Shown: positions 1-64,000 of the stretch, piece by piece
Numbering within the stretch: the first letter of the stretch is position 1
How the letters are laid out: every line of letters starts with the position of its first letter
Source: Magnetospira sp. QH-2
GTDB taxonomy: Bacteria; Pseudomonadota; Alphaproteobacteria; Rhodospirillales; Magnetospiraceae
NCBI RefSeq assembly: GCF_000968135.1
Contig: NZ_FO538765.1
Coordinates: 3,734,501 to 3,798,500, forward strand
Length of the DNA: 64,000 bases
Direction of reading: 5' to 3'
The notes under the pieces: model-generated
Database searches by the model: none
What the model saw: the letters and a program-made list of their open reading frames with translations, nothing else
Told to the model about the DNA's origin: nothing
Made by a program: the position numbers and the translations under genes

Positions 1-1324
1 GCCGCTCGGCCGGATCGAAATACTCCACCCAGGCAGCATACATCTCCGGATCGGGACGATTGGCGGCGGTAAGGAATTCCCGCACCCGGCGTAGACCATG
101 ACGCCCCGAGGTGCTTTCGGGGATCAATGCGGCGGCCCCGGCACCCAGATGACGCAGCGGGGCCGGGATCCGGCGATAACGGGCCGCCAACAGCCCGCCA
201 CGATATCTTGGATACCCGGCAAACACCTCGTCGCCGCCGTCGCCCACCAGGGCCACGGTGACATGCTCTTTGGCCTTGCGCGACAGGTCGTTGATCAGCA
301 AGGCCGTGGGATTGCCAAAGGGTTCGCCAAAGCCGTCGATATAGTCGTCCAGCAGATCCACCAGGGTCGGGCTGGCGCGCAGCTCCACATGGTCGCTGCC
401 GATATGGTCGGCCACCCGGCGGGCATTGTGGCGTTCGTCGTAGGCCGCTTCATCGAAGGTCATGGTGAAGCTGCGGATCGGTGGGGCGCCAAGGCGCTTG
501 GCCTCTTCGGCCATCAAGGCCGCGATCACCGATGAATCGATGCCGCCGGAAAGAAAACAGCCCACCGGCACATCGGCCACCAACCGGTCCACCACCGCCC
601 GGCGGACCAGCGGCAGGATTTCCTCCACCGCTTCGTCGTGGCTCACCGCGCGGCTTCCGGCATAATGGGGCCGCCAATAGGGCTCGATACGGGCCGCGCC
701 ATCTTTCCAGGTCAGCAGATGGCCGGGCGGCAGCTTGCGAATCCCTTTGTGGATGGTCAGTGGCGCCGGGACATAGAGGCAGGCCAGGTACTGGGACAGA
801 GCGTCCCGGTCGATGGCCAGATCGATTCCCGGATGTGCGCGCAGGGCGCGGATCTCCGAGGCGAAGGCCAATCCCCCATGGGCCAGGGCACCATAGACCA
901 GCGGTTTGATGCCCAGCCTGTCTCGGGCCAGCACCAAGGTCCGTTCGTGCCTGTCCCACAGAGCAAAGGCGAACATGCCGACCAGCTTAGCGATTCCGGC
1001 GGCCCCATGGCGCCGCAACAGGGCAAGCAAGACCTCCGTATCGCTGTCGGAGCGGAACAGGTCTCCCGCGGCTTGTAGCTCTTGGCGCAGATCGCGGTAG
1101 TTATAGATTTCGCCGTTGAAAGCCAGCACATAGCGTCCGCAATCGGAAACCATGGGCTGGGCGCCCCCTTCGGTCAGATCAATGACCGCCAATCGGGTAT
1201 GGGCCAGACCGATTCCGTTCTCGATCCAAGAACCCCGGGCGTCGGGCCCGCGATGGTGCAAACGCTCGGTAAAGGCGCTCAGAACACCCGCTTCGGCCTG
1301 GGTCGTTCCGGCGATTCCGCACAT
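1..1324 (-). CDS. Asparagine synthase (glutamine-hydrolysing)-like amidotransferase, C-terminus cut by window edge
   Basis: The frame opens at ATG 1324 and stays open to the left edge, so about 441 codons are visible. Translation starts MCGIAG, which gives the N-terminal nucleophile Cys2 of a class II glutamine amidotransferase. The synthase domain follows, with the ATP-binding SGGIDSS loop near residue 257 and a GDGGDE motif near 361. Family members release ammonia from glutamine and transfer it to an adenylated carboxylate. In glycan loci they probably amidate uronic acids, which is inference here. The start lies 4 nt after the stop of the upstream GT2 (1328-2050), so the two are probably cotranscribed. 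The usual family length is about 600 residues, so roughly a quarter is missing. Confidence 0.93.
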   Translation of the reverse strand, partial: MCGIAGTTQAEAGVLSAFTERLHHRGPDARGSWIENGIGLAHTRLAVIDLTEGGAQPMVSDCGRYVLAFNGEIYNYRDLRQELQAAGDLFRSDSDTEVLLALLRRHGAAGIAKLVGMFAFALWDRHERTLVLARDRLGIKPLVYGALAHGGLAFASEIRALRAHPGIDLAIDRDALSQYLACLYVPAPLTIHKGIRKLPPGHLLTWKDGAARIEPYWRPHYAGSRAVSHDEAVEEILPLVRRAVVDRLVADVPVGCFLSGGIDSSVIAALMAEEAKRLGAPPIRSFTMTFDEAAYDERHNARRVADHIGSDHVELRASPTLVDLLDDYIDGFGEPFGNPTALLINDLSRKAKEHVTVALVGDGGDEVFAGYPRYRGGLLAARYRRIPAPLRHLGAGAAALIPESTSGRHGLRRVREFLTAANRPDPEMYAAWVEYFDPAER

Positions 1325-1327
1325 GGG

Positions 1328-2050
1328 CTACCTGAAAACGTTATATTTGATAATGCAGTAGATGGCCCGCACCCCATCTTTCCAGCCGATCTTCTTGCCC
1401 TCTTCATAAGTCCGGCCATAGTAGCTGATACCCACCTCGTAGATACGTGGGCGCGGCTTGAGATGGGCAATCTTGGCGGTCACCTCGGGCTCAATGCCGA
1501 AGCGGTTTTCCACCACCTGGATCTGCCGCAGGGTTTCGGTGCGATAGACCTTGTAGCAGGTCTCCATGTCCGACAGGGTCATATCGGTCATCATGTTGGA
1601 CAACAATGTCAGGAACCGGTTGCCCACCGTATGCCAGAAATAGAGGATTCGCACTTCTTGGCCACCGCGAAACCGTGAGCCGTAGACCACATCCGCGCGA
1701 TCATCGAGGATCGGGTGCAGCAGTTTGGGATATTCGGTGGGGTCGTACTCCAGATCGGCATCCTGAACCAACACGATATCCCCGGTTGCTTCCTTGTAGG
1801 CCGTTCGCAATGCCGCGCCCTTGCCTTGGTTTTTGTCATGGGTGAAGACCTGAATGCGCGGATCGGCCTTGGCAAGGTTTCGGGCCCTTTCCAGCGAGTC
1901 ATCCATCGAGGCATCATCGACGATGACGATTTCCAGATCCAAGCCTGACGTATTCGCGTTTTGCACCCGGGCCACCAGGGTTTCCAAGGTAGCCGATTCA
2001 TTGAAACACGGGACGACGACTGAAAGCTTCTTGGGAGCGGGATGAGACAT
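1328..2050 (-). CDS. Glycosyltransferase family 2, dolichyl-phosphate glucosyltransferase-like
   Basis: This is a 240-residue GT2 of GT-A fold. The nucleotide-binding strand VVVPCFNES is at residues 11-19 and the metal-binding DAD at 97-99. A C-terminal SYYGRTYEEGKK stretch is typical of bacterial proteins related to dolichyl-phosphate beta-glucosyltransferase. No hydrophobic C-terminal segments are seen, so it is probably a peripheral cytoplasmic enzyme that loads a hexose onto polyprenyl phosphate. I chose ATG 2050 because GT2 similarity starts right after it; the longer open frame upstream to 2365 looks non-coding. It leads a two-gene leftward unit with the asparagine synthase-like gene. 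The substrate sugar cannot be read from sequence. Confidence 0.9.
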   Translation of the reverse strand: MSHPAPKKLSVVVPCFNESATLETLVARVQNANTSGLDLEIVIVDDASMDDSLERARNLAKADPRIQVFTHDKNQGKGAALRTAYKEATGDIVLVQDADLEYDPTEYPKLLHPILDDRADVVYGSRFRGGQEVRILYFWHTVGNRFLTLLSNMMTDMTLSDMETCYKVYRTETLRQIQVVENRFGIEPEVTAKIAHLKPRPRIYEVGISYYGRTYEEGKKIGWKDGVRAIYCIIKYNVFR

Positions 2051-2402
2051 GGACTGTTTGGATACAATTGCCGTTGCGAAGGGCCTGAACCTATCATAAC
2101 CGTGCGTCCAGTACAGACCCTTCGAGAAACACATCGCAATAAGATGGGAAACAGCGTTGAACCGGGCTGGTGATCGGAGACGTCTAAAAAAATGCCCCTG
2201 GAAAACGCGCATGCTCCATTGACAGCCTCCGTTGGGAGCCATATTCGTACGTCGAAATCGCCTTCCTACCCGTTGACGCATGGATGGAGGGGGCAAAGTA
2301 CACTTTTGCGCCTCTTGATTGGACCGAATAGGCTGTACCTCATCGTTCCCGCCAACCTTCGTCATATGGGAATACCGATTGCAAGAAATTTGGAGATGGA
2401 AA
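2051..2402. promoter_or_regulatory. Divergent intergenic region between two GT2 genes
   Basis: This 352-bp stretch separates the leftward GT2 (start 2050) from the rightward GT2 (start 2403). It is moderately AT-rich and must hold promoters for both directions. I see no convincing gene in it. One candidate rightward promoter is listed separately. An open frame crosses it from 2192 but runs into the downstream GT2 out of frame and has no recognisable product. Confidence 0.6.
2219..2247 (+). promoter_or_regulatory. Candidate sigma70-type promoter for the rightward GT2
   Basis: A perfect -35 hexamer TTGACA (2219-2224) is followed after 17 nt by TATTCG (2242-2247), a weak -10. It lies about 155 bp upstream of the start at 2403. 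The spacing is ideal but the -10 is poor, so the call is tentative. Confidence 0.35.
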
Positions 2403-3419
2403 TTGTCCGTATCTCATGCTGGTCTCTCCATTGTCATTCCGATCTACAATGAAGAGGAAACGCTAGACGAGCTCTACCGCAGGCTCTCCGTGATGGCGGA
2501 AGGGTTGGATTTAGACGTGGAGATCGTGTTTGTGGATGATGGAAGTTGGGACCGGAGCGCCGAAATCATTCAAGATTTCAATAGTAAGGACCCACGGGTT
2601 CATCTTGTTCAGCTATCGAGAAACTTCGGCCATCAAATCGCTGTCACCGCCGGTCTCGACTTTGCCCGCGGCGCCGCCGTGGTGATTTTGGACGGCGATC
2701 TTCAAGATCCCCCCGAATTGGTGCCGGAGATGGTGGCAAAATGGCAAGAGGGCTACGAGGTGGTCTATGCCATGAGGGAGCGACGCGATCATGAATCTTG
2801 GCTCATGACCACGACACGCAAGGCATTTTATCGATTTATCAATCGCATCAGTGACTTGGATATACCCTTGGATGCCGGCGACTTTCGCCTTATCAGCAGC
2901 CGGGCCTTGAAGGCGATGCGTTCGCTGCGCGAGTATAGCCGCTATGTGCGCGGGATCTCGACCTGGGTCGGGTTCAAACAATGCGCCGTGACCTATCACC
3001 GGCCGTCCCGTCACGCCGGTGAAAGCAAGTACTCGCTGTTTCGGCTGGGCAAACTGGCGCTTGCCGGTATTACCGCTTTTTCAAGGTGGCCCTTGCACCT
3101 GCTATTCATTGTCGGCTTGAGTGTCGCCAGCTTGTCTTTCCTAAGCGGTATTGTCGCGCTGATTTTGAAGCTGGTTCAGCCGGACATCGTGGAAGGCTGG
3201 ACGTCGATGATCATTTTCATATCATTCATCAGCGGCGTCAATCTGTTGGCCATCGGGATCATGGCCGACTACATCGGGCGTATTTTCGACGAAGTGAAGG
3301 GACGCCCCATATATGTGGTCGGTAATCTGACCGGGTTTGACGAGACCATCCCGACCATGGACCGGATGATCTATTGCCCTCCTCAGCCCCTTGCCTCTCC
3401 CCCGGAAAAACAGCCATAA
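2403..3419 (+). CDS. Membrane-anchored GT2, polyprenyl-phosphate glycosyltransferase (GtrB/ArnC-like)
   Basis: A 338-residue GT2 has IVIPIYNE at residues 10-17 and DGDLQDPPE at 97-105, the hallmark of the ArnC/GtrB/DPM1 group that moves a sugar from a nucleotide donor to undecaprenyl phosphate. Two hydrophobic C-terminal helices (about 235-260 and 270-292), followed by the conserved IGRIFDEVKGRP tail, anchor it in the inner membrane. I chose TTG 2403 because GGAG at 2392-2395 sits 7 nt upstream and homology begins at once; an upstream in-frame TTG (2319) has no such support. The lipid-linked sugar would feed a GT-C enzyme such as those at 5840 or 9826, which is inference. Confidence 0.88.
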   Translation: MSVSHAGLSIVIPIYNEEETLDELYRRLSVMAEGLDLDVEIVFVDDGSWDRSAEIIQDFNSKDPRVHLVQLSRNFGHQIAVTAGLDFARGAAVVILDGDLQDPPELVPEMVAKWQEGYEVVYAMRERRDHESWLMTTTRKAFYRFINRISDLDIPLDAGDFRLISSRALKAMRSLREYSRYVRGISTWVGFKQCAVTYHRPSRHAGESKYSLFRLGKLALAGITAFSRWPLHLLFIVGLSVASLSFLSGIVALILKLVQPDIVEGWTSMIIFISFISGVNLLAIGIMADYIGRIFDEVKGRPIYVVGNLTGFDETIPTMDRMIYCPPQPLASPPEKQP

Positions 3420-3447
3420 GCGGGGTTCATACCGGGCGGCTTCGGAA

Positions 3448-4815
3448 TCAATCTGTGTTTCGCAGGTTCAAACGTCGGCTCATATTGCTCTCGAAGATAT
3501 GCCGAGGATCGAACTGATCCAACGTCTCGGCCCACTGGCGCCGCCGGGGATACATCTCGTCGATCAGCTCGGGGACCAACCGGGAATCCTTTGCCAGATA
3601 GACGCGGCCGCCAGCCTTGGCGGTGAGCGCATCAAAATCATCAAGCATTTCCCGGACGCCCGGGTTGTTGGCCAAAACCTGTATACTGAAGGTCACCCCC
3701 TCGATGGGAAAGGACATGGGTGCGGGGTTGCCTTTGCCAAATCGCTTGATGATGGTCAGGAAAGAGCCCGCCTTAAAAGACTGAATAGCCGTCAAGAATT
3801 TCAGTATCAGGTCATAGGCCTGCGCTTCGGGAACTGCGACTTGGTACTCGTAGAACCCATTCCTTCCATATAATCTATTGATATCTTTGTATTTATGGAG
3901 TGGAAAGAGATACGGAAAGGCATGCTGCACCATGCTTGCGTTTCCATGGGTCCAATAATACAGGCTGTTGAAACCTCGCAGAAACAACGGTCGAAATAAT
4001 CCGTAGTCGGGAGTCCAGGGAAAGCGGTACACCGGTTTTTGGGGCCAGAGGAAGGCTTCTTGGCTCTGCTTTCGGGACAACTGATCAGGCCGCGCGTGAT
4101 CGGCCTTCATGACAATGCCCCGCCCCAGGGCCGGGCCGGTTGCAATCGGATCAAGCCAGGTCACACTATAGTTTTCGGATGATGTTTCGAACTGAGCGGC
4201 AAAGGTTTGATCGAAATTGGCCGTTCTGGAAAGGGTCGTGGCCATATAGGCCGAAGGTACGGGAAGCAATTGAATGGTCAGATCGAGGATCACTCCGGTT
4301 AATCCCATTCCTCCGACGGTCGCCCAGAACAACTCTGCTTGGTGGTCCTTGGAACAGGAAACGATCTCGCCTGACGCCGTCAGGACGGACACCGCCGTGA
4401 CATTGTTGCCAAATGTTCCCTGGACTTCGTGATTTTTGCCATGCACATCAAAGGCCAGGCAGCCGGCCAAGGTCGCCTGACTCGCCCCCGGCGTGGTCGG
4501 TATAAACCATCCATTGGGCACGACCGCCGCCTGCAGGTCGACGACCTGTACGCCTGCCTCGGCCTGGACAAGTCCTTTTGCCTGATCAAACGACAGGATG
4601 CGATTTAGATGGCAGAGGTCGACCACAAGGCCCTGATCCCGATCGTTCAGCGCGGGATCTCCATAGCTGGCCCCGCCCCCTCGCGAGATGACGGTGCGAT
4701 CAGCGAAATGATCCTTGATGCTTTCGACGGTTTCCTTTGTATCGGGAGCCAATACCGCACAGTCGGAACTGTCTCTGAGCGCCCACCCTTCCAGGGTTTT
4801 GCCGTGAATTCTCAT
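3448..4815 (-). CDS. FAD-linked oxidase, DprE1-like (decaprenylphosphoryl-ribose oxidase family)
   Basis: The 455-residue protein matches DprE1 along its whole length: SYGD at residues 50-53, the FAD-site HGKNHE at 125-130, an ELFWATVGGMGLTG stretch, a YQ...VP segment, and C-terminal AKDSR with Lys409. DprE1 oxidises the 2'-OH of polyprenyl-phospho-ribose before an SDR partner (DprE2) completes epimerisation to arabinose. The residue matching the mycobacterial Cys387 is Ser377 here. The start ATG 4815 overlaps the galE stop (ATGA). No DprE2-like SDR lies next to it; the adjacent partner is GalE, so the substrate could be another polyprenyl-linked or nucleotide sugar. Confidence 0.85.
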   Translation of the reverse strand: MRIHGKTLEGWALRDSSDCAVLAPDTKETVESIKDHFADRTVISRGGGASYGDPALNDRDQGLVVDLCHLNRILSFDQAKGLVQAEAGVQVVDLQAAVVPNGWFIPTTPGASQATLAGCLAFDVHGKNHEVQGTFGNNVTAVSVLTASGEIVSCSKDHQAELFWATVGGMGLTGVILDLTIQLLPVPSAYMATTLSRTANFDQTFAAQFETSSENYSVTWLDPIATGPALGRGIVMKADHARPDQLSRKQSQEAFLWPQKPVYRFPWTPDYGLFRPLFLRGFNSLYYWTHGNASMVQHAFPYLFPLHKYKDINRLYGRNGFYEYQVAVPEAQAYDLILKFLTAIQSFKAGSFLTIIKRFGKGNPAPMSFPIEGVTFSIQVLANNPGVREMLDDFDALTAKAGGRVYLAKDSRLVPELIDEMYPRRRQWAETLDQFDPRHIFESNMSRRLNLRNTD

Positions 4816-5843
4816 GGGTCGCCGGGTATCTTGTGATAGGAGCGGAACCAAGCCCACGCATGGTCAATCTGCGTATCCAGATCCGAGTACCGCGGTTTCC
4901 AATCAAGGGTCTTTTTGGCGAGCGTCGCATCTCCGACCAGGGTTGCCGGATCTCCTGGACGACGCGCACCTTTGCGGTAGCGGACCTCCTTGCCTGTCAC
5001 GCGTTCCACGGCCGCGATAACCTCAAGGACAGAATATCCACTGCCATGAGCAAGGTTCATGACGCCAGAGCGGCCACCATCAAGCAAATACCGCAAAGCG
5101 CTCACATGGGCCGCGGCAAGATCGGTTACATGCACATAGTCCCGGACACAGGACCCGTCCGGTGTGCCATAGTCGGTCCCGAAGACAACGATCTCTTCCC
5201 GCATCCCGGCCGCCACTTCCAAAACCAGAGGGATGAGATGGGTTTCCGGGTCATGGGCCTCGCCGATCTCCGTCGATGGGTCCGCCCCCGAGGCGTTGAA
5301 ATATCTCAACGCCACGAAAGGCGCCCCGCTATTCCGTTCCGCGTCGATGAGCATATTCTCGATCTGCAGCTTCCCCTTGGCATAAGGATTCATGGGGTTC
5401 GGGGGAAGATCTTCAGACAAACCGGTGGTGACCTGATCACCATAGATGCTGCAGGTACTGGAGAACACCATTGGAGAGGCCGCCCCCGCCGACTGGGCAA
5501 GAGCGCTGAGCAACACCTCCGTACCGACCACATTGTTCTGATGGTATAGGTCGGGCTGTTCAACGGATTCACCCACGTACGCATAACCCGCCAGGTGAAT
5601 GACGCCGACGGGCGCATGCTCGACAATGGTCCGGCAAAGGCTGTCGTGGTCCGCGAGGTTCCCAACAATCAGCGGCCCCCACTTCACCGCCCATTGGAAG
5701 CCGCGACAAAGATTGTCATAGACAATGGGTTGGTACCCCTCTTGGCTCAATGCCTTGCACACGTGGCTACCGATATAACCGGCGCCCCCGGTTACCAATA
5801 CAGCCTGCTTGGATTGATCGTTCGGAGAAACCTGTTTGATCAC
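4812..5843 (-). CDS. galE: UDP-glucose 4-epimerase-like NAD-dependent SDR
   Basis: This 343-residue extended SDR has the Rossmann motif GGAGYIG at residues 19-25, the SSTCSIYG strand near 128-135, and the catalytic Tyr154/Lys158 in YAKGK. Length and the AxRPGDP...D segment near the C-terminus fit GalE, which interconverts UDP-Glc/UDP-Gal or the GlcNAc/GalNAc pair. Initiation is at GTG 5843, overlapping the TGA of the upstream membrane protein (GTGA), and its own stop overlaps the FAD oxidase start. Translational coupling makes it part of a four-gene unit running 8172 to 3448. Because it partners a DprE1-like oxidase, epimerisation of a different sugar is possible. Confidence 0.9.
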   Translation of the reverse strand: MIKQVSPNDQSKQAVLVTGGAGYIGSHVCKALSQEGYQPIVYDNLCRGFQWAVKWGPLIVGNLADHDSLCRTIVEHAPVGVIHLAGYAYVGESVEQPDLYHQNNVVGTEVLLSALAQSAGAASPMVFSSTCSIYGDQVTTGLSEDLPPNPMNPYAKGKLQIENMLIDAERNSGAPFVALRYFNASGADPSTEIGEAHDPETHLIPLVLEVAAGMREEIVVFGTDYGTPDGSCVRDYVHVTDLAAAHVSALRYLLDGGRSGVMNLAHGSGYSVLEVIAAVERVTGKEVRYRKGARRPGDPATLVGDATLAKKTLDWKPRYSDLDTQIDHAWAWFRSYHKIPGDP

Positions 5844-7408
5844 GGCGCCTCACCTCCCCCATCTATCCTCACCAATGCATTGAATTCAATGCATTTTTTA
5901 CCGGTCTCTCGGTACTTTTCCATGCGACTACCATCCAGTTCTTCGGCCGTTTCCGGCACCAGAAGAGAGGCAAAATATCCTGAATCGATCAAGCCCCCGA
6001 CCCCTCCATGCTGAAAGGGCACACCAAGCGACCTTTCAAGTCGATAATTCCAAGAAAGAATGATTGGCTCATCGCTCGGATTCATCCACGGAAGAGAGGC
6101 ATACATATCAGGGACAAACACCGGGGTTGGCATCTCGCTCAGACAGCTTTTGATTTGTGACAATCTTTCGTGCGTGCCGCCCACGGACAAGACGCCGGTC
6201 ACGCCAAGCAGAACCGACAATACGGCGAGACTTGCAGTGTTCCAACCGGTGATCATCGCCACGACTAGCGCTGTTCGTGTTGGACCGGAATTCTCGACCG
6301 GGCTGTCTTCTTTGCTCTCAAAAATAACCTGCATGAAAATCGCCGCAGCCAGAGCAACATAGAATGAGAAAACAAAGTAGTAGTTCTCGGCAGCACCATT
6401 TTTCGATGCAATAAAGACCGTAAATGCGAAAATTGGCAGAATACTAATCACGATATACTTTCCAGGTTCTCGCGATAGTATTTCCCTCCTCATATTTTTT
6501 GAGAATAAAAACACAAAAACCATAACAAGTAATGGAATCAATGTTGGCGCCGACTTCACTACAAAGTTCTTCAAGTTCATCCAGAGATGCTCCAAGTCGA
6601 ACCCATATATAGCCGGCCTAAAGAATAGTGTTTCTAGGTACTCAAAGCTACCAATATACAATGCAGCCGAAACAAATAAGAAATATACAAATGTAAGAGT
6701 CATTAATAGTTTAATTCTTAAACTGAAAAGCAGATATAGGCCGATAGCAACGGCGGAGTAAACATTGATATGCTTAAATGACCAAGCACAGAACAGTGCG
6801 ATCGCGGCAAGCACAACGGCGGTATAGGGTCTTGTTCCATAGAACCGCCAGAACAAATAAACGGCCAAGATATCGAGAACCATGCCCCAAATATCGGACC
6901 GGATGGTAAACCCCCAAAAACCAATGAGAGGTCCGAACATCAAGTAGATCGCGGTCAGAAAAAATACTGCCTTCAAAAAAGCATTCTTGGTGTTGGTCAC
7001 CGACAGAAGCGCAGAATAAGAAATAATTGTACCAAACAACAACCCCACAATAGAAAACAACCTTCCGGTTGTAGGTATCCAATCACCACTAAGATCAAAA
7101 ATGTTATGAATTATAGAAATAAACTGGCCATATGTCTCATAAAACAGCCAATTAAAAAACGCTATGGAGTAAGGAATTTCATATGGAGATGAGTAAATAT
7201 CTAAACCATTAACATATTTCCACATCGCAAATAATGACTCTTGCTCCCATCCACTTGTAATTACGTGCATTGGGACAGAGAAAGATATCGCACTATTGAA
7301 TCTTATTGCCATTAATATCAGGCATAAGGAAACAGTGACAATCGACGATACAACTATTATCTTCTCTTGAATGGAGAGTTTATTTAAAATATTGCCTAAC
7401 AATTTCAA
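5840..7408 (-). CDS. Polytopic membrane protein, probable GT-C glycosyltransferase
   Basis: A 522-residue, strongly hydrophobic protein has about 11-12 predicted membrane spans between residues 20 and 440 and a soluble C-terminal tail. Its size and layout resemble lipid-linked sugar transferases of the GT-C superfamily, but I do not recognise a specific family. It starts at TTG 7408, overlapping the methyltransferase stop (TTGA). The gene is clearly more AT-rich than its neighbours, especially 6300-7380, which suggests separate acquisition. Its context between a methyltransferase and a GalE/DprE1-like pair suggests it uses a polyprenyl-phosphate sugar made by this operon. Confidence 0.75.
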   Translation of the reverse strand: MKLLGNILNKLSIQEKIIVVSSIVTVSLCLILMAIRFNSAISFSVPMHVITSGWEQESLFAMWKYVNGLDIYSSPYEIPYSIAFFNWLFYETYGQFISIIHNIFDLSGDWIPTTGRLFSIVGLLFGTIISYSALLSVTNTKNAFLKAVFFLTAIYLMFGPLIGFWGFTIRSDIWGMVLDILAVYLFWRFYGTRPYTAVVLAAIALFCAWSFKHINVYSAVAIGLYLLFSLRIKLLMTLTFVYFLFVSAALYIGSFEYLETLFFRPAIYGFDLEHLWMNLKNFVVKSAPTLIPLLVMVFVFLFSKNMRREILSREPGKYIVISILPIFAFTVFIASKNGAAENYYFVFSFYVALAAAIFMQVIFESKEDSPVENSGPTRTALVVAMITGWNTASLAVLSVLLGVTGVLSVGGTHERLSQIKSCLSEMPTPVFVPDMYASLPWMNPSDEPIILSWNYRLERSLGVPFQHGGVGGLIDSGYFASLLVPETAEELDGSRMEKYRETGKKCIEFNALVRIDGGGEAP

Positions 7409-8172
7409 GCCTTTCTCAAAACAGCCATGAGGCTACTGCCTGCTCGATAGGATGCGGCTTCAGGGTGATCAATCTGATTCACAAGGCGGTCGGTTTCAGA
7501 TTCGAATACCGAGGTCAGGAACCGGTTCAATGGGGCGGAGGGAAGGGAGAAATCCGATCCCCCCTCGCCAACACTCTGACTTCGTATATTGGCCAGTGCT
7601 CGCATCATCCGAATGATCGGATACAATTTGGCGCAATAGTATCCAACCATTCGACACTCGACCGGCAGGCCGGCCCATGTGCCGGTCAGTTCACTCATCT
7701 CATACCGGCGAAAATGATGGTTGGCGACATCGTGGGGGCTCCACAAGGATTTCATGGCCGGAACCGTGATCAGGATATTGGCGCCCTTTGGGGCCATATG
7801 AACCAGATCCGCCAAAAACGCCTGATCGTTTTCAATATGCTCAAGCACGTCCAGCAAGGTAAACAGCGTCACTTTGTCGGCGACGCCGGATAGATCATCC
7901 GGCATTTTTCCACAAATATATTCGCATTCCGGGTACTTACTCTTCGCGAAATCAATTGCGGTAGAAGAGTAATCAATACCAAGACAAGGTGTTCCTTGGC
8001 TGGAGAAGTACTGGACCATGCCACCGGCACCGCACCCGACATCGACAATAAAGGGGCGGGCCTGATTTTCACTGAGTCGTTCTATCACGGCGCTGAGAAT
8101 ATTTCTCCGCGCAACAAACCACCAATGGCGCCCTTCCATATCCGCGTGTATTTGATAAAGGGAAGGCTCCAT
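7405..8172 (-). CDS. Class I SAM-dependent methyltransferase
   Basis: The 255-residue protein has the SAM-binding motif I VDVGCGAGG near residues 42-50, and LLDVLEHIEND and LITVPA as later motifs. An HHFRRYE segment resembles HFRRYH in the methyltransferase at 18777, so both belong to the Methyltransf_23-like group frequent in polysaccharide loci. I chose ATG 8172 because similarity starts there; the open frame upstream to 8340 lacks family features. It is the first gene of a leftward unit continuing into the GT-C, galE and FAD oxidase genes. The acceptor is probably a sugar or lipid-linked sugar, but this cannot be resolved from sequence. Confidence 0.85.
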   Translation of the reverse strand: MEPSLYQIHADMEGRHWWFVARRNILSAVIERLSENQARPFIVDVGCGAGGMVQYFSSQGTPCLGIDYSSTAIDFAKSKYPECEYICGKMPDDLSGVADKVTLFTLLDVLEHIENDQAFLADLVHMAPKGANILITVPAMKSLWSPHDVANHHFRRYEMSELTGTWAGLPVECRMVGYYCAKLYPIIRMMRALANIRSQSVGEGGSDFSLPSAPLNRFLTSVFESETDRLVNQIDHPEAASYRAGSSLMAVLRKA

Positions 8173-8436
8173 GCTGGTTCGCCTAGTTTTGTTGTTTGAG
8201 TGGAGGCAATCTATCCGCTCGGCTCGGCCCATATCAATACTAATCTCGGTCCGACCAGATCCGGGCGAGCTCACGTAAATATTAAAGAAGGAACGCCTGC
8301 ATCGGCGCCATCCCGAAACCGAGGCGGCTTGGCAGGCCAAAACTCTAGGTGGCCTTGATTCAGCCTGAACTGGCGGTTATAACCCTGGCTCCCATGAGGC
8401 GGGCACGCCCTTGATGCGAAAGCTAAGTGGTCATCC
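8173..8436. promoter_or_regulatory. Divergent promoter region between methyltransferase and O-antigen ligase genes
   Basis: This 264-bp region separates two divergent units and must carry both promoters. The part near the methyltransferase (8190-8280) is AT-richer. A GGCC/GGCC inverted pair lies near 8335-8355. I see no convincing -35/-10 pair and no small gene. Confidence 0.45.
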
Positions 8437-9717
8437 ATGAATTTCCGATCCATCCATTCTGAATACCTGCTCGGAATTCTGCTGGCACTCACGGTTCCCC
8501 TTGCCTTGTTCGCATCAAAAGGTATGGCGCCATTGTTTGTCGCCATTGCCTTGGTTGCTCTTGGAGCCCATGTTCTTCGGCGCACTCCTTGGCCGCTCCC
8601 GTCGAGCGGAATACTCCCGGCCATCGCCTTTTTTCTGTGGGCCGCAATCAGCCTCGTTTGGTCCATCGCCCCGCAGGAAGGCATAAAGTATCTACCGGCC
8701 CTTGCCGCCATGCTGGTGGGCGGGTATCTGCTGGTGACCTTGGTTGCTAGCCAGCCGGAAAGAGAAAGACGAACCATCGAGAAGTTTTTGATGCTCGGTG
8801 TCGCGGGCGGTTTCGTCATATTGGCGATTGAGATATGGTCACCCCTTGCCATGACCATGTTCTTCCGGCGGTTGGTCACCGGCGAAGTCGTTCAAATCGA
8901 CTACACCGCGCCCAATTACTACAAAGCCGGGGCTTGCGTCGCGGCACTCATGATCTGGCCTGCGCTCGCTGCCGTCCTACGCCGTGGGCACAAAAGCGCA
9001 ACCGTCCTTCTTGGTTTTTTGGGCATGGTGATCATCTGGGCCAGCAACAGCGGCGCCGCAATGATCGGGAGCCTGATCGGGCTCGGCGCGCTCTTTCTCT
9101 TTGTTACTTGGCCACGCTGGGCACCGCGCCTGTTTGCCGCTGCCGTGGTGACGGTAACTGTTCTCATGCCGGTCGTTCCCCCTCTCCTGCCCGATCCGGG
9201 ACAGCTGGAGGAGACCTATCCCAATCTTCCCAATGGCCTATACCCACGAATCTTCATCTGGAAGTCGGCGATCAGATTTATTGATGAAGCGCCGATACTG
9301 GGCCTTGGACTAAACACTTCTCGGACCCTGTCTTCCGACAATGACGCGGTCTTCTTTACCGTACCGGGTGGTCCGGGAAACACGCGGCAATCGGAACCCA
9401 TTCCCCTCCACCCCCACAATGCCGCCCTACAAGTCCGGCTTGAACTCGGCATACCGGGCGCTATGCTCATAGCTGGCTTCGCCGTTGCGGTTATTCGCGT
9501 GTTTTCCCGCGGTCGGGCTATCATTGACCAAGGCTTTGCCGCCGCCGCCATGATCAGTGCCCTGAGTATTTGGTTTCTTTCGTTCAGTGCCTGGTCCAGT
9601 TGGTGGCAAGCATCAATCTGGCTCTGTGCTACCGGACTAGCCTTGGCTCCCAGTAGTTTAAAATCTCGAGATGATCGCGACCCGAGTGATGAAGAAAAAC
9701 ACCGAAACACTAAATGA
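8437..9717 (+). CDS. O-antigen ligase/polymerase family membrane protein (Wzy_C)
   Basis: The 426-residue polytopic protein has about 10-12 membrane spans. A large periplasmic loop near residues 245-330 carries LGLGLNTSR and is followed by HPHNAALQVRLELG, the signature of the Wzy_C/WaaL/RfaL family. These enzymes polymerise lipid-linked repeats or transfer them to lipid A-core; sequence alone does not separate the two roles. ATG 8437 is the first start in a frame that begins directly with a membrane helix. The 3' end overlaps by 29 nt a short membrane-protein gene (9689-9829), implying a transcript that continues into the GT-C gene at 9826. Confidence 0.88.
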   Translation: MNFRSIHSEYLLGILLALTVPLALFASKGMAPLFVAIALVALGAHVLRRTPWPLPSSGILPAIAFFLWAAISLVWSIAPQEGIKYLPALAAMLVGGYLLVTLVASQPERERRTIEKFLMLGVAGGFVILAIEIWSPLAMTMFFRRLVTGEVVQIDYTAPNYYKAGACVAALMIWPALAAVLRRGHKSATVLLGFLGMVIIWASNSGAAMIGSLIGLGALFLFVTWPRWAPRLFAAAVVTVTVLMPVVPPLLPDPGQLEETYPNLPNGLYPRIFIWKSAIRFIDEAPILGLGLNTSRTLSSDNDAVFFTVPGGPGNTRQSEPIPLHPHNAALQVRLELGIPGAMLIAGFAVAVIRVFSRGRAIIDQGFAAAAMISALSIWFLSFSAWSSWWQASIWLCATGLALAPSSLKSRDDRDPSDEEKHRNTK

Positions 9718-9829
9718 GCGCTTAGTCACCCTGGTGCTATGGCTTTGGGTCATCATCTCACTGATCGTCTATGCTCTCCAGTATCGCTCTTTGGCTATTC
9801 CGATCTTCAATGCTTTGGTCGCGGAATGA
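9689..9829 (+). CDS. 46-residue single-pass membrane protein, unrecognised
   Basis: ATG 9689 to TGA 9829 encodes 46 residues: a charged N-terminus (MKKNTETLNER), one strong hydrophobic helix (about residues 12-30, LVTLVLWLWVIISLIVYAL) and a short tail. It overlaps the ligase gene by 29 nt, and its TGA overlaps the ATG of the next gene at 9826 (ATGA), the coupling seen throughout this locus. That exact coupling argues for real translation. It could be a small partner of the ligase or of the GT-C protein, or a split-off first helix of the latter. No family is recognised. Confidence 0.6.
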   Translation: MKKNTETLNERLVTLVLWLWVIISLIVYALQYRSLAIPIFNALVAE

Positions 9830-11739
9830 GCGCCGTTGCCGTCCTGATCTTCCAGACCCTTGGCTGCATGGGTTTTGGCGCCTTTACTCTTCGCTTGACG
9901 GGAGCCACTTGCTCATTTGAGGGCAACGCCCGATTGGCGATTTCCTTTGGGCTTGGTATCGGCATTCTTGGATGGCTTTGTTTCTTTCTCGGTCTGGCCC
10001 ATCTGCTGACCCCAGCATGGCTCGGCGGTTTATTGGCGGTGGGGTGTCTTGGGATACCCTTGCTGGGCCGGGATTCCTTACAGCGATCGATGAATCCGAT
10101 CGATGGCGTGGCCTGGGCATTGTTGGCACTGATCTTTGTCGTCTTTTTCCTGGATCTGATGGAGGCCATGGCTCCGCCCGCTGATGCGGATACACTCGCC
10201 TATCACTTTAACGCCCCGAAACTGTTTTTGCGTCATGGCGGGCTCGTCTTTTTCGAGCGCCCCCTTGACGGCGCGGTCCCTTATCTTTTGCAAATGACCT
10301 ATCTCCCAGTTCTGGCACTCGGAGGGGAGCAGGCGCTAACCCTATGGACCATGGTTACCGGATGGGCTGCGGCGGGAATGGTTTACGTCATGGCCCGCGA
10401 GGCATTGAGCCAAAATTGGTCTTTGGTGTTAGCCTTGGTATTCCTGACCCTTCCCGCCGTTATCTACGGAGCGGGAACCGGACAAGTGGAAGTCCGGATG
10501 ACGCTGTTTGCCTTGATTGCCGGATGGACCACCGCGCGCGCCGTGACCAGTGGAAATCCCCGATATGCGGTGCTCGCCGGCATTGCCACGGGATTCTATA
10601 TCGGATCGAAATATATCGGCCTCCTGTTTGCCGTGGCCTGCGGGATCGTGATCCTGCTACAAAAACACTGGTTTCGCCAAGGCATGGTCTTCGGCATAGC
10701 GGCAATTATCGCCGGATTTCAATGGTATGCGTGGAATGCCGTTCATACGGGAGACCCGTTTTTCCCTGTTTTTTTCCATGTATTTGGTTTCGGCGACCTG
10801 TTGTATTGGTCACCGGAACACAATGACTTTTTCCGGAATAATTTCATGCAGTTGGAGCGTGCTATCGAGCGAACGCCGCTGAACTACATTCTCTATCCAT
10901 TCTGGGTAACAATGGATGCGCCGCCGACCACGGAGGGACGGCGGGTTGGTCTTGGCTTGTTCGTACTCCTTGTGCTGCCTTTTGCGATTGCTGGCGCGTG
11001 GAAATCCCGCTTCCGGCTTCGTCGGTCTTCGTTGATGCTCTACGCCTTGATAGCCCTGGTGTTTTATACGGCGTGGTTTTTCAGCGGGCCGTCTCAGCGG
11101 GTCCGCCACCTGCTGACCGTTTTTCCTTTCCTGCTGATCGTGGTTACGGTTGCCGCCGTCCGGTTTACCGATGATCGATCTTTCCAACGACCGCTCCACT
11201 TGGGCATTGCTGCCGTAATCGCCCTACAGATCGCCGGGGCGGGGTTGTTCGGGCTTAAGAACATCCGCTATGGCATGGGGAATGATTCTCGCGAAGAGTT
11301 TTTGGCCCAAAGCCTTACGGGCTATTCCGTTGTTTCTTGGATCAACGACAACCTGTCCCAATCTGATTTTCTGATCCATACGGAAAGACAATTGAACTAT
11401 TACCTCGACGTCCCGAATTTTTTCGTATCGGCCATGACACAAGATGCTCTCAACTTCTTCCCTGTCCCCCGACCACCGGCGGTGATGCACCGCAACCTAT
11501 CCAAGCTTGGCGCCACCCACTTATTGGTTTCCAGCGATGAATGGGCCGCTTGGCAGAATGGTGGAGAAAAGGAATGGTCAACTTATTTCGAGACTGTTCG
11601 TGAGTTTGAGATCCATCGGTTCGCATCTCGGACTTTAAGCTCGCTGACCCATACGCTGAGCAATACTGTATTGGTAAGAGCGTTGCCCGTGGAACTTGGT
11701 GCGGAAACGATCAAAGATCAAACGAAACCGAGCCACTGA
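9826..11739 (+). CDS. Large polytopic membrane protein, probable GT-C/ArnT-like glycosyltransferase
   Basis: A 637-residue protein with about 12-13 membrane spans is followed by a soluble C-terminal domain of about 130 residues. The motif PADADTLAYHFNAPKLF near residues 115-131 places acidic residues in the first periplasmic loop, as in GT-C enzymes that use polyprenyl-phosphate donors. I chose ATG 9826 because it overlaps the stop of the 46-codon gene; an in-frame ATG at 9739 would read through that gene in another frame. The gene ends at 11739 and faces a convergent MBOAT gene across 157 bp. That gap has only an imperfect GC-rich hairpin near 11856-11871. Confidence 0.75.
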   Translation: MSAVAVLIFQTLGCMGFGAFTLRLTGATCSFEGNARLAISFGLGIGILGWLCFFLGLAHLLTPAWLGGLLAVGCLGIPLLGRDSLQRSMNPIDGVAWALLALIFVVFFLDLMEAMAPPADADTLAYHFNAPKLFLRHGGLVFFERPLDGAVPYLLQMTYLPVLALGGEQALTLWTMVTGWAAAGMVYVMAREALSQNWSLVLALVFLTLPAVIYGAGTGQVEVRMTLFALIAGWTTARAVTSGNPRYAVLAGIATGFYIGSKYIGLLFAVACGIVILLQKHWFRQGMVFGIAAIIAGFQWYAWNAVHTGDPFFPVFFHVFGFGDLLYWSPEHNDFFRNNFMQLERAIERTPLNYILYPFWVTMDAPPTTEGRRVGLGLFVLLVLPFAIAGAWKSRFRLRRSSLMLYALIALVFYTAWFFSGPSQRVRHLLTVFPFLLIVVTVAAVRFTDDRSFQRPLHLGIAAVIALQIAGAGLFGLKNIRYGMGNDSREEFLAQSLTGYSVVSWINDNLSQSDFLIHTERQLNYYLDVPNFFVSAMTQDALNFFPVPRPPAVMHRNLSKLGATHLLVSSDEWAAWQNGGEKEWSTYFETVREFEIHRFASRTLSSLTHTLSNTVLVRALPVELGAETIKDQTKPSH

Positions 11740-11896
11740 TCTGACCGCGTGGACCTGCGCCACACTGAAATACGGCCGTAGCTTCAGAAAAATGATGCGG
11801 GGCCACTGGGCATGCCGCCATCGATAGGCTCGAAAACAATCGATTGCCGGAGCCGGGGGCGCTCCCGGAAGGCTACGGCAGCTTTCGATCAGAAAT

Positions 11897-13279
11897 CTAA
11901 AACCTGAAATAAATGAAGGTTTCAGATCGGTCCAGAAACAGTAAAACGGTTACGAAAAGGACCGAGAACAGAACATTTAAAACCACGATTTTCCATTTCA
12001 CGGTTTGATTGTTTTCCGCCAGTGGCTCGAGCCGTACCCCGAAGGCAACCAGTACAGCGAACAGGACACCGATCCACATCTCGAAAGTTGGTGAGGTCTG
12101 GACGGTTTCCGCCAATCCCCCCAAACTGAGTAAAAACTGTTCCAGTCCATTAAAATCATAAAGGAACAACAGCCATCCCAAGGATACGAGCGTGAAGGTA
12201 AGAGATCGCTGCAGAATCGCGGGAAGGCGATCCCAAAAAGAATTCCCATAGTGATATCCGGCGACAAGGCCCGCATGGTACAGACCCCAAACCACGAACG
12301 ACCACCCCGCGCCATGCCACAGGCCGCAAAGAGCCATGACGATGAAGATGTTGCGGGCATAAGCCCGATTGCCGCCCAATGGTATATAGAGATAGTCGCG
12401 GATCCAGTAGGACAGGGTTATGTGCCAGCGACGCCAGAAATCCCGAGGATTGAGGGCATCGTAGGGTCGCTTGAAATTGTGCGGATACGAAAAGCCGAAC
12501 AGTGCACCCAGGCCGATGGCAATCATTGAATACCCATAGAAGTCGAAATAGATCTGAAAACTATAGGCAAAAATGGTATAGAGCGCGGCCTCCTGACTCA
12601 GGTTGCCAGGTGCGTTTCGATAGTCAGCCAAGTGATAGCCCAAGGTGTCGGCGATTAGGACCTTCACCGCCAGCCCCAAACAGATATAGCCGACCGCTCT
12701 AGCGCCGTGGTGGCCACTCATACGATAGTGTCCAAGGTGCCGCAAGGCCACGGCAACATCCCGGTAGCGTAGAATTGGACCGGCAACCAACTGCGGGAAC
12801 AACGAGATGTAGGCAGCGAAGTGGGAGAATGACGGCATATCCGTCACCTCACCCCGGTATCGGTCAATGGCGAATGACACCACCTGGAAGGTGAAAAAGG
12901 AGATTCCGGCCGGCAATAGGATATCTATGAACAAGCTGAACTGTTCGCGCATACCCGGATCGCTCAGGTCGAGGACCGAATCCAGTAAAAAGCCCAAGTA
13001 CTTGTAATAGCCGAGGGCAAGCACTGGTGGAAGGATGGCCGCGAACAGAAGTGGTCGGCTGGACTGAAACGCGGGTCGGGTGACGATGAAATAGACCCAG
13101 ACGACGTCGGCGCACAGAACCAGCGCATGTTCGATTCCTGACAGGCCATAAAAAACCAACGAGGCCGCAATCAGCGTTTGGGCCCGCCAGGATCGCAAAC
13201 CCGGTAAAAAGAACAGCGTCAGAACCACGGGAAGGAAGATGAACAGAAAAGCGAACTGATTGAATATCAAGACCCGCAT
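11897..13279 (-). CDS. MBOAT family membrane O-acyltransferase (AlgI-like), pair 1
   Basis: This 460-residue polytopic protein has the MBOAT signature: FFTFQVVSFAIDRYRGE, RFW-type motif DFWRRWHITLSYWIRDYLYIPLGG, and the catalytic-His segment LCGLWHGAGWSF followed by a second His in GLYHAG. AlgI/PatA/DltB relatives move acyl groups across the membrane to acylate polysaccharides in the periplasm. ATG 13279 is chosen because homology begins at MRVLIFNQFAF. It overlaps the upstream SGNH gene by 13 nt, so the two are coupled, as in AlgI-AlgJ or PatA-PatB systems. It is the most divergent of the three MBOATs in the window. Confidence 0.9.
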   Translation of the reverse strand: MRVLIFNQFAFLFIFLPVVLTLFFLPGLRSWRAQTLIAASLVFYGLSGIEHALVLCADVVWVYFIVTRPAFQSSRPLLFAAILPPVLALGYYKYLGFLLDSVLDLSDPGMREQFSLFIDILLPAGISFFTFQVVSFAIDRYRGEVTDMPSFSHFAAYISLFPQLVAGPILRYRDVAVALRHLGHYRMSGHHGARAVGYICLGLAVKVLIADTLGYHLADYRNAPGNLSQEAALYTIFAYSFQIYFDFYGYSMIAIGLGALFGFSYPHNFKRPYDALNPRDFWRRWHITLSYWIRDYLYIPLGGNRAYARNIFIVMALCGLWHGAGWSFVVWGLYHAGLVAGYHYGNSFWDRLPAILQRSLTFTLVSLGWLLFLYDFNGLEQFLLSLGGLAETVQTSPTFEMWIGVLFAVLVAFGVRLEPLAENNQTVKWKIVVLNVLFSVLFVTVLLFLDRSETFIYFRF

Positions 13280-14307
13280 CCCCCCACTTCGGGCAGGGCG
13301 ACGCTGCCGATCCATTGGCCCAGGGCTGCTGCGGGAGGGTGACTGGCATCGGTCCATCCGGTTACCGGGGGCAGAAGCACCGATTCCGCCGAGAAGCACG
13401 CCAGATTCAGGTTTGCGCAGGTTTCCAGAAAGGTTTTCCGATTGTTTACCGCGAAGACCGATGGTTGATGGTCGAAAACCGCGCGGCTAGCGGGGTGGAG
13501 AGGAGACTCATAGATCAGTATCCTCAATCCGTGGCGGCGCTCCAGCTTCTTGAGGCGGTGCAAGTCCCGCCGCAGGATGGTGTCGATGATCTGGGGTGTG
13601 TGCCTCGTCAGAGGCGGCAGGTTTGTAACCGGAGCAGTTGGTGGTTGATGACTGCCGTCTGGTCGATATCCGCCTTGCCCCTTGAGCGCCACGGGCATCT
13701 GGTCAGCGGTGGGTCCAAAGATATTCAGAAGCGAACGGCGCACGAACAGCGCCTCGAACTGACGTCGGAACAACAGGCTTTCCGTCCAGGCATGGCGCCA
13801 CAGTATTCGCATGGCTTCCCGAAGGTCGCCGCTGGGCTCCCGGGCAACCGCGGCAAGGTCCGCCTTGAGGGTAGCCATCCGGCGGCGCCATCCGGTCCAT
13901 TCCGTGTTGTTGTAGAGTTGCAGCTCAAAATGGTCGAGGCTGATGATGACCACGCGTGGCAGGCGATTCACGGAGGCCAGCTCACGCAACAGATCAACGG
14001 TACTGCGGAAAGATTGGCCGGAAAGGGCGAAGTTGAACAGGGAGCAGGACTCTTGACCCAGGGACTGTCGCTCGACGGACAGGATGCGGCTGTTGCCAAA
14101 CAAACCGACATCATAGGGGGTGTCTCGCCGCACCGCCTGCCGGATCTTCATGCGCGCCATCTGATGTTCCCCATAGCCGTCAACGGTGTGGGGAATGGCG
14201 GGGCGGTCCTCGGAAAACGGGTTGGTCTCCGGGATCACGTCTTCCAGAAAGTGGATGGTGCCCAATAGGACAGCCGTGACCATCAGGAACAGAAGCACCC
14301 GCCTCAT
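13267..14307 (-). CDS. SGNH-like, membrane-anchored periplasmic protein, partner of MBOAT pair 1
   Basis: The 346-residue protein has an N-terminal signal-anchor (residues 1-20) and an exported domain. GNSR at 71-74 supplies the nucleophile Ser, and DASH near the C-terminus supplies Asp320 and His323, matching the SGNH hydrolase triad used by AlgJ/AlgX and DltD-type acyl transfer partners. Overlap with the MBOAT gene (13 nt) and with the upstream methyltransferase (ATGA at 14304-14307) makes a three-gene leftward unit. The inferred role is to accept an acyl group from the MBOAT and place it on the glycan, or to remove it. Confidence 0.8.
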   Translation of the reverse strand: MRRVLLFLMVTAVLLGTIHFLEDVIPETNPFSEDRPAIPHTVDGYGEHQMARMKIRQAVRRDTPYDVGLFGNSRILSVERQSLGQESCSLFNFALSGQSFRSTVDLLRELASVNRLPRVVIISLDHFELQLYNNTEWTGWRRRMATLKADLAAVAREPSGDLREAMRILWRHAWTESLLFRRQFEALFVRRSLLNIFGPTADQMPVALKGQGGYRPDGSHQPPTAPVTNLPPLTRHTPQIIDTILRRDLHRLKKLERRHGLRILIYESPLHPASRAVFDHQPSVFAVNNRKTFLETCANLNLACFSAESVLLPPVTGWTDASHPPAAALGQWIGSVALPEVGGCGS

Positions 14308-15233
14308 TCAGCAGGATCCAGCTTGCGGGCCGAGACATACCAGGCAAATCCCATGATCTTGCCCAGTTTCAGTTCCAAAGGCGACTGGATGGGCCAGGGC
14401 GATCCATAGACCAGGATGCCGCCCGGATGGGTGCCGAAGCGCTTGATCTGTCGAGCGCGGATGAGCTTGCCGAGCTTAGGAATGAGGTAGAAATAGAATT
14501 CCCCCTTGCGCAGGGTCACATGGCCGAATTTGGCGAACAGCTTGCGGATGCCGCCGGCCGTGTAGCAACGGGTGATGGGATTTTCCACCGTCTGCTGGTT
14601 CTTGCCGCCCCATTCGGTGGCTCGCCCCAACCAGTTCTCCGGGTCCTTGAAAATCCTGCCGCGCAACAGGCCCTCTGCCAGAAGCATGTTGATCCAGTAG
14701 TGCCAGGAGCTCTTGCAATAGAGCAGGATCACCGCCTGTCCGCCGGGCCTGAGCACGCGGAAAACCTCGTCCATGGCCTTTTCCGTGTCCAAGGTATGGT
14801 GCAATACGCCATTGGAATAGACGATGTCGAAGCAGTTATCGGCAAAGGGCAGGTTCTCGGCATCCGATTGCAAGGCGCGGCAGTCCGGAGCGTCTTCGCC
14901 CAACAAATCGAACTTGGCCTGGGTGGCCCGGGCCCGGTGAAAGGTCAGGTCCACCGAGGTCATGCGGGCGCCATGCTTGGCGAACAAGGCCGAATGGCCG
15001 CCCGCGCCGGGGCCGATCTCCAGCACTTTCTTACCCGAGAGCGTCGACAAAGGCATCTCTTCCACCGCCATATGGCGGCGGTAGCGGAACATGTCCTCCA
15101 AAGCCTCCAGACCTTCCAACAGGCCCTGTTTGGACAAATCCCGGTCCACGTCCTCGTAGAGAGAATCATAGAGGGATTTCCAGAAGTTTTGGATATGGGC
15201 CTTGGTCGGTTCGGATTTGTCTGGAACGCTCAT
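14304..15233 (-). CDS. Class I SAM-dependent methyltransferase (Methyltransf_11-type)
   Basis: A 309-residue protein carries motif I VLEIGPGAGGHSALF near residues 71-85, NLPFADNCFDIVYSNGVLHH for motifs II/III, and VLRPGGQAVILLY. The C-terminal 120 residues are family-specific and may bind the acceptor. ATG 15233 starts MSVPDKSEP; an alternative in-frame ATG at 15251 adds six residues. Its stop overlaps the SGNH start, so it is likely first in the methyltransferase-SGNH-MBOAT unit. It diverges from the heparinase-like gene. It probably methylates a sugar, but the target is unknown. Confidence 0.85.
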   Translation of the reverse strand: MSVPDKSEPTKAHIQNFWKSLYDSLYEDVDRDLSKQGLLEGLEALEDMFRYRRHMAVEEMPLSTLSGKKVLEIGPGAGGHSALFAKHGARMTSVDLTFHRARATQAKFDLLGEDAPDCRALQSDAENLPFADNCFDIVYSNGVLHHTLDTEKAMDEVFRVLRPGGQAVILLYCKSSWHYWINMLLAEGLLRGRIFKDPENWLGRATEWGGKNQQTVENPITRCYTAGGIRKLFAKFGHVTLRKGEFYFYLIPKLGKLIRARQIKRFGTHPGGILVYGSPWPIQSPLELKLGKIMGFAWYVSARKLDPAE

Positions 15234-15291
15234 GGCTGTTGGTATAGCCATTGCTTTTGTATCTCGCCACAAGCTTTTTGGGGTCTGGCCC

Positions 15292-16929
15292 GTGCTCACC
15301 GCTTTTCTTCGCAAGTATCGTCAGGTCCAGGCCGATCCGGTGCTGCGCCGTTGGCTGATCGGACGCGCCATCGGTCGCTGGCCGGGGGAGCCCGCCTACC
15401 AGGCCCATCGCCCGCCCTATGCCGCCGACCACCTGCCCTTGACGGCGGAAGAACCGCGATGGGATGGCGCATCCTTGGATGTTCCCGCGCCCGACAAGGC
15501 CATGATAATGCCTCTGCCGGGATCGTCGCTGACCGTGGCGCCCGGCGATCTATCGGGTCTGTTCGACAAGAGCTTCGTCGACACCGAGGCATTGCTTGGC
15601 CTGCACCGCTTTGCTTGGCTGCCTTGGTTGGGGGACCAAGCGGATCCAGTCTGGGTGGATGCCCTTTGGCGGGCCTGGTGTGACAGCGCCGGGACCGTGG
15701 ACGACAGTTGGGCCTGGCATCCCTATACGGCGGCAGAGCGGGCCATCAATATCCTGCGCTTCGCCCATGCCCAGGGACTGCCTGGCGATCGCGACCGGAC
15801 GCTTGGGATTCTCGCGGCCCATGCGCCGGCAATCGCCCAGCGGCTGGAGTATTTCGGCGACCACCACACGGGCAATCATCTGTGCAACAACGGGCGCGGT
15901 CTGTTCCTTTTGGGTTTGGGTCTGGGCCTGCCGCAAGCGACCGAATTGGGGGCGCTGATTCTGCTCCGGGAAGCGGAGCGGATCTTGATGCCGTCGGGGG
16001 TCCTGCGTGAGGGGTCCTCCCACTACCATCTGCTGCTGACCCGTAATCTGCGCGAATGTGCCACGGCCGCCCGCGCCCATAGGCGGCCCGAGGCAGATGA
16101 CCTGGATCGCATCGTTGCGCGCATGCTGGCCGTGCTGCCTCATCTGAACCTGCCGGGCGGCCTGCCATTGATTGGCGATATCTCCCCCGATGCCGAACCG
16201 GCCCTGTTCGCCGACCTGTTGCAAAGCGATCAGGACCCGGTGGATGGCGAGTTGTTGCGGCAAGATGGCTGGCTGCGCGCCGACTTCGGCCCCTGGAGCG
16301 GCCTTTGGCACGCGGCGCCGGAAGGTTGGAGCCACATGCCCGGCCATGGACATCAAGACCTGGGGTCGTTCGAACTGCATCACGAAGGCAACCGGGTCTT
16401 CGTCGATCCCGGGCGCGGTGCCTATGGGGAGGAAGGCGAGGCGGCCCTGTATCGCTCCGCCCGGGCGCACAACGGACTGCTGGTTGATGGCGCCGATCCT
16501 TATGCCGCCAACAAACCCTACTACAACGCTGATTTCCGCCAGCGTCTGGGAGGCGAGCCACCGACCCTTCAATGCCAAGGCAACGGAATCTTTCTGCGCC
16601 ATGACGGATTTGGGCGGTTGAAAGCGGGTGGCTCGGTGACCCGGTCTTGGATATTCGAGGACAACCGCCTGACCTTGCGTGACGAGATCGGCGGCATGGG
16701 CGTGCACAAAACCAATCGGCTGTTCCACACTGCCCTGCCGGTGGAGCGCGACGATAAAGACGTGATCATCGGCGGCTACTTTCGCCTGAGCACCGACCAA
16801 GGGTTCATTTTGCGTTCGGCGACCATCTGGGAGGCTTACGGGCGCGGTCGTCCCGGCACCTGCATCGACATCGATCAAACCGTGACCCTGCCCACCTCGC
16901 TGATTGTCCGGCTGGAGGTGCTTGACTGA
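15292..16929 (+). CDS. Heparinase II/III family protein
   Basis: The roughly 545-residue protein combines an alpha/alpha toroid half with NHxxNNxRGL (HHTGNHLCNNGRG) and a C-terminal beta-sandwich with GHGHQDLGSFELH, as in heparinase II/III-type uronate lyases. Such proteins beside exopolysaccharide genes are thought to trim or edit polymer in the periplasm, although this copy lacks a clear signal peptide. The start is uncertain: GTG 15292 has GGGG 8 nt upstream and avoids overlap with the divergent methyltransferase start at 15233; ATG 15232 is the alternative. It ends 1 nt before the asparagine synthase-like gene and heads a four-gene rightward unit. Confidence 0.8.
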   Translation: MLTAFLRKYRQVQADPVLRRWLIGRAIGRWPGEPAYQAHRPPYAADHLPLTAEEPRWDGASLDVPAPDKAMIMPLPGSSLTVAPGDLSGLFDKSFVDTEALLGLHRFAWLPWLGDQADPVWVDALWRAWCDSAGTVDDSWAWHPYTAAERAINILRFAHAQGLPGDRDRTLGILAAHAPAIAQRLEYFGDHHTGNHLCNNGRGLFLLGLGLGLPQATELGALILLREAERILMPSGVLREGSSHYHLLLTRNLRECATAARAHRRPEADDLDRIVARMLAVLPHLNLPGGLPLIGDISPDAEPALFADLLQSDQDPVDGELLRQDGWLRADFGPWSGLWHAAPEGWSHMPGHGHQDLGSFELHHEGNRVFVDPGRGAYGEEGEAALYRSARAHNGLLVDGADPYAANKPYYNADFRQRLGGEPPTLQCQGNGIFLRHDGFGRLKAGGSVTRSWIFEDNRLTLRDEIGGMGVHKTNRLFHTALPVERDDKDVIIGGYFRLSTDQGFILRSATIWEAYGRGRPGTCIDIDQTVTLPTSLIVRLEVLD

Positions 16930-16930
16930 C

Positions 16931-18787
16931 ATGTGTGGAATTGCCGGTCTTTTCCTGCCCCGCGATGCGGCCCCGATATCAGCAGATCTTTCGGCCATGG
17001 CCCGGGTCATGGCCCATCGTGGTCCCGATGGCGAGGCGGAACATGTATCCGAAGATCGGCGCTTTCAGGCCGTGTTCCGGCGTCTGGCCATCATTGATTT
17101 GCACACCGGCGATCAGCCTATCGTCGAAAACGGCGGCCAGCGCGTGCTGCTGGGCAATGGCGAGATCTACAATTACCGGGAACTGCGTGGCGCCGAACCG
17201 GACTATCCTTACCGCACTCAGGGGGACATGGAGGTTGTTCTCCCCCTGGCCGCGCATCTGGGCGAGGAGTTTGTTCATCAACTCAATGGCATGTATGGGC
17301 TGGCCCTGTACGAGCGCGACCCCCACCAACTGTTGCTTGTCCGCGACCGGCTGGGAATCAAGCCGCTTTATTGGGCCCGTACATCCGGCAAAGGGCTGTT
17401 GTTCGCCTCGGAGATCAAATCGCTGTTCGCCTCCGGCCTGATCGAGCGGCGCATCGATGAACAGGCGGTCTCGGCCTATCTGGCCCATGGCTGGGTGCCG
17501 GGCCCCGAGACCCTGTACACCGGGGTTCACAAACTGCAACCGGGGCACCTGCTGCGCGCCGGGGCCGACGGATCGGTGACCATCGAGCGCTACTGGCGGC
17601 CCCGAGCCGCCTTCGATCTGCCGGAGGATCCACAAGAGATCGAGACCCATCTGATTGACCTGCTGCGCGATAGCGTGCGATTGCAGCTGCGCAGCGACGT
17701 GCCGGTGGGGGCGCTGCTGTCCGGCGGTCTGGATTCCGGGCTGATGGTGGCCCTGGCGGCGGAACAAAGTGTCCAGCCGGTCAATACCTTCACCGTGCGC
17801 TTTCCCGGCGCGCGCTATGACGAAGCCCCGTTGGCCCAGGCCGTGGCCGACCGCTATGGCACCAACCACCAGATGGTCGAGGTGGATGCCCGCGATGCCG
17901 GGCGGTTGTTGCCGAAGCTGGCCTGGCATTGCGAGGAGCCGCTGTTCGATGCGGCGCTATTGCCCAACTTTTTGATCGAACAGGCCTTGGGCGAACATGT
18001 GACCGTGGCCCTGAACGGCAGTGGCGGCGACGAGCTGTTTGCCGGCTATGGCCGCTATTTTCCGCTGCCGGTGGAACAGCGCTATCTAAAGATACCGGCC
18101 CTCCTGCGGCGGGGTCTGATCGAGCCCCTGGCCCCGGCCATGACCGCCTTCCAGCTACGCCGGGCGGAGAAATTCAGCCGCGACCGGGCGGGTTACCTGC
18201 ATGACCACACAGGCCACTTCCCAGACCCGATCCGGCGATTGATCGGCAACCGGCTGGTTTCGCCTCCGGCGGCCCAGACAGCGCCTTACCAGGAGTTTGA
18301 CGGTCCACCGCAAAGTGCCGCCCTGGCCGCCGACCTGCAAACCTATCTGGCCGATGATCTGATGGTCCTGCTGGACCGTACCGCCATGGCCGTGGGAGTC
18401 GAGGGCCGGGTCCCGTTCCTCGATCACCGGCTGGTGGAAGCGGCCTTGGCCGTGCCGCCGACGATCCGTACCCCCGGCGGCGAACAAAAAGCCCTGGAAC
18501 GGCGCATGGCGGCGCGCTATCTACCCGAGGCGTTATTGAAAGCACCGAAACAGGGCTTTGCCTCGCCGGTGCCCGCCTGGCTGAAGGCGGGGCTGGCCGA
18601 CCCCATCCGACGTCTGCTCACCCGACCGGAAACCTTGGAGCGGGGCTGGTGGAGTGCCGAGGGAATCACACGATTGATGGCCGAACCGGAGCGCCATGGC
18701 TTTCGGGTCTATACCCTGGCCATGCTGGAACTGACAGTGCGCATGCATGGGGAAAGCGACACGATCGAGGATCTGAATGATGTGTGA
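16931..18787 (+). CDS. Asparagine synthase (glutamine-hydrolysing)-like amidotransferase
   Basis: The 618-residue full-length protein has nucleophile Cys2 (MCGIAG), the GNGEIYNY loop of the glutaminase domain, the PP-loop SGGLDSG near 263 and NGSGGDELFAGYGR near 361. It is the second such gene in the window, after 1-1324. In this context, between a heparinase-like gene and a methyltransferase, amidation of a uronic acid or another carboxyl group on the glycan is more likely than asparagine synthesis; this is inference from placement. ATG 16931 directly gives the required MCG N-terminus after processing. Its 3' end overlaps the methyltransferase at 18777 by 11 nt. Confidence 0.92.
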   Translation: MCGIAGLFLPRDAAPISADLSAMARVMAHRGPDGEAEHVSEDRRFQAVFRRLAIIDLHTGDQPIVENGGQRVLLGNGEIYNYRELRGAEPDYPYRTQGDMEVVLPLAAHLGEEFVHQLNGMYGLALYERDPHQLLLVRDRLGIKPLYWARTSGKGLLFASEIKSLFASGLIERRIDEQAVSAYLAHGWVPGPETLYTGVHKLQPGHLLRAGADGSVTIERYWRPRAAFDLPEDPQEIETHLIDLLRDSVRLQLRSDVPVGALLSGGLDSGLMVALAAEQSVQPVNTFTVRFPGARYDEAPLAQAVADRYGTNHQMVEVDARDAGRLLPKLAWHCEEPLFDAALLPNFLIEQALGEHVTVALNGSGGDELFAGYGRYFPLPVEQRYLKIPALLRRGLIEPLAPAMTAFQLRRAEKFSRDRAGYLHDHTGHFPDPIRRLIGNRLVSPPAAQTAPYQEFDGPPQSAALAADLQTYLADDLMVLLDRTAMAVGVEGRVPFLDHRLVEAALAVPPTIRTPGGEQKALERRMAARYLPEALLKAPKQGFASPVPAWLKAGLADPIRRLLTRPETLERGWWSAEGITRLMAEPERHGFRVYTLAMLELTVRMHGESDTIEDLNDV

Positions 18788-19496
18788 GAGCAGCGCGGAC
18801 TATGAAGGCCTGGACCTAGAAGCCTTGGGCGGACTGGAAAACTACTATGGTTGGATTCTGGAAACCTTTCGACCGGTATTGAAGGGGCATGGCATAGAAT
18901 TCGGCGCGGGAGCCGGGACTTTTTCCGAGAAACTATTGCCTCATTTATCGGGGCTCGATCTGGTCGAACCGTCCTCTGTCCATTCCGCGATTCTAGCCCG
19001 GCGTTTTGAGACGGACTCCCGAGTAACCATCATTCCCGCCAAGCTGGAAGCCGCCGTTTCGACGATCCCTGCGGATAGCCGGGACTGTGTGATCCTGGTC
19101 AATGTGCTCGAACATATCGAGGATGACCACCAGGCGCTTGGTGACCTGTATCGGATCCTCAAGCCGGGTGGCCACCTGCTGCTGTTTGTCCCGGCGATGC
19201 AAGGGCTCTATAGCGAGTTCGACCGGCGGGTCGGACATTTTCGCCGCTATCACAAGGCGGACCTCAAAGCCGGGATCGTGGGCGCCGGATTTCACATCGC
19301 CACCCTCGATTATACCGACCTGCTGGGAGTCCTGCCCTGGTGGCTGATCAATGTAAAAATGGGTAAGACGGAAATTGATCCGCGTATGGCATCGCTGTAC
19401 GACCGGGTTGGCGTCCCTTTGACCCGGCTCCTTGAAGCCCTGCTGCGCCACCCACCCTTCGGCAAGAACCTGATTTGTATGGCCCGCAAACCATGA
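18777..19496 (+). CDS. Class I SAM-dependent methyltransferase (Methyltransf_23-type)
   Basis: The 239-residue enzyme has motif I GIEFGAGAGTFSEKL near 39-53, VNVLEHIEDDHQAL near 102-115 and LKPGGHLLLFVPA. The HFRRYH segment links it to the methyltransferase at 7405-8172. The start overlaps the asparagine synthase-like gene by 11 nt, with ATG 18777 or ATG 18780 equally possible. Its TGA overlaps the ATG of the following GT2 (ATGA, 19493-19496). It probably modifies a sugar or lipid-linked intermediate handled by the adjacent GT2, which is inferred from coupling. Confidence 0.85.
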   Translation: MMCESSADYEGLDLEALGGLENYYGWILETFRPVLKGHGIEFGAGAGTFSEKLLPHLSGLDLVEPSSVHSAILARRFETDSRVTIIPAKLEAAVSTIPADSRDCVILVNVLEHIEDDHQALGDLYRILKPGGHLLLFVPAMQGLYSEFDRRVGHFRRYHKADLKAGIVGAGFHIATLDYTDLLGVLPWWLINVKMGKTEIDPRMASLYDRVGVPLTRLLEALLRHPPFGKNLICMARKP

Positions 19497-20365
19497 CCAA
19501 GGAAAGCGTCAGCGTCATCATTCCCGCCTATCGTTCGGCGGGGACCATCCGTCGGGCTCTTGAGAGCGTGGCCCGTCAGAGCCGTCTGCCCGACGAGGTG
19601 GTGGTGGTGGATGATGGTTCGGACGACGGCACCTTGGAGGCGACCGAGGCCTGTCGCGCGCTCTTGAAGAATATCGACCTCACCGTCATACAGCAGAAAA
19701 ACGGCGGAGCCGGAGCGGCGCGCAATCGGGCTATCGCGGAATCACGCGGATCGGTTTTGGCGTTTCTCGATGCCGACGATGAATGGCTGCCGACAAAATT
19801 GGAGCGATCCTTGGACCATATGGCCGCAGGCGGCTATGTCCTGGTGGCGCACAACGGCTGGATTGTTGATGGAGAGAGTAGGGATCTCAACGATTGCGCC
19901 GCCCGCTTCAATGAACCCCGTGATCCTTATCGAACCCTCTACCGCAAGGGTTATATTGACACTTGTACGGTTGTCGCCACGCGGGATGCTGTCTTGGCGG
20001 TGGGGGGGTTCGACGAATCCCTTCCCAATGCCCAGGACTTCGATCTATGGCTGAACATGCTCAAGGACCCGAAGGCACGTTTTCTCGTTTTCGACGAACC
20101 GCTCTCACTTTATTACATCACGCCAAATAGCATTATGAGCAATACCGAGAGGCGGCTGTCATGCACTTTGCGCGTCGCCTATCGATACCGCGAAGCGGTG
20201 CGAAAAAGATCGGGTCCGATACCAAGCGATCTTTGGTACAGAATCATCGCCATCCATTTAGAAACAATACTGGTTTACAGGTCCCGAGGGGCGATGGTAC
20301 CGCTGATGCGAACCCTCCTAAGGCTGCCTTGGCGGCTGATCACGTCTCTTTTCGCACCCGCCTAA
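19493..20365 (+). CDS. Glycosyltransferase family 2
   Basis: A 290-residue GT2 has SVIIPAYRSAGTI near residues 6-18, VVVDDGSDDGT near 38-48 and the metal-binding LDADDEW near 93-99. ED-type acceptor motifs are replaced by NAQDFDLWL near 180-188. No anchoring helix is seen, so it is a cytoplasmic transferase working at the inner membrane face. ATG 19493 overlaps the methyltransferase stop. It is the last gene of the heparinase/asparagine synthase/methyltransferase/GT2 unit. The region after it (20366-20728) holds a remnant and a mobile repeat, so the unit ends here. Confidence 0.9.
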   Translation: MTKESVSVIIPAYRSAGTIRRALESVARQSRLPDEVVVVDDGSDDGTLEATEACRALLKNIDLTVIQQKNGGAGAARNRAIAESRGSVLAFLDADDEWLPTKLERSLDHMAAGGYVLVAHNGWIVDGESRDLNDCAARFNEPRDPYRTLYRKGYIDTCTVVATRDAVLAVGGFDESLPNAQDFDLWLNMLKDPKARFLVFDEPLSLYYITPNSIMSNTERRLSCTLRVAYRYREAVRKRSGPIPSDLWYRIIAIHLETILVYRSRGAMVPLMRTLLRLPWRLITSLFAPA

Positions 20366-20385
20366 AGCATTGCGCATCAAGAGCA

Positions 20386-20550
20386 TTATCGGTCGGACAC
20401 CGAGAACACCCAGTCTCTGTCTTTCCAGAAATTGTATTCGAGGAACGCCTCTTGGGTTCCGATATGGATGTATTCGTCCAGGGTAAACCCCATAATGCGG
20501 CGCCCCTGATCGTGACAGTATGATAACCACCGCTCTCTGGGACTGAACAT
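20386..20550 (-). pseudogene. 54-codon open frame, probable 3' remnant of a lost gene
   Basis: ATG 20550 to TAA 20386 encodes 54 residues with a protein-like composition (GFTLDEYIHIGTQEAFLEYN, then FWKDRDWVF). The DEYIHIGT stretch recalls C-terminal parts of sugar-phosphate nucleotidyltransferases, but this is only a resemblance. An in-frame stop lies at 20557-20559, and the palindromic repeat begins at 20563. The simplest reading is the tail of a gene whose upstream part was removed when the repeat arrived. A real small gene is possible, but there is no good ribosome-binding site. Confidence 0.4.
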
Positions 20551-20562
20551 CTGGCTCTAACA

Positions 20563-20711
20563 GGTTGCTGAAAAAGTCCGATTTCGAGCCTGTGGCGACA
20601 CATGCTTCGACAAGCTCAGCATGAGGGCCTTCGAATTTTCAACATGTTAGCCTCACCCTGAGCTTGTCGAAGGGTGACGCGGGCCGTAGGACAACACTTT
20701 TTCAGCAGTCC
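20563..20711. repeat. Palindromic MITE/REP-like intergenic element
   Basis: The element is bounded by complementary ends: GGTTGCTGAAAAAGT at 20563-20577 and ACTTTTTCAGCAG near 20696-20708. Inside, 22-nt arms (20605-20626 and 20651-20672) contain TTCGACAAGCTCAG and its complement, so the single strand would fold into a long hairpin. Elements with this TTCGACAAGCTCAG core are scattered between genes in many proteobacteria. It has no coding capacity and lies between the end of the GT2 unit and the convergent 2-hydroxyacid dehydrogenase gene. Confidence 0.75.
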
Positions 20712-20728
20712 GCAAAAGCCTTTCGCGT

Positions 20729-21688
20729 TTAATACCCGCCATAGCCTTCCGGAAATAGGCCCAACTCCGGCAGCCGGTTGTCATCCAGACCGGCGATGGC
20801 GGCGCGGCCCATGGCCAGGATGGCCTCTTCGGCGCTGCCGCCGATATGCGGCGTGACAAGAACGTTGGGCAGGGCGATCAGTTCCCGGTCCAAAGGGGGC
20901 TCCTCGGCAAACACATCGAAGGCCGCACCGGCTAGATGCCCGCTCATCAGTTGTTGCTTTGCCGCCGCCTCATCCAACAGACCTCCGCGCGCCGCATTGA
21001 TCAGCAAGGCGCCAGGTTTCATCATTGCAAAACGCTCGGCATTGAGGATGTTTTTCGTCGAAGGGTCCAATGGCAGATGAAGCGTGACCAGATCGGCTTC
21101 CCTAAGCAGATCTTCCAACCCCATGGCCTCGATGCCATGTCGGCTGTAGAAGTCCGGAAAGTCCCGAATATCATGGGCCAGAACACGGCAGCCAAAGGCG
21201 CGAAGCAGAACCGCCAGATCCTTGCCCGCATGGCCGCAGCCAATGATGCCCACCGTCCGTTCGGACAGATGCCGTCCCATATGCTGGCGCCAGGTTCCCG
21301 CCAGGACTTCACGATTGGCCGCAGGCACATGACGCAACAGGGAAATGGCCAGGGCAATGGTCAATTCGGCCACCGAGCGCCGGTTGACGCCACCGGTCCA
21401 ACCGAGCCGGATCCCCCGTTCGGTCATGGCCGCAAGGTCCAGCATGTCAAAACCGACCCCATACTTGGACAGAATTCTCAGGTCCGGCAAGGCATCGAAT
21501 ACTTCGGCGGTCATTTTTTCCAGGGCCGTGATCGCCCGGTCGTGGCCGCGCAGATAGTCGATTAAAGCAGTCCCTTCCAGCTTTAGGCCGTCATCGTTGA
21601 AGGTCACCTGTTCGTAGCGCTCCAACAGCTCGGCACGCAACACCGGGTGACGGGAAAAGGAGCGGGAGGTCACGGCGATGCGGGTCAT
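20729..21688 (-). CDS. D-isomer-specific 2-hydroxyacid dehydrogenase (SerA-like)
   Basis: This 319-residue protein has the NAD-binding motif TVGIIGCGHAGKDLA near residues 144-158. The catalytic triad of the family is present: Arg in NAARGGLLDE, Glu in FDVFAEEPP and His in TPHIGG. It lacks the regulatory ACT domain of true serine-biosynthetic SerA, so a role on a dedicated 2-keto/2-hydroxy acid is likely. It is the last gene of a leftward trio: cytidylyltransferase (23398), O-methyltransferase (22620) and this gene, coupled by ATGA at 21685. A second, divergent copy of the cytidylyltransferase/dehydrogenase pair lies at 54749-56462. The substrate is unknown. Confidence 0.85.
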   Translation of the reverse strand: MTRIAVTSRSFSRHPVLRAELLERYEQVTFNDDGLKLEGTALIDYLRGHDRAITALEKMTAEVFDALPDLRILSKYGVGFDMLDLAAMTERGIRLGWTGGVNRRSVAELTIALAISLLRHVPAANREVLAGTWRQHMGRHLSERTVGIIGCGHAGKDLAVLLRAFGCRVLAHDIRDFPDFYSRHGIEAMGLEDLLREADLVTLHLPLDPSTKNILNAERFAMMKPGALLINAARGGLLDEAAAKQQLMSGHLAGAAFDVFAEEPPLDRELIALPNVLVTPHIGGSAEEAILAMGRAAIAGLDDNRLPELGLFPEGYGGY

Positions 21689-22620
21689 GTGGAAGCTTTC
21701 TCCAGTTGCGCCAACCGGTGCCAGATGATGCGGTGTTTCCCCTTTCGGTAATGCCAGAACGGCGGGCGCAGACTATAGACCCATTGGCTCCAGGCACAGA
21801 CTTCGTCCAAATCAATCGAATCCCCTCCGGACCACGGGTAGTCCTCGAATTTGGATTCCGTGCCGTCCGGTAATTGTTTCCATAGTTTGTTGGCACAGTA
21901 AAAGCGGGTCGCCCCGGCGGGATTGGCGCGCAAGATACGGAAATACTCTTCCACAACGGGCGGATCCATTTCCTGCATGGAAACAATATTGACCGCCAAT
22001 GCCACTGAAGCGGCATCAATAATGGAACAGTCATCGGCCCGCACGGCGATCAGGCCGAAGCCCGGGTCGGTCAAGGCTCGGGCCATTTCCTCACGGGTCG
22101 AGACCAGGGCGATCCGGATGTCCGGGTGAGCCCGCCGGGCCATGGCCAGATCCAACAGCAGCGACTTGTTGAGATTGACCGTAATTGTCTTCCGCCCGGG
22201 TTCATCCATGAGCAGCAACGACGTCATGACACCGTAGCCATCGCCAATGACCAGATTAACTCCCTGCCCCGTGCCGGACGGCTGATAGTGACGAATCAGG
22301 GACAGAGACAGAGCTTGGCGCTGCATATCGTGAGTATAGGCCCGACCCTGGCGCCGGGCGATTTCCCGCCCCATCCGCTCGCACCGGCTGCGGTCGCGGA
22401 ATCGTCGTGCCATGAATCGGAATGGCGTTTGCAGGACCCAGTGCCCCAGGCGGTGAAGCAGGCCTGTTTTCGCTGAATAGCTTCCCAGCACTGTTTCACC
22501 TTGAACCCCTCCGTCCACATCCACGGAATAGCGGGCTTCCTGGTCGCGCCAAAACGAGGAACTGGCCTCGCTGCCGTCCAGAGTGGCCAGGGCCTTCAGG
22601 GCATCATTGTCGGTCAGCAT
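21685..22620 (-). CDS. Putative sugar O-methyltransferase (TIGR04371-like)
   Basis: A 311-residue protein has LVIGDGYGVMTSLL in the SAM-binding position, VNIVSMQEMDPPVVEEYF in the middle and a C-terminal FYCANKLWKQLPDG...FEDYPW block. These features fit the putative sugar O-methyltransferase family found in polysaccharide loci; this is pattern memory rather than alignment. ATG 22620 is chosen because GAGG lies a few bases upstream and it does not overlap the preceding gene; an ATG at 22650 would overlap it by 23 nt. Coupling on both sides to the cytidylyltransferase and 2-hydroxyacid dehydrogenase suggests one pathway. Confidence 0.7.
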   Translation of the reverse strand: MLTDNDALKALATLDGSEASSSFWRDQEARYSVDVDGGVQGETVLGSYSAKTGLLHRLGHWVLQTPFRFMARRFRDRSRCERMGREIARRQGRAYTHDMQRQALSLSLIRHYQPSGTGQGVNLVIGDGYGVMTSLLLMDEPGRKTITVNLNKSLLLDLAMARRAHPDIRIALVSTREEMARALTDPGFGLIAVRADDCSIIDAASVALAVNIVSMQEMDPPVVEEYFRILRANPAGATRFYCANKLWKQLPDGTESKFEDYPWSGGDSIDLDEVCAWSQWVYSLRPPFWHYRKGKHRIIWHRLAQLEKAST

Positions 22621-22627
22621 TGCGCCC

Positions 22628-23398
22628 TCAGTATTGTCCGTAATAGGCATCGTCGCGCATCACCGCTTCCACCCGCCCCACGTCTTCGGGACTATCGACC
22701 GAAACATAGGGGCGATAGGGGATCGGGGCGATGCGCTGGCGAAAGCCGTTGTCGCAGATTCGATTGGAATCGCAGGCCTCCTTGATTTCCAAGGGGGATT
22801 CCGGTGTTTCGGTAAACCAGCGCAGGAATTGCCAGCGAAAGCCGAAAATGCCGCCAACCCGCAAGGCGCCCAGATCCTCTGAAAACCCGCCCTTGGCATA
22901 GGGAACGGGGCTGCGCGAGGTATAAAGGACATCGCCTTGGCGATCGTGAACGATCTTGACGATATCCGGATTGAGGAAGGTCTCTTCATCGCGGATGGGC
23001 ACCGCCAACATGGTCCCGGTAACCGACGGGTCTTCAGCGAAAGGTTTCAGCACCGCCTCAATCACATCGGGACCCAGCAAGGGCTCATCTCCTTGCACAC
23101 AAACGATAATATCGTCGTCAGATAGGTCCTGACCGCAGTTCTCAGCCGCCTCGGCGACCCGATCCAAGGCCCGGGTATGCGTATCGGCGGTCATAATCAC
23201 CGGGAAACCCTTGTCATCCCCGAAAGATCGGATTTCCTCGTCGCAGGTGGCCAGGAACAGGCCGTCCCAGCCGCCGAACAGGGCGGCGCGAGAAATACAA
23301 TGCTCAAGCATCGGTCGGCCGCAAATGGGATGCAAAGGCTTGCCCGGAAATCGACTGGCGGCCATTCGTGCCGGAACAATTCCAATGGTTTTCATCAT
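22628..23398 (-). CDS. KdsB-family cytidylyltransferase
   Basis: The 256-residue protein has the CTP-binding N-terminus GIVPARMAASRFPGKPL (residues 5-21) and VQGDEPLLGPDVI near 101-113, both characteristic of CMP-Kdo synthetases. The segment TADTHTRALDRVAEA replaces the usual Kdo-type TRADHxSGTxRxAEV, so the activated acid may not be Kdo. The product would be a CMP-linked acid made in the cytoplasm. It forms a leftward set with the O-methyltransferase and the 2-hydroxyacid dehydrogenase, and has a paralog at 55713-56462 with the same TADTH variation. ATG 23398 is followed by a second ATG. Confidence 0.85.
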   Translation of the reverse strand: MMKTIGIVPARMAASRFPGKPLHPICGRPMLEHCISRAALFGGWDGLFLATCDEEIRSFGDDKGFPVIMTADTHTRALDRVAEAAENCGQDLSDDDIIVCVQGDEPLLGPDVIEAVLKPFAEDPSVTGTMLAVPIRDEETFLNPDIVKIVHDRQGDVLYTSRSPVPYAKGGFSEDLGALRVGGIFGFRWQFLRWFTETPESPLEIKEACDSNRICDNGFRQRIAPIPYRPYVSVDSPEDVGRVEAVMRDDAYYGQY

Positions 23399-23438
23399 AG
23401 TCCCCTGTCAAGGGTGGCGGGATGCATTCGATCGCCCC

Positions 23439-24944
23439 TCAAAAAGCCATGTAAATAAACGAGACGATTTCACTGCCCCTGTATATCGCGACAGCCAATC
23501 CCACGCTACCGAGGATCGCGGCAAAGGGGGCAAAGAACAGCATTCGATGGCGCCACAGGGCACCGGACCAGCCTTCCCAAATCCAACGATGGCGCAACAG
23601 GGAATCGGGGGCGCCGTATTCCGGTTCGACCGTCGGGTTGTGCCCGGCAAACCACTCATGGGTATTGGGCAGTATCCAGACCACGCCCAACAGAATCGCG
23701 ATCCAGAACCAAGCCGCGCCATTGACCATCGATTGGGTCGGAGCCGCATCCCCCATCCCACTCATTGCCAGCAATATGGTCCCCGCGTCAGAAAAATCAT
23801 CGGCACGGAAAAAGACCCAGGCCACAACCACGGCGACAAATGTCAACACACGCCCGGCCCATCGACCGATCCATCCACCCGAAGTCCATTGCATGGTGCG
23901 TCCCAAGGCGTTCCAGGCGTGATTGACCACCAGGTACAGGCCGTGCAAGGCGCCCCAGGCAATAAAGGTCCAACCGGCGCCATGCCACAATCCACCAAGC
24001 AACATGACCGTTATCAAATTGGCATACCGCCTCGCGGTTCCATGGCGGTTGCCCCCCAAGGGAAAATACAAATAGTCACGGAGGAAGCGCGAGAGAGTCA
24101 TGTGCCAATGGCGCCAGAATAGGATGATGCTGCTCGCGCGATAGGGTGAACAAAAATTCATCGGAAGGCGGATGCCGAAAATGCGGGCCAGCCCAACGGC
24201 CATGTCCGAGTAGCCAGAGAAATCGAAATAGATTTGGAACGTATAGGATAGCGCCGCCGCCCAGGCCTCCAGAAAGGTTGGCGATACCGTATCGGCGGCA
24301 AACACGGCGTCGGAATAGACCGAGATCCCATCGGCAATGACGATTTTCTTGTACAGACCGATGGAGAAAATCAATAAGCCGATTTTAAGGTTTTCTCCAG
24401 TCAAATGAAAGACTTCGGGCTTGTTGAACTGTGGCATCATCTCCTTGTGATGAACAATCGGCCCGGCGATCAATTGGGGGAAGAATGTCACGAACAGCGC
24501 GTATTGCCCCAGATCATGGTCCTCGGCCTTGCCTTGATATACGTCGACCAAATAGGCGATCTGCTGAAAGGTAAAAAACGAGATGGCAAGGGGCAGAATA
24601 ATGGTTCCCGCATCCCAGTGGGTGCCGGCCAGGAAATTGATATTGTCGAGAAAGAAATTGGCGTACTTAAAGTACCCGAGGATTGCCAGATTGAAGACAA
24701 TGCCGGCCCCCACGAACAGCTTCGAGGGCTTCGCGTGCAGTTTCTTGCCGATGGCAAAATTCACGTAGATCGAGACGGCGATGAGCAACAGGTATCGCGG
24801 TTCCCACCAGCCATAAAAGATCAGCGAGGCCAACAAAAGGTACCACGCCACCAGCTTCCGTGAACCCAGTCGCCCCAGTAAAATGGTGCCCAAAACCAGC
24901 GCCGGAAGAAAAACTACCAGAAAGGTTTGTGACGAGAACAGCAT
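23439..24944 (-). CDS. MBOAT family membrane O-acyltransferase (AlgI-like), pair 2
   Basis: The 501-residue polytopic protein has SFFTFQQIAYLVDVYQG, ILFWRHWHMTLSRFLRDYLYFPLGG and the catalytic GGLWHGAGWTFIAWGALHG, all conserved in AlgI-type acyltransferases. The predicted role is periplasmic O-acylation of the surface polysaccharide, together with the SGNH protein encoded 3 nt upstream (24948-26018). It is closer to the MBOAT at 31824 than to the one at 11897: both share long identical motif stretches and the same C-terminal architecture. The three copies suggest distinct acyl positions or donors. Confidence 0.93.
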   Translation of the reverse strand: MLFSSQTFLVVFLPALVLGTILLGRLGSRKLVAWYLLLASLIFYGWWEPRYLLLIAVSIYVNFAIGKKLHAKPSKLFVGAGIVFNLAILGYFKYANFFLDNINFLAGTHWDAGTIILPLAISFFTFQQIAYLVDVYQGKAEDHDLGQYALFVTFFPQLIAGPIVHHKEMMPQFNKPEVFHLTGENLKIGLLIFSIGLYKKIVIADGISVYSDAVFAADTVSPTFLEAWAAALSYTFQIYFDFSGYSDMAVGLARIFGIRLPMNFCSPYRASSIILFWRHWHMTLSRFLRDYLYFPLGGNRHGTARRYANLITVMLLGGLWHGAGWTFIAWGALHGLYLVVNHAWNALGRTMQWTSGGWIGRWAGRVLTFVAVVVAWVFFRADDFSDAGTILLAMSGMGDAAPTQSMVNGAAWFWIAILLGVVWILPNTHEWFAGHNPTVEPEYGAPDSLLRHRWIWEGWSGALWRHRMLFFAPFAAILGSVGLAVAIYRGSEIVSFIYMAF

Positions 24945-24947
24945 AGC

Positions 24948-26018
24948 CTATTGTGCCGATTCCATCTTCCGCAGTGTCGCTTCGATCGCTTGAGCGGCGC
25001 GGGCATGACCGCTGGGACGCCAATGCCCGTCGTTGGTGAAAAACAGCTCCATAGGAGGCTGTCCGTTTTCGAAATGCGGTTTCAAATCGACCACCATCAA
25101 CCCTTGATCCCGCAACCCTTGAATGATGGTCGCATGGCGCCGCGCCTCGTCAGCTTGATGATCTCCAACCCATAGGGCTCGCGAAGGCAGGACAACGACG
25201 AGAAAATCCCGAGCCTTCATACTGATTTTGACAATCTCCGCCACCGTTTGGTCGATTGCCGCTTGTGAAAACTCGTGTTGATGAACGCCTTGCAGATTGG
25301 GCCGTATGAGCCCGGCGGCAATCGCCATATCGCGAATCATTTCGTGATGATGAACGATGGACGTCGCCATGAAATACAGGGCGGAGTTTTGCAGCAGTTT
25401 TGCCTTCAGCCTTAGAAACAAATTTGCGCCATTCGGCTGCACTTGAGAGGGCGGCCCGGATTCGACCTCTGAGTCCGTGGGATTTTGCTCATAAAGGGCA
25501 ACATCGTCTTCCATGGTCAAACCCATGATGACGCGGTCCGCGGGTGCGCCCAACCGTCGGGCATAGCCGATGAGCATCCCGTAATCTGGTAAGCCGGTGG
25601 GCATGGCAAGATTGAACACGGCTGGTTCAATCAGCAAATCCAGTTGCTCGGACAAACGATCCTGTTCTTCCACGCCCCAGCCAAAAAAATAGCTGTCTCC
25701 CACCACGACCCAATCGGAATCCGTCGCCTTTGATACGTCCTTCGAATCCCGCAGCCCATGCTGGTTGAAGCGCACCATCACATCAAAATCGCCGGTATTC
25801 TTGATTTGCCTTTTCTCGCTGCCGGGCGCCCCTAGCGTCGGCTGGTCGCCGCGCCCCTCTATGAACTGGATCTGCACATTGGGATCTATTTCTGGATGCG
25901 CCAATCGAATGCCGTATTCCGCAACCAGCATGGCAAACACAAGACCCATGACACCCATCAGCAGACGGTACAAGGGTCGAAAAATTTGGAGCCGCTGGAC
26001 TGCGGCAACACGATTCAT
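24948..26018 (-). CDS. SGNH/GDSL-like periplasmic protein, partner of MBOAT pair 2
   Basis: The 356-residue protein has an N-terminal membrane anchor (about residues 16-35) and an exported SGNH domain: GDSYFFGWG with Ser109, and C-terminal NDGHWRPSGH with Asp330/His332, much like AlgJ/AlgX and other polysaccharide acetylation partners. ATG 26018 is fixed by an ATGA overlap with the upstream Gfo/Idh gene; the MBOAT starts 3 nt after this gene ends. The likely reaction is transfer of an acyl group received from the MBOAT onto a sugar hydroxyl in the periplasm. Confidence 0.87.
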   Translation of the reverse strand: MNRVAAVQRLQIFRPLYRLLMGVMGLVFAMLVAEYGIRLAHPEIDPNVQIQFIEGRGDQPTLGAPGSEKRQIKNTGDFDVMVRFNQHGLRDSKDVSKATDSDWVVVGDSYFFGWGVEEQDRLSEQLDLLIEPAVFNLAMPTGLPDYGMLIGYARRLGAPADRVIMGLTMEDDVALYEQNPTDSEVESGPPSQVQPNGANLFLRLKAKLLQNSALYFMATSIVHHHEMIRDMAIAAGLIRPNLQGVHQHEFSQAAIDQTVAEIVKISMKARDFLVVVLPSRALWVGDHQADEARRHATIIQGLRDQGLMVVDLKPHFENGQPPMELFFTNDGHWRPSGHARAAQAIEATLRKMESAQ

Positions 26019-27055
26019 TGTGAGGACAGCTCCCAACGGGCCTTCCATTCTGGATCGGCACAATAAATCCCGTAGACCAGTTCCATGGTTTTCAAGGCAT
26101 CATGGGACGAGCCATTGGCCACCGGACGCTTTTCAGTGATGGCGGCGGCGAATTCAGCCACCTCGTCGGTCCAGGAAGGGTCACGGTTATATCGGATGGT
26201 CTCTTCGCGGGGGTCACCCCGGTCGTCGTCACCCACCCGGGCCACGGTCAGAGTCTCGGTGCCATAACTCTTGGAGCCCGACAGGATCCCCGACAGGGTG
26301 ACCGAGCCCTTTTGCAGGGTGATTTCCAGGTTGAACCGGTGGCGCCATTGGGTGGCCGAGGAATGAACCATGGCGACGATGCCGTCATCGGTACGCATCA
26401 AGGCATAGGCATTGTCTTCCACGTCATGGCCCCAATAGCCATTGTCCACAAAGCTGTGAATGTCCGTAAACTCCCCGGCAAACAGCCGGAGCAGATCGAC
26501 CATATGGATGCCCTGGTCGAGCAGCACGCCACCGCCCGCCAGATCCCTTTGGGTCCGCCAGGAGGTCTGGTTGAAGGTGATCAGCTGCGATTTGCCATAG
26601 ACCCCGCGCAGATTGATCACCCGGCCCAACTCACCCGATTGAACCAGCGTCAGCGCATCGCGCACGGAGTCGTGATAGCGGTGGTTAAAGCCGTACTGCA
26701 GACGCAGGTCCGGATATTTTTTTTCAACGTCCATGACCCGGACAATATCGGCCACGTCGCGGCCCGGCGGCTTTTCGCAAAACACATGCAGGCCGTGCTC
26801 CAACCCACCGATGGTGGCCGCCGGATTGACGTCGTTGGACAGGCAGACAAACAGGATATCCAGATCCGGCTCGGCCTCCAGCAGACGTTCGAAGGTGGTG
26901 TAATGACGCACCCCGTCTTCGTAAACGCCCTCGCCATCCATGGTCTGATCACAGACCGCGACGGTATGCATATCCGAACGGGCGTCGATGACTTCCCGGC
27001 GACGGCGGCCAACAATGCCGTACCCGGCGATGCCGACATTCAGTTTCCCGCTCAC
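26015..27055 (-). CDS. Gfo/Idh/MocA family sugar dehydrogenase
   Basis: This 346-residue protein has the Rossmann motif VGIAGYGIVGRRRR near residues 7-20, the cofactor and catalytic EKPPGRD segment (EKP) near 94-100, and GGGVLLDQGIHMVDLLR with the conserved DxGxHxxD near 180. These enzymes oxidise or reduce a sugar hydroxyl using NAD(P). It overlaps the SGNH gene downstream and a second Gfo/Idh gene upstream (both ATGA), so the two dehydrogenases are probably made together. WbpB/WlbA-type oxidation of a nucleotide-sugar C3 is one possible role, but no full pathway is adjacent. Confidence 0.9.
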   Translation of the reverse strand: MSGKLNVGIAGYGIVGRRRREVIDARSDMHTVAVCDQTMDGEGVYEDGVRHYTTFERLLEAEPDLDILFVCLSNDVNPAATIGGLEHGLHVFCEKPPGRDVADIVRVMDVEKKYPDLRLQYGFNHRYHDSVRDALTLVQSGELGRVINLRGVYGKSQLITFNQTSWRTQRDLAGGGVLLDQGIHMVDLLRLFAGEFTDIHSFVDNGYWGHDVEDNAYALMRTDDGIVAMVHSSATQWRHRFNLEITLQKGSVTLSGILSGSKSYGTETLTVARVGDDDRGDPREETIRYNRDPSWTDEVAEFAAAITEKRPVANGSSHDALKTMELVYGIYCADPEWKARWELSSQ

Positions 27056-28161
27056 GGCCGGGATGTCCTGTAAAGATCGGAAACCACGTCATTGGATCGG
27101 CCCAGGCGCGGAGATTCCTCCGCCCCCCCCACGACCACCCATCCGCCTGCCTCGTCGGACCGATAAAAGGCGTTGAGCAGCTCCAGCGTCCCCCGGCAAT
27201 CATCCCGATCCACCGGATATGGCGCCCCGCCGCGCAGGTCGGCAACGATATCGTTGTACATCTCCGTATGGCCATAGCCGTAAACCGCGCCATGGCCCTG
27301 AATTCCGACAAAATCCTCGGAATTGGCGGCGCAGGCCTCGGGGTCGGGGGTGAAGATCTGCAATTCGTTGACCGCGATGCCGCCGATCTGGGCCAGACCC
27401 TCGGACCCGACAATGGACAACGAGGCTTCGAAATCGTCCGGGCGGGCGGCGGTGGTCACTTCCAGGCTGCCAATGGCGCCGGATTTATAATCGAGGGTGG
27501 CCACCAGGGCGTCTTCCACCTCGATGTCGGCGCCCATGGTGCGCATGGTGGCATTGATGCGCGCCACCTCGCCGCCCAAGTGACGCAGGAGATCCACATG
27601 ATGGATGCCCTGATTGGTCAAGCAACCTCCGTCATGAGAAAAGGTACCGCGCCAGGGGGCCAGATCATAATAGCGCTGCGGTCGACACCAGCGCACCCGA
27701 ACCGAAACCATGCGGATGTCGCCCAGTTCCCCTGCCCTTAGGGCTTCGCGCACCCTGGAAACGGCCTTGTTGTAGCGGTTCTGAAATACCGGGAAGATCT
27801 TGGTTCCCAGGGTATCGGCCTTCTCGTAGGCTCCGACCATCTGTGACGGGCGCATGAAGGTGGGCTTCTCGACGATCAGATGCTTGCCATAGCGGTCCAT
27901 CACGTCGCGGGCATGTTCATCATGCATCCCCGACGGGGTGATCACGGCCACCAGATCAATCTCCGGCAGCTCGGTCAACATGTTGTGGTAATTGGTGAAA
28001 TGGGGCACGCCGTATTGCTCGGCATAAGCTTTCGCCTTGTCTTCCACCAAGTCGCAGACAGCCGCCAACTCGACGCCGTCGACGGCGGCGATGGACAGGC
28101 AATGGTGACCGGCGATGCGACCACAGCCGATCAACGCCACCTTGAGATTTGATTGGGTCAT
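27052..28161 (-). CDS. Gfo/Idh/MocA family sugar dehydrogenase (WbpB/WlbA-like)
   Basis: A 369-residue protein has VALIGCGRIAGHHC near residues 8-21, VEKPTFMRPSQM near 97-108 and GGCLTNQGIHHVDLLRHLGG, giving the EKP and GxHxxD motifs of the family. The GRIAGHHxxxI N-terminus and TNQGIHHVD motif are typical of WlbA/WbpB, which oxidise UDP-GlcNAcA at C3. It overlaps the following Gfo/Idh gene (ATGA 27052-27055) and the preceding GT-B-like gene (ATGA 28158-28161). A DegT aminotransferase and a hexapeptide acetyltransferase that could complete such a pathway lie at 36865 and 35585, in another operon. Confidence 0.9.
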   Translation of the reverse strand: MTQSNLKVALIGCGRIAGHHCLSIAAVDGVELAAVCDLVEDKAKAYAEQYGVPHFTNYHNMLTELPEIDLVAVITPSGMHDEHARDVMDRYGKHLIVEKPTFMRPSQMVGAYEKADTLGTKIFPVFQNRYNKAVSRVREALRAGELGDIRMVSVRVRWCRPQRYYDLAPWRGTFSHDGGCLTNQGIHHVDLLRHLGGEVARINATMRTMGADIEVEDALVATLDYKSGAIGSLEVTTAARPDDFEASLSIVGSEGLAQIGGIAVNELQIFTPDPEACAANSEDFVGIQGHGAVYGYGHTEMYNDIVADLRGGAPYPVDRDDCRGTLELLNAFYRSDEAGGWVVVGGAEESPRLGRSNDVVSDLYRTSRP

Positions 28162-29777
28162 AAAGCTGTTTTCTTCGGTGTTTCCGGGGTGTCGGAGTGA
28201 ATATCATCGATCAACAACCGGTGCCAGAGAGAACTGTCCGGATCGGCCAGCACCGAGTCCCAGGCAACCCGGGGTGGATCCAGTTGACCCTTGAATCGTT
28301 CGACCACGGTGTCCAGAGTTGCCGTCGGCGCGGTCACCCCGGCGGGCAACACGTTGATGGCTATGCGGTCGGGCAGTTGCAGACGGATGGCCGGAATGCC
28401 CATGAGCACCGCTTCGAGCCCCGAAGCCCCGGTGCTGAACAGCACCGCCGACAGCCCTTTCTGCTGGGCCAAGGATTCATCGGTGCGCGCCAAACCGTCT
28501 TGGGTCTCGAAGGCCAAAGGATACATGGGATGTTCCTTGACCAAGACCCGGTGCCCGGCCTGGGCCAGGAGGCGGGCGGCGGCCACCTGCTGTTCCGCCG
28601 CCGCCGGTATGGCAGACAGGGGCACGAAGACCGGCCCTTGGGGATCAACCGGGATCGACCCGTAGCGCGGCAGCCGCAACGATCCGCCAATCACCAATCG
28701 ATCTTCGGGAATGTTCCAGGCCACCATTTCATCCCGATAGGCCGGGCCGTCGGCGATAATCAAGTCGGGCAGGCTGATACCCCGGTCCCAATTGGTGGCG
28801 CTGGAATAATTGAACTGGTGGGGGCCGATGACCGTGTGCTGATAGCCGTAGGTGGGCACTCCCGCCGGGCGGGCGGCGCGACAGAGATTGCGCTCCCAGC
28901 CATGATTTTCCCAAGGCCAGAGCACGCGCTTGGGCTTGGCCCGCCGCAGCCAACGGTTCTGGCAATGCATCTGCCAACGGTTCATGGCCGGGCCACCACC
29001 GCTGTTTTCCAGATCCGCCGAGCGTTGCACCAGCCAGCGTAGCGGCCCCTCGATCCGTGGCGCCCATGTGACCAACGGCAAGGTCAGCGCAAACCACAGG
29101 CTGCCCCAGGCATGCAGACTGACCGTGCGGCCATCGGCACCCAGCTCGCGGGCGCGCCTCAAGGGGCAATCCGTATGCAAGGCCCGACCAATTTTGGGGA
29201 ACTGCCGCATCAGATCCCCGAAATAGGCATCAAAGCCCTCGGTATTGCTGCTGGGATGGCCATAGACCAACAACACCGCGCGGCCTGATTGGTCCGTGGC
29301 GGGGAGACTTTTGGCGGCCCGCGCCACCCGCAGCGCGACCCGTGTTCGCGCCAGAAATCCCCGCAATGCGCCCTTCAACCGCCGAAAGGCCAATCCGGGC
29401 GCGGCAGAACCGTCGACCCCGCTCAAACCGGCCAGATGACGAAAAACCCAAGGATCGTCGCAGATCACCAGCAAGCGCTCTCCCGACTCCACGGCCTCTG
29501 TCACCAATCGGCTCCAGGCCAGCATGATACCGAAATCGGACCCGAAGCTGCCCGCCGTGGGCATATGGGCGATCTCGGCACTGGATTGGCGCCCCAGGTC
29601 CCGGCCAATGGCCCACCAGGTGTTCCGCTCGGCCTCGAATGCCCGCTCCAAACGCTCTGCCAAACCAGGCAGACAGCGGCTTGGATCCAGGCCGCCCGGG
29701 GTCCCGGTGACGGCGACCCAGCTGTCCCATTGGTCCGTGGGCGACAGGTGACGGGATTGACGGAGCAAAACGGTCAT
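28158..29777 (-). CDS. GT-B-like surface carbohydrate biosynthesis protein
   Basis: The 539-residue soluble protein has a C-terminal half that resembles a GT-B fold: YQHTVIGPHQFNY, LIIADGPAYRDEM, VLVKEHPMYPL and STGASGLEAVLMGIPAI. The last two resemble donor-site HP and E motifs of capsule and CDP-glycerol-type transferases. It may belong to a surface-carbohydrate family often annotated only by TIGRFAM, but I am not certain. ATG 29777 lies 72 bp from the divergent methyltransferase start at 29850, so both share a promoter region. It is the first gene of a leftward unit that runs through two Gfo/Idh genes into SGNH/MBOAT pair 2. Confidence 0.65.
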   Translation of the reverse strand: MTVLLRQSRHLSPTDQWDSWVAVTGTPGGLDPSRCLPGLAERLERAFEAERNTWWAIGRDLGRQSSAEIAHMPTAGSFGSDFGIMLAWSRLVTEAVESGERLLVICDDPWVFRHLAGLSGVDGSAAPGLAFRRLKGALRGFLARTRVALRVARAAKSLPATDQSGRAVLLVYGHPSSNTEGFDAYFGDLMRQFPKIGRALHTDCPLRRARELGADGRTVSLHAWGSLWFALTLPLVTWAPRIEGPLRWLVQRSADLENSGGGPAMNRWQMHCQNRWLRRAKPKRVLWPWENHGWERNLCRAARPAGVPTYGYQHTVIGPHQFNYSSATNWDRGISLPDLIIADGPAYRDEMVAWNIPEDRLVIGGSLRLPRYGSIPVDPQGPVFVPLSAIPAAAEQQVAAARLLAQAGHRVLVKEHPMYPLAFETQDGLARTDESLAQQKGLSAVLFSTGASGLEAVLMGIPAIRLQLPDRIAINVLPAGVTAPTATLDTVVERFKGQLDPPRVAWDSVLADPDSSLWHRLLIDDIHSDTPETPKKTAL

Positions 29778-29849
29778 CTGGCGAGTTCACATGTGAGTGC
29801 GGGTGTGGCATTGTGCGCGCCACCCGAAGTTGGCCGGAGTTGCATCAAA

Positions 29850-30812
29850 GTGTCCCTGTCGAATGAAGAATTCCTGTCCCAGGTTACCGCCCTTATCGAG
29901 GAAACGGAACAGGCTCCGCTCCTGGTCGATCGCCGCGATGAAGGACTAAGCGGACTTTCCGGCCTTAAAACCGTCGGCCTGTTGCAAAGGCTGGCCCGTC
30001 TATTCGAATCCGACCCGACAGCCTGCTACCTGGAAGTCGGTGTGTTTCAGGGCTTGACCCTGGTTTCCTCGGCTCTCGCCGCGCCGGGTCTGCCGGTCCA
30101 TGGCATCGACAACTTCGCCACCCTGGACCCGGACGGCGTCAATCTGGGTATCGTCCGCCAGCGTCTGGAAAAATTCGCCGTGGGTAACGCCCATCTGATC
30201 AACGAAGACTTCGAAATAGCCTTGGAAACCCTCGGCGAACGCCTGGACGGGCGAAAAGTCGGGGTCTATTTCATCGATGGGCCGCACGACTATCGCAGCC
30301 AACTGATCTGTCTGTTGCTGATCAAGCCGTTCCTACACCCCAACGCCGTGATCATCATCGATGACGCCAACTATCCCGACGTGCGCTGGTCGACCCGGGA
30401 CTTCCTGCTTGGGCACCCGGAATTCAAGCTGTTGTTCGAAGGCTACAGCCCCGCCCATCCTGCCAACATGACCCCCGAGGAAAAGCCAATCCACGAGGCT
30501 GGCTGGCTGGACGGCGCGCAGGTGCTGGTCGGCGACCCGGATGGCCTGCTGCCCGCCATGCTGCCACCGGTCAACCTCCACGAGCGGACCTTCTACCTCA
30601 ACGACTGGCTGACCCACCGCAAGAGGCTGATCGAGCTGGCACCGGAGGCCCTGGATCTGGCCGATGCGGTCTGTGGCGGAAGGGACGAAGCCACGGCCAG
30701 GCAGGCCTTGCGCGCGGCCCATGAGCGGGACAAAACCACCTTCGATCAGCGCTTCGACGACCGCAATCTGTATAGCAAAGGTCTGCCCACAGGCCGGGTC
30801 AACCAGCCCTAA
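29850..30812 (+). CDS. SAM-dependent methyltransferase (Methyltransf_24-like)
   Basis: The 320-residue protein has YLEVGVFQGLTLVSSAL near residues 50-66 as motif I, HGIDNF near 73-78 and VYFIDGPHDYRSQL...AVIIIDDANY, the DGxHxYxxxxxD pattern of the Methyltransf_24/CmcI-like group. GTG 29850 is chosen: GGAG at 29836-29839 lies 10 nt upstream and the frame further upstream is antisense to the GT-B gene. The C-terminal third (from about residue 210) is not recognised. It is a single-gene rightward unit, and its TAA overlaps the TAG of the convergent SGNH gene. Confidence 0.8.
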   Translation: MSLSNEEFLSQVTALIEETEQAPLLVDRRDEGLSGLSGLKTVGLLQRLARLFESDPTACYLEVGVFQGLTLVSSALAAPGLPVHGIDNFATLDPDGVNLGIVRQRLEKFAVGNAHLINEDFEIALETLGERLDGRKVGVYFIDGPHDYRSQLICLLLIKPFLHPNAVIIIDDANYPDVRWSTRDFLLGHPEFKLLFEGYSPAHPANMTPEEKPIHEAGWLDGAQVLVGDPDGLLPAMLPPVNLHERTFYLNDWLTHRKRLIELAPEALDLADAVCGGRDEATARQALRAAHERDKTTFDQRFDDRNLYSKGLPTGRVNQP

Positions 30813-31819
30813 TTACCCTGGTAAAAGGGAATAAACAGGTCCATGAAAGCGGCGGCCCAGCGCTCGGCGCTATGTGGATGCAGGTGGTGGGAATCGTAGG
30901 TCTTAAGACCTTCCACCTGCGGCATTACCAGGGGGATATTCAAGTCTTTGGCCAGTCGAGCCGCCACTTCCGGCACTACCCCCGATGCAGGCACATAGGT
31001 CAACACCAGACGGGATCCCCGGTCGCGCAGTTTATCCCTAAAGGCTTCCGCTTGTTGGCGAAAATAGGGGTATTGCTTTTCAGGGAATTCAGCACCGGGC
31101 TGAATGTCATTCTGGTCCTGATTGGGCCAGTTGACGTAGGTAACCGCACCGTTTCGAATATCGCGATATTGGGAGGGCTGGTCTTCGCACAGGATCCCAC
31201 CCAAGGCTGATTTCGGATCCCTACAAAGCGCCACATGCCTGTCTTGCATGAATTTCTTCAGGCGGGATTCGATTTCCGGCTCGCGGTCACCGGAAAGGAT
31301 CGGTCTGGCGAAAACCTGAACCTGGCCATAGAAAAAATAGTCCGTATTGACCACCACGACCTTGGGGCGCAGGTCAAAACGCTCAATGATGGCCATGGGA
31401 AAAGTGTCGAATTCCCCGGCAAAAGTCAGGTTGTAGAAGGCCAGGCCCGCGGCCTTGAATCGCTCGATCAGGCTGTTGGTTGAAAAGACGATCTTGGCCC
31501 GACTGTTTCCCAGAAATAGCACCTGGGCGGCCTTCAGGTGGGGCACCACGGCCGGTTCGGACGGATAGTACAGCGCTTGATGCTCGTAACTGCCATATCC
31601 GGCATCGGCACAATAGCCCAGATAGTGGTCTGGCGAATAGCCGTCCGAAGCGCAGCGAAAGGCCCAGAATTTAGCGGGCAGGGAACCGGTCACCGCGCCA
31701 TGGGCAAAAGCGACGATCACGCACAGCAGGCCCCACCCCAACAGGAAACGCAGATAGCGCCGGGATTGCTGGCGGAGTTCCTGGGCGGCATCAAGGGGTG
31801 TGGGGGTTGGACAAGTCAT
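30809..31819 (-). CDS. SGNH-like periplasmic protein, partner of MBOAT pair 3
   Basis: A roughly 336-residue protein has an N-terminal membrane anchor (about residues 23-45), FLGNSRAK with Ser106 and C-terminal SHHLHPHSAERW carrying the acid/His region. It thus resembles the SGNH-like protein of pair 1 more than that of pair 2. It follows the MBOAT by 4 nt when ATG 31819 is used; ATG 31849 would overlap the MBOAT by 26 nt and is also possible. It is the last gene of the nine-gene leftward operon that begins at the cupin gene (40771). The presumed function is acyl transfer to the glycan. Confidence 0.75.
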   Translation of the reverse strand: MTCPTPTPLDAAQELRQQSRRYLRFLLGWGLLCVIVAFAHGAVTGSLPAKFWAFRCASDGYSPDHYLGYCADAGYGSYEHQALYYPSEPAVVPHLKAAQVLFLGNSRAKIVFSTNSLIERFKAAGLAFYNLTFAGEFDTFPMAIIERFDLRPKVVVVNTDYFFYGQVQVFARPILSGDREPEIESRLKKFMQDRHVALCRDPKSALGGILCEDQPSQYRDIRNGAVTYVNWPNQDQNDIQPGAEFPEKQYPYFRQQAEAFRDKLRDRGSRLVLTYVPASGVVPEVAARLAKDLNIPLVMPQVEGLKTYDSHHLHPHSAERWAAAFMDLFIPFYQGN

Positions 31820-31823
31820 CGAC

Positions 31824-33365
31824 TCAGAACTGCCAATAGAGAAATTCATTGGGCTGCAAGGCCATGATCAGGGCATAGGTTGCCATGGCAATCAATCCCA
31901 CGGCCCAGACCCGCGTCGGGCGCCAACACAGAAGGTCGGGAAGATACCGGGGCCGCGCCACTTTTTCGAAGGCGGGGGCAAAACGGTGGGCCCATTCCTG
32001 GGTATTGGGCATTACCAAGGCCAGTCCGAGGATCAACAAGGTGGCCTGAATCTGTTCCCGCCCGGTGAAGTAAAGCAATCCTTTTTCGGCAAACCCGACA
32101 GGTCCGAGCCAGGGCGCCAGCGGCTCGAAGAATTGCAAATAGCTGATGGTCACGACCAGACGGCCTTCCTGCGCGGTCAGCCCGGCCAAAATATTGATCG
32201 CGGCATCAAAGTTCTCGGCGCGGAAGAAGACCCAGGCGATCATCACCGCTAGGAAAGTCAGCGACCAAGACAGGATGCGCCAGATCCAGCGGGGGCCCAC
32301 TGGACGCATTCCCCAATGCCCACACAAGGCCTGCCAGCCATGATTGACCATCAGGTAGAAGCCGTGCAACGCTCCCCAGAATACAAAAGTCCATCCCGCG
32401 CCATGCCACAGCCCGCCCAACAACATGACGATGCCAAGGTTCACATAGCGCCGCAACGGTCCTTTCCGATTGCCGCCCAGGGGATAATAAAGATAATCGC
32501 GCAGGAAGGTGGACAGGGTGATATGCCAGCGCCGCCAGAAGTCGATGATGCTCGTGGCCTTGTAAGGCGAGGCGAAATTGATCGGCAGATGGATACCGAA
32601 CAGCCGCGCCAGGCCGATGGCCATGTCCGAGTAACCGGAAAAATCGAAATAGATTTGCAGCGTATAGGCCAAGGACCCGAACCAGGCTTCGAGAAAGGTG
32701 ACCTGATAGCCGGTCGCCGCCGCGTCGAACATGGGCGAGGCATAGTCGGCCATGGTTTCCGCCAGAACGACTTTCTTGAACAACCCAACAATGAAAATGG
32801 ATAGCCCCACAGCCAGGTCTTCCGCCAGCAAGTCATTCTCGTGGTCGACCACCTGCGGCAGGATCTGCGCCTGGTGAACGATGGGTCCGGCGATCAACTG
32901 GGGGAAAAACGAGACGAATAGCGCATACTGCAAGAAATCATGGGGCACCACCAAACGGCGATGGCAGTCGATCAGATAGGCGACCTGCTGGAAGGTGAAA
33001 AAGGAAATGCCCAAGGGCAGGACCACGTCTTCGAAGACGCTGGGCCATCCCAAAAGGCTCGACCCGATCTGATTGAGAAAGACCACATATTTGAAATAGC
33101 CGAGAAGCCCCAGATTGAACGTGATGCCCAAAGTCAGGACAAGACGCGACGGCCCCCGCTGTAGGCGACGGCCAAACAGATAGTTCCCGGCAATCGACGC
33201 CAGAATCAGCCACAAGTAGACCGGATTCCACCAACCGTAGAAAACCAGCGACGAAAGGGTCAGCCAGCCGATGGCGGCGGTCTTGCCATAGCGTCCGATC
33301 CACCGGTAACCGATCAGGACCACCGGCAAAAAGGCAAACATGAAGGCATAGGAATGAAAGAGCAC
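31824..33365 (-). CDS. MBOAT family membrane O-acyltransferase (AlgI-like), pair 3
   Basis: The 513-residue polytopic enzyme has SFFTFQQVAYLIDCHRR, SIIDFWRRWHITLSTFLRDY and GGLWHGAGWTFVFWGALHG, the conserved AlgI-type blocks including the catalytic His. Its motifs nearly match those of the MBOAT at 23439, suggesting duplication. In this copy the gene order is reversed: MBOAT precedes SGNH, while in pairs 1 and 2 the SGNH gene comes first. It starts 35 bp after the end of the large membrane protein gene (33401). The likely donor is acetyl-CoA or another acyl carrier on the cytoplasmic side. Confidence 0.93.
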   Translation of the reverse strand: MLFHSYAFMFAFLPVVLIGYRWIGRYGKTAAIGWLTLSSLVFYGWWNPVYLWLILASIAGNYLFGRRLQRGPSRLVLTLGITFNLGLLGYFKYVVFLNQIGSSLLGWPSVFEDVVLPLGISFFTFQQVAYLIDCHRRLVVPHDFLQYALFVSFFPQLIAGPIVHQAQILPQVVDHENDLLAEDLAVGLSIFIVGLFKKVVLAETMADYASPMFDAAATGYQVTFLEAWFGSLAYTLQIYFDFSGYSDMAIGLARLFGIHLPINFASPYKATSIIDFWRRWHITLSTFLRDYLYYPLGGNRKGPLRRYVNLGIVMLLGGLWHGAGWTFVFWGALHGFYLMVNHGWQALCGHWGMRPVGPRWIWRILSWSLTFLAVMIAWVFFRAENFDAAINILAGLTAQEGRLVVTISYLQFFEPLAPWLGPVGFAEKGLLYFTGREQIQATLLILGLALVMPNTQEWAHRFAPAFEKVARPRYLPDLLCWRPTRVWAVGLIAMATYALIMALQPNEFLYWQF

Positions 33366-33400
33366 GATAGACCCTTCGAAGACGGCGCGGTGGGGCGGGC

Positions 33401-35542
33401 TCAGTCCGTTGGCGACTCTGGCGCAGACGAGGCCTGTATCAGGCCGCCGATACGCTCGCTCACCAATGGTCGGTCATAGCGGATGGTCACGGCTTCCGCG
33501 CCCGGCGGAACCGCCAGCGCCATGTGCAAGGTATTGGCGGGCACCATCGTCAATGCCTGTCCGCCCGCCTCCGCGCGCCAGAACGGCACATACATGTTGT
33601 TGATCATCAGCACACCGCCCTGTGGCGCATGGACCGTGACGTCGTAGCCGTTATCCACTTGGCGGGTATCGACGACCCCCAGGACACCAAGCCCTTCGAA
33701 GGCCGCCCGGTGATCCTCCGCCAGAACCGCCTGCTTGCGTTCCAGGGCGGCGGAATGCTGGTCGAAGTTTGCCCGGCTAGGGACCGGATCAGAGGTAAAG
33801 GACCAGGTCTCGGCAGCAAAGATTCGCGGCAGGACGCCTGGCACCTCGTAGACGTACAACTCACCTGGATCGAATATCCGACTCAGGCGGTAAAGGCCGA
33901 ATTCCACCGGGCTGGCAAAAGACGACCGAGGCAGGCGCGGCGATTGATCAAGCCCGGGCTCGACTACCGGTCGCAGCACGTCGCTATGCAAGGGCAAGGC
34001 GCTGAAAAGATAGCGCACATTAGCCTTGGCCAATAGATCCAGGTCGATGAAACGGTCGACGTCGTAGGTCTTGCCGTCCCACAGGTCCCAGTCGATTCCG
34101 GTCCGGGATATCAAAAAATAATCGGGATCAGCGCCCATGATCTCGGACCAGTAAATTTCCCAGTCGGCATGGTTGAGACTGAACTGCCCGTCGAAGGACT
34201 CATACCCATAAAAACCGGCAACCACGTTGCCAGGCGGGCTCTCGAACAGGGGCAGGACTCGGAAAGGCTCGTCGGGTCGCCAACCGGGGTTCTTCAGTCC
34301 TTCATAGCCGGTGAACTGGCTCTGACCGCCAAACCAAACCAGCAACATGGCGTTGACGGTTTTATTCCAGACCATCAGTACCGCCGCGACGGTGAGCAGG
34401 AGCGCGAACGGTCGTAATCTTACCTTCAGGCCCGAGGCGGATAGGGACCGAGCCGCCATCACCAAAATCGGGATGAACAGGACATGGGCAGCGAGCAACA
34501 TATAGTAATGGCTGAGCTGTCCGATAAAGGATAGCCCAACCCGGTCCCAGGGAAAGAGGACGACGAACCCAAGTGCTCCGACCAGCCAGACCAAGGACAG
34601 CAGGGAGAGAATGCCCTGGCGCGACTGCCGCCACAGCAAGACCAGGGCACCGACCACCGACAGCCAGAATGCCACCCAGCTTGCTCCGGTCACCAGATAG
34701 TGGAGGCCGGATATGAGGATTTCGGTCTTATCCACATCGCTGGCGCCTCGGGTACTGACCTGGAGCAGGTCGTAGGTGGCCACAATGAACTCCAGCCAGA
34801 CCAGGCCTGCCGCTAGGCCGAACAGGACGAACGCCCCCAAGGTCCGCCAAAGATTTACCCGGGGCATCAGGATCATCGCGCCGATGGTGGCCACGGCCAA
34901 GGGGGGGAACAGATGGATGGGCTCTGCGGCGGCTACCAGAATGGTGGTGACCAGAACCCATTTCAAGAAATGCGGCTGCCGGGTCCGGACGGTAAGAGTA
35001 TAGACCGCCAGCGGCATGACGGCGAAGCCCGTACCCCAGTTGGTGCTGAAGTTGATCAGGTATTCATGCGATAAAATAAATATCGCAGCGACCGCCGCCG
35101 ACACCGCCCGGTCTCCCTCGGCTCCCTTGCGGGCCAACAAATAGGCGCCGACAAATCCCAAGGCGGCAAAAGAGGCCTTGTGCGCTAGGATGACCAGCCA
35201 AGAGGGCAGAATTTGGAACAGCCAGGCTTCGGGGTTGATGGCCTGCATACCGGGTAGAATGGCATAGAGGTCCTGACCGCCGCCGAATTCATGGGTCAGC
35301 CGCAGCCCGTCCGGCGCCTGGGCGATGAAATGGCTGAGCGCGATATTGAGATTGCCCTCGTGGCTCAACTCAATAAAGGAGTACGGCCCAAGAATGAAAT
35401 ACTCGACCGCATACAAGGCGACCCAAAATCCGCCGAACTTGACCACCGCAGCGCGGCTGTCCAAGGTTGGCAAATATCGAGCCGCCCCCCAATAGTAGAG
35501 CGGCGCCAAGGCGATCGACAGGGCAAACAGAACCGTCAACAT
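33401..35542 (-). CDS. Large polytopic membrane protein with periplasmic C-terminal domain, probable GT-C
   Basis: The 713-residue protein has about 11-12 membrane spans in residues 1-400 and a soluble region of about 300 residues. The first periplasmic loop has DGLRLTHEFGGGQDLYAI, with acidic residues where GT-C enzymes keep their catalytic base. The layout resembles YfhO/DUF6044-like membrane glycosyltransferases, though I cannot assign a family firmly. It sits in the operon between the hexapeptide acetyltransferase (35585) and MBOAT pair 3, so it probably transfers the sugar made by the upstream genes before acylation. Confidence 0.7.
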   Translation of the reverse strand: MLTVLFALSIALAPLYYWGAARYLPTLDSRAAVVKFGGFWVALYAVEYFILGPYSFIELSHEGNLNIALSHFIAQAPDGLRLTHEFGGGQDLYAILPGMQAINPEAWLFQILPSWLVILAHKASFAALGFVGAYLLARKGAEGDRAVSAAVAAIFILSHEYLINFSTNWGTGFAVMPLAVYTLTVRTRQPHFLKWVLVTTILVAAAEPIHLFPPLAVATIGAMILMPRVNLWRTLGAFVLFGLAAGLVWLEFIVATYDLLQVSTRGASDVDKTEILISGLHYLVTGASWVAFWLSVVGALVLLWRQSRQGILSLLSLVWLVGALGFVVLFPWDRVGLSFIGQLSHYYMLLAAHVLFIPILVMAARSLSASGLKVRLRPFALLLTVAAVLMVWNKTVNAMLLVWFGGQSQFTGYEGLKNPGWRPDEPFRVLPLFESPPGNVVAGFYGYESFDGQFSLNHADWEIYWSEIMGADPDYFLISRTGIDWDLWDGKTYDVDRFIDLDLLAKANVRYLFSALPLHSDVLRPVVEPGLDQSPRLPRSSFASPVEFGLYRLSRIFDPGELYVYEVPGVLPRIFAAETWSFTSDPVPSRANFDQHSAALERKQAVLAEDHRAAFEGLGVLGVVDTRQVDNGYDVTVHAPQGGVLMINNMYVPFWRAEAGGQALTMVPANTLHMALAVPPGAEAVTIRYDRPLVSERIGGLIQASSAPESPTD

Positions 35543-35584
35543 GCTTTGTTCATCCGGATTAATCTGGGCTTGGTGGTCAGGGGA

Positions 35585-36052
35585 TCATTCGCGCGCGGCG
35601 TAGGGATAATAGTGGGTCGGATTACCGCGATAGAAGCCCGGCTCGGTAATATCCCGGCTGACCACGGCCCCGGCGCCGATCACCGCGTTGTCACAGATAC
35701 TGACCGGCAGAATGGTAACGTTTGAGCCGATGCTGACATTATTACCGATTTTGGTCGGACGCCAGAGTTCCGGCTTCTCACGCGCCGGCCCCCCTTCTTC
35801 GAATAGGTCGTTAACGAAAATAACCCCGTGAGCAATGAAACAATCATCGCCAATTTCAACCATCTCGCAGATGAAAGAATGAGACTGAATGCGGCACCGG
35901 GCGCCAATGGTCACATTGTTTTGAATCTCCACAAACGGTCCGACAAAACTATTGTCGCCAATGGTGCAGCCATAGAGGTTTGATGGCTCGACAACAGTTA
36001 CGTTTTCGCCGAACGTTACATCCTTGATACCAATCTGTTTCAAGGTCACCAT
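35585..36052 (-). CDS. Left-handed beta-helix (hexapeptide) acyltransferase, WbpD/FdtC-like
   Basis: A 155-residue protein is built almost entirely of hexapeptide repeats (CTIGDNSFVGPFVEI, VTIGARCRI, VEIGDDCFIAHG, TKIGNNVSIGSNVTI), forming a left-handed beta-helix. The conserved SHSFICEMVEI...HGVIFVND block matches N-acetyltransferases acting on 3-amino sugars (WbpD, WlbB, FdtC). With a DegT aminotransferase and an RmlC-like cupin in the same operon, N-acetylation of a 3- or 4-amino deoxysugar nucleotide is the best guess. It lies 36 bp after the GT2 gene. Confidence 0.85.
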   Translation of the reverse strand: MVTLKQIGIKDVTFGENVTVVEPSNLYGCTIGDNSFVGPFVEIQNNVTIGARCRIQSHSFICEMVEIGDDCFIAHGVIFVNDLFEEGGPAREKPELWRPTKIGNNVSIGSNVTILPVSICDNAVIGAGAVVSRDITEPGFYRGNPTHYYPYAARE

Positions 36053-36088
36053 CAGCGAATTCCTCCTAGCCCATGGATTGAAGAAGGG

Positions 36089-36868
36089 TTATCCATCGGA
36101 TGGCCCCTTCGCTTTTTTGGCGCGACGATGCTCTCCGCGAAAAAAGAAGGCAAGTTGTTCATTGATGGTGCGGAAAATCGTTCGGGGCTGCACGCCGGTC
36201 GCCGTACCCTCGGTCCGATCCGTAAAGTTCACATCCACACCAACGATCCGCAAGCCCAATCGATTGGCTCGGATCAGGTTTTCGGCCAGCAGAAAGACCC
36301 CGTCGCTTTTGCCAATGAAAGAAGCGACCTGGTCCCGACGGTACATGTGAATCCAGTTCACGTCGAAAAAGTTCAACCGGAACAAGGAATTGATCAATAG
36401 ATGATACACCGAAGAGATGAGCCTGTTGTAGAAAGGGAGGCTGAGACGACGGTGGCGACGGTAACCGATGACGATATCCGCATACTGAATGAGCAGAAGA
36501 TAGACATCCACATCCTCCAAGGTCAGCCGATAGTCCGCCGGGCAGACCATCACATAATCTTTGGTCGCCTTTTCGAAGCCATGCCGGACAGTGCCGCCGA
36601 AACCCAGATTGACCTCGTTGTTGGCCAAAACCACCTGGTCGTGTTTCGCCGCGAGCCGCTCAAGAATGCTGTGGGTATTGTCCTGGCTGCCGTCATTGAC
36701 GGCGATGAGCTCGAAATCCTCCACTCCCCACCTGGGCACCGAGGTCATCAGATGCTCGATGGTATGCTCAATCAACGCCTCTTCGTTATAGGCAGGCACG
36801 ACAATACTCAGGCTATGGCCCTTGGACCCGGGCGGCTGATTCTGCTTGAGTCGGTCGTTCACGGTCAT
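36089..36868 (-). CDS. Glycosyltransferase family 2 (DPM1-like)
   Basis: The 259-residue GT2 has SLSIVVPAYNEEALIEHT near residues 19-36, VNDGSQDNT near 58-66 and CPADYRLT near 107-114, where the usual DxD is AD. It then has the RRHRRLSLPFYNR...INSLF region seen in DPM1-like enzymes, but no C-terminal membrane helices. ATG 36868 overlaps the aminotransferase stop (ATGA), which fixes the start; a TTG two codons earlier is less likely. It may load the amino sugar made by the operon onto a polyprenyl phosphate for the GT-C protein at 33401. Confidence 0.87.
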   Translation of the reverse strand: MTVNDRLKQNQPPGSKGHSLSIVVPAYNEEALIEHTIEHLMTSVPRWGVEDFELIAVNDGSQDNTHSILERLAAKHDQVVLANNEVNLGFGGTVRHGFEKATKDYVMVCPADYRLTLEDVDVYLLLIQYADIVIGYRRHRRLSLPFYNRLISSVYHLLINSLFRLNFFDVNWIHMYRRDQVASFIGKSDGVFLLAENLIRANRLGLRIVGVDVNFTDRTEGTATGVQPRTIFRTINEQLAFFFRGEHRRAKKAKGPSDG

Positions 36869-38010
36869 GGACAAGCCATCCCATAAAAATCGGCAATCAG
36901 TCGCGCCGTCTCAGTGATCTGGGCATCGGTGATTTCCGGAAATATCGGCAACGACAGAATTTGTCCCGCCGCTGCTTCGGCCTCTGGAAAGTCCCCCGCG
37001 CGATATCCGAGATGGCTATAGCATTCCTGTAGATGAACCACACCCGGATAATGCACCTGGGCCAGAACGCCGTTTGCCCGCAGATGGGCCAGAAGCTCAT
37101 CTCGCCGGGCCGCTTTGACCACGTAAAGATGAAATACCGGATCGGCGCCTGGCGCCCGGGCCAGGGGCACCACATGCGGGCTCAGCTTGACCAACGCCTG
37201 ATCATACTGTCCGGCGGCCTCCCGGCGACGCAGGTTCCAATCTTCCAGGTGGGGCAATTTCTTCAGCAGGATGGCGGCTTGCAGGGTATCGAGGCGGGAA
37301 TTGAAACCGATTTCAACGTGATGATGTGCCGCTTCCTGTCCGTAGAAAGCCAGGCGGCGCACCCGTTCGGCCAGAGCGGCATCGCCTGTGAACACCAAGC
37401 CGCCGTCGCCGTAAGCACCGAGATTCTTGCTCGGATAGAAACTGAAACAGGACAGGGCGCCGAAGGTCCCCACGGTCTGACCGTTCAACCGCGCCAGCGG
37501 TGCCTGGGCCACATCCTCGATCACCGCGATACCCCGAGGTTCGCAGATCGCCATGATCGCATCCATGGGGGCCGGATGGCCGAACAGGTGTACCGGGATG
37601 ACTGCCTTGGTCTTCGGGGTCAGCACCGCTTCCAGCTTCGCCGCATCCATTTGGCCGGTGGCCGGGTCGATGTCCACGAACACCGGCTTGGCGCCCGCGT
37701 AAGAAACGGCAAAGGCGGTGGAAATCCAGGTATTGGGGACCGTGACCACCTCGTCCCCGGCACCGATGTCAAGGACCCGCACCGCCAGGGCCAGGGCATC
37801 GGTTCCCGAGGCAAGGCCGACGGCATGGCCGCCCCCATGGGCCTCGGCGAAAGCCCGTTCAAAGGTCTCGACCGCCGGTCCACGAATGAAGGCCGCGCTT
37901 TGGCAGACTTCCCGCATGGCTTCCATGAGTTCGTCTTCCATGCCGCGAAATTGTGCGGCCAGGTCGACAAACGGGAGGGGAGACGGGACCTCGGGACGGG
38001 GGTCGCTCAT
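36865..38010 (-). CDS. DegT/DnrJ/EryC1/StrS family PLP aminotransferase
   Basis: The 381-residue sugar aminotransferase has SGTDALALAVRVL near residues 68-80, the PLP-contacting IEDVAQAP near 164-171 (Asp166) and the Schiff-base lysine in FYPSKNLGAYGDGG (Lys195). It makes a 3- or 4-amino nucleotide sugar from a keto-sugar with glutamate as donor. It overlaps both neighbours by 4 nt, the epimerase (38007) and the GT2 (36868), so it is part of a tight pathway. The FdtB/WbpE group is the closest that I can name by motif; the exact sugar is open. Confidence 0.92.
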   Translation of the reverse strand: MSDPRPEVPSPLPFVDLAAQFRGMEDELMEAMREVCQSAAFIRGPAVETFERAFAEAHGGGHAVGLASGTDALALAVRVLDIGAGDEVVTVPNTWISTAFAVSYAGAKPVFVDIDPATGQMDAAKLEAVLTPKTKAVIPVHLFGHPAPMDAIMAICEPRGIAVIEDVAQAPLARLNGQTVGTFGALSCFSFYPSKNLGAYGDGGLVFTGDAALAERVRRLAFYGQEAAHHHVEIGFNSRLDTLQAAILLKKLPHLEDWNLRRREAAGQYDQALVKLSPHVVPLARAPGADPVFHLYVVKAARRDELLAHLRANGVLAQVHYPGVVHLQECYSHLGYRAGDFPEAEAAAGQILSLPIFPEITDAQITETARLIADFYGMACP

Positions 38011-39071
38011 TGCTCGCCGATATAGGTCTCGTCGGTCCAGGCCAGATAGCGGCGCAGGCCCTCATTCAACTCGACGGACGGATTGAAATCCAGCTGCAGC
38101 CGGGCCTTGCGGATGTCGGGGCAGCGACGCATGGGCTCATCAGCGGGATAGCTGTCTGGATATTCGATCACATTGCGGTCGATGGGTCGGCCCAGCACCT
38201 GCTCCATGCGCTCGACCAGTTCCAGCACGGTGACTTCCGGGGTCGGGGTGCCGATGTTGTAGGCCTCGCCGGGGACGCCGCGCAGCACCACCTTGAGAAA
38301 GCCGGTCATGGCATCGACCACATAGCAGAATGTCCGGGTCTGGTTGCCGGTGCCATAGACCTGCAACGGCAGGCCGCCTTTGATGCGGCTGGCGAAGTTG
38401 GGCATCACCCGGTAGTCGTTTTCCTTCATCCCCGGGCCGAACACGTTGAACGGCCGGATGGTGTTGGCGGCGGTGCCATACTTTTCATGGAAAATGTAGC
38501 ACAGGGTCTCGCCCAGTCGCTTGCTCTCGTCGTAGCAGGCGCGCAGCCCCTGACAGGTGACGTTGCCGCGATAGCTTTCCGGGGTCGGGACGTGTTTTTG
38601 GTCCGGATCACCATAGATCTCGCTGGAACTCATGAACACGAACCGGGCATGATTCTTCTCCGCCAGTTCCAGCATATGCCGGGTACCGGTGGTCGCCACG
38701 TCCACGGTCTCCAGCGGATAGGCGTTGTAATAGAACGGGCTGGCGATCCCGGCGGTATGGATGACGTAATGGACATCTTCGTCGATCTCCACCGGCTTGA
38801 TCACATCATGCTGCATGAACCGGATGTTGGGGATCTCCTCTTCGACCGCCCCGACCTTGCCGCCCGCCGTGATCATATTGTCCATGGCGATCACCTGGCA
38901 GGGCTTGTCCAGGGTCGTTTCGTTGAGTTGTTTAAACACCTCGGTAAAGTAGCGACCGAGAAAGCCCCGGGCTCCGGTCAAAACCACCGTCTTGCCGGAA
39001 AAGTCATGGGCGTCTTGGCCCAGGTTCGTGATGATCTCGGTCAGATCGGACTGCAACAGAAAGGAAGACAT
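38007..39071 (-). CDS. NAD-dependent sugar epimerase/dehydratase (UDP-glucuronate decarboxylase-like)
   Basis: A 354-residue extended SDR has VVLTGARGFLGRYF near residues 29-42, SSSEIYG near 148-154 and the catalytic Tyr/Lys in CYDESKR near 178-184. The RPFNVFGPGM and DYRVMPNFASRI region then follows, as in UDP-xylose synthase-type and GDP/dTDP-sugar 4,6-dehydratases. It provides the 4-keto sugar for the aminotransferase it is coupled to (ATGA). The residues before 25 form an N-terminal extension. Its start lies 3 nt after the C-methyltransferase stop. Confidence 0.9.
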   Translation of the reverse strand: MSSFLLQSDLTEIITNLGQDAHDFSGKTVVLTGARGFLGRYFTEVFKQLNETTLDKPCQVIAMDNMITAGGKVGAVEEEIPNIRFMQHDVIKPVEIDEDVHYVIHTAGIASPFYYNAYPLETVDVATTGTRHMLELAEKNHARFVFMSSSEIYGDPDQKHVPTPESYRGNVTCQGLRACYDESKRLGETLCYIFHEKYGTAANTIRPFNVFGPGMKENDYRVMPNFASRIKGGLPLQVYGTGNQTRTFCYVVDAMTGFLKVVLRGVPGEAYNIGTPTPEVTVLELVERMEQVLGRPIDRNVIEYPDSYPADEPMRRCPDIRKARLQLDFNPSVELNEGLRRYLAWTDETYIGEQ

Positions 39072-39074
39072 CAG

Positions 39075-40328
39075 TTAAAAGACCTCTAATTTCGGCAAGG
39101 GGACGATGAATTGTCCACCAGCTTCCCTGTACCGTTGGTTATTTTTCATGATCGGGGTGGCAAAATTCCATGCCAGAATCAGCACATAGTCGGGCATTCG
39201 CTCGTACAAGGCCGTCACCGGCAGAATGGGGATATGAAAACCGGGTGAAAAAAGACCCTGCTTCAATGGGCTATCATCGACGATGAAATCGATCACCCCG
39301 CTCCCCAGGCCGAAATGATACATCAATGTCGTGGCCTTTGCGGGCGCTCCAAAGGCAGCGATGACCTTGTTCCGCGCTTTCAGGTCGCCCAACAAGGAAC
39401 CGAGGTCGTCGCGCAATTGGTCGATTTGGGCTCCATAGCCGCGGAATGTCTCAGCCCGGTCGAGACCTTTTTGCTCTTCCAGGTCAACCAGAGCGCTCAC
39501 GGAAGAATCCACCGACCGAGCGCCACCCTTAAGCTGGGATATGACGCGCAAGGACCCGCCATGGGTCTCGGGACGCTCCACCTTGACCGGCTGCATGCCC
39601 TGGGCATCGAGGAACCGGCAGAGGGGCTTCAGGGAATGATAGGACAGATGTTCATGGTAGATGGTGTCGAACAGGGTTTTTTCGAAAACGTCCATGAGAT
39701 AGGACACCTCGAAGCTGAACAACCCATCGGGCGCCAGCAGTTCGCGGACTCCTTCGACGATACCCGCCAGGTCATCGGCATGGGCGAACACGTTGTTGGC
39801 CGTTACCACCGATGCCTGTCCCACTTCCCCGGTGATGCGCCGCGCCGTTTCCAAAGAAAAGAATTCAGCCAGAGTGGGCACGCCATCGGCCGTCGCCTTC
39901 GCAGCGATGTCCTTGGCCGGGTCCACGCCCATGACGCGCAGCCCCTGATCCTTGAAGGCTTTGAGCAGGGTCCCGTCATTGGAGCCGATATCGACCACCA
40001 AGGAGTCCGGCGCCAGATTAAACCCGGTGATCAAGGCCCCGGCGTAGTCCTGGAAATGCCGCACGAAGGACGGTGAGGTCCCTGAAACATAGACATAGTT
40101 TTCGAATAGCAGCGCCGGATCGACCACGTCGAGCAATTGCAGGTGGCCGCAATCGGTGCAGAAAAACAGATCCAGCGGATAGACGGCTTGCGGCTGTCCC
40201 ACCTGATCGGCACTCACCAGCGCGTTGGCCGGCGGCGTCGGCGTCAGCGAAAACACCGGCTCCAGATGCCTGCTGCCGCACAGTCGGCAATCGCTGCGGC
40301 GAACAACGGATTGATCTTGCAAAGGCAC
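39075..40328 (-). CDS. Zinc-binding C-methyltransferase (TylC3/NovU-like)
   Basis: The 417-residue protein has the three-part structure of sugar C-methyltransferases. An N-terminal zinc site has Cys14, Cys17, Cys57 and Cys60. The SAM domain has VVDIGSNDGTLLKAF near 110-124, and the C-terminal Rossmann-like domain has IAAFGAPAKATTLMYHF near 330-346. TylC3 and NovU methylate the carbon beside a 4-keto group in dTDP-sugars, giving branched deoxysugars. It begins at GTG 40328, 5 nt after the cupin stop, and precedes the epimerase by 3 nt. A branched C-methyl sugar is therefore a likely product of this operon. Confidence 0.9.
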   Translation of the reverse strand: MPLQDQSVVRRSDCRLCGSRHLEPVFSLTPTPPANALVSADQVGQPQAVYPLDLFFCTDCGHLQLLDVVDPALLFENYVYVSGTSPSFVRHFQDYAGALITGFNLAPDSLVVDIGSNDGTLLKAFKDQGLRVMGVDPAKDIAAKATADGVPTLAEFFSLETARRITGEVGQASVVTANNVFAHADDLAGIVEGVRELLAPDGLFSFEVSYLMDVFEKTLFDTIYHEHLSYHSLKPLCRFLDAQGMQPVKVERPETHGGSLRVISQLKGGARSVDSSVSALVDLEEQKGLDRAETFRGYGAQIDQLRDDLGSLLGDLKARNKVIAAFGAPAKATTLMYHFGLGSGVIDFIVDDSPLKQGLFSPGFHIPILPVTALYERMPDYVLILAWNFATPIMKNNQRYREAGGQFIVPLPKLEVF

Positions 40329-40333
40329 CAGAC

Positions 40334-40771
40334 TCAGGACCGATCTTCAGGCTGGACCATTTCGATCCGTTCCACATCCGCCTCATAGACTTCCTGACGC
40401 CGGGAATTGCGCCCCAAAGTCAGGAAAACGGTATCTTCCGGGAAGGTCATGGTGTGGTCCACCATGGGGGGGGTAAAGAATAACTCGCCCTTGTTCACCA
40501 CCACCTTCTCCGGTTCCTCTTGGGAACCGTGCGGACGGTGGAAATACTCGATTTGCCCAGAAACCACGTAACAGAAATGCCAATCGGTCTTGTGGTAATG
40601 ATTGGCGCGCAGACTGCCCTTTTTCGATGAAATCATCACCGCGCTTTCCATGGGCAGATCCACCAGCGGCTGAATACCGCCCCGCTCGTCAACAAACGGA
40701 GCCAGCAGAGGCACGATCACCGAAGATGGCCAAGTCTTTTTTTCTTCCTCGGTCAGCGGTCTGATATCCAC
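40334..40771 (-). CDS. RmlC/WxcM-like cupin sugar isomerase or epimerase
   Basis: A 145-residue single-domain cupin has an N-terminal FVDERGGIQPL motif, and SLRANHYHKTDWHFCYVVSG and TPPMVDHTM blocks that supply the barrel His residues. The DERGG and ANHYH motifs fit dTDP-sugar 3,5-epimerases and 3,4-ketoisomerases (FdtA/WxcM). As the first gene of the operon, it would act on a 4-keto sugar ahead of the C-methyltransferase and aminotransferase. A perfect -35 hexamer TTGACA lies on the minus strand at 40836-40831, but I find no good -10 behind it. Confidence 0.8.
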   Translation of the reverse strand: MDIRPLTEEEKKTWPSSVIVPLLAPFVDERGGIQPLVDLPMESAVMISSKKGSLRANHYHKTDWHFCYVVSGQIEYFHRPHGSQEEPEKVVVNKGELFFTPPMVDHTMTFPEDTVFLTLGRNSRRQEVYEADVERIEMVQPEDRS

Positions 40772-40895
40772 GGAAACGGTCTCCGGCTCGGGTTGGGATT
40801 GGGCGACAAACTGCCCGTTTTCCCTTCCCCTGTCAATGAAGCCCTTCCGTGCGCACGAGACACGTTTTGGCGCCCGATTCCTTGGATTCCCGAGG

Positions 40896-42341
40896 TCAGC
40901 TCTTTTTCATCATGCGGAAGAACAAGCCGATGAAATAGAGCCCTTCGCGGCGCCAATTCATGGGCTGCAACTTGATCTTATAGACGTAGCCGTACCACAG
41001 GTAATAAACCGCCCGATAAAACCCCGCCAACGGCAGACCACTAAGGAAGTGAGCGGCCGGACGCAGGATCGGGAAATTGACGATCAACCCGAATATCTTG
41101 TGCAGGTTCTCGATCCGGCGGCGGTCCATTTCCGATTTGAAGTCGAGCATGGAAGACCGCTTGTAGGTCTCGGGAAACGACGTGGGGTCATCCTTCAAGA
41201 ACCCCTGGGCCTTCACATAGCGTTCAATGGGTGAGCCGGGATAGGGATAGAGGATAGATGTACCGCCGTAGGTGGGCTTGATGCGGATGTTCAGATCCAG
41301 GGTCTTCAGATCGCTCTCGAAGGGATTGTCCACCGGCAGACCCAGAATGTTCAAGGTGTAGAGCCCAACGCCGTTGCGACGCAGAATGTCGGCCGCATCG
41401 ATCAGGTGCTGATTGCTCATGGCGCGATCAAGAATGTTGTTGGCGGCTTCCTCGTCGCCGCTTTCCACGCCCATCCAGACAAAGCGCAGGCCTGATTCCT
41501 TCAACATGATGATATCTTCTTCGCGCACCGCGTTGGCGCGCACCGTGCAGTCCCAGGGCAGGTTGATCCGTTCCTTATAGAGCTTGGCGAACTCTTCCAG
41601 CCACCATCGGGGCTTGAGGATGAACAGGTCGTCGACCATGGAAACATGCTCAAGAAGGTATTTGTTCTTTGTTTCTTCGATCTCGCGAATGAAATGCTCC
41701 GGCGAACGGGTCCGAACGGCCTTACCCTTGCCTTTGTATTCCTTATTGTAGTTGACGTTGAAACAATAGGAACACTTATAGGGGCAGCCTCGCGTGGCCA
41801 TGAAGAACTTGGTGCTGTTGCGCAGGAACTGAGGATCGGCTTGGTACAGGAGCTCCCTGTCCGGGAAGGGCAGGGTATCCAGGTCATCCACCAGGTGGGC
41901 TTTTTCGTTCTTGAAAACCTCGCCGTCACGCTTCACTTCAAAAGTGGGCGTCAGCCAATAGTCCTCTCCGGCCTCCAGACGCCGACAGAGCTCCGGGAAC
42001 ACCACATCGCCTTCGCCGGTGCAGACCGCATCAATGCCGTCTTCCTCGATGAAGCCGGGAAAGAAGGTGGCATGGGGGCCGCCGAATACCGCAAAGAATT
42101 CATGGAACGCCTTGAACTCGCGGTTGAGGGCCGCCAGATCGTCGTGCTCACCGGTCATCGCCGTATAGCCGATCACCGCAGGCCGATACTCGCGCACCAT
42201 CTCCAGAATGGCTTCGCGAGACATGATATCGACGATCGCCAGCCGGACTTCGTTGCCCTTTTCCTTCAGGGCCGCGCTGAGACAGGCAATGGCCAACCGT
42301 TCGATGGAAACGGTGTGCTTGTAGACCAGAAGAACTTTCAA
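40896..42341 (-). CDS. Cobalamin-binding-type radical SAM protein
   Basis: The 481-residue protein has an N-terminal B12-binding-like domain (VLLVYKHTVSIERLA; IGYTAMTG; FGGPHATFFPG...GEGD) and the radical SAM CxxxCxxC at Cys186, Cys190 and Cys193 (RGCPYKCSYCF). The Elp3/MiaB-like core continues to about residue 400, followed by a C-terminal tail. No DxHxxG cobalamin ligand motif is seen, as in many class B radical SAM proteins. Such enzymes methylate or rearrange unactivated carbons in lipids, sugars and natural products. It is transcribed leftward, 111 bp after the SDR gene, and could be last in the ABC-isomerase-SDR unit. Confidence 0.88.
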   Translation of the reverse strand: MKVLLVYKHTVSIERLAIACLSAALKEKGNEVRLAIVDIMSREAILEMVREYRPAVIGYTAMTGEHDDLAALNREFKAFHEFFAVFGGPHATFFPGFIEEDGIDAVCTGEGDVVFPELCRRLEAGEDYWLTPTFEVKRDGEVFKNEKAHLVDDLDTLPFPDRELLYQADPQFLRNSTKFFMATRGCPYKCSYCFNVNYNKEYKGKGKAVRTRSPEHFIREIEETKNKYLLEHVSMVDDLFILKPRWWLEEFAKLYKERINLPWDCTVRANAVREEDIIMLKESGLRFVWMGVESGDEEAANNILDRAMSNQHLIDAADILRRNGVGLYTLNILGLPVDNPFESDLKTLDLNIRIKPTYGGTSILYPYPGSPIERYVKAQGFLKDDPTSFPETYKRSSMLDFKSEMDRRRIENLHKIFGLIVNFPILRPAAHFLSGLPLAGFYRAVYYLWYGYVYKIKLQPMNWRREGLYFIGLFFRMMKKS

Positions 42342-42452
42342 GGCTCGGACCTTTTCGTCTGCAATGGCATGGTCGCCGGACGTGGCGGGGTTGCTTTGGG
42401 ATCCAATAGGGTCAATTTAGCTACGAATTATTATCATTACAAGTAAGTCTAC

Positions 42453-43223
42453 TCATAGCCAATCGCCCCCGGTCAACGGGATCATTTGCCCAGTGATGAA
42501 TGCGCTCCAACCAGACAGCAGATAGATCATCAGGGCCGCTGCTTCGCGGGGTTCCCCACCGCGCTTCAAGGGTACCAGCTCGGCTCGGTCGCTCATGTCC
42601 TTCTCGGACTTTTCGTGCCAGCGCTGGTGAAAACCGCTCTTGATGTAGCCGAAGCGAACGCCGTTGACCAGAATGTTGTGGGGCGCGCCCTCGCGGGCCA
42701 ATCCCTGAACCATGCATTCCGTTCCACGCTTTGCGACCGCGTAGGGAAAGGACTGGCCCGATCCGCCATGCAAAGCGGACTCGGTCCCATTGAGCAAGAT
42801 ACGACCGCCCGTACCCTGATCGGTCATATGCCGCATGGCGGCCCTGGCCAGATAGAATGGCTGGTTGAGGTTGACCGCCATGTCCTGTTCCCAGTCGTCT
42901 TCGGGCATGTCTTTCCAGTGGCCGGAGAAGTGAATGGCGCCGGACAGCGTGACCAAGGCATCGATGCCCCCCGCCTGCTCGACGAAGGCATCCACCACGG
43001 CCTCGCAATCGGCGGCACCGTTGAAGGATTGCCGAAGGGGAATTACCCGGGGATCGACAGAAGTCGGTGTCTTCGAGCCGCCATGGGCGCCGATCACGCA
43101 ATCGGATCCCTCCAAAAGCATGGTCACCAAGGCACGGCCCAGACCGCCGCTGGCGCCGGCCACCAGGACACGGGTTCCCGGGGTCAGTCGGGGAATCCAG
43201 TCGGGTTCCTCGAAACGGTTCAT
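42453..43223 (-). CDS. Classical short-chain dehydrogenase/reductase
   Basis: A 256-residue SDR has VLVAGASGGLGRAL near residues 19-32, Tyr/Lys in FPYAVAKRG near 155-163, and an upstream LLNGTES at the catalytic-Ser position where Thr/Ser is present. It ends with the FITGQMIPLTGGDWL tail common in FabG-like enzymes. ATG 43223 is fixed by an ATGA overlap with the TIM-barrel gene. Together with that isomerase it could interconvert keto and hydroxy forms of a sugar or cyclitol. The substrate is unknown. Confidence 0.85.
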   Translation of the reverse strand: MNRFEEPDWIPRLTPGTRVLVAGASGGLGRALVTMLLEGSDCVIGAHGGSKTPTSVDPRVIPLRQSFNGAADCEAVVDAFVEQAGGIDALVTLSGAIHFSGHWKDMPEDDWEQDMAVNLNQPFYLARAAMRHMTDQGTGGRILLNGTESALHGGSGQSFPYAVAKRGTECMVQGLAREGAPHNILVNGVRFGYIKSGFHQRWHEKSEKDMSDRAELVPLKRGGEPREAAALMIYLLSGWSAFITGQMIPLTGGDWL

Positions 43224-44029
43224 GAATAGCATTCCTTCAAATGGGTCACGCTTCGCGCCAGATCGCCCAAGGGATCCGTCTCGGACAACATGCGTTGCTC
43301 TATGGAGACCCATCCCGCGTAATCGATGTCTTTGAGCAGGGCCCCGATACGATCATGAGGCACCGCGCCACCCTCTCCCAGCACGCCCAAGCCCGGCTCG
43401 TTGGCATGAAAATGCACCAAATGAGGCGCGGCCAGGACAAAGGTTTCCTCGTCCACTTCGCCATTCTCCACCAAAGCCTTGGCGTCCAATTGGACTTTCA
43501 AGGCGGGATGATCGAGGGTCTCGACGATGCGCATCGAGTCCCGAACCGAATTGACGAAATCGGAATCCTTGGGGCCCAGGGGCTCGAAACAGAATTGAGT
43601 CCCGTGGCTTTCGATGCGGACACAGAGCTCGCCCATGAAAGCCACGGCTTCGTCAAAGGCGTCATCTTGCGGCATATCGCCGCGCCGCCGACCACCGCCC
43701 CAGATTAGCGTTTTACCGCCCAGATCGCGACAGACCGCCGACAGATGTGTAAAGAAATCCAGGGTTTGCCGACGGAGCTCCGGCCCCTTGAAAAGACCCA
43801 GATCTGGATGATCGAAGATCAAGGAATGCAGGCCGACGACAGAGAGGCCTGCCCCCTCTACCTGTCGCCGGTAGGCTTCGATTTGAGCCGACGTCAAACC
43901 CCGCCAGGTATCGCTCCAGACCCGGCTTGGCGCCACTTCGAGGCCTGCCACCCCCATCTCGGCCAGCCGCACCAGTTGGTTTCCATGATCTAATGCCGGT
44001 AGGCCGATATTGGAGACCGAAGCCCTCAT
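43220..44029 (-). CDS. TIM-barrel sugar phosphate isomerase/epimerase-like protein
   Basis: A 269-residue AP-endonuclease-2-type TIM barrel has the metal-binding residues expected for xylose-isomerase-like proteins: VVGLHSLIFD, CFEPLGP (Glu), QLDAKALVENGE (Asp/His site), HFHANEPG and SIEQRM (final Glu). The family includes inosose isomerases and dehydratases and ketose epimerases. It overlaps the ABC exporter upstream (ATGA 44026-44029) and the SDR downstream (ATGA 43220-43223), so all three are coupled. Nothing nearby identifies the substrate, though a keto-sugar or inosose is plausible. Confidence 0.82.
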   Translation of the reverse strand: MRASVSNIGLPALDHGNQLVRLAEMGVAGLEVAPSRVWSDTWRGLTSAQIEAYRRQVEGAGLSVVGLHSLIFDHPDLGLFKGPELRRQTLDFFTHLSAVCRDLGGKTLIWGGGRRRGDMPQDDAFDEAVAFMGELCVRIESHGTQFCFEPLGPKDSDFVNSVRDSMRIVETLDHPALKVQLDAKALVENGEVDEETFVLAAPHLVHFHANEPGLGVLGEGGAVPHDRIGALLKDIDYAGWVSIEQRMLSETDPLGDLARSVTHLKECYS

Positions 44030-45834
44030 GATTCTTTTTCTCCGCTCACCAAAGACCCCAACTGTACCAGTTTGGCAAACCCGGCATTGCTTTTTACCAG
44101 ATCATCGAAACGCCCCATGGCGGCAATGCGCCCTTGCTCCATATAGACCAGAAAATCGCAATGACGCACGGTGGCCAACCGATGGGCGATAATGACCATG
44201 GTCTTTTCCCCCATCAAGGATTCCATGGCGGCGGCGATACTGCTTTCCGTCTGGCTATCCAGCGCCGATGTTGCCTCGTCGAGGATAAGTATCTGAGGGT
44301 TCGGGTAAAGTGCTCTTGCGATCCCCACCCTTTGTCTTTGTCCGCCCGACAAGCGGGCTCCGTGTTCGCCGAGGACCGTGTCCAGTCCCTCGGGCAGGTT
44401 GGCAACCACGTCGTCTAGCTGGGCGATGCGAAGAGCCTGCTGCATCCGTTCCGGATCAATATCCTCATCATTCTTGCCAAGCGCAATGTTCCGCCGGAGG
44501 GTGTCATCGACGATGAAGATATCCTGCGGCACGTAACCCACATCTTTCTGCCAAGATCGAAGGTTGGGTTGTATATCGATACCATCGACGGTCATGGTAC
44601 CGATATTTGGCTTCAGCAAGCCGAGAATGAGGTCCACCATTGTTGTTTTGCCGGCACCCGAACCACCGACCAACCCAATGGATTCGCCTCGCTTGATCGT
44701 TAGGTTGATGTCCTCAATCGCCGACACCGCCGACCCCGGATATTGAAAGGTCACATTGGCAATTTGAAACCGATCGGTGAAAGGAAGGGCCGGGGCACCC
44801 TCGTCCTTGGTGGTATATTCTTGGAGTCGACGACCCTCGATCAAGTCCTTGTGCAAATCTTCGACCAAAGCGGTACGCTGGCGAAGTTCAGTCGTGCTGC
44901 TGATAATCCGATTCATGGATGGCATCAAACGCAAGGCCGCCAGCGCGAAAGTTCCCGCCATTGCCAGTATCGATTCAAGAGGCTTGTCCGAAGATATCAA
45001 AGCAGCCGCTACCGACAACAAGGCAACGATGATCAACAGCTCGACAAATAGTCGCGGCGTTTGATTGGCGACGACACTCCGCGTCAGAATTCTTGCCTGC
45101 GAGATACTTAAGGTATTGAGCAGGTGAGATGTGTGGGCTTCGGCATTGAGTATCTTGATGTCCTTGATCGCTCCGAGGCCAAAGTTGATGGCTTTGATGA
45201 CCTGCGCCTCGAGGTGAAAGGCTTGCTTTCCCCAACGTTGGATCAAGGGCCCGACAATCATGTAAAACGCGACTCCTGCTCCCCCCACTCCCACTGTCAG
45301 AGATATGGTCAGTACGGGCTCGACAATGACCAAAATTGTAAATGCCGCTGCGGAAAGAACGAGGTCGAGCAACAAGTTTAATCCGAGGCGCAGCCCGTCG
45401 AAGGCCGCGCCAATGCCGTTGGTAAGATTGCGGAGCATTTCGGCGGAATTGCGCTGAAGATGGTAGGAATAGGGTTGTGTGAGGTACAATTCGAATAATT
45501 CTTTGCGAAACGCCGCCGCAGAGTAAAGGGTAAAATGAGTGACCAGATAGATGGTTGCCAAGATTACAGCGTTCTTGAGCAGGAATAGCGACAAAAATCC
45601 AAGTGAAACGGCCAGTATCAGACTATCGGAAGAAAACTGCGCCAAGAGTGGTTTGAGGCTTTCCAGAGGACCACTATAATCTGCGGACATGCCCATCTGA
45701 ACAATTGGCACGATCATACCGATACTCGCCATCTCCAGGGCTGCTGAGAGGAGTAGTGGAATCAGTAGCAAGGCAATCCTGAATCGACTTTGCCTATTCA
45801 GAAAAGACAAGAGTTTTTTGCCAGTTTTATACAT
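44026..45834 (-). CDS. ABC exporter, fused permease and ATPase (PglK/MsbA type)
   Basis: The 602-residue half-transporter has six membrane helices in residues 15-330 and a nucleotide-binding domain with Walker A GGSGAGKTT (390-398), signature LSGGQ (495-499) and Walker B ILILDE (515-520). This layout is that of lipid-linked oligosaccharide flippases (PglK) and lipid A flippase (MsbA). It starts a leftward unit with the isomerase and SDR. A -10-like TATAAT lies 68 bp upstream in an AT-rich region. It may flip a lipid-linked product, or export a small molecule made by the radical SAM block; both are inference. Confidence 0.92.
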   Translation of the reverse strand: MYKTGKKLLSFLNRQSRFRIALLLIPLLLSAALEMASIGMIVPIVQMGMSADYSGPLESLKPLLAQFSSDSLILAVSLGFLSLFLLKNAVILATIYLVTHFTLYSAAAFRKELFELYLTQPYSYHLQRNSAEMLRNLTNGIGAAFDGLRLGLNLLLDLVLSAAAFTILVIVEPVLTISLTVGVGGAGVAFYMIVGPLIQRWGKQAFHLEAQVIKAINFGLGAIKDIKILNAEAHTSHLLNTLSISQARILTRSVVANQTPRLFVELLIIVALLSVAAALISSDKPLESILAMAGTFALAALRLMPSMNRIISSTTELRQRTALVEDLHKDLIEGRRLQEYTTKDEGAPALPFTDRFQIANVTFQYPGSAVSAIEDINLTIKRGESIGLVGGSGAGKTTMVDLILGLLKPNIGTMTVDGIDIQPNLRSWQKDVGYVPQDIFIVDDTLRRNIALGKNDEDIDPERMQQALRIAQLDDVVANLPEGLDTVLGEHGARLSGGQRQRVGIARALYPNPQILILDEATSALDSQTESSIAAAMESLMGEKTMVIIAHRLATVRHCDFLVYMEQGRIAAMGRFDDLVKSNAGFAKLVQLGSLVSGEKES

Positions 45835-45901
45835 GAATCCGTCTTGAAGAGGCCATTGAATAGAGCATAAAATACTATATGCGTATTTTTGGCGGTAATG
45901 T

Positions 45902-45930
45902 ATTATATTTACTAATAGTAATGAAAGAAC
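45902..45930 (-). promoter_or_regulatory. Candidate promoter of the ABC exporter unit
   Basis: On the minus strand a perfect TATAAT (45907-45902) lies 68 bp upstream of the ABC start, in a strongly AT-rich stretch (45860-45960) unlike the GC-rich surroundings. The -35 region about 16-17 nt further upstream is weak (TTCTTT). AT-rich upstream sequence could also bind a nucleoid protein. Confidence 0.4.
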
Positions 45931-46003
45931 ATATTTATTTTTATAACAGAGAAAAATGAATACTTATTCTGTTCACCATTACTCGATTGCAAAAACGATG
46001 CGA

Positions 46004-46019
46004 CAGGGGTTCGCCCCCG
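46004..46019 (-). terminator. Possible terminator after the SPASM radical SAM gene
   Basis: Read on the minus strand, GGGG-GCGAA-CCCC forms a short GC hairpin about 40 bp past the stop at 46059. A TTTTT run follows roughly 10 nt later, further away than in a classical intrinsic terminator. It fits the end of the unit running 50021 to 46059. Confidence 0.3.
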
Positions 46020-46058
46020 TATGGGCGTTTGGATCAGAGAGCCGATCGAGCGATGGGA

Positions 46059-47231
46059 CTACACCCCGCATCTGTCGCAGGGATTGAAAGTCGAACGACC
46101 GCCTTGCAGGTGGGCTTGACGCAGCTCATTCATCGCGTCTCCATTCCAAATGTCTTTGATCGACCGCTCTTTTACGTTTCCTGGCGTTAGGTAGCTTTTA
46201 TAGTCCTCGTCACAGGGGTTTGTCTGGCCATCGTGCCATACGTAGAGCTTGTTCCACAGAAAATCACACGGAACAACACGTTCAGGGTGGAGCGGGTTGC
46301 CGTAGGTATCCCATCTCAATTGCGCCCGGACGAAAACCACCGTGTCGCATATCTCTGACCAGAAATCTTGGAAATGCCGTTCATTTTGGTCCTCACGGAA
46401 CCGGACCCCCGATATACGGATCTCCGACAGTGAGTTGGGATAGTGCTTGTCCCTGATAGCTCTGAGACGGCGAATATTCTCCACAACCACATCGAATTTT
46501 CCACGCACCCGAATGGATTCATACACTTCCTTCTCGGAAGCATCGACCGAAAGGGCGATCAGATTGACATTGCTGGACAAAAGATCATGGCAATCCTGTT
46601 CGCTCAGGCGTGTGGCATTGGTATTGACTTTCAGATCAAAGAAACACTTTTTTTCGGACGCATAGCGAAGCATGTCCCCGATTTGCTTGTGTAAGTACGG
46701 TTCGCCGCGGCTCCCCAATGAAATGGCGCCTGCCCCGCCTTCGGCCGCTTGGTCGATCACGTCGCGATAGAGCCCCAGGTCCATGAGGCCCATGTAGGGC
46801 TTGCGAGTGAAGGACTTGTCGATCTGAAAGCACATGACGCATCTTAGATTGCACGCTGACGTTGGCTCGATCAAAAGATGGATCGGAAAATCTCCCACGA
46901 CTCTCCGCTCTGGTAACACCCTGAACTTAAAGCGATATAGGAGATAGGGGATCCAGCGGTCTGACGAATTTTGGGAAATGAAAAAGTTTTCTTGCGGCGT
47001 CCAACCGTAGGGAAGCGACCCTGTTTCACGGAGCGACGTAATCATTTCTGTCAAGTATTCCTGATCGTCAGCTCCCAGGTCCAGGTCAATGGCTAGTGCC
47101 ACCAGATCATCCGCACTGAAAGGCGGTGTTGTCGGTGCGTCCCCAAGAAAGAAGGCACGATGTCCGATATTCCCGGTTTTGTCGCTCACAGTCGGTGACG
47201 ACACTGTCGATTTAAAAGCGGAATCAGCCAT
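46059..47231 (-). CDS. Radical SAM protein with SPASM-like C-terminus
   Basis: A 390-residue protein has the radical SAM cluster CNLRCVMC at Cys127, Cys131 and Cys134 (ptSACNLRCVMCF). A SPASM-like tail follows: PCDFLWNKLYVWHDGQTNPCDEDY, then SIKDIW and terminal CDRCGV (Cys385, Cys388). A 115-residue N-terminal extension precedes the barrel. SPASM enzymes carry extra Fe-S clusters and act in peptide, cyclitol and anaerobic sulfatase chemistry. It overlaps the upstream aminotransferase by 8 nt, so they are probably translated together. A sugar or cyclitol dehydrogenation (BtrN-like) paired with transamination is one possibility, without proof. Confidence 0.88.
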   Translation of the reverse strand: MADSAFKSTVSSPTVSDKTGNIGHRAFFLGDAPTTPPFSADDLVALAIDLDLGADDQEYLTEMITSLRETGSLPYGWTPQENFFISQNSSDRWIPYLLYRFKFRVLPERRVVGDFPIHLLIEPTSACNLRCVMCFQIDKSFTRKPYMGLMDLGLYRDVIDQAAEGGAGAISLGSRGEPYLHKQIGDMLRYASEKKCFFDLKVNTNATRLSEQDCHDLLSSNVNLIALSVDASEKEVYESIRVRGKFDVVVENIRRLRAIRDKHYPNSLSEIRISGVRFREDQNERHFQDFWSEICDTVVFVRAQLRWDTYGNPLHPERVVPCDFLWNKLYVWHDGQTNPCDEDYKSYLTPGNVKERSIKDIWNGDAMNELRQAHLQGGRSTFNPCDRCGV

Positions 47232-48294
47232 GGCGTTTCATGCTTTCCATAAGTTGCTCAAACACCTCGACCATCATCGGCCGAGGGCCGCAAGTGATCG
47301 ACAGGCACCCATCCAATGGGCCTCCCGTGCTGGCCTTGACGTAAGTGCCATTGCTCTTGAGATCACTATCAATGTGTTTGAGTTGGGCGGCATCGCGGAG
47401 CTTCAGCAATACGAAATTACCGTGTTCGCCCCAAGCCTGCCCTCCTTGCCCTCGCCACTCATTCCGCAAATAATCCCGCCCCGCGCATATGTTCTGAACC
47501 GCTGGCAGGACATGGCTTTCGAAATGGTCAAGCAACCGTAGCCCCACATGCAAGGACAAGGCGTTTGCTTCGTGGGCCAGGCGGATCGCAGCCAACGGGG
47601 CGATTTGCATAGACCCTGCCACTACATATCCCAAGCGCAACCCCGCAGCACCAAAAGCTTTCGAGAAGCTCCTAAGAACCAGCACATTGTCAAATTCCTT
47701 GGTCAGTGGAATCGCCGAAGGGCCGCCAAAAAAGTGATAGGCCTCATCCACCGCCAATATGATGCCGTGTTTATCGCACCATGATGCGATAAATCTAAGC
47801 TGACCAATGTCGAAACAATTCTCGACGGGTTGATTTGGATTGGGCAGAAAGAGCACCTTGGTATTTTCAGGTATCTGGTCACACAAAGCCTCTGGGGTCA
47901 GAAACTCCCCGGGCCGGTACTCAATCCGTACGGGATCTATTCCAAATATCTTTGAATAGACATCGTACATGGCGTAGCCCGTGGCATAGGCAACACGATC
48001 CCCTGACCCACAGTTCAGCAGCATCAGAGTTCGAATCGCTTCGTCTATTCCAGACGTCACCACAATTTGGCCCTCCGCGACCCCCAGGAATTGCGCCAAA
48101 CGAGCTTGGAACTCGCTTGGGTCGGGGTATCGGGAGACGAGGACGTCTGGTATGGAATTGAATATCTCGGCAAGCAGGTCCGGCGACCAGGAGTCCGGCT
48201 TCTCATTGCGCTGCAACCGCAATCTGACATTGTCGGGCTCGGCGATCCTCGGACGAGCCAGGCTCGATAAATGTGCAAATCTGGAAAGTGTCAT
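47224..48294 (-). CDS. Class I/II PLP aminotransferase (HisC-like)
   Basis: A 356-residue fold-type I aminotransferase has RNEKPDSW near the N-terminus, VTSGIDEAIRTLM near residues 79-91, the PLP-binding FLPNPNQPVE and AVDEAYHFFG, and the Schiff-base Lys in LRSFSKAFGAAGLRLGYV. The motifs fit histidinol-phosphate aminotransferase relatives (HisC/CobD-like). The locus has no other histidine genes apart from specialised HisH/HisF paralogs, so a special amine or amino-alcohol substrate is more likely. It lies between two radical SAM genes and overlaps one of them by 8 nt. Confidence 0.88.
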   Translation of the reverse strand: MTLSRFAHLSSLARPRIAEPDNVRLRLQRNEKPDSWSPDLLAEIFNSIPDVLVSRYPDPSEFQARLAQFLGVAEGQIVVTSGIDEAIRTLMLLNCGSGDRVAYATGYAMYDVYSKIFGIDPVRIEYRPGEFLTPEALCDQIPENTKVLFLPNPNQPVENCFDIGQLRFIASWCDKHGIILAVDEAYHFFGGPSAIPLTKEFDNVLVLRSFSKAFGAAGLRLGYVVAGSMQIAPLAAIRLAHEANALSLHVGLRLLDHFESHVLPAVQNICAGRDYLRNEWRGQGGQAWGEHGNFVLLKLRDAAQLKHIDSDLKSNGTYVKASTGGPLDGCLSITCGPRPMMVEVFEQLMESMKRHG

Positions 48295-48353
48295 GGCAAC
48301 CGCTTGGGTATCGATGAAGAAAAAGAACTATGTCGGAAGGAAAGAGACTCGGC

Positions 48354-50021
48354 TTACATCAGCGCTTCCATCTCATCGGCACTCAAGCGGCTCGGACTGA
48401 CCCTGAATTCATCCTTCGGATTTGTTCGACACCCTGTTCCACCGCCGCCGAAACTAGCCACGGTCCGCGCAAATTTCTCGTCCTGGTCCATGCCCAAAAA
48501 GTCTCGGGCGTAGATCTCACCGTAATGCTTGCGCAGTCTCGCGCCTTCATCGTCCATGGCCTCGGCGCGCCGAAGGTCACCCCATTCGTTTTCCGGGAAA
48601 TAGCAATACAGCGGGAACAAGGTCGTAAGGCTGGAAATCTCGTCTTGGCTCAGCATCGGCGCCGGCATCTCGAGCACGGACGCGGAATGACCTTGCGTGC
48701 AGATGAAATCCTTGTCCAGCCAGCCATTGCGGATCGCGACATCCCGTAGAGTGGTACCGTGATAAGGCGTGAAAATGCTCACAGTGAGGGCATCATACCC
48801 TTGAATCGAACGAACCAACTTAATGGAATCCATAACCAAGTCCCGCGTCTCCCCGGGAAGGCCAACCATGACATCCAAACTGAAGGCAATGCCACTTTCG
48901 AGAATAAGCCGGAAGCGACGGATGATTTCCTCGTTGGTAATCTTCCGCTTCAGAACTTTGTTCCGATATTCCTCGTTGCCGCATTCAACGCTGGAAGCCA
49001 TGCGGTAGCAGCCAACATCCTTCAATCTTTTGAGTGTGGGTACATCAAGGTTTTCGGCACGGGTATTGAACCAAAACGGAACTTTGAATTCTTCATACAT
49101 GTCACAGAATTCAAGGATCTCTTTGTGCGGTCGGGCTAAAAAGCTGTCATCCATGAAATAGAAGAAGGTGGGGTCAAAGCGGTCCACGTACTCCCGTAAT
49201 TCGTCTCGTAGGACGGGCAGAGATTTTCGACGAAGAAAGTTCCCCAATCCTTCGGACTTCGTGAAACTCCGTTGGGCCGGTGAATTGCAGAAGGTACAGG
49301 CATAAGGACACCCTCGGTAGCTTTCCACCGGAATCATTTTGAACATTTTGCCGCCCATGGGCCGGTAGAACCGGCGCGGATCAAAGAGGCCAAAATCCGG
49401 TCGCACGGCATCGAGATTCACCAAAGGCGGCTGATGGTTCCGATGAATGGTTCCGTCGCCGTCTTTGTACCAGATCCCTGCAATGTTCTCGAACGATGCT
49501 CCCGTGCGAACCGCCTCCGCTACGTCGAGAACAATCTGCTCCCCTTCTCCGCGTCCCACGGTTTTGACCTGTGGAAACGAAAGGGCACGGGCGGCATCAT
49601 TGGTTGGAAATACGCCCCCAATTAGATGCGGGATATTCAAATCCTCTACGGCCCCCAATAACTCGACGCATTGGGCAAAAGCATCTTCCACCACGGAGAA
49701 GATCATGAAATCAGGCTTGTACTCTTCGACTTTTTTTCGAAAGTCCCCGAGGAGATCCGTCTTCATGGTGATCCCAATTTCCTCGGTGATATTGAATGAG
49801 CGTGCCTGAAACAGCTCCATACGGCTTTCCGATGTCGATTTTTGATCGGACACATAATAGGTGGTTTCGAACAAATCGACGGCATACCCCTTGTCTCGGA
49901 GGATCCTTGTAAACAAAGCGATGGCGATCGAGGGTATGAGCATCAACGGAAGATTCGGATATACGATCAGAACCTTGAAATCTTCGACATTTTTAGGACT
50001 CATCTGGTTTACTACCGCCAT
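48354..50021 (-). CDS. Cobalamin-binding-type radical SAM protein, 555 residues
   Basis: The protein has an N-terminal cobalamin-binding-like domain (FKVLIVYPNLPLMLIPS; FMIFSVVEDA; LIGGVFPT...GRGEGE), the radical SAM motif RGCPYACTFC (Cys238, Cys242, Cys245), and a core with FYFMDDSFLARPH and a GLPGETRD loop, then a 130-residue C-terminal region ending in EMEALM. It differs clearly from the B12-type protein at 40896. It is 59 bp upstream of the aminotransferase gene and probably first in a three-gene unit ending at 46059. Substrate unknown; C-methylation or rearrangement is typical for the class. Confidence 0.88.
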   Translation of the reverse strand: MAVVNQMSPKNVEDFKVLIVYPNLPLMLIPSIAIALFTRILRDKGYAVDLFETTYYVSDQKSTSESRMELFQARSFNITEEIGITMKTDLLGDFRKKVEEYKPDFMIFSVVEDAFAQCVELLGAVEDLNIPHLIGGVFPTNDAARALSFPQVKTVGRGEGEQIVLDVAEAVRTGASFENIAGIWYKDGDGTIHRNHQPPLVNLDAVRPDFGLFDPRRFYRPMGGKMFKMIPVESYRGCPYACTFCNSPAQRSFTKSEGLGNFLRRKSLPVLRDELREYVDRFDPTFFYFMDDSFLARPHKEILEFCDMYEEFKVPFWFNTRAENLDVPTLKRLKDVGCYRMASSVECGNEEYRNKVLKRKITNEEIIRRFRLILESGIAFSLDVMVGLPGETRDLVMDSIKLVRSIQGYDALTVSIFTPYHGTTLRDVAIRNGWLDKDFICTQGHSASVLEMPAPMLSQDEISSLTTLFPLYCYFPENEWGDLRRAEAMDDEGARLRKHYGEIYARDFLGMDQDEKFARTVASFGGGGTGCRTNPKDEFRVSPSRLSADEMEALM

Positions 50022-50110
50022 GGTGAACTGAGGAAGAAGAGGGGTTCAAGGGTCGAGACGACAGCCGTTTCTGCCGAAGTCTCTCCAAGCCGCTTATAGT
50101 TAGATAAAAC

Positions 50111-51034
50111 CTATTTTCGGACAAAAAAGTGATTTCGTACATTCGTCCACTTGGCAAGCTCCGGGTTTCGATAAGAGGGCGCCGTCAATTCCTTGAATCC
50201 GTGAGATATAATCAGCTCAATGGCGGCCCGGTCATCATCAAAATCCTCGGGCTCCAATTCCACTGCGATGGACTTGAGGCGCGCATCTTTTAGAACCTCG
50301 CCCATGCCCCTGACGATCTTGGACTCGTTGCCATCCACATCAATTTTGATGTGATTGGGAAAAGGTAGAGCCAGTTTATGGACCAAGTCATCGACGGAAA
50401 TACCGATCACACCCTGGCGATAGGCAGGCTTGAACGCGACCCGGCCCGTGCCTGCCGCAGCCTGGCCGAATCCATGACCTGCCTTGCCCTCGACAAAGCC
50501 TGAAATATTTAGCCGGTCAAAAACCAGCTCGTCATGCATTGCAACATTGAGCGCCACCACATGATCATCTAACCCGTTGAGCATAATGTTTTTATTAAGC
50601 TCATTGAAATTCAGGCTCATGGGCTCAAGCGCAACAACCTCGGCCTGTTTCTTGATTGCGGCATAGAGTGTGTAAAGGCCAATATTAGCCCCAATATCAA
50701 AAAGAACGTCGTTCTCGTCGACCTGCTCTTCCAACCAGTGAATGATATCTGGTTCCGTATCGAGCAGGGTTACGGCCCGTCGCAAAGGAATGGCGCCACT
50801 ACCGCTGAAACGAATTCCATCCACTGTAATCGTAAAGTCCCCATACTCATGAAACAAGGAAGATAACTTTAGAAACAGGCGAGGACCAAGAATAAATCTC
50901 AATATAGACACTAATGATCTTACTATAATCCTGATTAAACTACCAGGAATTCCTAATAGTATCCTCAAATATTTCTTTGTACCATTAGGGACATGAGATC
51001 GTAATTCTAATTTCAACTCACTACTCTCCAACAA
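50111..51034 (-). CDS. FkbM family methyltransferase
   Basis: A 307-residue protein has the FkbM motif I LFDIGANIGLYTLYAA, VVALEPMSLNFNELNKN and the diagnostic IKIDVDGNESKIVRGM with intact acidic residues. An N-terminal hydrophobic stretch (about residues 20-55) may associate with the membrane. The start is uncertain: TTG 51034 gives the listed protein, but TTG 51016, which has GGAG 9 nt upstream, would shorten it by six residues. FkbM enzymes O-methylate sugars in several glycan loci. It follows the 580-residue GT-B-like gene by 33 bp. Confidence 0.87.
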   Translation of the reverse strand: MLESSELKLELRSHVPNGTKKYLRILLGIPGSLIRIIVRSLVSILRFILGPRLFLKLSSLFHEYGDFTITVDGIRFSGSGAIPLRRAVTLLDTEPDIIHWLEEQVDENDVLFDIGANIGLYTLYAAIKKQAEVVALEPMSLNFNELNKNIMLNGLDDHVVALNVAMHDELVFDRLNISGFVEGKAGHGFGQAAAGTGRVAFKPAYRQGVIGISVDDLVHKLALPFPNHIKIDVDGNESKIVRGMGEVLKDARLKSIAVELEPEDFDDDRAAIELIISHGFKELTAPSYRNPELAKWTNVRNHFFVRK

Positions 51035-51067
51035 AACTTGATCACCGCGACCTATACTTTTTGATAT

Positions 51068-52810
51068 TCACGATGACATCAGAAACGGTCTTTCTTTTTC
51101 GAGAGGCACCAGCCCCATATCACTGCGGACTATGTCAAACAGCACGCGACCAGATAGGTCCACCAGATCCCTATACGATTCAAGCGGATAAGGTTGCGAG
51201 CCATCTTCGATAGACTTGATTTTGGTGACCGCCATTCCAGGAGAATTCACACAGAGCCCCGGGAATTCCCGATGCAGACTGACCTTCTGATAGGGACATA
51301 GATCGGTCATGAATGAGAACAACCCAAACTGCATGGCCTCGACGACCACCGTCGAAGGATCTGAAAAAGCGTACCGCGCCTGGGTAAAAATATCGAACAA
51401 GCGATCCCGGGTATGTACCACGTTCGCCATACCGTCCTGGCACTGCCTGACAAAATCCTTGCCGACATCCGTGTCGACAAAGGTCCCTTTCACCTGCAGT
51501 AAGATTTTTCGGTCAATGAACGCTTCCGCCAGCCCTCTCACTAGTCGAATCATTTCCGGATTGTCAATGAAAGGAGCCACAAAAACCGCGATATCCTTGG
51601 GTTTTGGTTCATGGGCGCTTCGATAATCCTGCCGCGAGGCACCAAAGGTTCCAGAGGGTACGATCACCATATCCTTGGCCCAGGTCTGATGCGTATATCG
51701 ATCATATTGGGCCCGACCAAATACATAGAATCGATCAAAAGAAATGTACCGCCACATGGGATAAAAATTCGAGTAGTGCGAATATCCATGATTGATACCC
51801 AGCGCCGTTCCACCAACTCTGTGAAGTTCTTGCCGACGTAAAATATGTTCAACATTGTAGTCGTCCCGACTCCAATGATAGCTCGGATGAAACCGATTGA
51901 AAAATCCTCGCAAAACCGCTCGCCTGAAGGGAAGGGTCGCGATCTGATAGAATAGGGCGGGCGGCCGGTCATTAAAGCCCATCAACAGTTTGAGCCCGTC
52001 TCGAAAGATCATGCCTAGGGTTTTCAGGCCGCCAAGCAGGTCGAACAAGCCATCTTTGGGTTGGCACACATCATAGGAATTCAGTTCCTCATGGCCGCGC
52101 ACCGTCCATGAAGAGTGGCGCTCCGCCAATAGAACCGGTCCCCCTTCGGCTACCTCATGATAGAGCCTGAAATCCCTTCTATCCTCAATATAGTCAGCGC
52201 AAAGGAAATAGCTCTTGGGATCAACCTTGGCACGCAGGCGGCCTATCACCCACGCAGTGGAGATGCCTACAACGGCCACACCAATCAGGATATTCGTCAT
52301 TCGCCAAGGAAAGCGTTGGTGGCTCAGTGCGGACAGACAGTCTTCTCCGATGAAATCACCTGCGGCAGATCGGGTATCCTCGCTGAGGCCCGTTACGATA
52401 AACCCATCTTTGCCAAGTTTTTGATATAATGACTTTATTTTAAGAAGTATGAAATGCTTATCTTTAAAATAGTTACATGTTAACTGCTTATAACAGAACA
52501 TATACTCATTTATACTAGTATTTAACTTATCAAATTTGAAGTATTTGTTTTGCCATTTCTCAGTTTCCTCAAATACGTTGTGGAACAAAATTCTGGAATG
52601 ATAGTGAATAATTGGCACAAGTTCAGGGCACAGATCTATGATATCATGAACTTTTCCCGATTTAGTTAGATGCTTCACCACTCGTTCAAGAAATGGTCGT
52701 GTCCTTGGAAATAGTGGCTCAATACCGATCACATAGGGTTTCTTGCCGAATGCGGTACGGAGCAACAGGCCGGGCAGGCTCGCCTCGGAAACGGATATCG
52801 CGTGGATCAT
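51068..52810 (-). CDS. 580-residue protein with a GT-B-like C-terminal half
   Basis: The C-terminal part has FVAPFIDNPEMIRLVRGL, ILLQVKGTF, and SDPSTVVVEAMQFGLFSFMTDL followed by FPGLCVNS. It resembles the donor domain of capsule-type GT-B glycosyltransferases and the 28158 protein. The N-terminal half (to about residue 180) is unlike known domains, is AT-rich, and has a single hydrophobic helix near residues 172-190 (TNILIGVAVVGISTAWVIGR). Composition changes within the gene near 52300. Its start overlaps the GT2-dehydrogenase fusion (ATGA 52807-52810). The role is probably glycosyl transfer, with moderate certainty. Confidence 0.6.
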   Translation of the reverse strand: MIHAISVSEASLPGLLLRTAFGKKPYVIGIEPLFPRTRPFLERVVKHLTKSGKVHDIIDLCPELVPIIHYHSRILFHNVFEETEKWQNKYFKFDKLNTSINEYMFCYKQLTCNYFKDKHFILLKIKSLYQKLGKDGFIVTGLSEDTRSAAGDFIGEDCLSALSHQRFPWRMTNILIGVAVVGISTAWVIGRLRAKVDPKSYFLCADYIEDRRDFRLYHEVAEGGPVLLAERHSSWTVRGHEELNSYDVCQPKDGLFDLLGGLKTLGMIFRDGLKLLMGFNDRPPALFYQIATLPFRRAVLRGFFNRFHPSYHWSRDDYNVEHILRRQELHRVGGTALGINHGYSHYSNFYPMWRYISFDRFYVFGRAQYDRYTHQTWAKDMVIVPSGTFGASRQDYRSAHEPKPKDIAVFVAPFIDNPEMIRLVRGLAEAFIDRKILLQVKGTFVDTDVGKDFVRQCQDGMANVVHTRDRLFDIFTQARYAFSDPSTVVVEAMQFGLFSFMTDLCPYQKVSLHREFPGLCVNSPGMAVTKIKSIEDGSQPYPLESYRDLVDLSGRVLFDIVRSDMGLVPLEKERPFLMSS

Positions 52811-54735
52811 GACCGATCTTCCGAAGCCACATCAAGGATCACTTTCAAAACCTCGCCAGTCTGGCTGGTTTTCCAGGCTGCCTCGAAATCGGCCAAGGCC
52901 ATGGGGCACTTGAAATATTCATCCAGATCCAGATCTGGCAGCAGGGCGATGGCCGCCTCGAAATCCTCCGCCGTGCTGCCCACCGACCCGGTGACCGTCT
53001 TGTCATAGGCCGCCACGGCCTCGAAAGAAAAAGCTCTTTTGCCGTAGGGTAAGCCCAGCAGCAAGAGCGAACAATTAGCTGGACTGTCATGCAGGGCCCG
53101 GTCAAGAACTTCTGGATCACCGGTGATCTCGACGATGACCTGATAGTCGCGCAGACTCGACAGGTCCTCGGCGGTGGCGATGCCGGTCCCATCAAATAGG
53201 GCCCGGCGCTTGGGATTGCGGTCAAAGGCCGTGACCTTATGACCACGCCCGGCCAGGGCTTTGCTACATAGGTGTCCCAGCGGGCCCGATCCGATGACCG
53301 CGCAGTTTTTCGGGCCGTCATCAAGCACCGTGCTCAACCGCCGCAGTCCCTTATGCACCACCGCCAGGGGTTCGGTCAGCGCCGCCCGGCGCAGGTCCAT
53401 GCCGTCGGGTACCTTGTGCAGGAAACGGCTGGGCACCACCACGTAATCCCCATAGGCCCCATCCCGGCGCATGACGCCCAGTTCGGAACGGTCGGCGCAG
53501 CCGATGAAATTTCCGGCCCGACATTCATCGCAGGTACCGCAGCTCTGGATGCATTCGGCGACCACCGGTTCGCCCTCGGCAAAGTCCTCAACCGCCACGC
53601 CCACCGCCGCCACACGACCGGAAAACTCATGGCCCGGCACGATGGGGAAGTCAGCCATGCCATTGTGATAGAAGCCCAAGGTGCCGTCGCGGATTTCCAG
53701 GTCGGTGGCGCAGACCGCCACATGAGCCACCCGAATCAGCACGTCGCCCGGCTTCAGGTCTGGGATATCGACGACCTCAAGGGCCACCTTTCCCGGTCCC
53801 TTGACTTGGACCACCCGATTCATGCGATTGAACAAAGCCTGCTCTCTTTCTTCCTGGGTTTCCATGGGATGAGGTTCGATCAGTCCGCGAATGGTGCCCA
53901 GGGTCTTGCGGATGCGAAAGCGCAGGATCTCCGGCCAACGGGCTGCCAGCGGAAGCCGCTGGGCGGCGGGATTATCTTTCGGTGCCAGGGCCTGCAGGCA
54001 ATCGGCGATGGTCCGCCCGGATTCCTTGGCCAGGATCGCCGGAATATGGCGCCGCCCGATCACCGAACTGCGTCTGGCGGCCACGGCTTCGCGGTAATAG
54101 CGCCGTTGCACCTGCGGCCAGGTTTCCTCGTGGATATGGGACAGCACCGCCGAAGGCTCATAGAGTACTCGCCAGGAACGTTCCACCCAGTATTGCGCCA
54201 GGGCGATATCTTCCAGTCCCGGCAGGGCATCATCGAACGGCGTGATTTCCCACAACCGTCGGGGCATGGCCGAATTGGCATTATTAACGGCGAAACTGCC
54301 CTTTCGATCCTCGCGGGGGGTGGGGCCGAACACCCGCTCGAAATCCTCCGCCTCGGCGAACTTGGACGAGGCCACGCCCACCTGCCGCCCATAGACCATG
54401 GCCACGTCGTCGTTGTCGCGCAGGGGCCGAACCAGGTTTTCCAACCAATCGCCATCGACCGGCACCGTATGGGCCGAACACATGGCGATGAAACGTCCCG
54501 ATCCCGCCTCTATCCCCTTGTTCAGCGAATAGCCGAAGGTGAAGTCGTGGCTGGAGATACGGATCAGCTTGTGGACACCCCACTCCGTGGCAATATCGCG
54601 GGTCCGGTCATAGGACCCGGAATCCACCAGGATGACCTCGAAATCCCGGTAAGCCTGCCGATCCAGGGCGGCAAACAGCGCCGGAAGATGCTTTTCCTCG
54701 TTGAAGGTCCGGACGATGACACTGGTTTCGGGCAT
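52807..54735 (-). CDS. Fusion of GT2 glycosyltransferase and zinc-type medium-chain alcohol dehydrogenase
   Basis: One uninterrupted 642-residue frame joins a GT2 domain (residues 1 to about 290; SVIVRTFNEEKHL at 5-17, VDSGSYDRT near 37-45, GLEDIALAQYW near 173-183) to a complete MDR dehydrogenase (about 305-640). The latter has catalytic Cys342, GHE 368-370, a structural zinc site Cys399/402/405/413 and NAD motif IGSGPLGHL near 481-489. In the GT2 the usual DxD position reads CSAHTVP. ATG 54735 is chosen since homology begins there. A single frame with no stop or slippery site at the linker (METQEEREQ) suggests a real fusion. It may oxidise or reduce a sugar or hydroxyacid group that it then transfers. 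Confidence 0.88.
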   Translation of the reverse strand: MPETSVIVRTFNEEKHLPALFAALDRQAYRDFEVILVDSGSYDRTRDIATEWGVHKLIRISSHDFTFGYSLNKGIEAGSGRFIAMCSAHTVPVDGDWLENLVRPLRDNDDVAMVYGRQVGVASSKFAEAEDFERVFGPTPREDRKGSFAVNNANSAMPRRLWEITPFDDALPGLEDIALAQYWVERSWRVLYEPSAVLSHIHEETWPQVQRRYYREAVAARRSSVIGRRHIPAILAKESGRTIADCLQALAPKDNPAAQRLPLAARWPEILRFRIRKTLGTIRGLIEPHPMETQEEREQALFNRMNRVVQVKGPGKVALEVVDIPDLKPGDVLIRVAHVAVCATDLEIRDGTLGFYHNGMADFPIVPGHEFSGRVAAVGVAVEDFAEGEPVVAECIQSCGTCDECRAGNFIGCADRSELGVMRRDGAYGDYVVVPSRFLHKVPDGMDLRRAALTEPLAVVHKGLRRLSTVLDDGPKNCAVIGSGPLGHLCSKALAGRGHKVTAFDRNPKRRALFDGTGIATAEDLSSLRDYQVIVEITGDPEVLDRALHDSPANCSLLLLGLPYGKRAFSFEAVAAYDKTVTGSVGSTAEDFEAAIALLPDLDLDEYFKCPMALADFEAAWKTSQTGEVLKVILDVASEDRS

Positions 54736-54748
54736 GGATCGGATAATC

Positions 54749-55693
54749 TCAGAGGCCGCCTGCCTTAAGGCCTTCAAGCAACTGGCTCAACGTACTGTCA
54801 TGAATGCGGTTCCAGGCCTTGGGGCTGGAATTGCTGTTGTGCGGGGCAAGCATCACGTTGTCCATGCCGCGCAAGGGGCTGTCGGCGGGCAGTGGCTCGT
54901 CCTCGAACACGTCCAATGCCGCTCCGGCGATCTGGCCGTCCTGTAAGGCCTTGACCAAGGCTTTCTCGTCGACCACCGGACCGCGGCCCAAGTTGGTCAT
55001 GACCGCTGTCGGCTTCATTTTCTCGAACTGATGGGTGCTCATCAGGTGATACGAGGTATCGGTCAGGTCCGCATGCACGCAGACAAAGTCGGAACGCTCC
55101 AAAAGCTCGTCCAACGCCACCATCTCCACGCCCAGGGCCTTCACATGGCCCGGATGCAAGACCCGAATATCATTGCCGAGAATCTCGGCGCCACAGGCCT
55201 TGGCCCGGCGCAGGGTGGCCGACCCGGTGGCACCGACGCCCACCACGCCGACGGTGCATTCGTTGAGCGCCCGACCGGGGATCTTGTCCCAAATGCCGGC
55301 CTTCATCTGTTGATCCATCCAAGGCAGACGGCGGGCGAAACACAGAATGTAGCCCAAGGCTGAATCCCCCACCGGTTCGGTAAAGGCGTCCAGGGTGCGG
55401 CAGACCCGGATGCCGCGCTTGTTGGCCTCCTCCTTGTCGATGGAATCGATGCCGGTGCCCCATTTGGAAATGACCTTCAGCTTCGGTGCCGCGTCCAGTA
55501 CCTTGGGCGTCACCCGGTCGTCGCCGCAGATCAACCCATCGTAATCGCCAATGATGGGGATCAGGTCTTCCTCTTCCATGCGCTCTTGAACATCCGCCTT
55601 GACATATTCCATGTCATTTTCGGCAAAAAAGTCGGCAAAATCATCGACGATGGGCAGCATGTAGGGGGCGGTGACGAGAACCTTCCAAGTCAT
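54749..55693 (-). CDS. D-isomer-specific 2-hydroxyacid dehydrogenase (second pair)
   Basis: A 314-residue protein has the NAD motif TVGVVGVGATGSATLRRA near 140-157 and the family triad: Arg in NLGRGPVVDE, Glu in LDVFEDEP, His in APHNSN. It has no ACT domain. It is distinct in sequence from the dehydrogenase at 20729 but shares its partnership with a KdsB-family cytidylyltransferase (here at 55713, 19 bp upstream). The GT2-dehydrogenase fusion starts 13 bp after its end. A role in making or reducing a 2-keto acid destined for CMP activation is inferred, not shown. Confidence 0.85.
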   Translation of the reverse strand: MTWKVLVTAPYMLPIVDDFADFFAENDMEYVKADVQERMEEEDLIPIIGDYDGLICGDDRVTPKVLDAAPKLKVISKWGTGIDSIDKEEANKRGIRVCRTLDAFTEPVGDSALGYILCFARRLPWMDQQMKAGIWDKIPGRALNECTVGVVGVGATGSATLRRAKACGAEILGNDIRVLHPGHVKALGVEMVALDELLERSDFVCVHADLTDTSYHLMSTHQFEKMKPTAVMTNLGRGPVVDEKALVKALQDGQIAGAALDVFEDEPLPADSPLRGMDNVMLAPHNSNSSPKAWNRIHDSTLSQLLEGLKAGGL

Positions 55694-55712
55694 GGTGTGG
55701 TGTCCTTTTTAA

Positions 55713-56462
55713 TCAGTAGGTGCCGAACAGCGGGTCGGTGGTCATCATTTCGGTCACCAAACGCAGATCCTCCGGCGTATCGACGGCGTGGGTTTCCAGG
55801 TCGGTCTCGACCATGCGAACGCCGATGCCGTGCTCGATGAAGCGCATCATATCGACGGATTCGGCAATTTCCAGCGGTGTTGGGGGCAACTGGTAGAAAT
55901 TCATCAAAGCAGCATGACGGAACGGGATGATGCAGACCTGTTTATAGGCGGCGATGTCTTCGAACCGGCCCTTCAAACGGTGCGGAATGGCCTCCCGGGA
56001 CATGAACAGGGCATTCATGTTGCCATCCATGACCACCTTGATGGTGGCCGGGTTTTCAAACTCTTCCACCGTCGGAATGCGTTTGGTCAGGTTGACGCAT
56101 TGCAGCGCCGGGTCCTCGGCGAAGGGGGCCACCGCGGTGTCGATCATTTCGGGGAAGGTCAGGGGTTCGTCGCCTTGCACCATGACCACCAGATCCACAT
56201 CCTTGTCGGCCATGGCTTCGGCCACCCGGTCGCTGGCCCGTTCATGAGTATCGGCGGTCATGATCACCGGCGCCCCGAAGGCTTCCGAGGCGGACCGGAT
56301 CTCATCGTCACAGGTAGCGATATAGACCTCGGACACCGCCTCGCTGAGCGCCGTGCGCTGATACACATGCTCGAGCATCGGGCGGCCGTGCAACGGTGCC
56401 AGCGGTTTACCGGGAAAACGCGACGAGCCCATGCGGGCCGGGATAACGGCAACGGTCTTCAT
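55713..56462 (-). CDS. KdsB-family cytidylyltransferase (second copy)
   Basis: A 249-residue protein has VAVIPARMGSSRFPGKPL (residues 4-21), VMVQGDEPLTFPEMI near 93-107 and TADTHERASDRVAEA near 69-83. It shares the TADTH...DRVAEA variation with the copy at 22628 and ends similarly (DPLFGTY versus DDAYYGQY), so the two are paralogs outside the standard Kdo-type sequence. It probably activates an acidic sugar or similar acid with CTP. It is followed by the 2-hydroxyacid dehydrogenase and preceded by 190 bp that contain a short copy of the dispersed repeat. Confidence 0.87.
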   Translation of the reverse strand: MKTVAVIPARMGSSRFPGKPLAPLHGRPMLEHVYQRTALSEAVSEVYIATCDDEIRSASEAFGAPVIMTADTHERASDRVAEAMADKDVDLVVMVQGDEPLTFPEMIDTAVAPFAEDPALQCVNLTKRIPTVEEFENPATIKVVMDGNMNALFMSREAIPHRLKGRFEDIAAYKQVCIIPFRHAALMNFYQLPPTPLEIAESVDMMRFIEHGIGVRMVETDLETHAVDTPEDLRLVTEMMTTDPLFGTY

Positions 56463-56519
56463 GTCAGTGTCCCTTATTCGGATGGTGCAGGCGTTCCCAA
56501 TCCAGTGCCGATTGGACGC

Positions 56520-56570
56520 TTAGATCACGTCGTGTTTGATCGGATTCGATTGGACCCGACACGCGCTAGG
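56520..56570 (+). repeat. Short copy of the dispersed palindromic repeat
   Basis: Positions 56521-56549 (TAGATCACGTCGTGTTTGAT and onward) and 56550-56570 (TTGGACCCGACACGCGCTAG) match two separated blocks of the reverse complement of the 60170-60280 segment. About 55 bp of the longer copy are missing between the blocks. It lies in the 190-bp gap between the two cytidylyltransferase genes and could carry a promoter, which is speculative. Confidence 0.6.
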
Positions 56571-56652
56571 AAACGATCCCGTTGCAAAGCGGGCACATAG
56601 CAAGGGACCATTGACGACGGCCAGAGGGCCAGGACGTTCAATGGATAGGCAC

Positions 56653-57369
56653 TCAAGAGGGTTGTCCATCGGCGAGAATCTGCGGCAGCATGGCCACGGC
56701 GACGGCAAAATCCAATGCTGTATCCAGGTCCAAGGAACGCTCCCGAGGCATCAAATAGCCAAGGGTTTGGGGACCGAAGAACGTCTGGTTTGTTTCGAAC
56801 CACTGGCGGTCCGCCACGTAGACGGCCCCGTTGGGCAGCACCGCTTCCAACGCCTCGTGTCGAGGTACCTGATCCCCCACCTGGGCCCACCTAAGCCGTT
56901 GCAGTAAGTCATTTGCGTGATCGTGATGGTACATCCATGCCAGCGGCTTTTCCGATCGCACGACAGACACGCAAACCGGTTCACTTCCTTTATGGCATTT
57001 GCTTAAACAGGCTTCCATGTCGGCACCGGTCCGAAATGGCGACGTGGGTTGCAGCAACATTAAGTAGTCGTAGGTTTGCTCAAGGACGGAAAGAGCGTGC
57101 ATGACCACGTCCTCGCTGCTAGCCGTGTCCGACGACAACGCCTCGGGACGCACAAACGGCACTTCGCACCCCCATGCTTTCGCGGTTTCTATAATTTCCG
57201 GATCATCCGAGGACAGGATCACCCGATCAATGGAAGGCGCGCTCCGTGCCGCTTCGATAGTCCAGGCAATCAGGGGCTTGCCGCCCAGGTCGAGGACATT
57301 CTTACGCGGCAACCGCTTGGAACCCCCGCGTGCCGTGATCAGCGCCAGCACGGATTTGCCGTCAATCAT
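56653..57369 (-). CDS. Acylneuraminate-type cytidylyltransferase (NeuA/PseF-like)
   Basis: A 238-residue protein has LALITARGGSKRLPRKN (residues 8-24), the CMP-nonulosonate synthetase signature, SSDDPEI near 54-60 and LLQPTSPFRT near 104-113. Family members activate Neu5Ac, legionaminic or pseudaminic acid as CMP sugars. ATG 57369 overlaps the hisH-like gene by 8 nt; upstream frame to 57465 is coding only for hisH in another frame. No NeuB-type synthase is in the window. Coupling to the HisH/HisF/amidotransferase cassette suggests the activated sugar carries or receives an acetamidino group. Confidence 0.88.
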   Translation of the reverse strand: MIDGKSVLALITARGGSKRLPRKNVLDLGGKPLIAWTIEAARSAPSIDRVILSSDDPEIIETAKAWGCEVPFVRPEALSSDTASSEDVVMHALSVLEQTYDYLMLLQPTSPFRTGADMEACLSKCHKGSEPVCVSVVRSEKPLAWMYHHDHANDLLQRLRWAQVGDQVPRHEALEAVLPNGAVYVADRQWFETNQTFFGPQTLGYLMPRERSLDLDTALDFAVAVAMLPQILADGQPS

Positions 57370-58003
57370 CGACCAGAAATCTCCGCAGCAAAGACAATCC
57401 CTCGGGCCCGCTTTTTTCTGGATGAAATTGAGTTCCAACCACATTGTCCCGACGCACGGCGGCACTCAGTCGGGCACCCTCGTACTCCACGTCCGCCAGC
57501 CGGTGTTCGTCAATTTTCGGATAGCCGACGAATGAGTGGACAAAATACAGGGCGGTGCCTTCGGTCAGGCCGGCGAGCACACTACCCTGCCAACGATCAG
57601 GGGAAGGTTTTTGCAAGGCGGCCCATCCGATATGCGGGATTTTGCGGCGGGATCCGTCTTCTTTTTCATGCGGAATCGGCACCACCTGCCCGGGAATCAG
57701 GGCCAAGCCGTCATGGTGGCCGAACTCCAGACTGCTTTCGAAAAGCAGTTGCATGCCGAGACAGATGCCAAGAAACGGGCGACCAGTTGCCGCATAGGCC
57801 CGCAACGGCGCCACCAAGTCGCGGTCACCCAATCGATTCATGGCGGTTGCAAAGGCGCCGACACCGGGTAGCACCAAACGCTCCGCCCGGGCGATATCTT
57901 CGGCGTCACGGGCTATGTTGACCGACGCGCCGCAATGCTCGAAAGCCTGGGCTACGCTCAGCAAATTGCCACAGTCGTAGTCAACAACGGTCACGGAACT
58001 CAT
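57362..58003 (-). CDS. HisH-like glutamine amidotransferase subunit of an acetamidino-sugar cassette
   Basis: A 213-residue class I glutaminase has nucleophile Cys81 in GICLGMQLLFE and the catalytic pair His194/Glu196 in TQFHPEKSG. It would supply ammonia through the HisF-like partner to the ATP-PPase amidotransferase (58775), as in the WbpG/HisH2/HisF2 system of Pseudomonas. Overlaps with hisF (ATGA 58000-58003) and the downstream cytidylyltransferase (8 nt) make a compact cassette. A histidine-pathway role is unlikely: no other his genes are near and the partner HisF has diverged. Confidence 0.9.
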   Translation of the reverse strand: MSSVTVVDYDCGNLLSVAQAFEHCGASVNIARDAEDIARAERLVLPGVGAFATAMNRLGDRDLVAPLRAYAATGRPFLGICLGMQLLFESSLEFGHHDGLALIPGQVVPIPHEKEDGSRRKIPHIGWAALQKPSPDRWQGSVLAGLTEGTALYFVHSFVGYPKIDEHRLADVEYEGARLSAAVRRDNVVGTQFHPEKSGPEGLSLLRRFLVDD

Positions 58004-58764
58004 GGCAGCCGCCTTACCGGTAAACCGGAATCAAGTGCGTGGTCACGGATCTGGCCAATGGTGAGTTTGTCATAGTGCAGGACATGGGCCATGGCCACCG
58101 CGTCGGGCCGAGCTTCCGAGACTACTTGATCCAAGTGGTCAACGCCTCCCAGGCCGCCACTGGCGATGACCGGAATATCCACTACATTGGTTACCGCCTT
58201 GATCAATTCCACGTCGAACCCTTGGGCGGTGCCCTCCTGGTCCACTGATGTCAGCAGGATTTCACCGGCTCCCAGGGCCTGACCGCGTTGTACCCAATCC
58301 ACAACATTCAGTCCCGTGCGCTCCCGGCCATTGTCCGCATAAGCCTCCCACCAGCCTTCTTTTTGCCGCTGTGCCTCAATGGACAATACCACGCATTGGC
58401 TGCCGAAATGCTCGGCGATTTCTGTTAGGAGTTCCGGTCGCTGGGTGGCTGCCGTGTTGATGGCCAACTTGTCTGCCCCCATGCGCAGCAGATGGTGAGC
58501 ATCCTCTACCGACCGGATTCCACCTCCAACGGTAATCGGAATAAACACGTCCGATGCGGTATGAGCGACGATTTCGGACAGGTTGTTACGACCGTAGAGG
58601 CTGGCCACCGTATCCATATAGATGATTTCATCGACTCCCTGGCCATAGTAGCGCCGGGCAAAGGTCTGCGGATCACCGATCTTACGCAGTCCTTCCAACC
58701 GGACTCCTTTTATCAGGTTGGAGCCCTTGATATCCAAGCGGGCAATGAGACGCAGATTTCTCAT
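58000..58764 (-). CDS. HisF-like cyclase/ammonia-channel subunit of an acetamidino-sugar cassette
   Basis: A 254-residue (beta-alpha)8 protein starts RLIARLDIKGSNLIKGV and has GGGIRSVEDAHHLL and GEILLTSVDQEGTAQG. The first catalytic Asp (Asp11) is present, but the position of the second canonical Asp (Asp130) holds Glu (VLSIEAQR). The LDIKGxNLIKG form and SLYGRNN are typical of HisF paralogs next to N-acetyl sugar amidotransferases rather than of histidine synthesis. ATG 58764 has GGAG 6 nt upstream and starts 10 nt after the amidotransferase. It probably channels ammonia from HisH. Confidence 0.9.
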   Translation of the reverse strand: MRNLRLIARLDIKGSNLIKGVRLEGLRKIGDPQTFARRYYGQGVDEIIYMDTVASLYGRNNLSEIVAHTASDVFIPITVGGGIRSVEDAHHLLRMGADKLAINTAATQRPELLTEIAEHFGSQCVVLSIEAQRQKEGWWEAYADNGRERTGLNVVDWVQRGQALGAGEILLTSVDQEGTAQGFDVELIKAVTNVVDIPVIASGGLGGVDHLDQVVSEARPDAVAMAHVLHYDKLTIGQIRDHALDSGLPVRRLP

Positions 58765-58774
58765 GGCTCGCTCC

Positions 58775-60058
58775 CTATTCCTCCCATACCACGTGCCGCC
58801 GGGTCCAGGCACCATTCTGGTACTGCCAAAGATGCGGTGAGCGGAATTTATCTGCCAGATCCATGAATGAATCCCGAGTCATAACCGGCGACTGGAAATG
58901 CTCCGCGATGTCACCGAATTGCTGTTCTGGCAGACTCAGGTACTCGAAAATCTCTTCTGCAAAACGCTCGGGAAATTCGCCATCAAAGCGGCGCACCAAC
59001 GCCATCCCTTCCTCTCGGTCGATCTCGTCATTTCGAATTTCCTGCGAGGCGTCGTAAGTGGCCCGCCCGATACCGAACTTGATAAAGGTTGTGTAGTAGT
59101 GGAAATCATCAATCTTATCGTCGATGCTGTTGTACTTGCTGTAGGTCCCTGCGGTCCGCTCCGGCGAAGCCTCGAAACCGCCGTGCTCATGGGCATAATA
59201 GTAAGCCCCCTGGGGATGCCATCTCAAATAGTAACCCAGGTAGTGAACCTCAGTGCCGACACGGAGCAAATCTTCCGGGTTGGCGGGTAGATAGGCCTCC
59301 AGGTCATTGGGATGAACACCGAAATCTTCTTTCAACTCTTGCACGGACGTTCCACCGATATAGACCTGTGACTTGTCCTCCATGGAAAAGTAGCGCCATT
59401 CCCGCACGGCCTTTTCGTTGTCCTCGATGGGATTGCCGTACTCGGCCTCGTTGTCGCCATAAAAGACCAAGGGGATATTGTAGAGGACCGACATCTTGGG
59501 CGCCAAAGCCTTTTGGCCAATGATGAAAGGCTGGAAAGGATGGAACAGCCTTTCGACTGCGAGCCTTGTCAGCAAGCGATGTATGCGACCATTTGGTGTG
59601 ATCAGGTTGTTGTCAAAACCGGCATGGATCCAGCGTTGAAAGTTGCGCCACCCCCAGTCGGTATACACATGTGGCGCCCAGGTGATGGTCAGCGGGTGCA
59701 TGCCGTATTTGTACTTGAGAACATGCGCCTGGTAGAAACTATCTTTGCCACCCGACCCCGGGATCAGACAGTCATACCCACCATCATTTCTGCGGTACCG
59801 ATCACAAAGCTCCCGCAACTGCCGCTCTCGATCATCCCAATCGATTTCATTTTTTTGTTTGGTAGAACGGCAAGCGTCGCAAACCCCGTCATCGTCGAAA
59901 TTGATGGTCTGTTTCTTACTCTCTTTGACGTGCTCGTATTCAACAGCCGAATTCGGTCGTTGATTGGAGATCACACAGCTCTTGCAGAACGTCACTTCCG
60001 CGGGCAAGCCGTAAAGTGGCGAGCCTGGATCAATCTCATTGGGGGCGTTGTTCACCAT
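58775..60058 (-). CDS. N-acetyl sugar amidotransferase (WbpG/PseA/LegA-type ATP-PPase)
   Basis: A 427-residue protein has a zinc site Cys25, Cys28, Cys60, Cys63 (FCKSCVIS and VCDACRS) and the PP-loop GSGGKDSFY at 101-109. The family converts an N-acetyl group of a sugar into an acetamidino group using ammonia from a HisH/HisF-like pair, as encoded just downstream. The acceptor could be a nonulosonic acid or a diacetamido-uronic acid. Its first 12 codons and upstream region lie in a 434-bp segment repeated at 60875-61308. Confidence 0.92.
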   Translation of the reverse strand: MVNNAPNEIDPGSPLYGLPAEVTFCKSCVISNQRPNSAVEYEHVKESKKQTINFDDDGVCDACRSTKQKNEIDWDDRERQLRELCDRYRRNDGGYDCLIPGSGGKDSFYQAHVLKYKYGMHPLTITWAPHVYTDWGWRNFQRWIHAGFDNNLITPNGRIHRLLTRLAVERLFHPFQPFIIGQKALAPKMSVLYNIPLVFYGDNEAEYGNPIEDNEKAVREWRYFSMEDKSQVYIGGTSVQELKEDFGVHPNDLEAYLPANPEDLLRVGTEVHYLGYYLRWHPQGAYYYAHEHGGFEASPERTAGTYSKYNSIDDKIDDFHYYTTFIKFGIGRATYDASQEIRNDEIDREEGMALVRRFDGEFPERFAEEIFEYLSLPEQQFGDIAEHFQSPVMTRDSFMDLADKFRSPHLWQYQNGAWTRRHVVWEE

Positions 60059-60229
60059 TTTGCTATCTCTTTATTTGTCAGATGACGGGTTAAGGACCGC
60101 GTCAGACAGGACCGGTCGAAAAATCTCACGCTAGAGCTCTGTCGGATGGGACGCATCTTTCTGATTCAAACCACTAGCGCATGTCGGGTCCAATCGGCCC
60201 CATTGGACAGGCGCGACCCTATTGGAATC

Positions 60230-60277
60230 GATCACGTTTTTCATGTTTGATCGAATCCAATCAAACACGACGTGATC
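60230..60277. repeat. 48-bp imperfect inverted repeat upstream of the amidotransferase
   Basis: Arms GATCACGT and ACGTGATC lie at the ends, with inner TTTGAT/ATCAAA, and would form a hairpin or bind a dimeric regulator. It is repeated 853 bp away (61083-61130). A smaller palindrome GTCCAAT/ATTGGAC lies next to it at 60187-60207. Confidence 0.6.
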
Positions 60278-60278
60278 T

Positions 60279-60448
60279 AGAGCATTATCCAACCAACCTG
60301 GAACCCTGTGACCAAGGAATTTTCCGTCCCGGACAGGAGGGCTTTGAAGAGCGGGTGGGCTACGGTCGAGAAGCCCGAGCCCTCCGGGGTGTAACATGCC
60401 CGGCCCCTGGGGACCATCACAGAGGCGGGTTGGTCGGATACTGCTCTA
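60279..60448. repeat. MITE-like segment with imperfect terminal inverted repeats
   Basis: AGAGCATTATCCAACCAACC at the left end is matched, with several mismatches, by the complement of the right end (GGGTTGGTCGGATACTGCTCT). The 170-bp segment has no coding capacity. The right end abuts the transposase fragment in copy 1 and the 253-residue gene in copy 2 (61132-61301), the behaviour of an inserted element. Confidence 0.5.
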
Positions 60449-60455
60449 ATACGAG

Positions 60456-60874
60456 CATCAGGGAATGCAGGGAGCATGGTGTCGGCGCCGCGATAGTCGC
60501 TGACTTGTCCTTCGGTCAGCAGCAGGATCAGGGGCTTTCCATCGGCATCGCAGGCGGCATGCAGTTTCGAATTCAGGCCGCCCTTGGTGCGCCCGATACG
60601 GCGGGGAACAGCCCCTTTTTGAGCAGGCTCGCCGCCGTCCTGTGGGCCTTGAGATGGGTGGCGTCGATCATCACCGTATGGGTGGCCGTGCTTTCGGCGG
60701 CCAGGGTGGCGAAGATCCGGTCGAACACTCCGGCCTCGCTCCAACGGACGAAGCGGTTGTACAGGGTCTTGTGCGGTCCATAGGCGACGGGCGCGTCACG
60801 CCACATCAAGCCGTGGCGAAGAACATGGATGATGCCGCTGATCACCCGCCGGTCATCGACGCGCGGGACGCCTT
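60456..60874 (-). mobile_element. IS5-family transposase fragment (IS427-like), truncated at both ends
   Basis: Two overlapping frames encode parts of an IS5-type DDE transposase: VISGIIHVLRHGLMWRDAP to MIDATHLKAHR (first catalytic Asp) in one, and RRIGRTKGGLNSKLHAACD to DYRGADTMLPAFPDA in the other. The frames meet at an A/G run (AAAAAGGGG on the minus strand near 60612-60620), the usual site of programmed frameshifting in this group. N-terminal helix, second catalytic Asp and Glu region and both IS ends are missing, so it cannot be active. It lies exactly between the two 434-bp direct repeats. Confidence 0.85.
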
Positions 60875-60911
60875 AGCCTGGATCAATCTCATTGGGGGCG
60901 TTGTTCACCAT
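60873..60911 (-). pseudogene. Duplicated first 12 codons of the amidotransferase gene
   Basis: Copy 2 of the direct repeat carries ATG 60911 and the same 12 codons (MVNNAPNEIDPG) as the amidotransferase at 60058. The junction with the transposase fragment then creates a TAA (60875-60873). A 12-residue peptide could be made from the duplicated promoter but is unlikely to be functional. Confidence 0.75.
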
Positions 60912-61308
60912 TTTGCTATCTCTTTATTTGTCAGAAGACGGGTTAAGGACCGTGTCAGACAGGACCGGTCGAAAAATCTCACGCTAGAGCTCTGTCGGAT
61001 GGGAAGCATCTTTATGATTCAAACCACTAGCGCATGTCGGGTCCAATCGGCCCCATTGGACAGGCGCGACCCTATTGGAATCGATCACGTTTTTCATGTT
61101 TGATCGAATCCAATCAAACACGACGTGATCTAGAGCATTATCCAACCAACCTGGAACCCTGTGACCAAGGAATTTTCCGTCCCGGACAGGAGGGCTTTGA
61201 AGAGCGGGTGGGCTACGGTCGAGAAGCCCGAGCCCTCCGGGGTGTAACATGCCCGGCCCCTGGGGACCATCACAGAGGCGGGTTGGTCGGATACTGCTCT
61301 AATACGAG
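60875..61308. repeat. 434-bp direct repeat, copy 2
   Basis: It is nearly identical to 60022-60455. At its right end it supplies the last two codons and the stop of the orphan gene at 61299-62060; at its left end it abuts the transposase fragment. Both copies point the same way, so recombination between them would delete the IS fragment. Confidence 0.92.
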
Positions 61309-62060
61309 AAGAAAACCACCTTGCCTTTTACGGTATAGACTTTGTGGAACTCATCCGTCCGAAAGAATCTGTTTAGCAGGGGATTAAAAGGTTTCAACAT
61401 CCGCGACAAGCGTCCGGTAGGCGCCTTGGTTTCCATGAAGCCGAGAGGCTCTCGGGCAATGAATTCGATATGGCAAGACGTATCGCTGATATAGGCTGCA
61501 AGATACGAAATGGCATGCCGGTCACCGTTATGGAACAGCGTGAAACCTGAAATGGGCTGCAGGTATCGGTCGGGCTGGACTGATCTATTTGGAAAGTTAA
61601 GGTATCTGGTCGGCACATAAATTTGAAAGTTCCGGCCTTCATACGTGTAATTGACCATCATGAAGAGGCGCTTGCCAGTACGGCTTTGGCAGGCTTCGAG
61701 CACCGAGTCGAAGGATTCCACGTTGACCGGGACATTGGGGCAGGTAATTGCGATTTCAATGGCGTCGGTCTTTTCGTGGATAGCGTCGGGCACGCCAGTG
61801 CCAACCCCAAGATTGTAAGATCCGTGACGGACCAGATAGTTGCCATCCCAAGAACGGATCGCCGCGAAATCATACATATGGGATGAAAATATATGCTCTT
61901 CATCCACCGTTTCCGCCCGGCATTCATGAGTCAGATAAGCCGTGCCAGTCCCGCCGTCATCTTCCTCCCTGACCAGAACAGTCCGTATTTCCGTCCTCCA
62001 GGAATTTCTAATATTGGTCCCGACAGTCGCGAAACCACCTTCAAGATCAGGAGCTTCCAT
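61299..62060 (-). CDS. 253-residue protein of unknown family, 3' end set by a repeat
   Basis: I do not recognise a family. The soluble protein has no signal peptide or membrane helix and a mixed alpha/beta composition, with several aromatic-rich strands (YNLGVGTGVPDAIHE; FQIYVPTRYLNFPNR; LQPISGFTLFHNGDRHAI). Its last residues (Ser, Tyr) and stop lie inside repeat copy 2, so the original gene may have been longer. ATG 62060 is the first start. It lies between the repeats and the FkbM gene and may be transcribed with the latter (64-bp gap). Confidence 0.6.
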   Translation of the reverse strand: MEAPDLEGGFATVGTNIRNSWRTEIRTVLVREEDDGGTGTAYLTHECRAETVDEEHIFSSHMYDFAAIRSWDGNYLVRHGSYNLGVGTGVPDAIHEKTDAIEIAITCPNVPVNVESFDSVLEACQSRTGKRLFMMVNYTYEGRNFQIYVPTRYLNFPNRSVQPDRYLQPISGFTLFHNGDRHAISYLAAYISDTSCHIEFIAREPLGFMETKAPTGRLSRMLKPFNPLLNRFFRTDEFHKVYTVKGKVVFFSY

Positions 62061-62124
62061 TATCTACCTACGATCCTTGAGTCGGTTTGGGCCAACTTGA
62101 GAAAATGTCGGAAAAGAACAATGG

Positions 62125-63075
62125 TTAGCGCTTGTCGCGGTCATGGCCTTCCCGTGAAGTGGATTGTTCTACCGGTATGAACATGAGATCCAAGTTATCA
62201 CTGCTCTTCTTCGCGAAAAATCCCTTGGGGTCCAATAGGCACAAAGAAGAAGTTATATCGTTATACAAATACAATTTATACTGCTGTTTATCACATAATT
62301 CAATATATGGATCCGTGGAAACACCATTCATTTCATACATGTCTTGCCGGTATATTAAGTGTATGATAGGCCTGAATTTTTTGATTGTCTCCCTGCCACC
62401 TTCAATGACGGCGACTTCGTGGCCCATGCCTTGAATCCGAGCTTTTAAGAAATCAATTTTTCCAACCGCCTCTTCAGCCATGAACTGATCCAAGGTTGTA
62501 AACCGGGCGGTCTCCGAAGTTTCCCTGTTGTCGCTATTGTTCTCGACCAACTGGATTGAAAATGCCCCGCTATCCACATTTCCATCTGAAGTTTTGATCG
62601 TTTGCTCGGAGCAAAAATCCGATATTCCCAGATGATGAGCGCTGGCATTGTCAATTTTGTTTTTAAGGATATTGTACTCTAGCATCTTAAATGTGCTGTA
62701 GGCTGGCTCGAATGCATAGACCCTTGATCCGTTGATTTCAGAACATGCCAAACAATAAGTACCGACATTCGCCCCGATATCAAAGATTACCGGGGATGGT
62801 CCGGTCAACTGATCGACCATCTTTGCCATGTTCGTAAACTGTATCAGATTGTTCAGGATGGAGCTTACTTTGTAAGGATCGTTCCAAGCCTCTTTGAGCA
62901 CCCAGCCCTTCCATTTAAAGTATTTGTATCCTTTCGATTTTGATACAGAGAAATAATATTTTGTTAGGTACGTATATAGAGCCTTTCTAATTAATAAATA
63001 CAGGCCCCTGGCAGCCATATACATCGGCCTGGTAATAAAATTGTTTTTCAAGGAACTTCTTATAGATGTCGACAT
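62125..63075 (-). CDS. FkbM family methyltransferase with altered acidic motif
   Basis: A 316-residue protein has VIFDIGANVGTYCLA near 97-111 (motif I) and VYAFEPAYSTFKMLEYN, typical of FkbM. The usual KIDVEGxE motif reads LKARIQGMGHE, losing its Asp, so activity or specificity may differ. ATG 63075 is chosen because GGAG lies 6 nt upstream; an ATG two codons earlier has no spacing. The gene is AT-rich compared with the locus average, which suggests separate transfer. It follows a 190-bp region that contains a degenerate copy of the dispersed repeat. Confidence 0.82.
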   Translation of the reverse strand: MSTSIRSSLKNNFITRPMYMAARGLYLLIRKALYTYLTKYYFSVSKSKGYKYFKWKGWVLKEAWNDPYKVSSILNNLIQFTNMAKMVDQLTGPSPVIFDIGANVGTYCLACSEINGSRVYAFEPAYSTFKMLEYNILKNKIDNASAHHLGISDFCSEQTIKTSDGNVDSGAFSIQLVENNSDNRETSETARFTTLDQFMAEEAVGKIDFLKARIQGMGHEVAVIEGGRETIKKFRPIIHLIYRQDMYEMNGVSTDPYIELCDKQQYKLYLYNDITSSLCLLDPKGFFAKKSSDNLDLMFIPVEQSTSREGHDRDKR

Positions 63076-63142
63076 TACCATCTCCGATAGGTATTTCTGC
63101 CCGTCTCCGAGTTTCTGTATTTAGAGCCTCTTTTGTGGAGAA

Positions 63143-63250
63143 GGGCTCTAGTGGTTACTGATCGGCTGCGATCAATTCCAATAAATTCGCGCATATGTAA
63201 CGGGTCCAATTGGATCCGACAGGCGCGAGTATGCCAATAGGGTATTGCGG
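63143..63250. repeat. Degenerate copy of the dispersed palindromic repeat
   Basis: GCGCATATGTAACGGGTCCA at 63189-63208, then a TCCAATTGGA palindrome (63205-63214) and GACAGGCGCGA parallel the 60177-60216 segment. CTAGTGGTT and GATCAATTCCAATA nearby match the complementary strand of the same element. It lies upstream of the FkbM gene and downstream of the MaoC-like gene. Confidence 0.5.
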
Positions 63251-63265
63251 TCGTTCTCCAACGCC

Positions 63266-63727
63266 CTATTCCCCAATCCTGCATTGGCACCATCCCTCCA
63301 CATGCAGGTCTTCTCCTTTGCTCGCCTCCAACCGTACCTTCACCAATCGTACCATTGGCACGATCTTCGCCACCTTCACCTTGTAGGTTAGTTCGTCCCC
63401 AACCATCGTCGGTCTGCGAAATTTGAAATCCGTTGACTGGATGACAGCTTTGGACCCGGGCAGATACATGCCGATCAACCGAGAAAACCGGGAGACCACG
63501 GCCAAGCCTTGGATGATTGGCGCCTCATACCCGTATTCCCGCGCGAATAAAGGATCCCAGTGTATTGGCGCCAGATCATTGGCGAACCGGGCATAGTCGA
63601 TCATGGCCTGCTCAGTAAATACGAACCGCTGCGTGACCGCCATGCCCGCGGATATCTCCTCCATGGTGAGGGTGCGGGCGGGAGTGGACTCCTCGACTAG
63701 GAACATGTGATCATCTGATGGAGTCAT
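63266..63727 (-). CDS. MaoC-like (R)-hydratase/dehydratase-fold protein
   Basis: A 153-residue single hot-dog domain has the hydratase-2 motif NDLAPIHWDPLFAREYGY, with the catalytic pair Asp51/His56, and PIIQGLAVVSRFSRLIG. MaoC proteins hydrate enoyl-CoA or act on related thioesters. Why it sits in a glycan locus is unclear; it might supply a hydroxyacyl group for O-acylation. The ATG overlaps the stop of the upstream partial gene (ATGA 63724-63727), so the two are coupled. Confidence 0.88.
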   Translation of the reverse strand: MTPSDDHMFLVEESTPARTLTMEEISAGMAVTQRFVFTEQAMIDYARFANDLAPIHWDPLFAREYGYEAPIIQGLAVVSRFSRLIGMYLPGSKAVIQSTDFKFRRPTMVGDELTYKVKVAKIVPMVRLVKVRLEASKGEDLHVEGWCQCRIGE

Positions 63728-64000
63728 TGTTGGGTTCCCATGGACTCAAGTTCATCGATCACGATATCCCAAAGCGGGGTAACGGGGCTTTCCGGAACCT
63801 TCACATGATTACCAATATATTCGTCATATTTGTCTTGGTTGATCGCCAGTGAACCAGAGATATTCGCATCTTTTGAATTCTCCAAAAAAAACAGTTTCTT
63901 TCCTAATTCATCGCAAATGGGGTCCAAATATCGCCAGACGACCGGGTGACAATGGTGGTCTCGAGTGCTGTAAATGAGGACTGGTTTTCCGTAGATGATT
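63724..64000 (-). CDS. Unrecognised gene, N-terminus beyond the window
   Basis: The frame is open from the right edge to TGA 63724, giving 91 visible codons; a TTG at 63927 is internal, not the start. The visible part has KPVLIYSTRDHHCHPVVWR, LGKKLFFLENSKD and a C-terminal WDIVIDELES tail. No family is recognised. It is coupled to the MaoC-like gene. Confidence 0.7.
   Translation of the reverse strand, partial: IIYGKPVLIYSTRDHHCHPVVWRYLDPICDELGKKLFFLENSKDANISGSLAINQDKYDEYIGNHVKVPESPVTPLWDIVIDELESMGTQQ

Follow-up and report, generated by a model that had tools for sequence, protein, structure and literature searches.

Kdo and the sialic, legionaminic and pseudaminic acids are, to our knowledge, all made by PEP-dependent aldol condensation, and they are transferred by dedicated families of CMP-sugar glycosyltransferases (GTs). 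Oxidative aldose pathways, which comprise an aldose dehydrogenase, a gluconolactonase and a 2-ketoaldonate reductase, are catabolic. The DxD metal/nucleotide motif is usual in GT2 enzymes without being universal, and we know of no GT2 that uses a CMP-linked donor. We analysed a 64,000-nucleotide stretch of the Magnetospira sp. QH-2 genome (the window), in which one gene joins a GT2 domain to a zinc-dependent MDR alcohol dehydrogenase (ADH) domain, next to genes for a D-2-hydroxyacid dehydrogenase (2HADH) and a KdsB-like cytidylyltransferase (Table 1). The same fusion recurs in distant bacteria, as a rule with these two partner genes alongside, and this suggests an undescribed pathway by which acidic sugars are made and attached to surface polysaccharides. 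We propose, at a probability of roughly 0.4 for the mechanism as a whole, that this module produces a CMP-activated sugar acid through oxidation instead of aldol condensation, and transfers it.

Table 1. Features of the fusion locus, in window coordinates
Feature	Position	Strand	Description	Evidence
GT2-MDR fusion gene	52807..54735	-	642 aa, stop codon included	Translation, Pfam, matches in own and other genomes
GT2 domain, GT-A fold	53869..54735	-	Residues 1 to ~289	PF00535, AlphaFold2, fold matches
S87-A88-H89 at the DxD position	54469..54477	-		S87 and H89 invariant in 30/30 relatives
Interdomain linker	53827..53868	-	Residues 290-303, in frame	Low pLDDT at 290-296 and 298-303
Zinc-dependent MDR alcohol dehydrogenase domain	52822..53826	-	Residues ~304-638	PF08240, PF16912, MDR fold, invariant ligands
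580-aa protein	51068..52810	-	Overlaps the fusion stop by 4 bp	No Pfam or NCBIfam match
D-2-hydroxyacid dehydrogenase (2HADH)	54749..55693	-	Partner	PF02826/PF00389
KdsB-like cytidylyltransferase	55713..56462	-	Partner, altered sugar-side signature	PF02348, PRK13368
PseF-like cytidylyltransferase	56653..57378	-	Third CTP transferase of the window	PF02348; 143.9 bits to the PseF model (cut-off 205.7)
HisH/HisF(WbuZ)/WbuX-like sugar amidation genes	57362..60058	-	Upstream, same strand	NCBIfam

The fusion gene starts with an ATG at 54735, 13 bp past the stop codon of the upstream gene, and its minus-strand frame is open and unbroken over the whole length. The original prediction had assigned a GT2 and an MDR dehydrogenase to this single frame, naming no strand, and had seen no frameshift in the linker; both statements hold, as the linker residues read in frame and the gene is intact in the Magnetospira sp. 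QH-2 assembly (99.97% complete). The intact gene in this genome and the 24 other loci described below rule out an artefact or a frameshift as the origin of the fusion, and both halves are apparently functional. Neither of the two outcomes named in the original prediction as refuting it, a frameshift at the linker or the lack of any other genome with the fusion, came about. The GT half matches Glycos_transf_2 (PF00535) at residues 5-127 (73.3 bits, cut-off 23.3) and, modelled alone by AlphaFold2, reaches a mean pLDDT of 95.7. The GT-A fold is supported by a match to 2z86_D (Z 22.6, rmsd 2.4, 206 aligned), and the closest solved folds are glycosyltransferases with Z about 22. The DxD motif is absent, and SAH stands in its place within CSAHTVP (residues 86-92), as had been predicted. 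The motif had also been called unusual, and this part does not stand, because SxH is invariant throughout a GT2 subfamily that also occurs unfused; the conservation of S and H in all 30 aligned fused and unfused relatives rules out SAH as a peculiarity of the fusion protein.

The ADH half matches ADH_N (PF08240) at residues 328-444 (96.5 bits) and Glu_dehyd_C (PF16912) at residues 451-634 (36.5 bits, cut-off 34.9), falls slightly short of the cut-off for ADH_zinc_N (31.3 vs 31.8), and has a complete MDR fold (Z 39.1 against 4ej6, over 324 aligned residues). Its best matches among MDR models, inosose 3-dehydrogenase and threonine dehydrogenase, score far under the cut-offs, which counts against the proposed mechanism. 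A complete dehydrogenase with all zinc and NAD motifs had been predicted, and the residues, whose roles we assign from general knowledge, bear this out: the window protein has the predicted catalytic zinc ligands C342, H369/E370 and E455, all four presumed structural-zinc cysteines (399, 402, 405 and 413), and the NAD(P) motif G482-x-G484-x-x-G487 with the beta-2 acidic residue D505. Residues C342, H369, E370 and E455 are present in 24/24 aligned fused copies, as are the NAD(P) motif and D505. The structural-zinc cysteines are present in 20 to 21 of the 24 rows per position; three copies (L066, L068 and L073) are missing this lobe, and there is one further change at position 399. The dN/dS values of the ADH half among five same-genus copies are 0.15-0.28, indicating purifying selection, and together with the invariant catalytic residues they rule out a degenerate ADH half.

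The original prediction had called for a search for the same domain order in other genomes, and this search found 24 loci besides the window (25 in total): 13 in the order, 2 in Rhodospirillaceae, and 9 in MAGs whose labels span about seven further phyla or candidate phyla. Within the order, the window's genome and 13 others of 317 carry a near-full-length fusion, and these 13 copies show 54-63% identity to that of the window; a scan of named genomes gave 11 further fused loci. Cultured environmental carriers include Paramagnetospirillum marisnigri SP-1 (L059). A search of 385 genomes of the class at E <= 1e-60 gave matches in three apart from that of the window, and these covered the GT half only. 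A peptide-pattern search of viral contigs found no fusion, and nowhere in plasmid and phage records was at least 80% of the fusion covered. One distant copy, in a Bdellovibrionales MAG (L062), has a single in-frame stop within its ADH half; it is counted among the 25 loci and was excluded from alignment A2, the trees and the ADH residue counts. The trees are consistent with a fusion that arose once and then spread together with its neighbours. Two genomes of the same order (G018 and G019) keep the module with a GT2 that has no ADH half, which counts against the proposed mechanism; we read this as loss of the ADH half by deletion, because the C-terminal residues of these proteins resemble its start. 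Another locus (L050) stops at a contig edge and is uninformative on the ADH half. The literature matches listed, taken by title and abstract opening, include neither a fusion of a GT2 with an alcohol dehydrogenase nor such a module.

The fusion very probably belongs to a module with the cytidylyltransferase and the 2HADH. As predicted, it adjoins the second such pair in the window; the first consists of a cytidylyltransferase (22631-23398) and a 2-hydroxyacid dehydrogenase (20732-21688), with one gene without a Pfam family between them. The linkage also extends to the other loci: a KdsB-like cytidylyltransferase lies within about 8.5 kb in 21/25 fused loci, and a 2HADH is present in 20/25. One fusion (L069) has neither partner within about 8 kb, which counts against the mechanism. 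Near unfused SxH-GT2 genes, a cytidylyltransferase is found at 16/19 loci compared to 3/40 control GT2 loci (raw locus counts), and a 2HADH at 9/19 compared to 2/40, a contrast inflated by the control loci that lie outside polysaccharide islands. In L075 the cytidylyltransferase and the SxH GT2 are naturally fused in one 570-aa frame, and L076 is identical. Homologues of the 580-aa protein adjoin the fusion in several fused loci. Among the amidation genes upstream, HisH and WbuX score above the NCBIfam cut-offs and WbuZ slightly below.

The SxH GT2 could instead take an ordinary NDP-sugar, with the cytidylyltransferase and 2HADH serving another residue and the neighbourhood reflecting co-transfer of polysaccharide islands. 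We consider this rather unlikely, given the enrichment of the cytidylyltransferase over the controls, inflated as that contrast is, the tight operons across phyla and the direct fusion of cytidylyltransferase and GT2. In its favour, cytidylyltransferases are common in polysaccharide islands, three of the 19 unfused SxH loci (L091, L095 and L096) have no cytidylyltransferase, and three more (L098, L099 and L102) have no other than an ordinary KdsB-type gene at a distance of some 3-5 kb. The GT fold also matches NDP-sugar enzymes: in the structure matches listed for the GT half, the sugar nucleotides named are all UDP-, GDP- or (d)TDP-linked, which counts against the CMP-sugar mechanism, although these matches do not distinguish the donor and leave room for families outside them. 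A separate PseF-type gene, present in 8/25 fused loci including the window, likewise counts against the mechanism, as it makes the supplier of the GT2 ambiguous.

The KdsB-like partner resembles the CMP-Kdo synthetases KdsB/KpsU in passing two broader KdsB subfamily models (PRK13368 among them), in its best solved match (1gq9, E-value 5.3e-49), and in keeping the CTP/Mg motifs PAR..SSR.PGK, QGDEP and VDTPEDL. Unlike them, it fails the KdsB equivalog models (TIGR00466, 134.7 vs 155.2 bits; PRK05450.1-1, 156.9 vs 281) and differs at the sugar-side positions, where five KdsB comparison rows share (H/R)H(I/V)GxYxY and LEQLR while the window protein has KQVCIIPF and SVDMMR. The motif ES(I/V)D is found in 16/16 partner rows, and Q replaces the second H in 15/16 (L065 keeps H); the divergent rows L039 and L041 have KHTAIIAF and EGIDYNR. 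The KdsB-like genes of L042, L044, L045, L048, L054 and L064 stand outside this alignment. The altered signature, as aligned, would disfavour CMP-Kdo as the activated sugar. PMC3149649, in the text available, treats the Mg-binding aspartates and the Kdo-binding domain of KdsB, and not the signature residues compared here. The KdsB-like gene is divergent (36-37% identity) in five Magnetospirillum-group loci, which counts against the mechanism. A second KdsB-like gene of the genome lies at C1:105564. The 2HADH has its predicted catalytic R/E/H residues in 25/25 aligned module members, and its many matches include a solved probable 2-ketogluconate reductase.

In the oxidative mechanism that we propose, the ADH domain, or an SDR in unfused relatives, would convert an aldose to a lactone, a lactonase-like hydrolase would convert the lactone to an aldonate, and the 2HADH would oxidise C2 to give a 2-keto-aldonate (2-ulosonic acid). 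That the direction of catalysis is not readable from sequence counts against this scheme. The KdsB-like enzyme would turn the 2-keto-aldonate into a CMP-sugar, and the SxH GT2 domain would transfer this CMP-sugar acid to a growing surface polysaccharide. The fusion would hold together the first and last enzymes of the pathway. The gene neighbourhood suggests that the ADH domain acts several steps ahead of activation, with the 2HADH and cytidylyltransferase in between. An aldose-dehydrogenase-like SDR is found in 9/19 unfused SxH-GT2 loci, and an SMP-30 gluconolactonase-like gene in 4/19 unfused and 0/25 fused loci, a scarcity that counts against the mechanism. Two unfused compact operons contain the whole set: GT2, CTP transferase, 2HADH, SDR and SMP-30 gluconolactonase in L105, and SMP-30, GT2, CTP transferase, 2HADH and SDR in L103. 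In five SDRs scanned, glucose or xylose 1-dehydrogenase models rank best or second, with every score under cut-off and the 'glucose 1-dehydrogenase' model covering a broad SDR subfamily. A PF04199 metal hydrolase is present in 9/25 fused, 0/19 unfused and 1/40 control loci, in favour of the mechanism; relatives of this family are better known as formamidases, which counts against it, as does the lack of SDR, SMP-30, MBL or PF04199 matches among models within 8.5 kb of the fusion in the window. An SDR of another kind lies ~9.5 kb downstream of the fusion (42453-43313), and the genome has a PF04199 homologue at C1:942147. The window contains no NeuB-type aldolase; the two PF03102 genes of the genome lie elsewhere and may still serve the module.

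The original prediction had a bifunctional enzyme oxidise or reduce a sugar and then transfer it; in such a model the dehydrogenase domain would act directly on the nucleotide-activated or just-transferred sugar, with the GT domain handling the same molecule. That exactly a GT and a dehydrogenase are joined, both intact and under selection, would fit this model, but it is unlikely: an early oxidation step fits better because some unfused operons with GT2, CTP transferase and 2HADH carry a separate SDR and lactonase-like gene, and two genomes are without the ADH half. It is quite improbable that the two dehydrogenases make, in place of an ulosonic acid, a small substituent, either a hydroxy acid resembling glycerate or lactate or a polyol such as the alditols of CDP-polyol pathways. 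In favour of this, the 2HADH resembles phosphoglycerate dehydrogenase and glyoxylate reductase more than 2-ketogluconate reductase, and MDRs act on polyols; against it, some operons carry aldose-dehydrogenase-like SDRs and gluconolactonase-like genes, and KdsB, according to PMC3149649, activates its 2-keto sugar acid, in cyclic form, at the C2 hydroxyl.

The oxidative reading, if true, would provide a second route to activated ulosonic acids, make CMP-donor use predictable for a GT2 subfamily from one motif, and supply a rule by which many unassigned genes in surface-polysaccharide clusters of environmental bacteria could be interpreted; the fusion, with its separable halves, is a direct handle on the pathway. 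With more reserve, we suggest that an undescribed, aldolase-free oxidative pathway from aldose to CMP-2-ulosonic acid might be paired with SxH GT2s as the first CMP-donor GT2 group, in which SxH (perhaps HxH) would replace the NDP-handling DxD, occurring in many phyla; one lineage would have the sugar-oxidising step joined to the transferase, another the activating enzyme.

Compared to known GT2 (PF00535) enzymes of the GT-A fold, the GT half is close to K4CP, PcManGT and WrtF, and E175-D176, a family likeness, is invariant in its relatives; it differs in the invariant SxH in place of DxD, an invariant HxH at 200-202, the added C-terminal MDR domain and the cytidylyltransferase partner. The ADH half shares its fold, catalytic zinc and NAD residues with zinc MDR dehydrogenases (the sorbitol, threonine and glucose dehydrogenase group; PF08240), and is set apart by its position behind a GT2 and by the copies without the structural-zinc lobe. 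The module as a whole recalls the oxidative aldose pathway, as related SDR, SMP-30 and 2HADH genes co-occur in some unfused operons, but unlike in that pathway, they accompany a cytidylyltransferase and a GT2 in polysaccharide islands.

The GT2 and the zinc-dependent MDR dehydrogenase (ADH) are joined in one uninterrupted frame, as the original prediction had proposed. The ATG of the fusion gene lies 13 bp past the stop of the upstream gene, and its stop codon is overlapped by the start of the downstream gene (52807-52810). Pfam assigns Glycos_transf_2 to residues 5-127, ADH_N to 328-444 and Glu_dehyd_C to 451-634. The full-length AlphaFold2 model from a 27-row alignment has a mean pLDDT of 89.4, and segments of at least three residues fall below 50 only at the linker (290-296 and 298-303) and the last four residues; because pTM is 0.69, the relative placement of the two halves is uncertain. 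The ADH half matches 4ej6 with a Z of 39.1 across 324 aligned residues. The GT half modelled alone (pLDDT 95.7) shows a GT-A fold, and K4CP, PcManGT, WrtF and others match it at Z of about 22.

Coordinates of the fusion genes and of other elements
Feature	Location	Strand	Remarks
GT2-MDR fusion gene	52807-54735	minus	single unbroken reading frame, 642 aa
Cytidylyltransferase-SxH GT2 fusion	L075:7182-8891	plus	one frame, 570 aa; Wolfebacteria MAG
Cytidylyltransferase-SxH GT2 fusion	L076:4046-5758		protein identical to that of L075; MAG binned as Flavobacteriaceae
First cytidylyltransferase/2HADH pair	20732-23398	minus
321-aa protein	21688-22650	minus	no Pfam family; between members of first pair
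580-aa protein	51068-52810	minus	overlaps fusion stop
Radical SAM gene	48354-50021	minus
Radical SAM gene	40896-42341	minus	B12-binding domain above cut-off only in this one
SDR, different from those of the operons	42453-43313
Direct repeat, 300 bp, 99% identical	60022-60321 and 60875-61174		extends into WbuX-like gene start
PF04199 homologue, own genome	C1:942147

The same domain order recurs in 24 fused loci besides the window, giving 25 distinct loci. The own genome carries one intact copy. A near full-length fusion is present in 14 of 317 Rhodospirillales genomes, the own included, with the 13 others at 54-63% identity, and 14 further genomes match one half only (E <= 1e-30). A scan of a one-genome-per-species collection, a lower bound since it used two short GT peptide patterns only, returned 30 loci, 20 of which span both halves; nine of these are contigs already known and 11 are new. 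The new loci include two from Rhodospirillaceae (L054 and L064), and the others are MAGs labelled Lindowbacteria, Bdellovibrionales, Chloroflexi, Nitrospirota, Kaiserbacteria, Acidobacteria, Patescibacteria, Cyanobacteria and one unnamed bacterium, labels that may reflect misbinning.

In an alignment of 27 rows, 24 of them fused (L062 was excluded owing to an in-frame stop), S87, H89, E175, D176, H200 and H202 are invariant in 27/27 rows. The predicted retention of the MDR zinc and NAD motifs also holds, as C342, H369, E370, E455, G482, G484, G487 and D505, which include the catalytic zinc ligands, are invariant in all 24 fused rows. The structural-zinc cysteines are kept in 20 to 21 of the 24; in L066, L068 and L073, which group together in the GT tree, the whole structural-zinc lobe is absent and the catalytic zinc ligands are kept. 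Among five copies from one genus (g65), dN/dS is 0.15-0.28 for the ADH half and 0.22-0.40 for the GT half; by this measure both halves are maintained by selection in that genus. The SAH in place of DxD had been regarded as unusual for the fusion protein, but S(A/G/S)H occupies this position in all 14 unfused GT2 rows first inspected (including the near-copies L075/L076 and L028/L034), and a wider alignment keeps S87 and H89 in 30/30 rows, so SAH is, judged from the alignments, a trait of the GT2 subfamily. A metal site in the GT half is possible given the invariant H200-x-H202.

In a quick, unrooted GT tree of 46 rows, all 24 fused rows cluster with the three GT-only rows (SH-aLRT 92), and the 19 unfused rows lie opposite them. 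The GT-only rows L048 and L049 nest inside the fused group, consistent with loss of the ADH half, and the third, L050, is cut by the end of its contig. A fully supported branch separates the fused ADH halves from ten other MDRs that were search hits from the own genome and order, several of them on very long branches. A single fusion event is the simplest reading of these quick, unrooted searches.

Gene content within 8.5 kb was compared with small purpose-built HMMs across three sets: 25 loci with the fusion, 19 with an unfused SxH GT2 (of 21 fetched, the near-copies L076 and L106 were left out) and 40 with a control GT2. The controls were hand-picked for contig room among the PF00535 hits in 40 order genomes; several share contigs (L129/L130 overlap), some of their GT2s lie outside polysaccharide islands, and one of the 40 centres (L147) contains an SxH-like string by pattern match. 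A cytidylyltransferase of any type was found in 21/25 fused, 16/19 unfused and 3/40 control loci, and a D-2-hydroxyacid dehydrogenase (2HADH) in 20/25, 9/19 and 2/40, by HMMs derived partly from set members and biased toward detecting them. An earlier tblastn count of unfused versus control loci gave 16/21 versus 3/40 and 9/21 versus 2/40, respectively (Fisher 7e-8, which overstates certainty because related loci are not independent). Fused loci with no cytidylyltransferase are L008, L038, L068 (contig ends nearby) and L069, where its absence within about 8 kb is genuine; unfused L091, L095 and L096 also have none within 8.5 kb by the HMMs, which likewise found no 2HADH near fused L036, L038, L061, L066 and L069. 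The module pattern is present in several phyla. Islands with the module also carry Polysacc_synt, Wzy_C, other GTs and methyltransferases, and a surface glycan would fit as its destination.

The fusion had been described as adjoining the second of two cytidylyltransferase/2HADH pairs, and the first pair is indeed present in the window; relatives of the first pair occur in other order genomes (2HADH of L109, 68%; cytidylyltransferase of L114, 71%). The 580-aa protein recurs adjoining the fusion in related clusters, gives no Pfam, NCBIfam or convincing PDB match, and is perhaps a further transferase. The two radical SAM genes share about 24% identity within the same polysaccharide island, and that at 48354-50021 recurs adjoining the fusion in several clusters. 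Frames between the 300-bp repeats resemble an IS5-type transposase remnant, a name taken from reading the translation.

The window's KdsB-like partner exceeds two KdsB subfamily cut-offs (PRK13368, 300.7 versus 255, and PRK05450.1-5), fails the KdsB equivalog models, and retains the CTP and Mg motifs. Five KdsB comparison rows carry LEQLR and (H/R)H(I/V)G, whereas module partners carry ES(I/V)D (16/16 rows examined) and a KQ-type change (15/16; H is kept in L065); among the comparison rows Thalassovita alone is annotated as KdsB and adjoins kdsA, and the other four were assigned by similarity, three being close kin. Two divergent Magnetospirillum-group partner rows have EGIDYNR and KH. The KdsB-like gene of L039, L041, L042, L044 and L045 is divergent (36-37% identity to the window's), an additional PseF-type gene occurs in 8/25 fused loci, the window included, and 11/19 unfused loci instead match the NeuA/PseF-like model of plasmid operons. 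In three closely related unfused loci (L098, L099 and L102) the sole cytidylyltransferase is of ordinary KdsB type, some 3-5 kb off.

Plasmid operons of Gemmobacter, Thalassovita and Sulfitobacter begin this series with the GT2, then an acylneuraminate-type cytidylyltransferase and then a PGDH-like or NAD(P)-dependent oxidoreductase, with no ADH. In L105 (genome G539), GT2, cytidylyltransferase, 2HADH, SDR and SMP-30 are five consecutive genes; in L103 (G642), SMP-30 overlaps the GT2 start and is followed by cytidylyltransferase, 2HADH and SDR. A metallo-beta-lactamase-fold (MBL) gene precedes GT2, cytidylyltransferase, 2HADH and SDR in L077 (top NCBIfam match L-ascorbate 6-phosphate lactonase, far under cut-off), and its relative in L074 sits between GT2 and cytidylyltransferase. 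In L104 the GT2, cytidylyltransferase and 2HADH are accompanied by neither an SDR nor a lactonase-like gene. The Thalassovita SDR best matches D-xylose 1-dehydrogenase (280.4 bits versus a cut-off of 400); glucose 1-dehydrogenase, a model of a broad SDR subfamily, is the top match for the SDRs of L105, L103 and L077 and second-best for that of L075, in each case below cut-off.

Within 8.5 kb, an SDR occurs in 9/19 unfused, 4/25 fused and 4/40 control loci, SMP-30 in 4/19, 0/25 and 0/40, MBL in 2/19, 1/25 and 1/40, and a PF04199 hydrolase in 0/19, 9/25 (L037, L039, L041, L043, L044, L045, L046, L062 and L073) and 1/40. The HMMs found no SMP-30, MBL or PF04199 hydrolase within 8.5 kb in the window. 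SDR occurs with SMP-30 in some unfused loci and MDR with PF04199 in some fused ones, a pattern suggesting that the SDR was replaced at its step by the fused ADH. A lactonase role for the PF04199 hydrolase would be a guess, because the relatives with solved structures comprise kynurenine formamidases, metal-dependent hydrolases and isatin hydrolase.

The cytidylyltransferase-GT2 protein of L075, with 2HADH and SDR downstream, gives the module a second, independent kind of fusion, and this is the strongest argument that GT2 and cytidylyltransferase share a pathway. The fusion, its conservation, the selection on it, its single grouping and its module membership are established. A sugar-acid route can be proposed in which the steps would run from aldose through lactone, aldonate and 2-keto-aldonate to a CMP-sugar acid. 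Both dehydrogenases would then act in the oxidative direction, the module product would be a 2-ulosonic acid, and a CMP-sugar would be the donor for the SxH GT2. Four observations count against this route: some KdsB-like genes are divergent, PseF-type genes are also present, three loci have an ordinary KdsB instead, and an SDR lies downstream in the window.

A full-text literature search, in which subscription literature was thinly covered, gave no account of the GT2-ADH architecture or the module among the matches listed. The constituent domain families are each already known; the reading of a CMP donor supplied by an oxidative route, if proven, would be a larger advance than a variant of known families.
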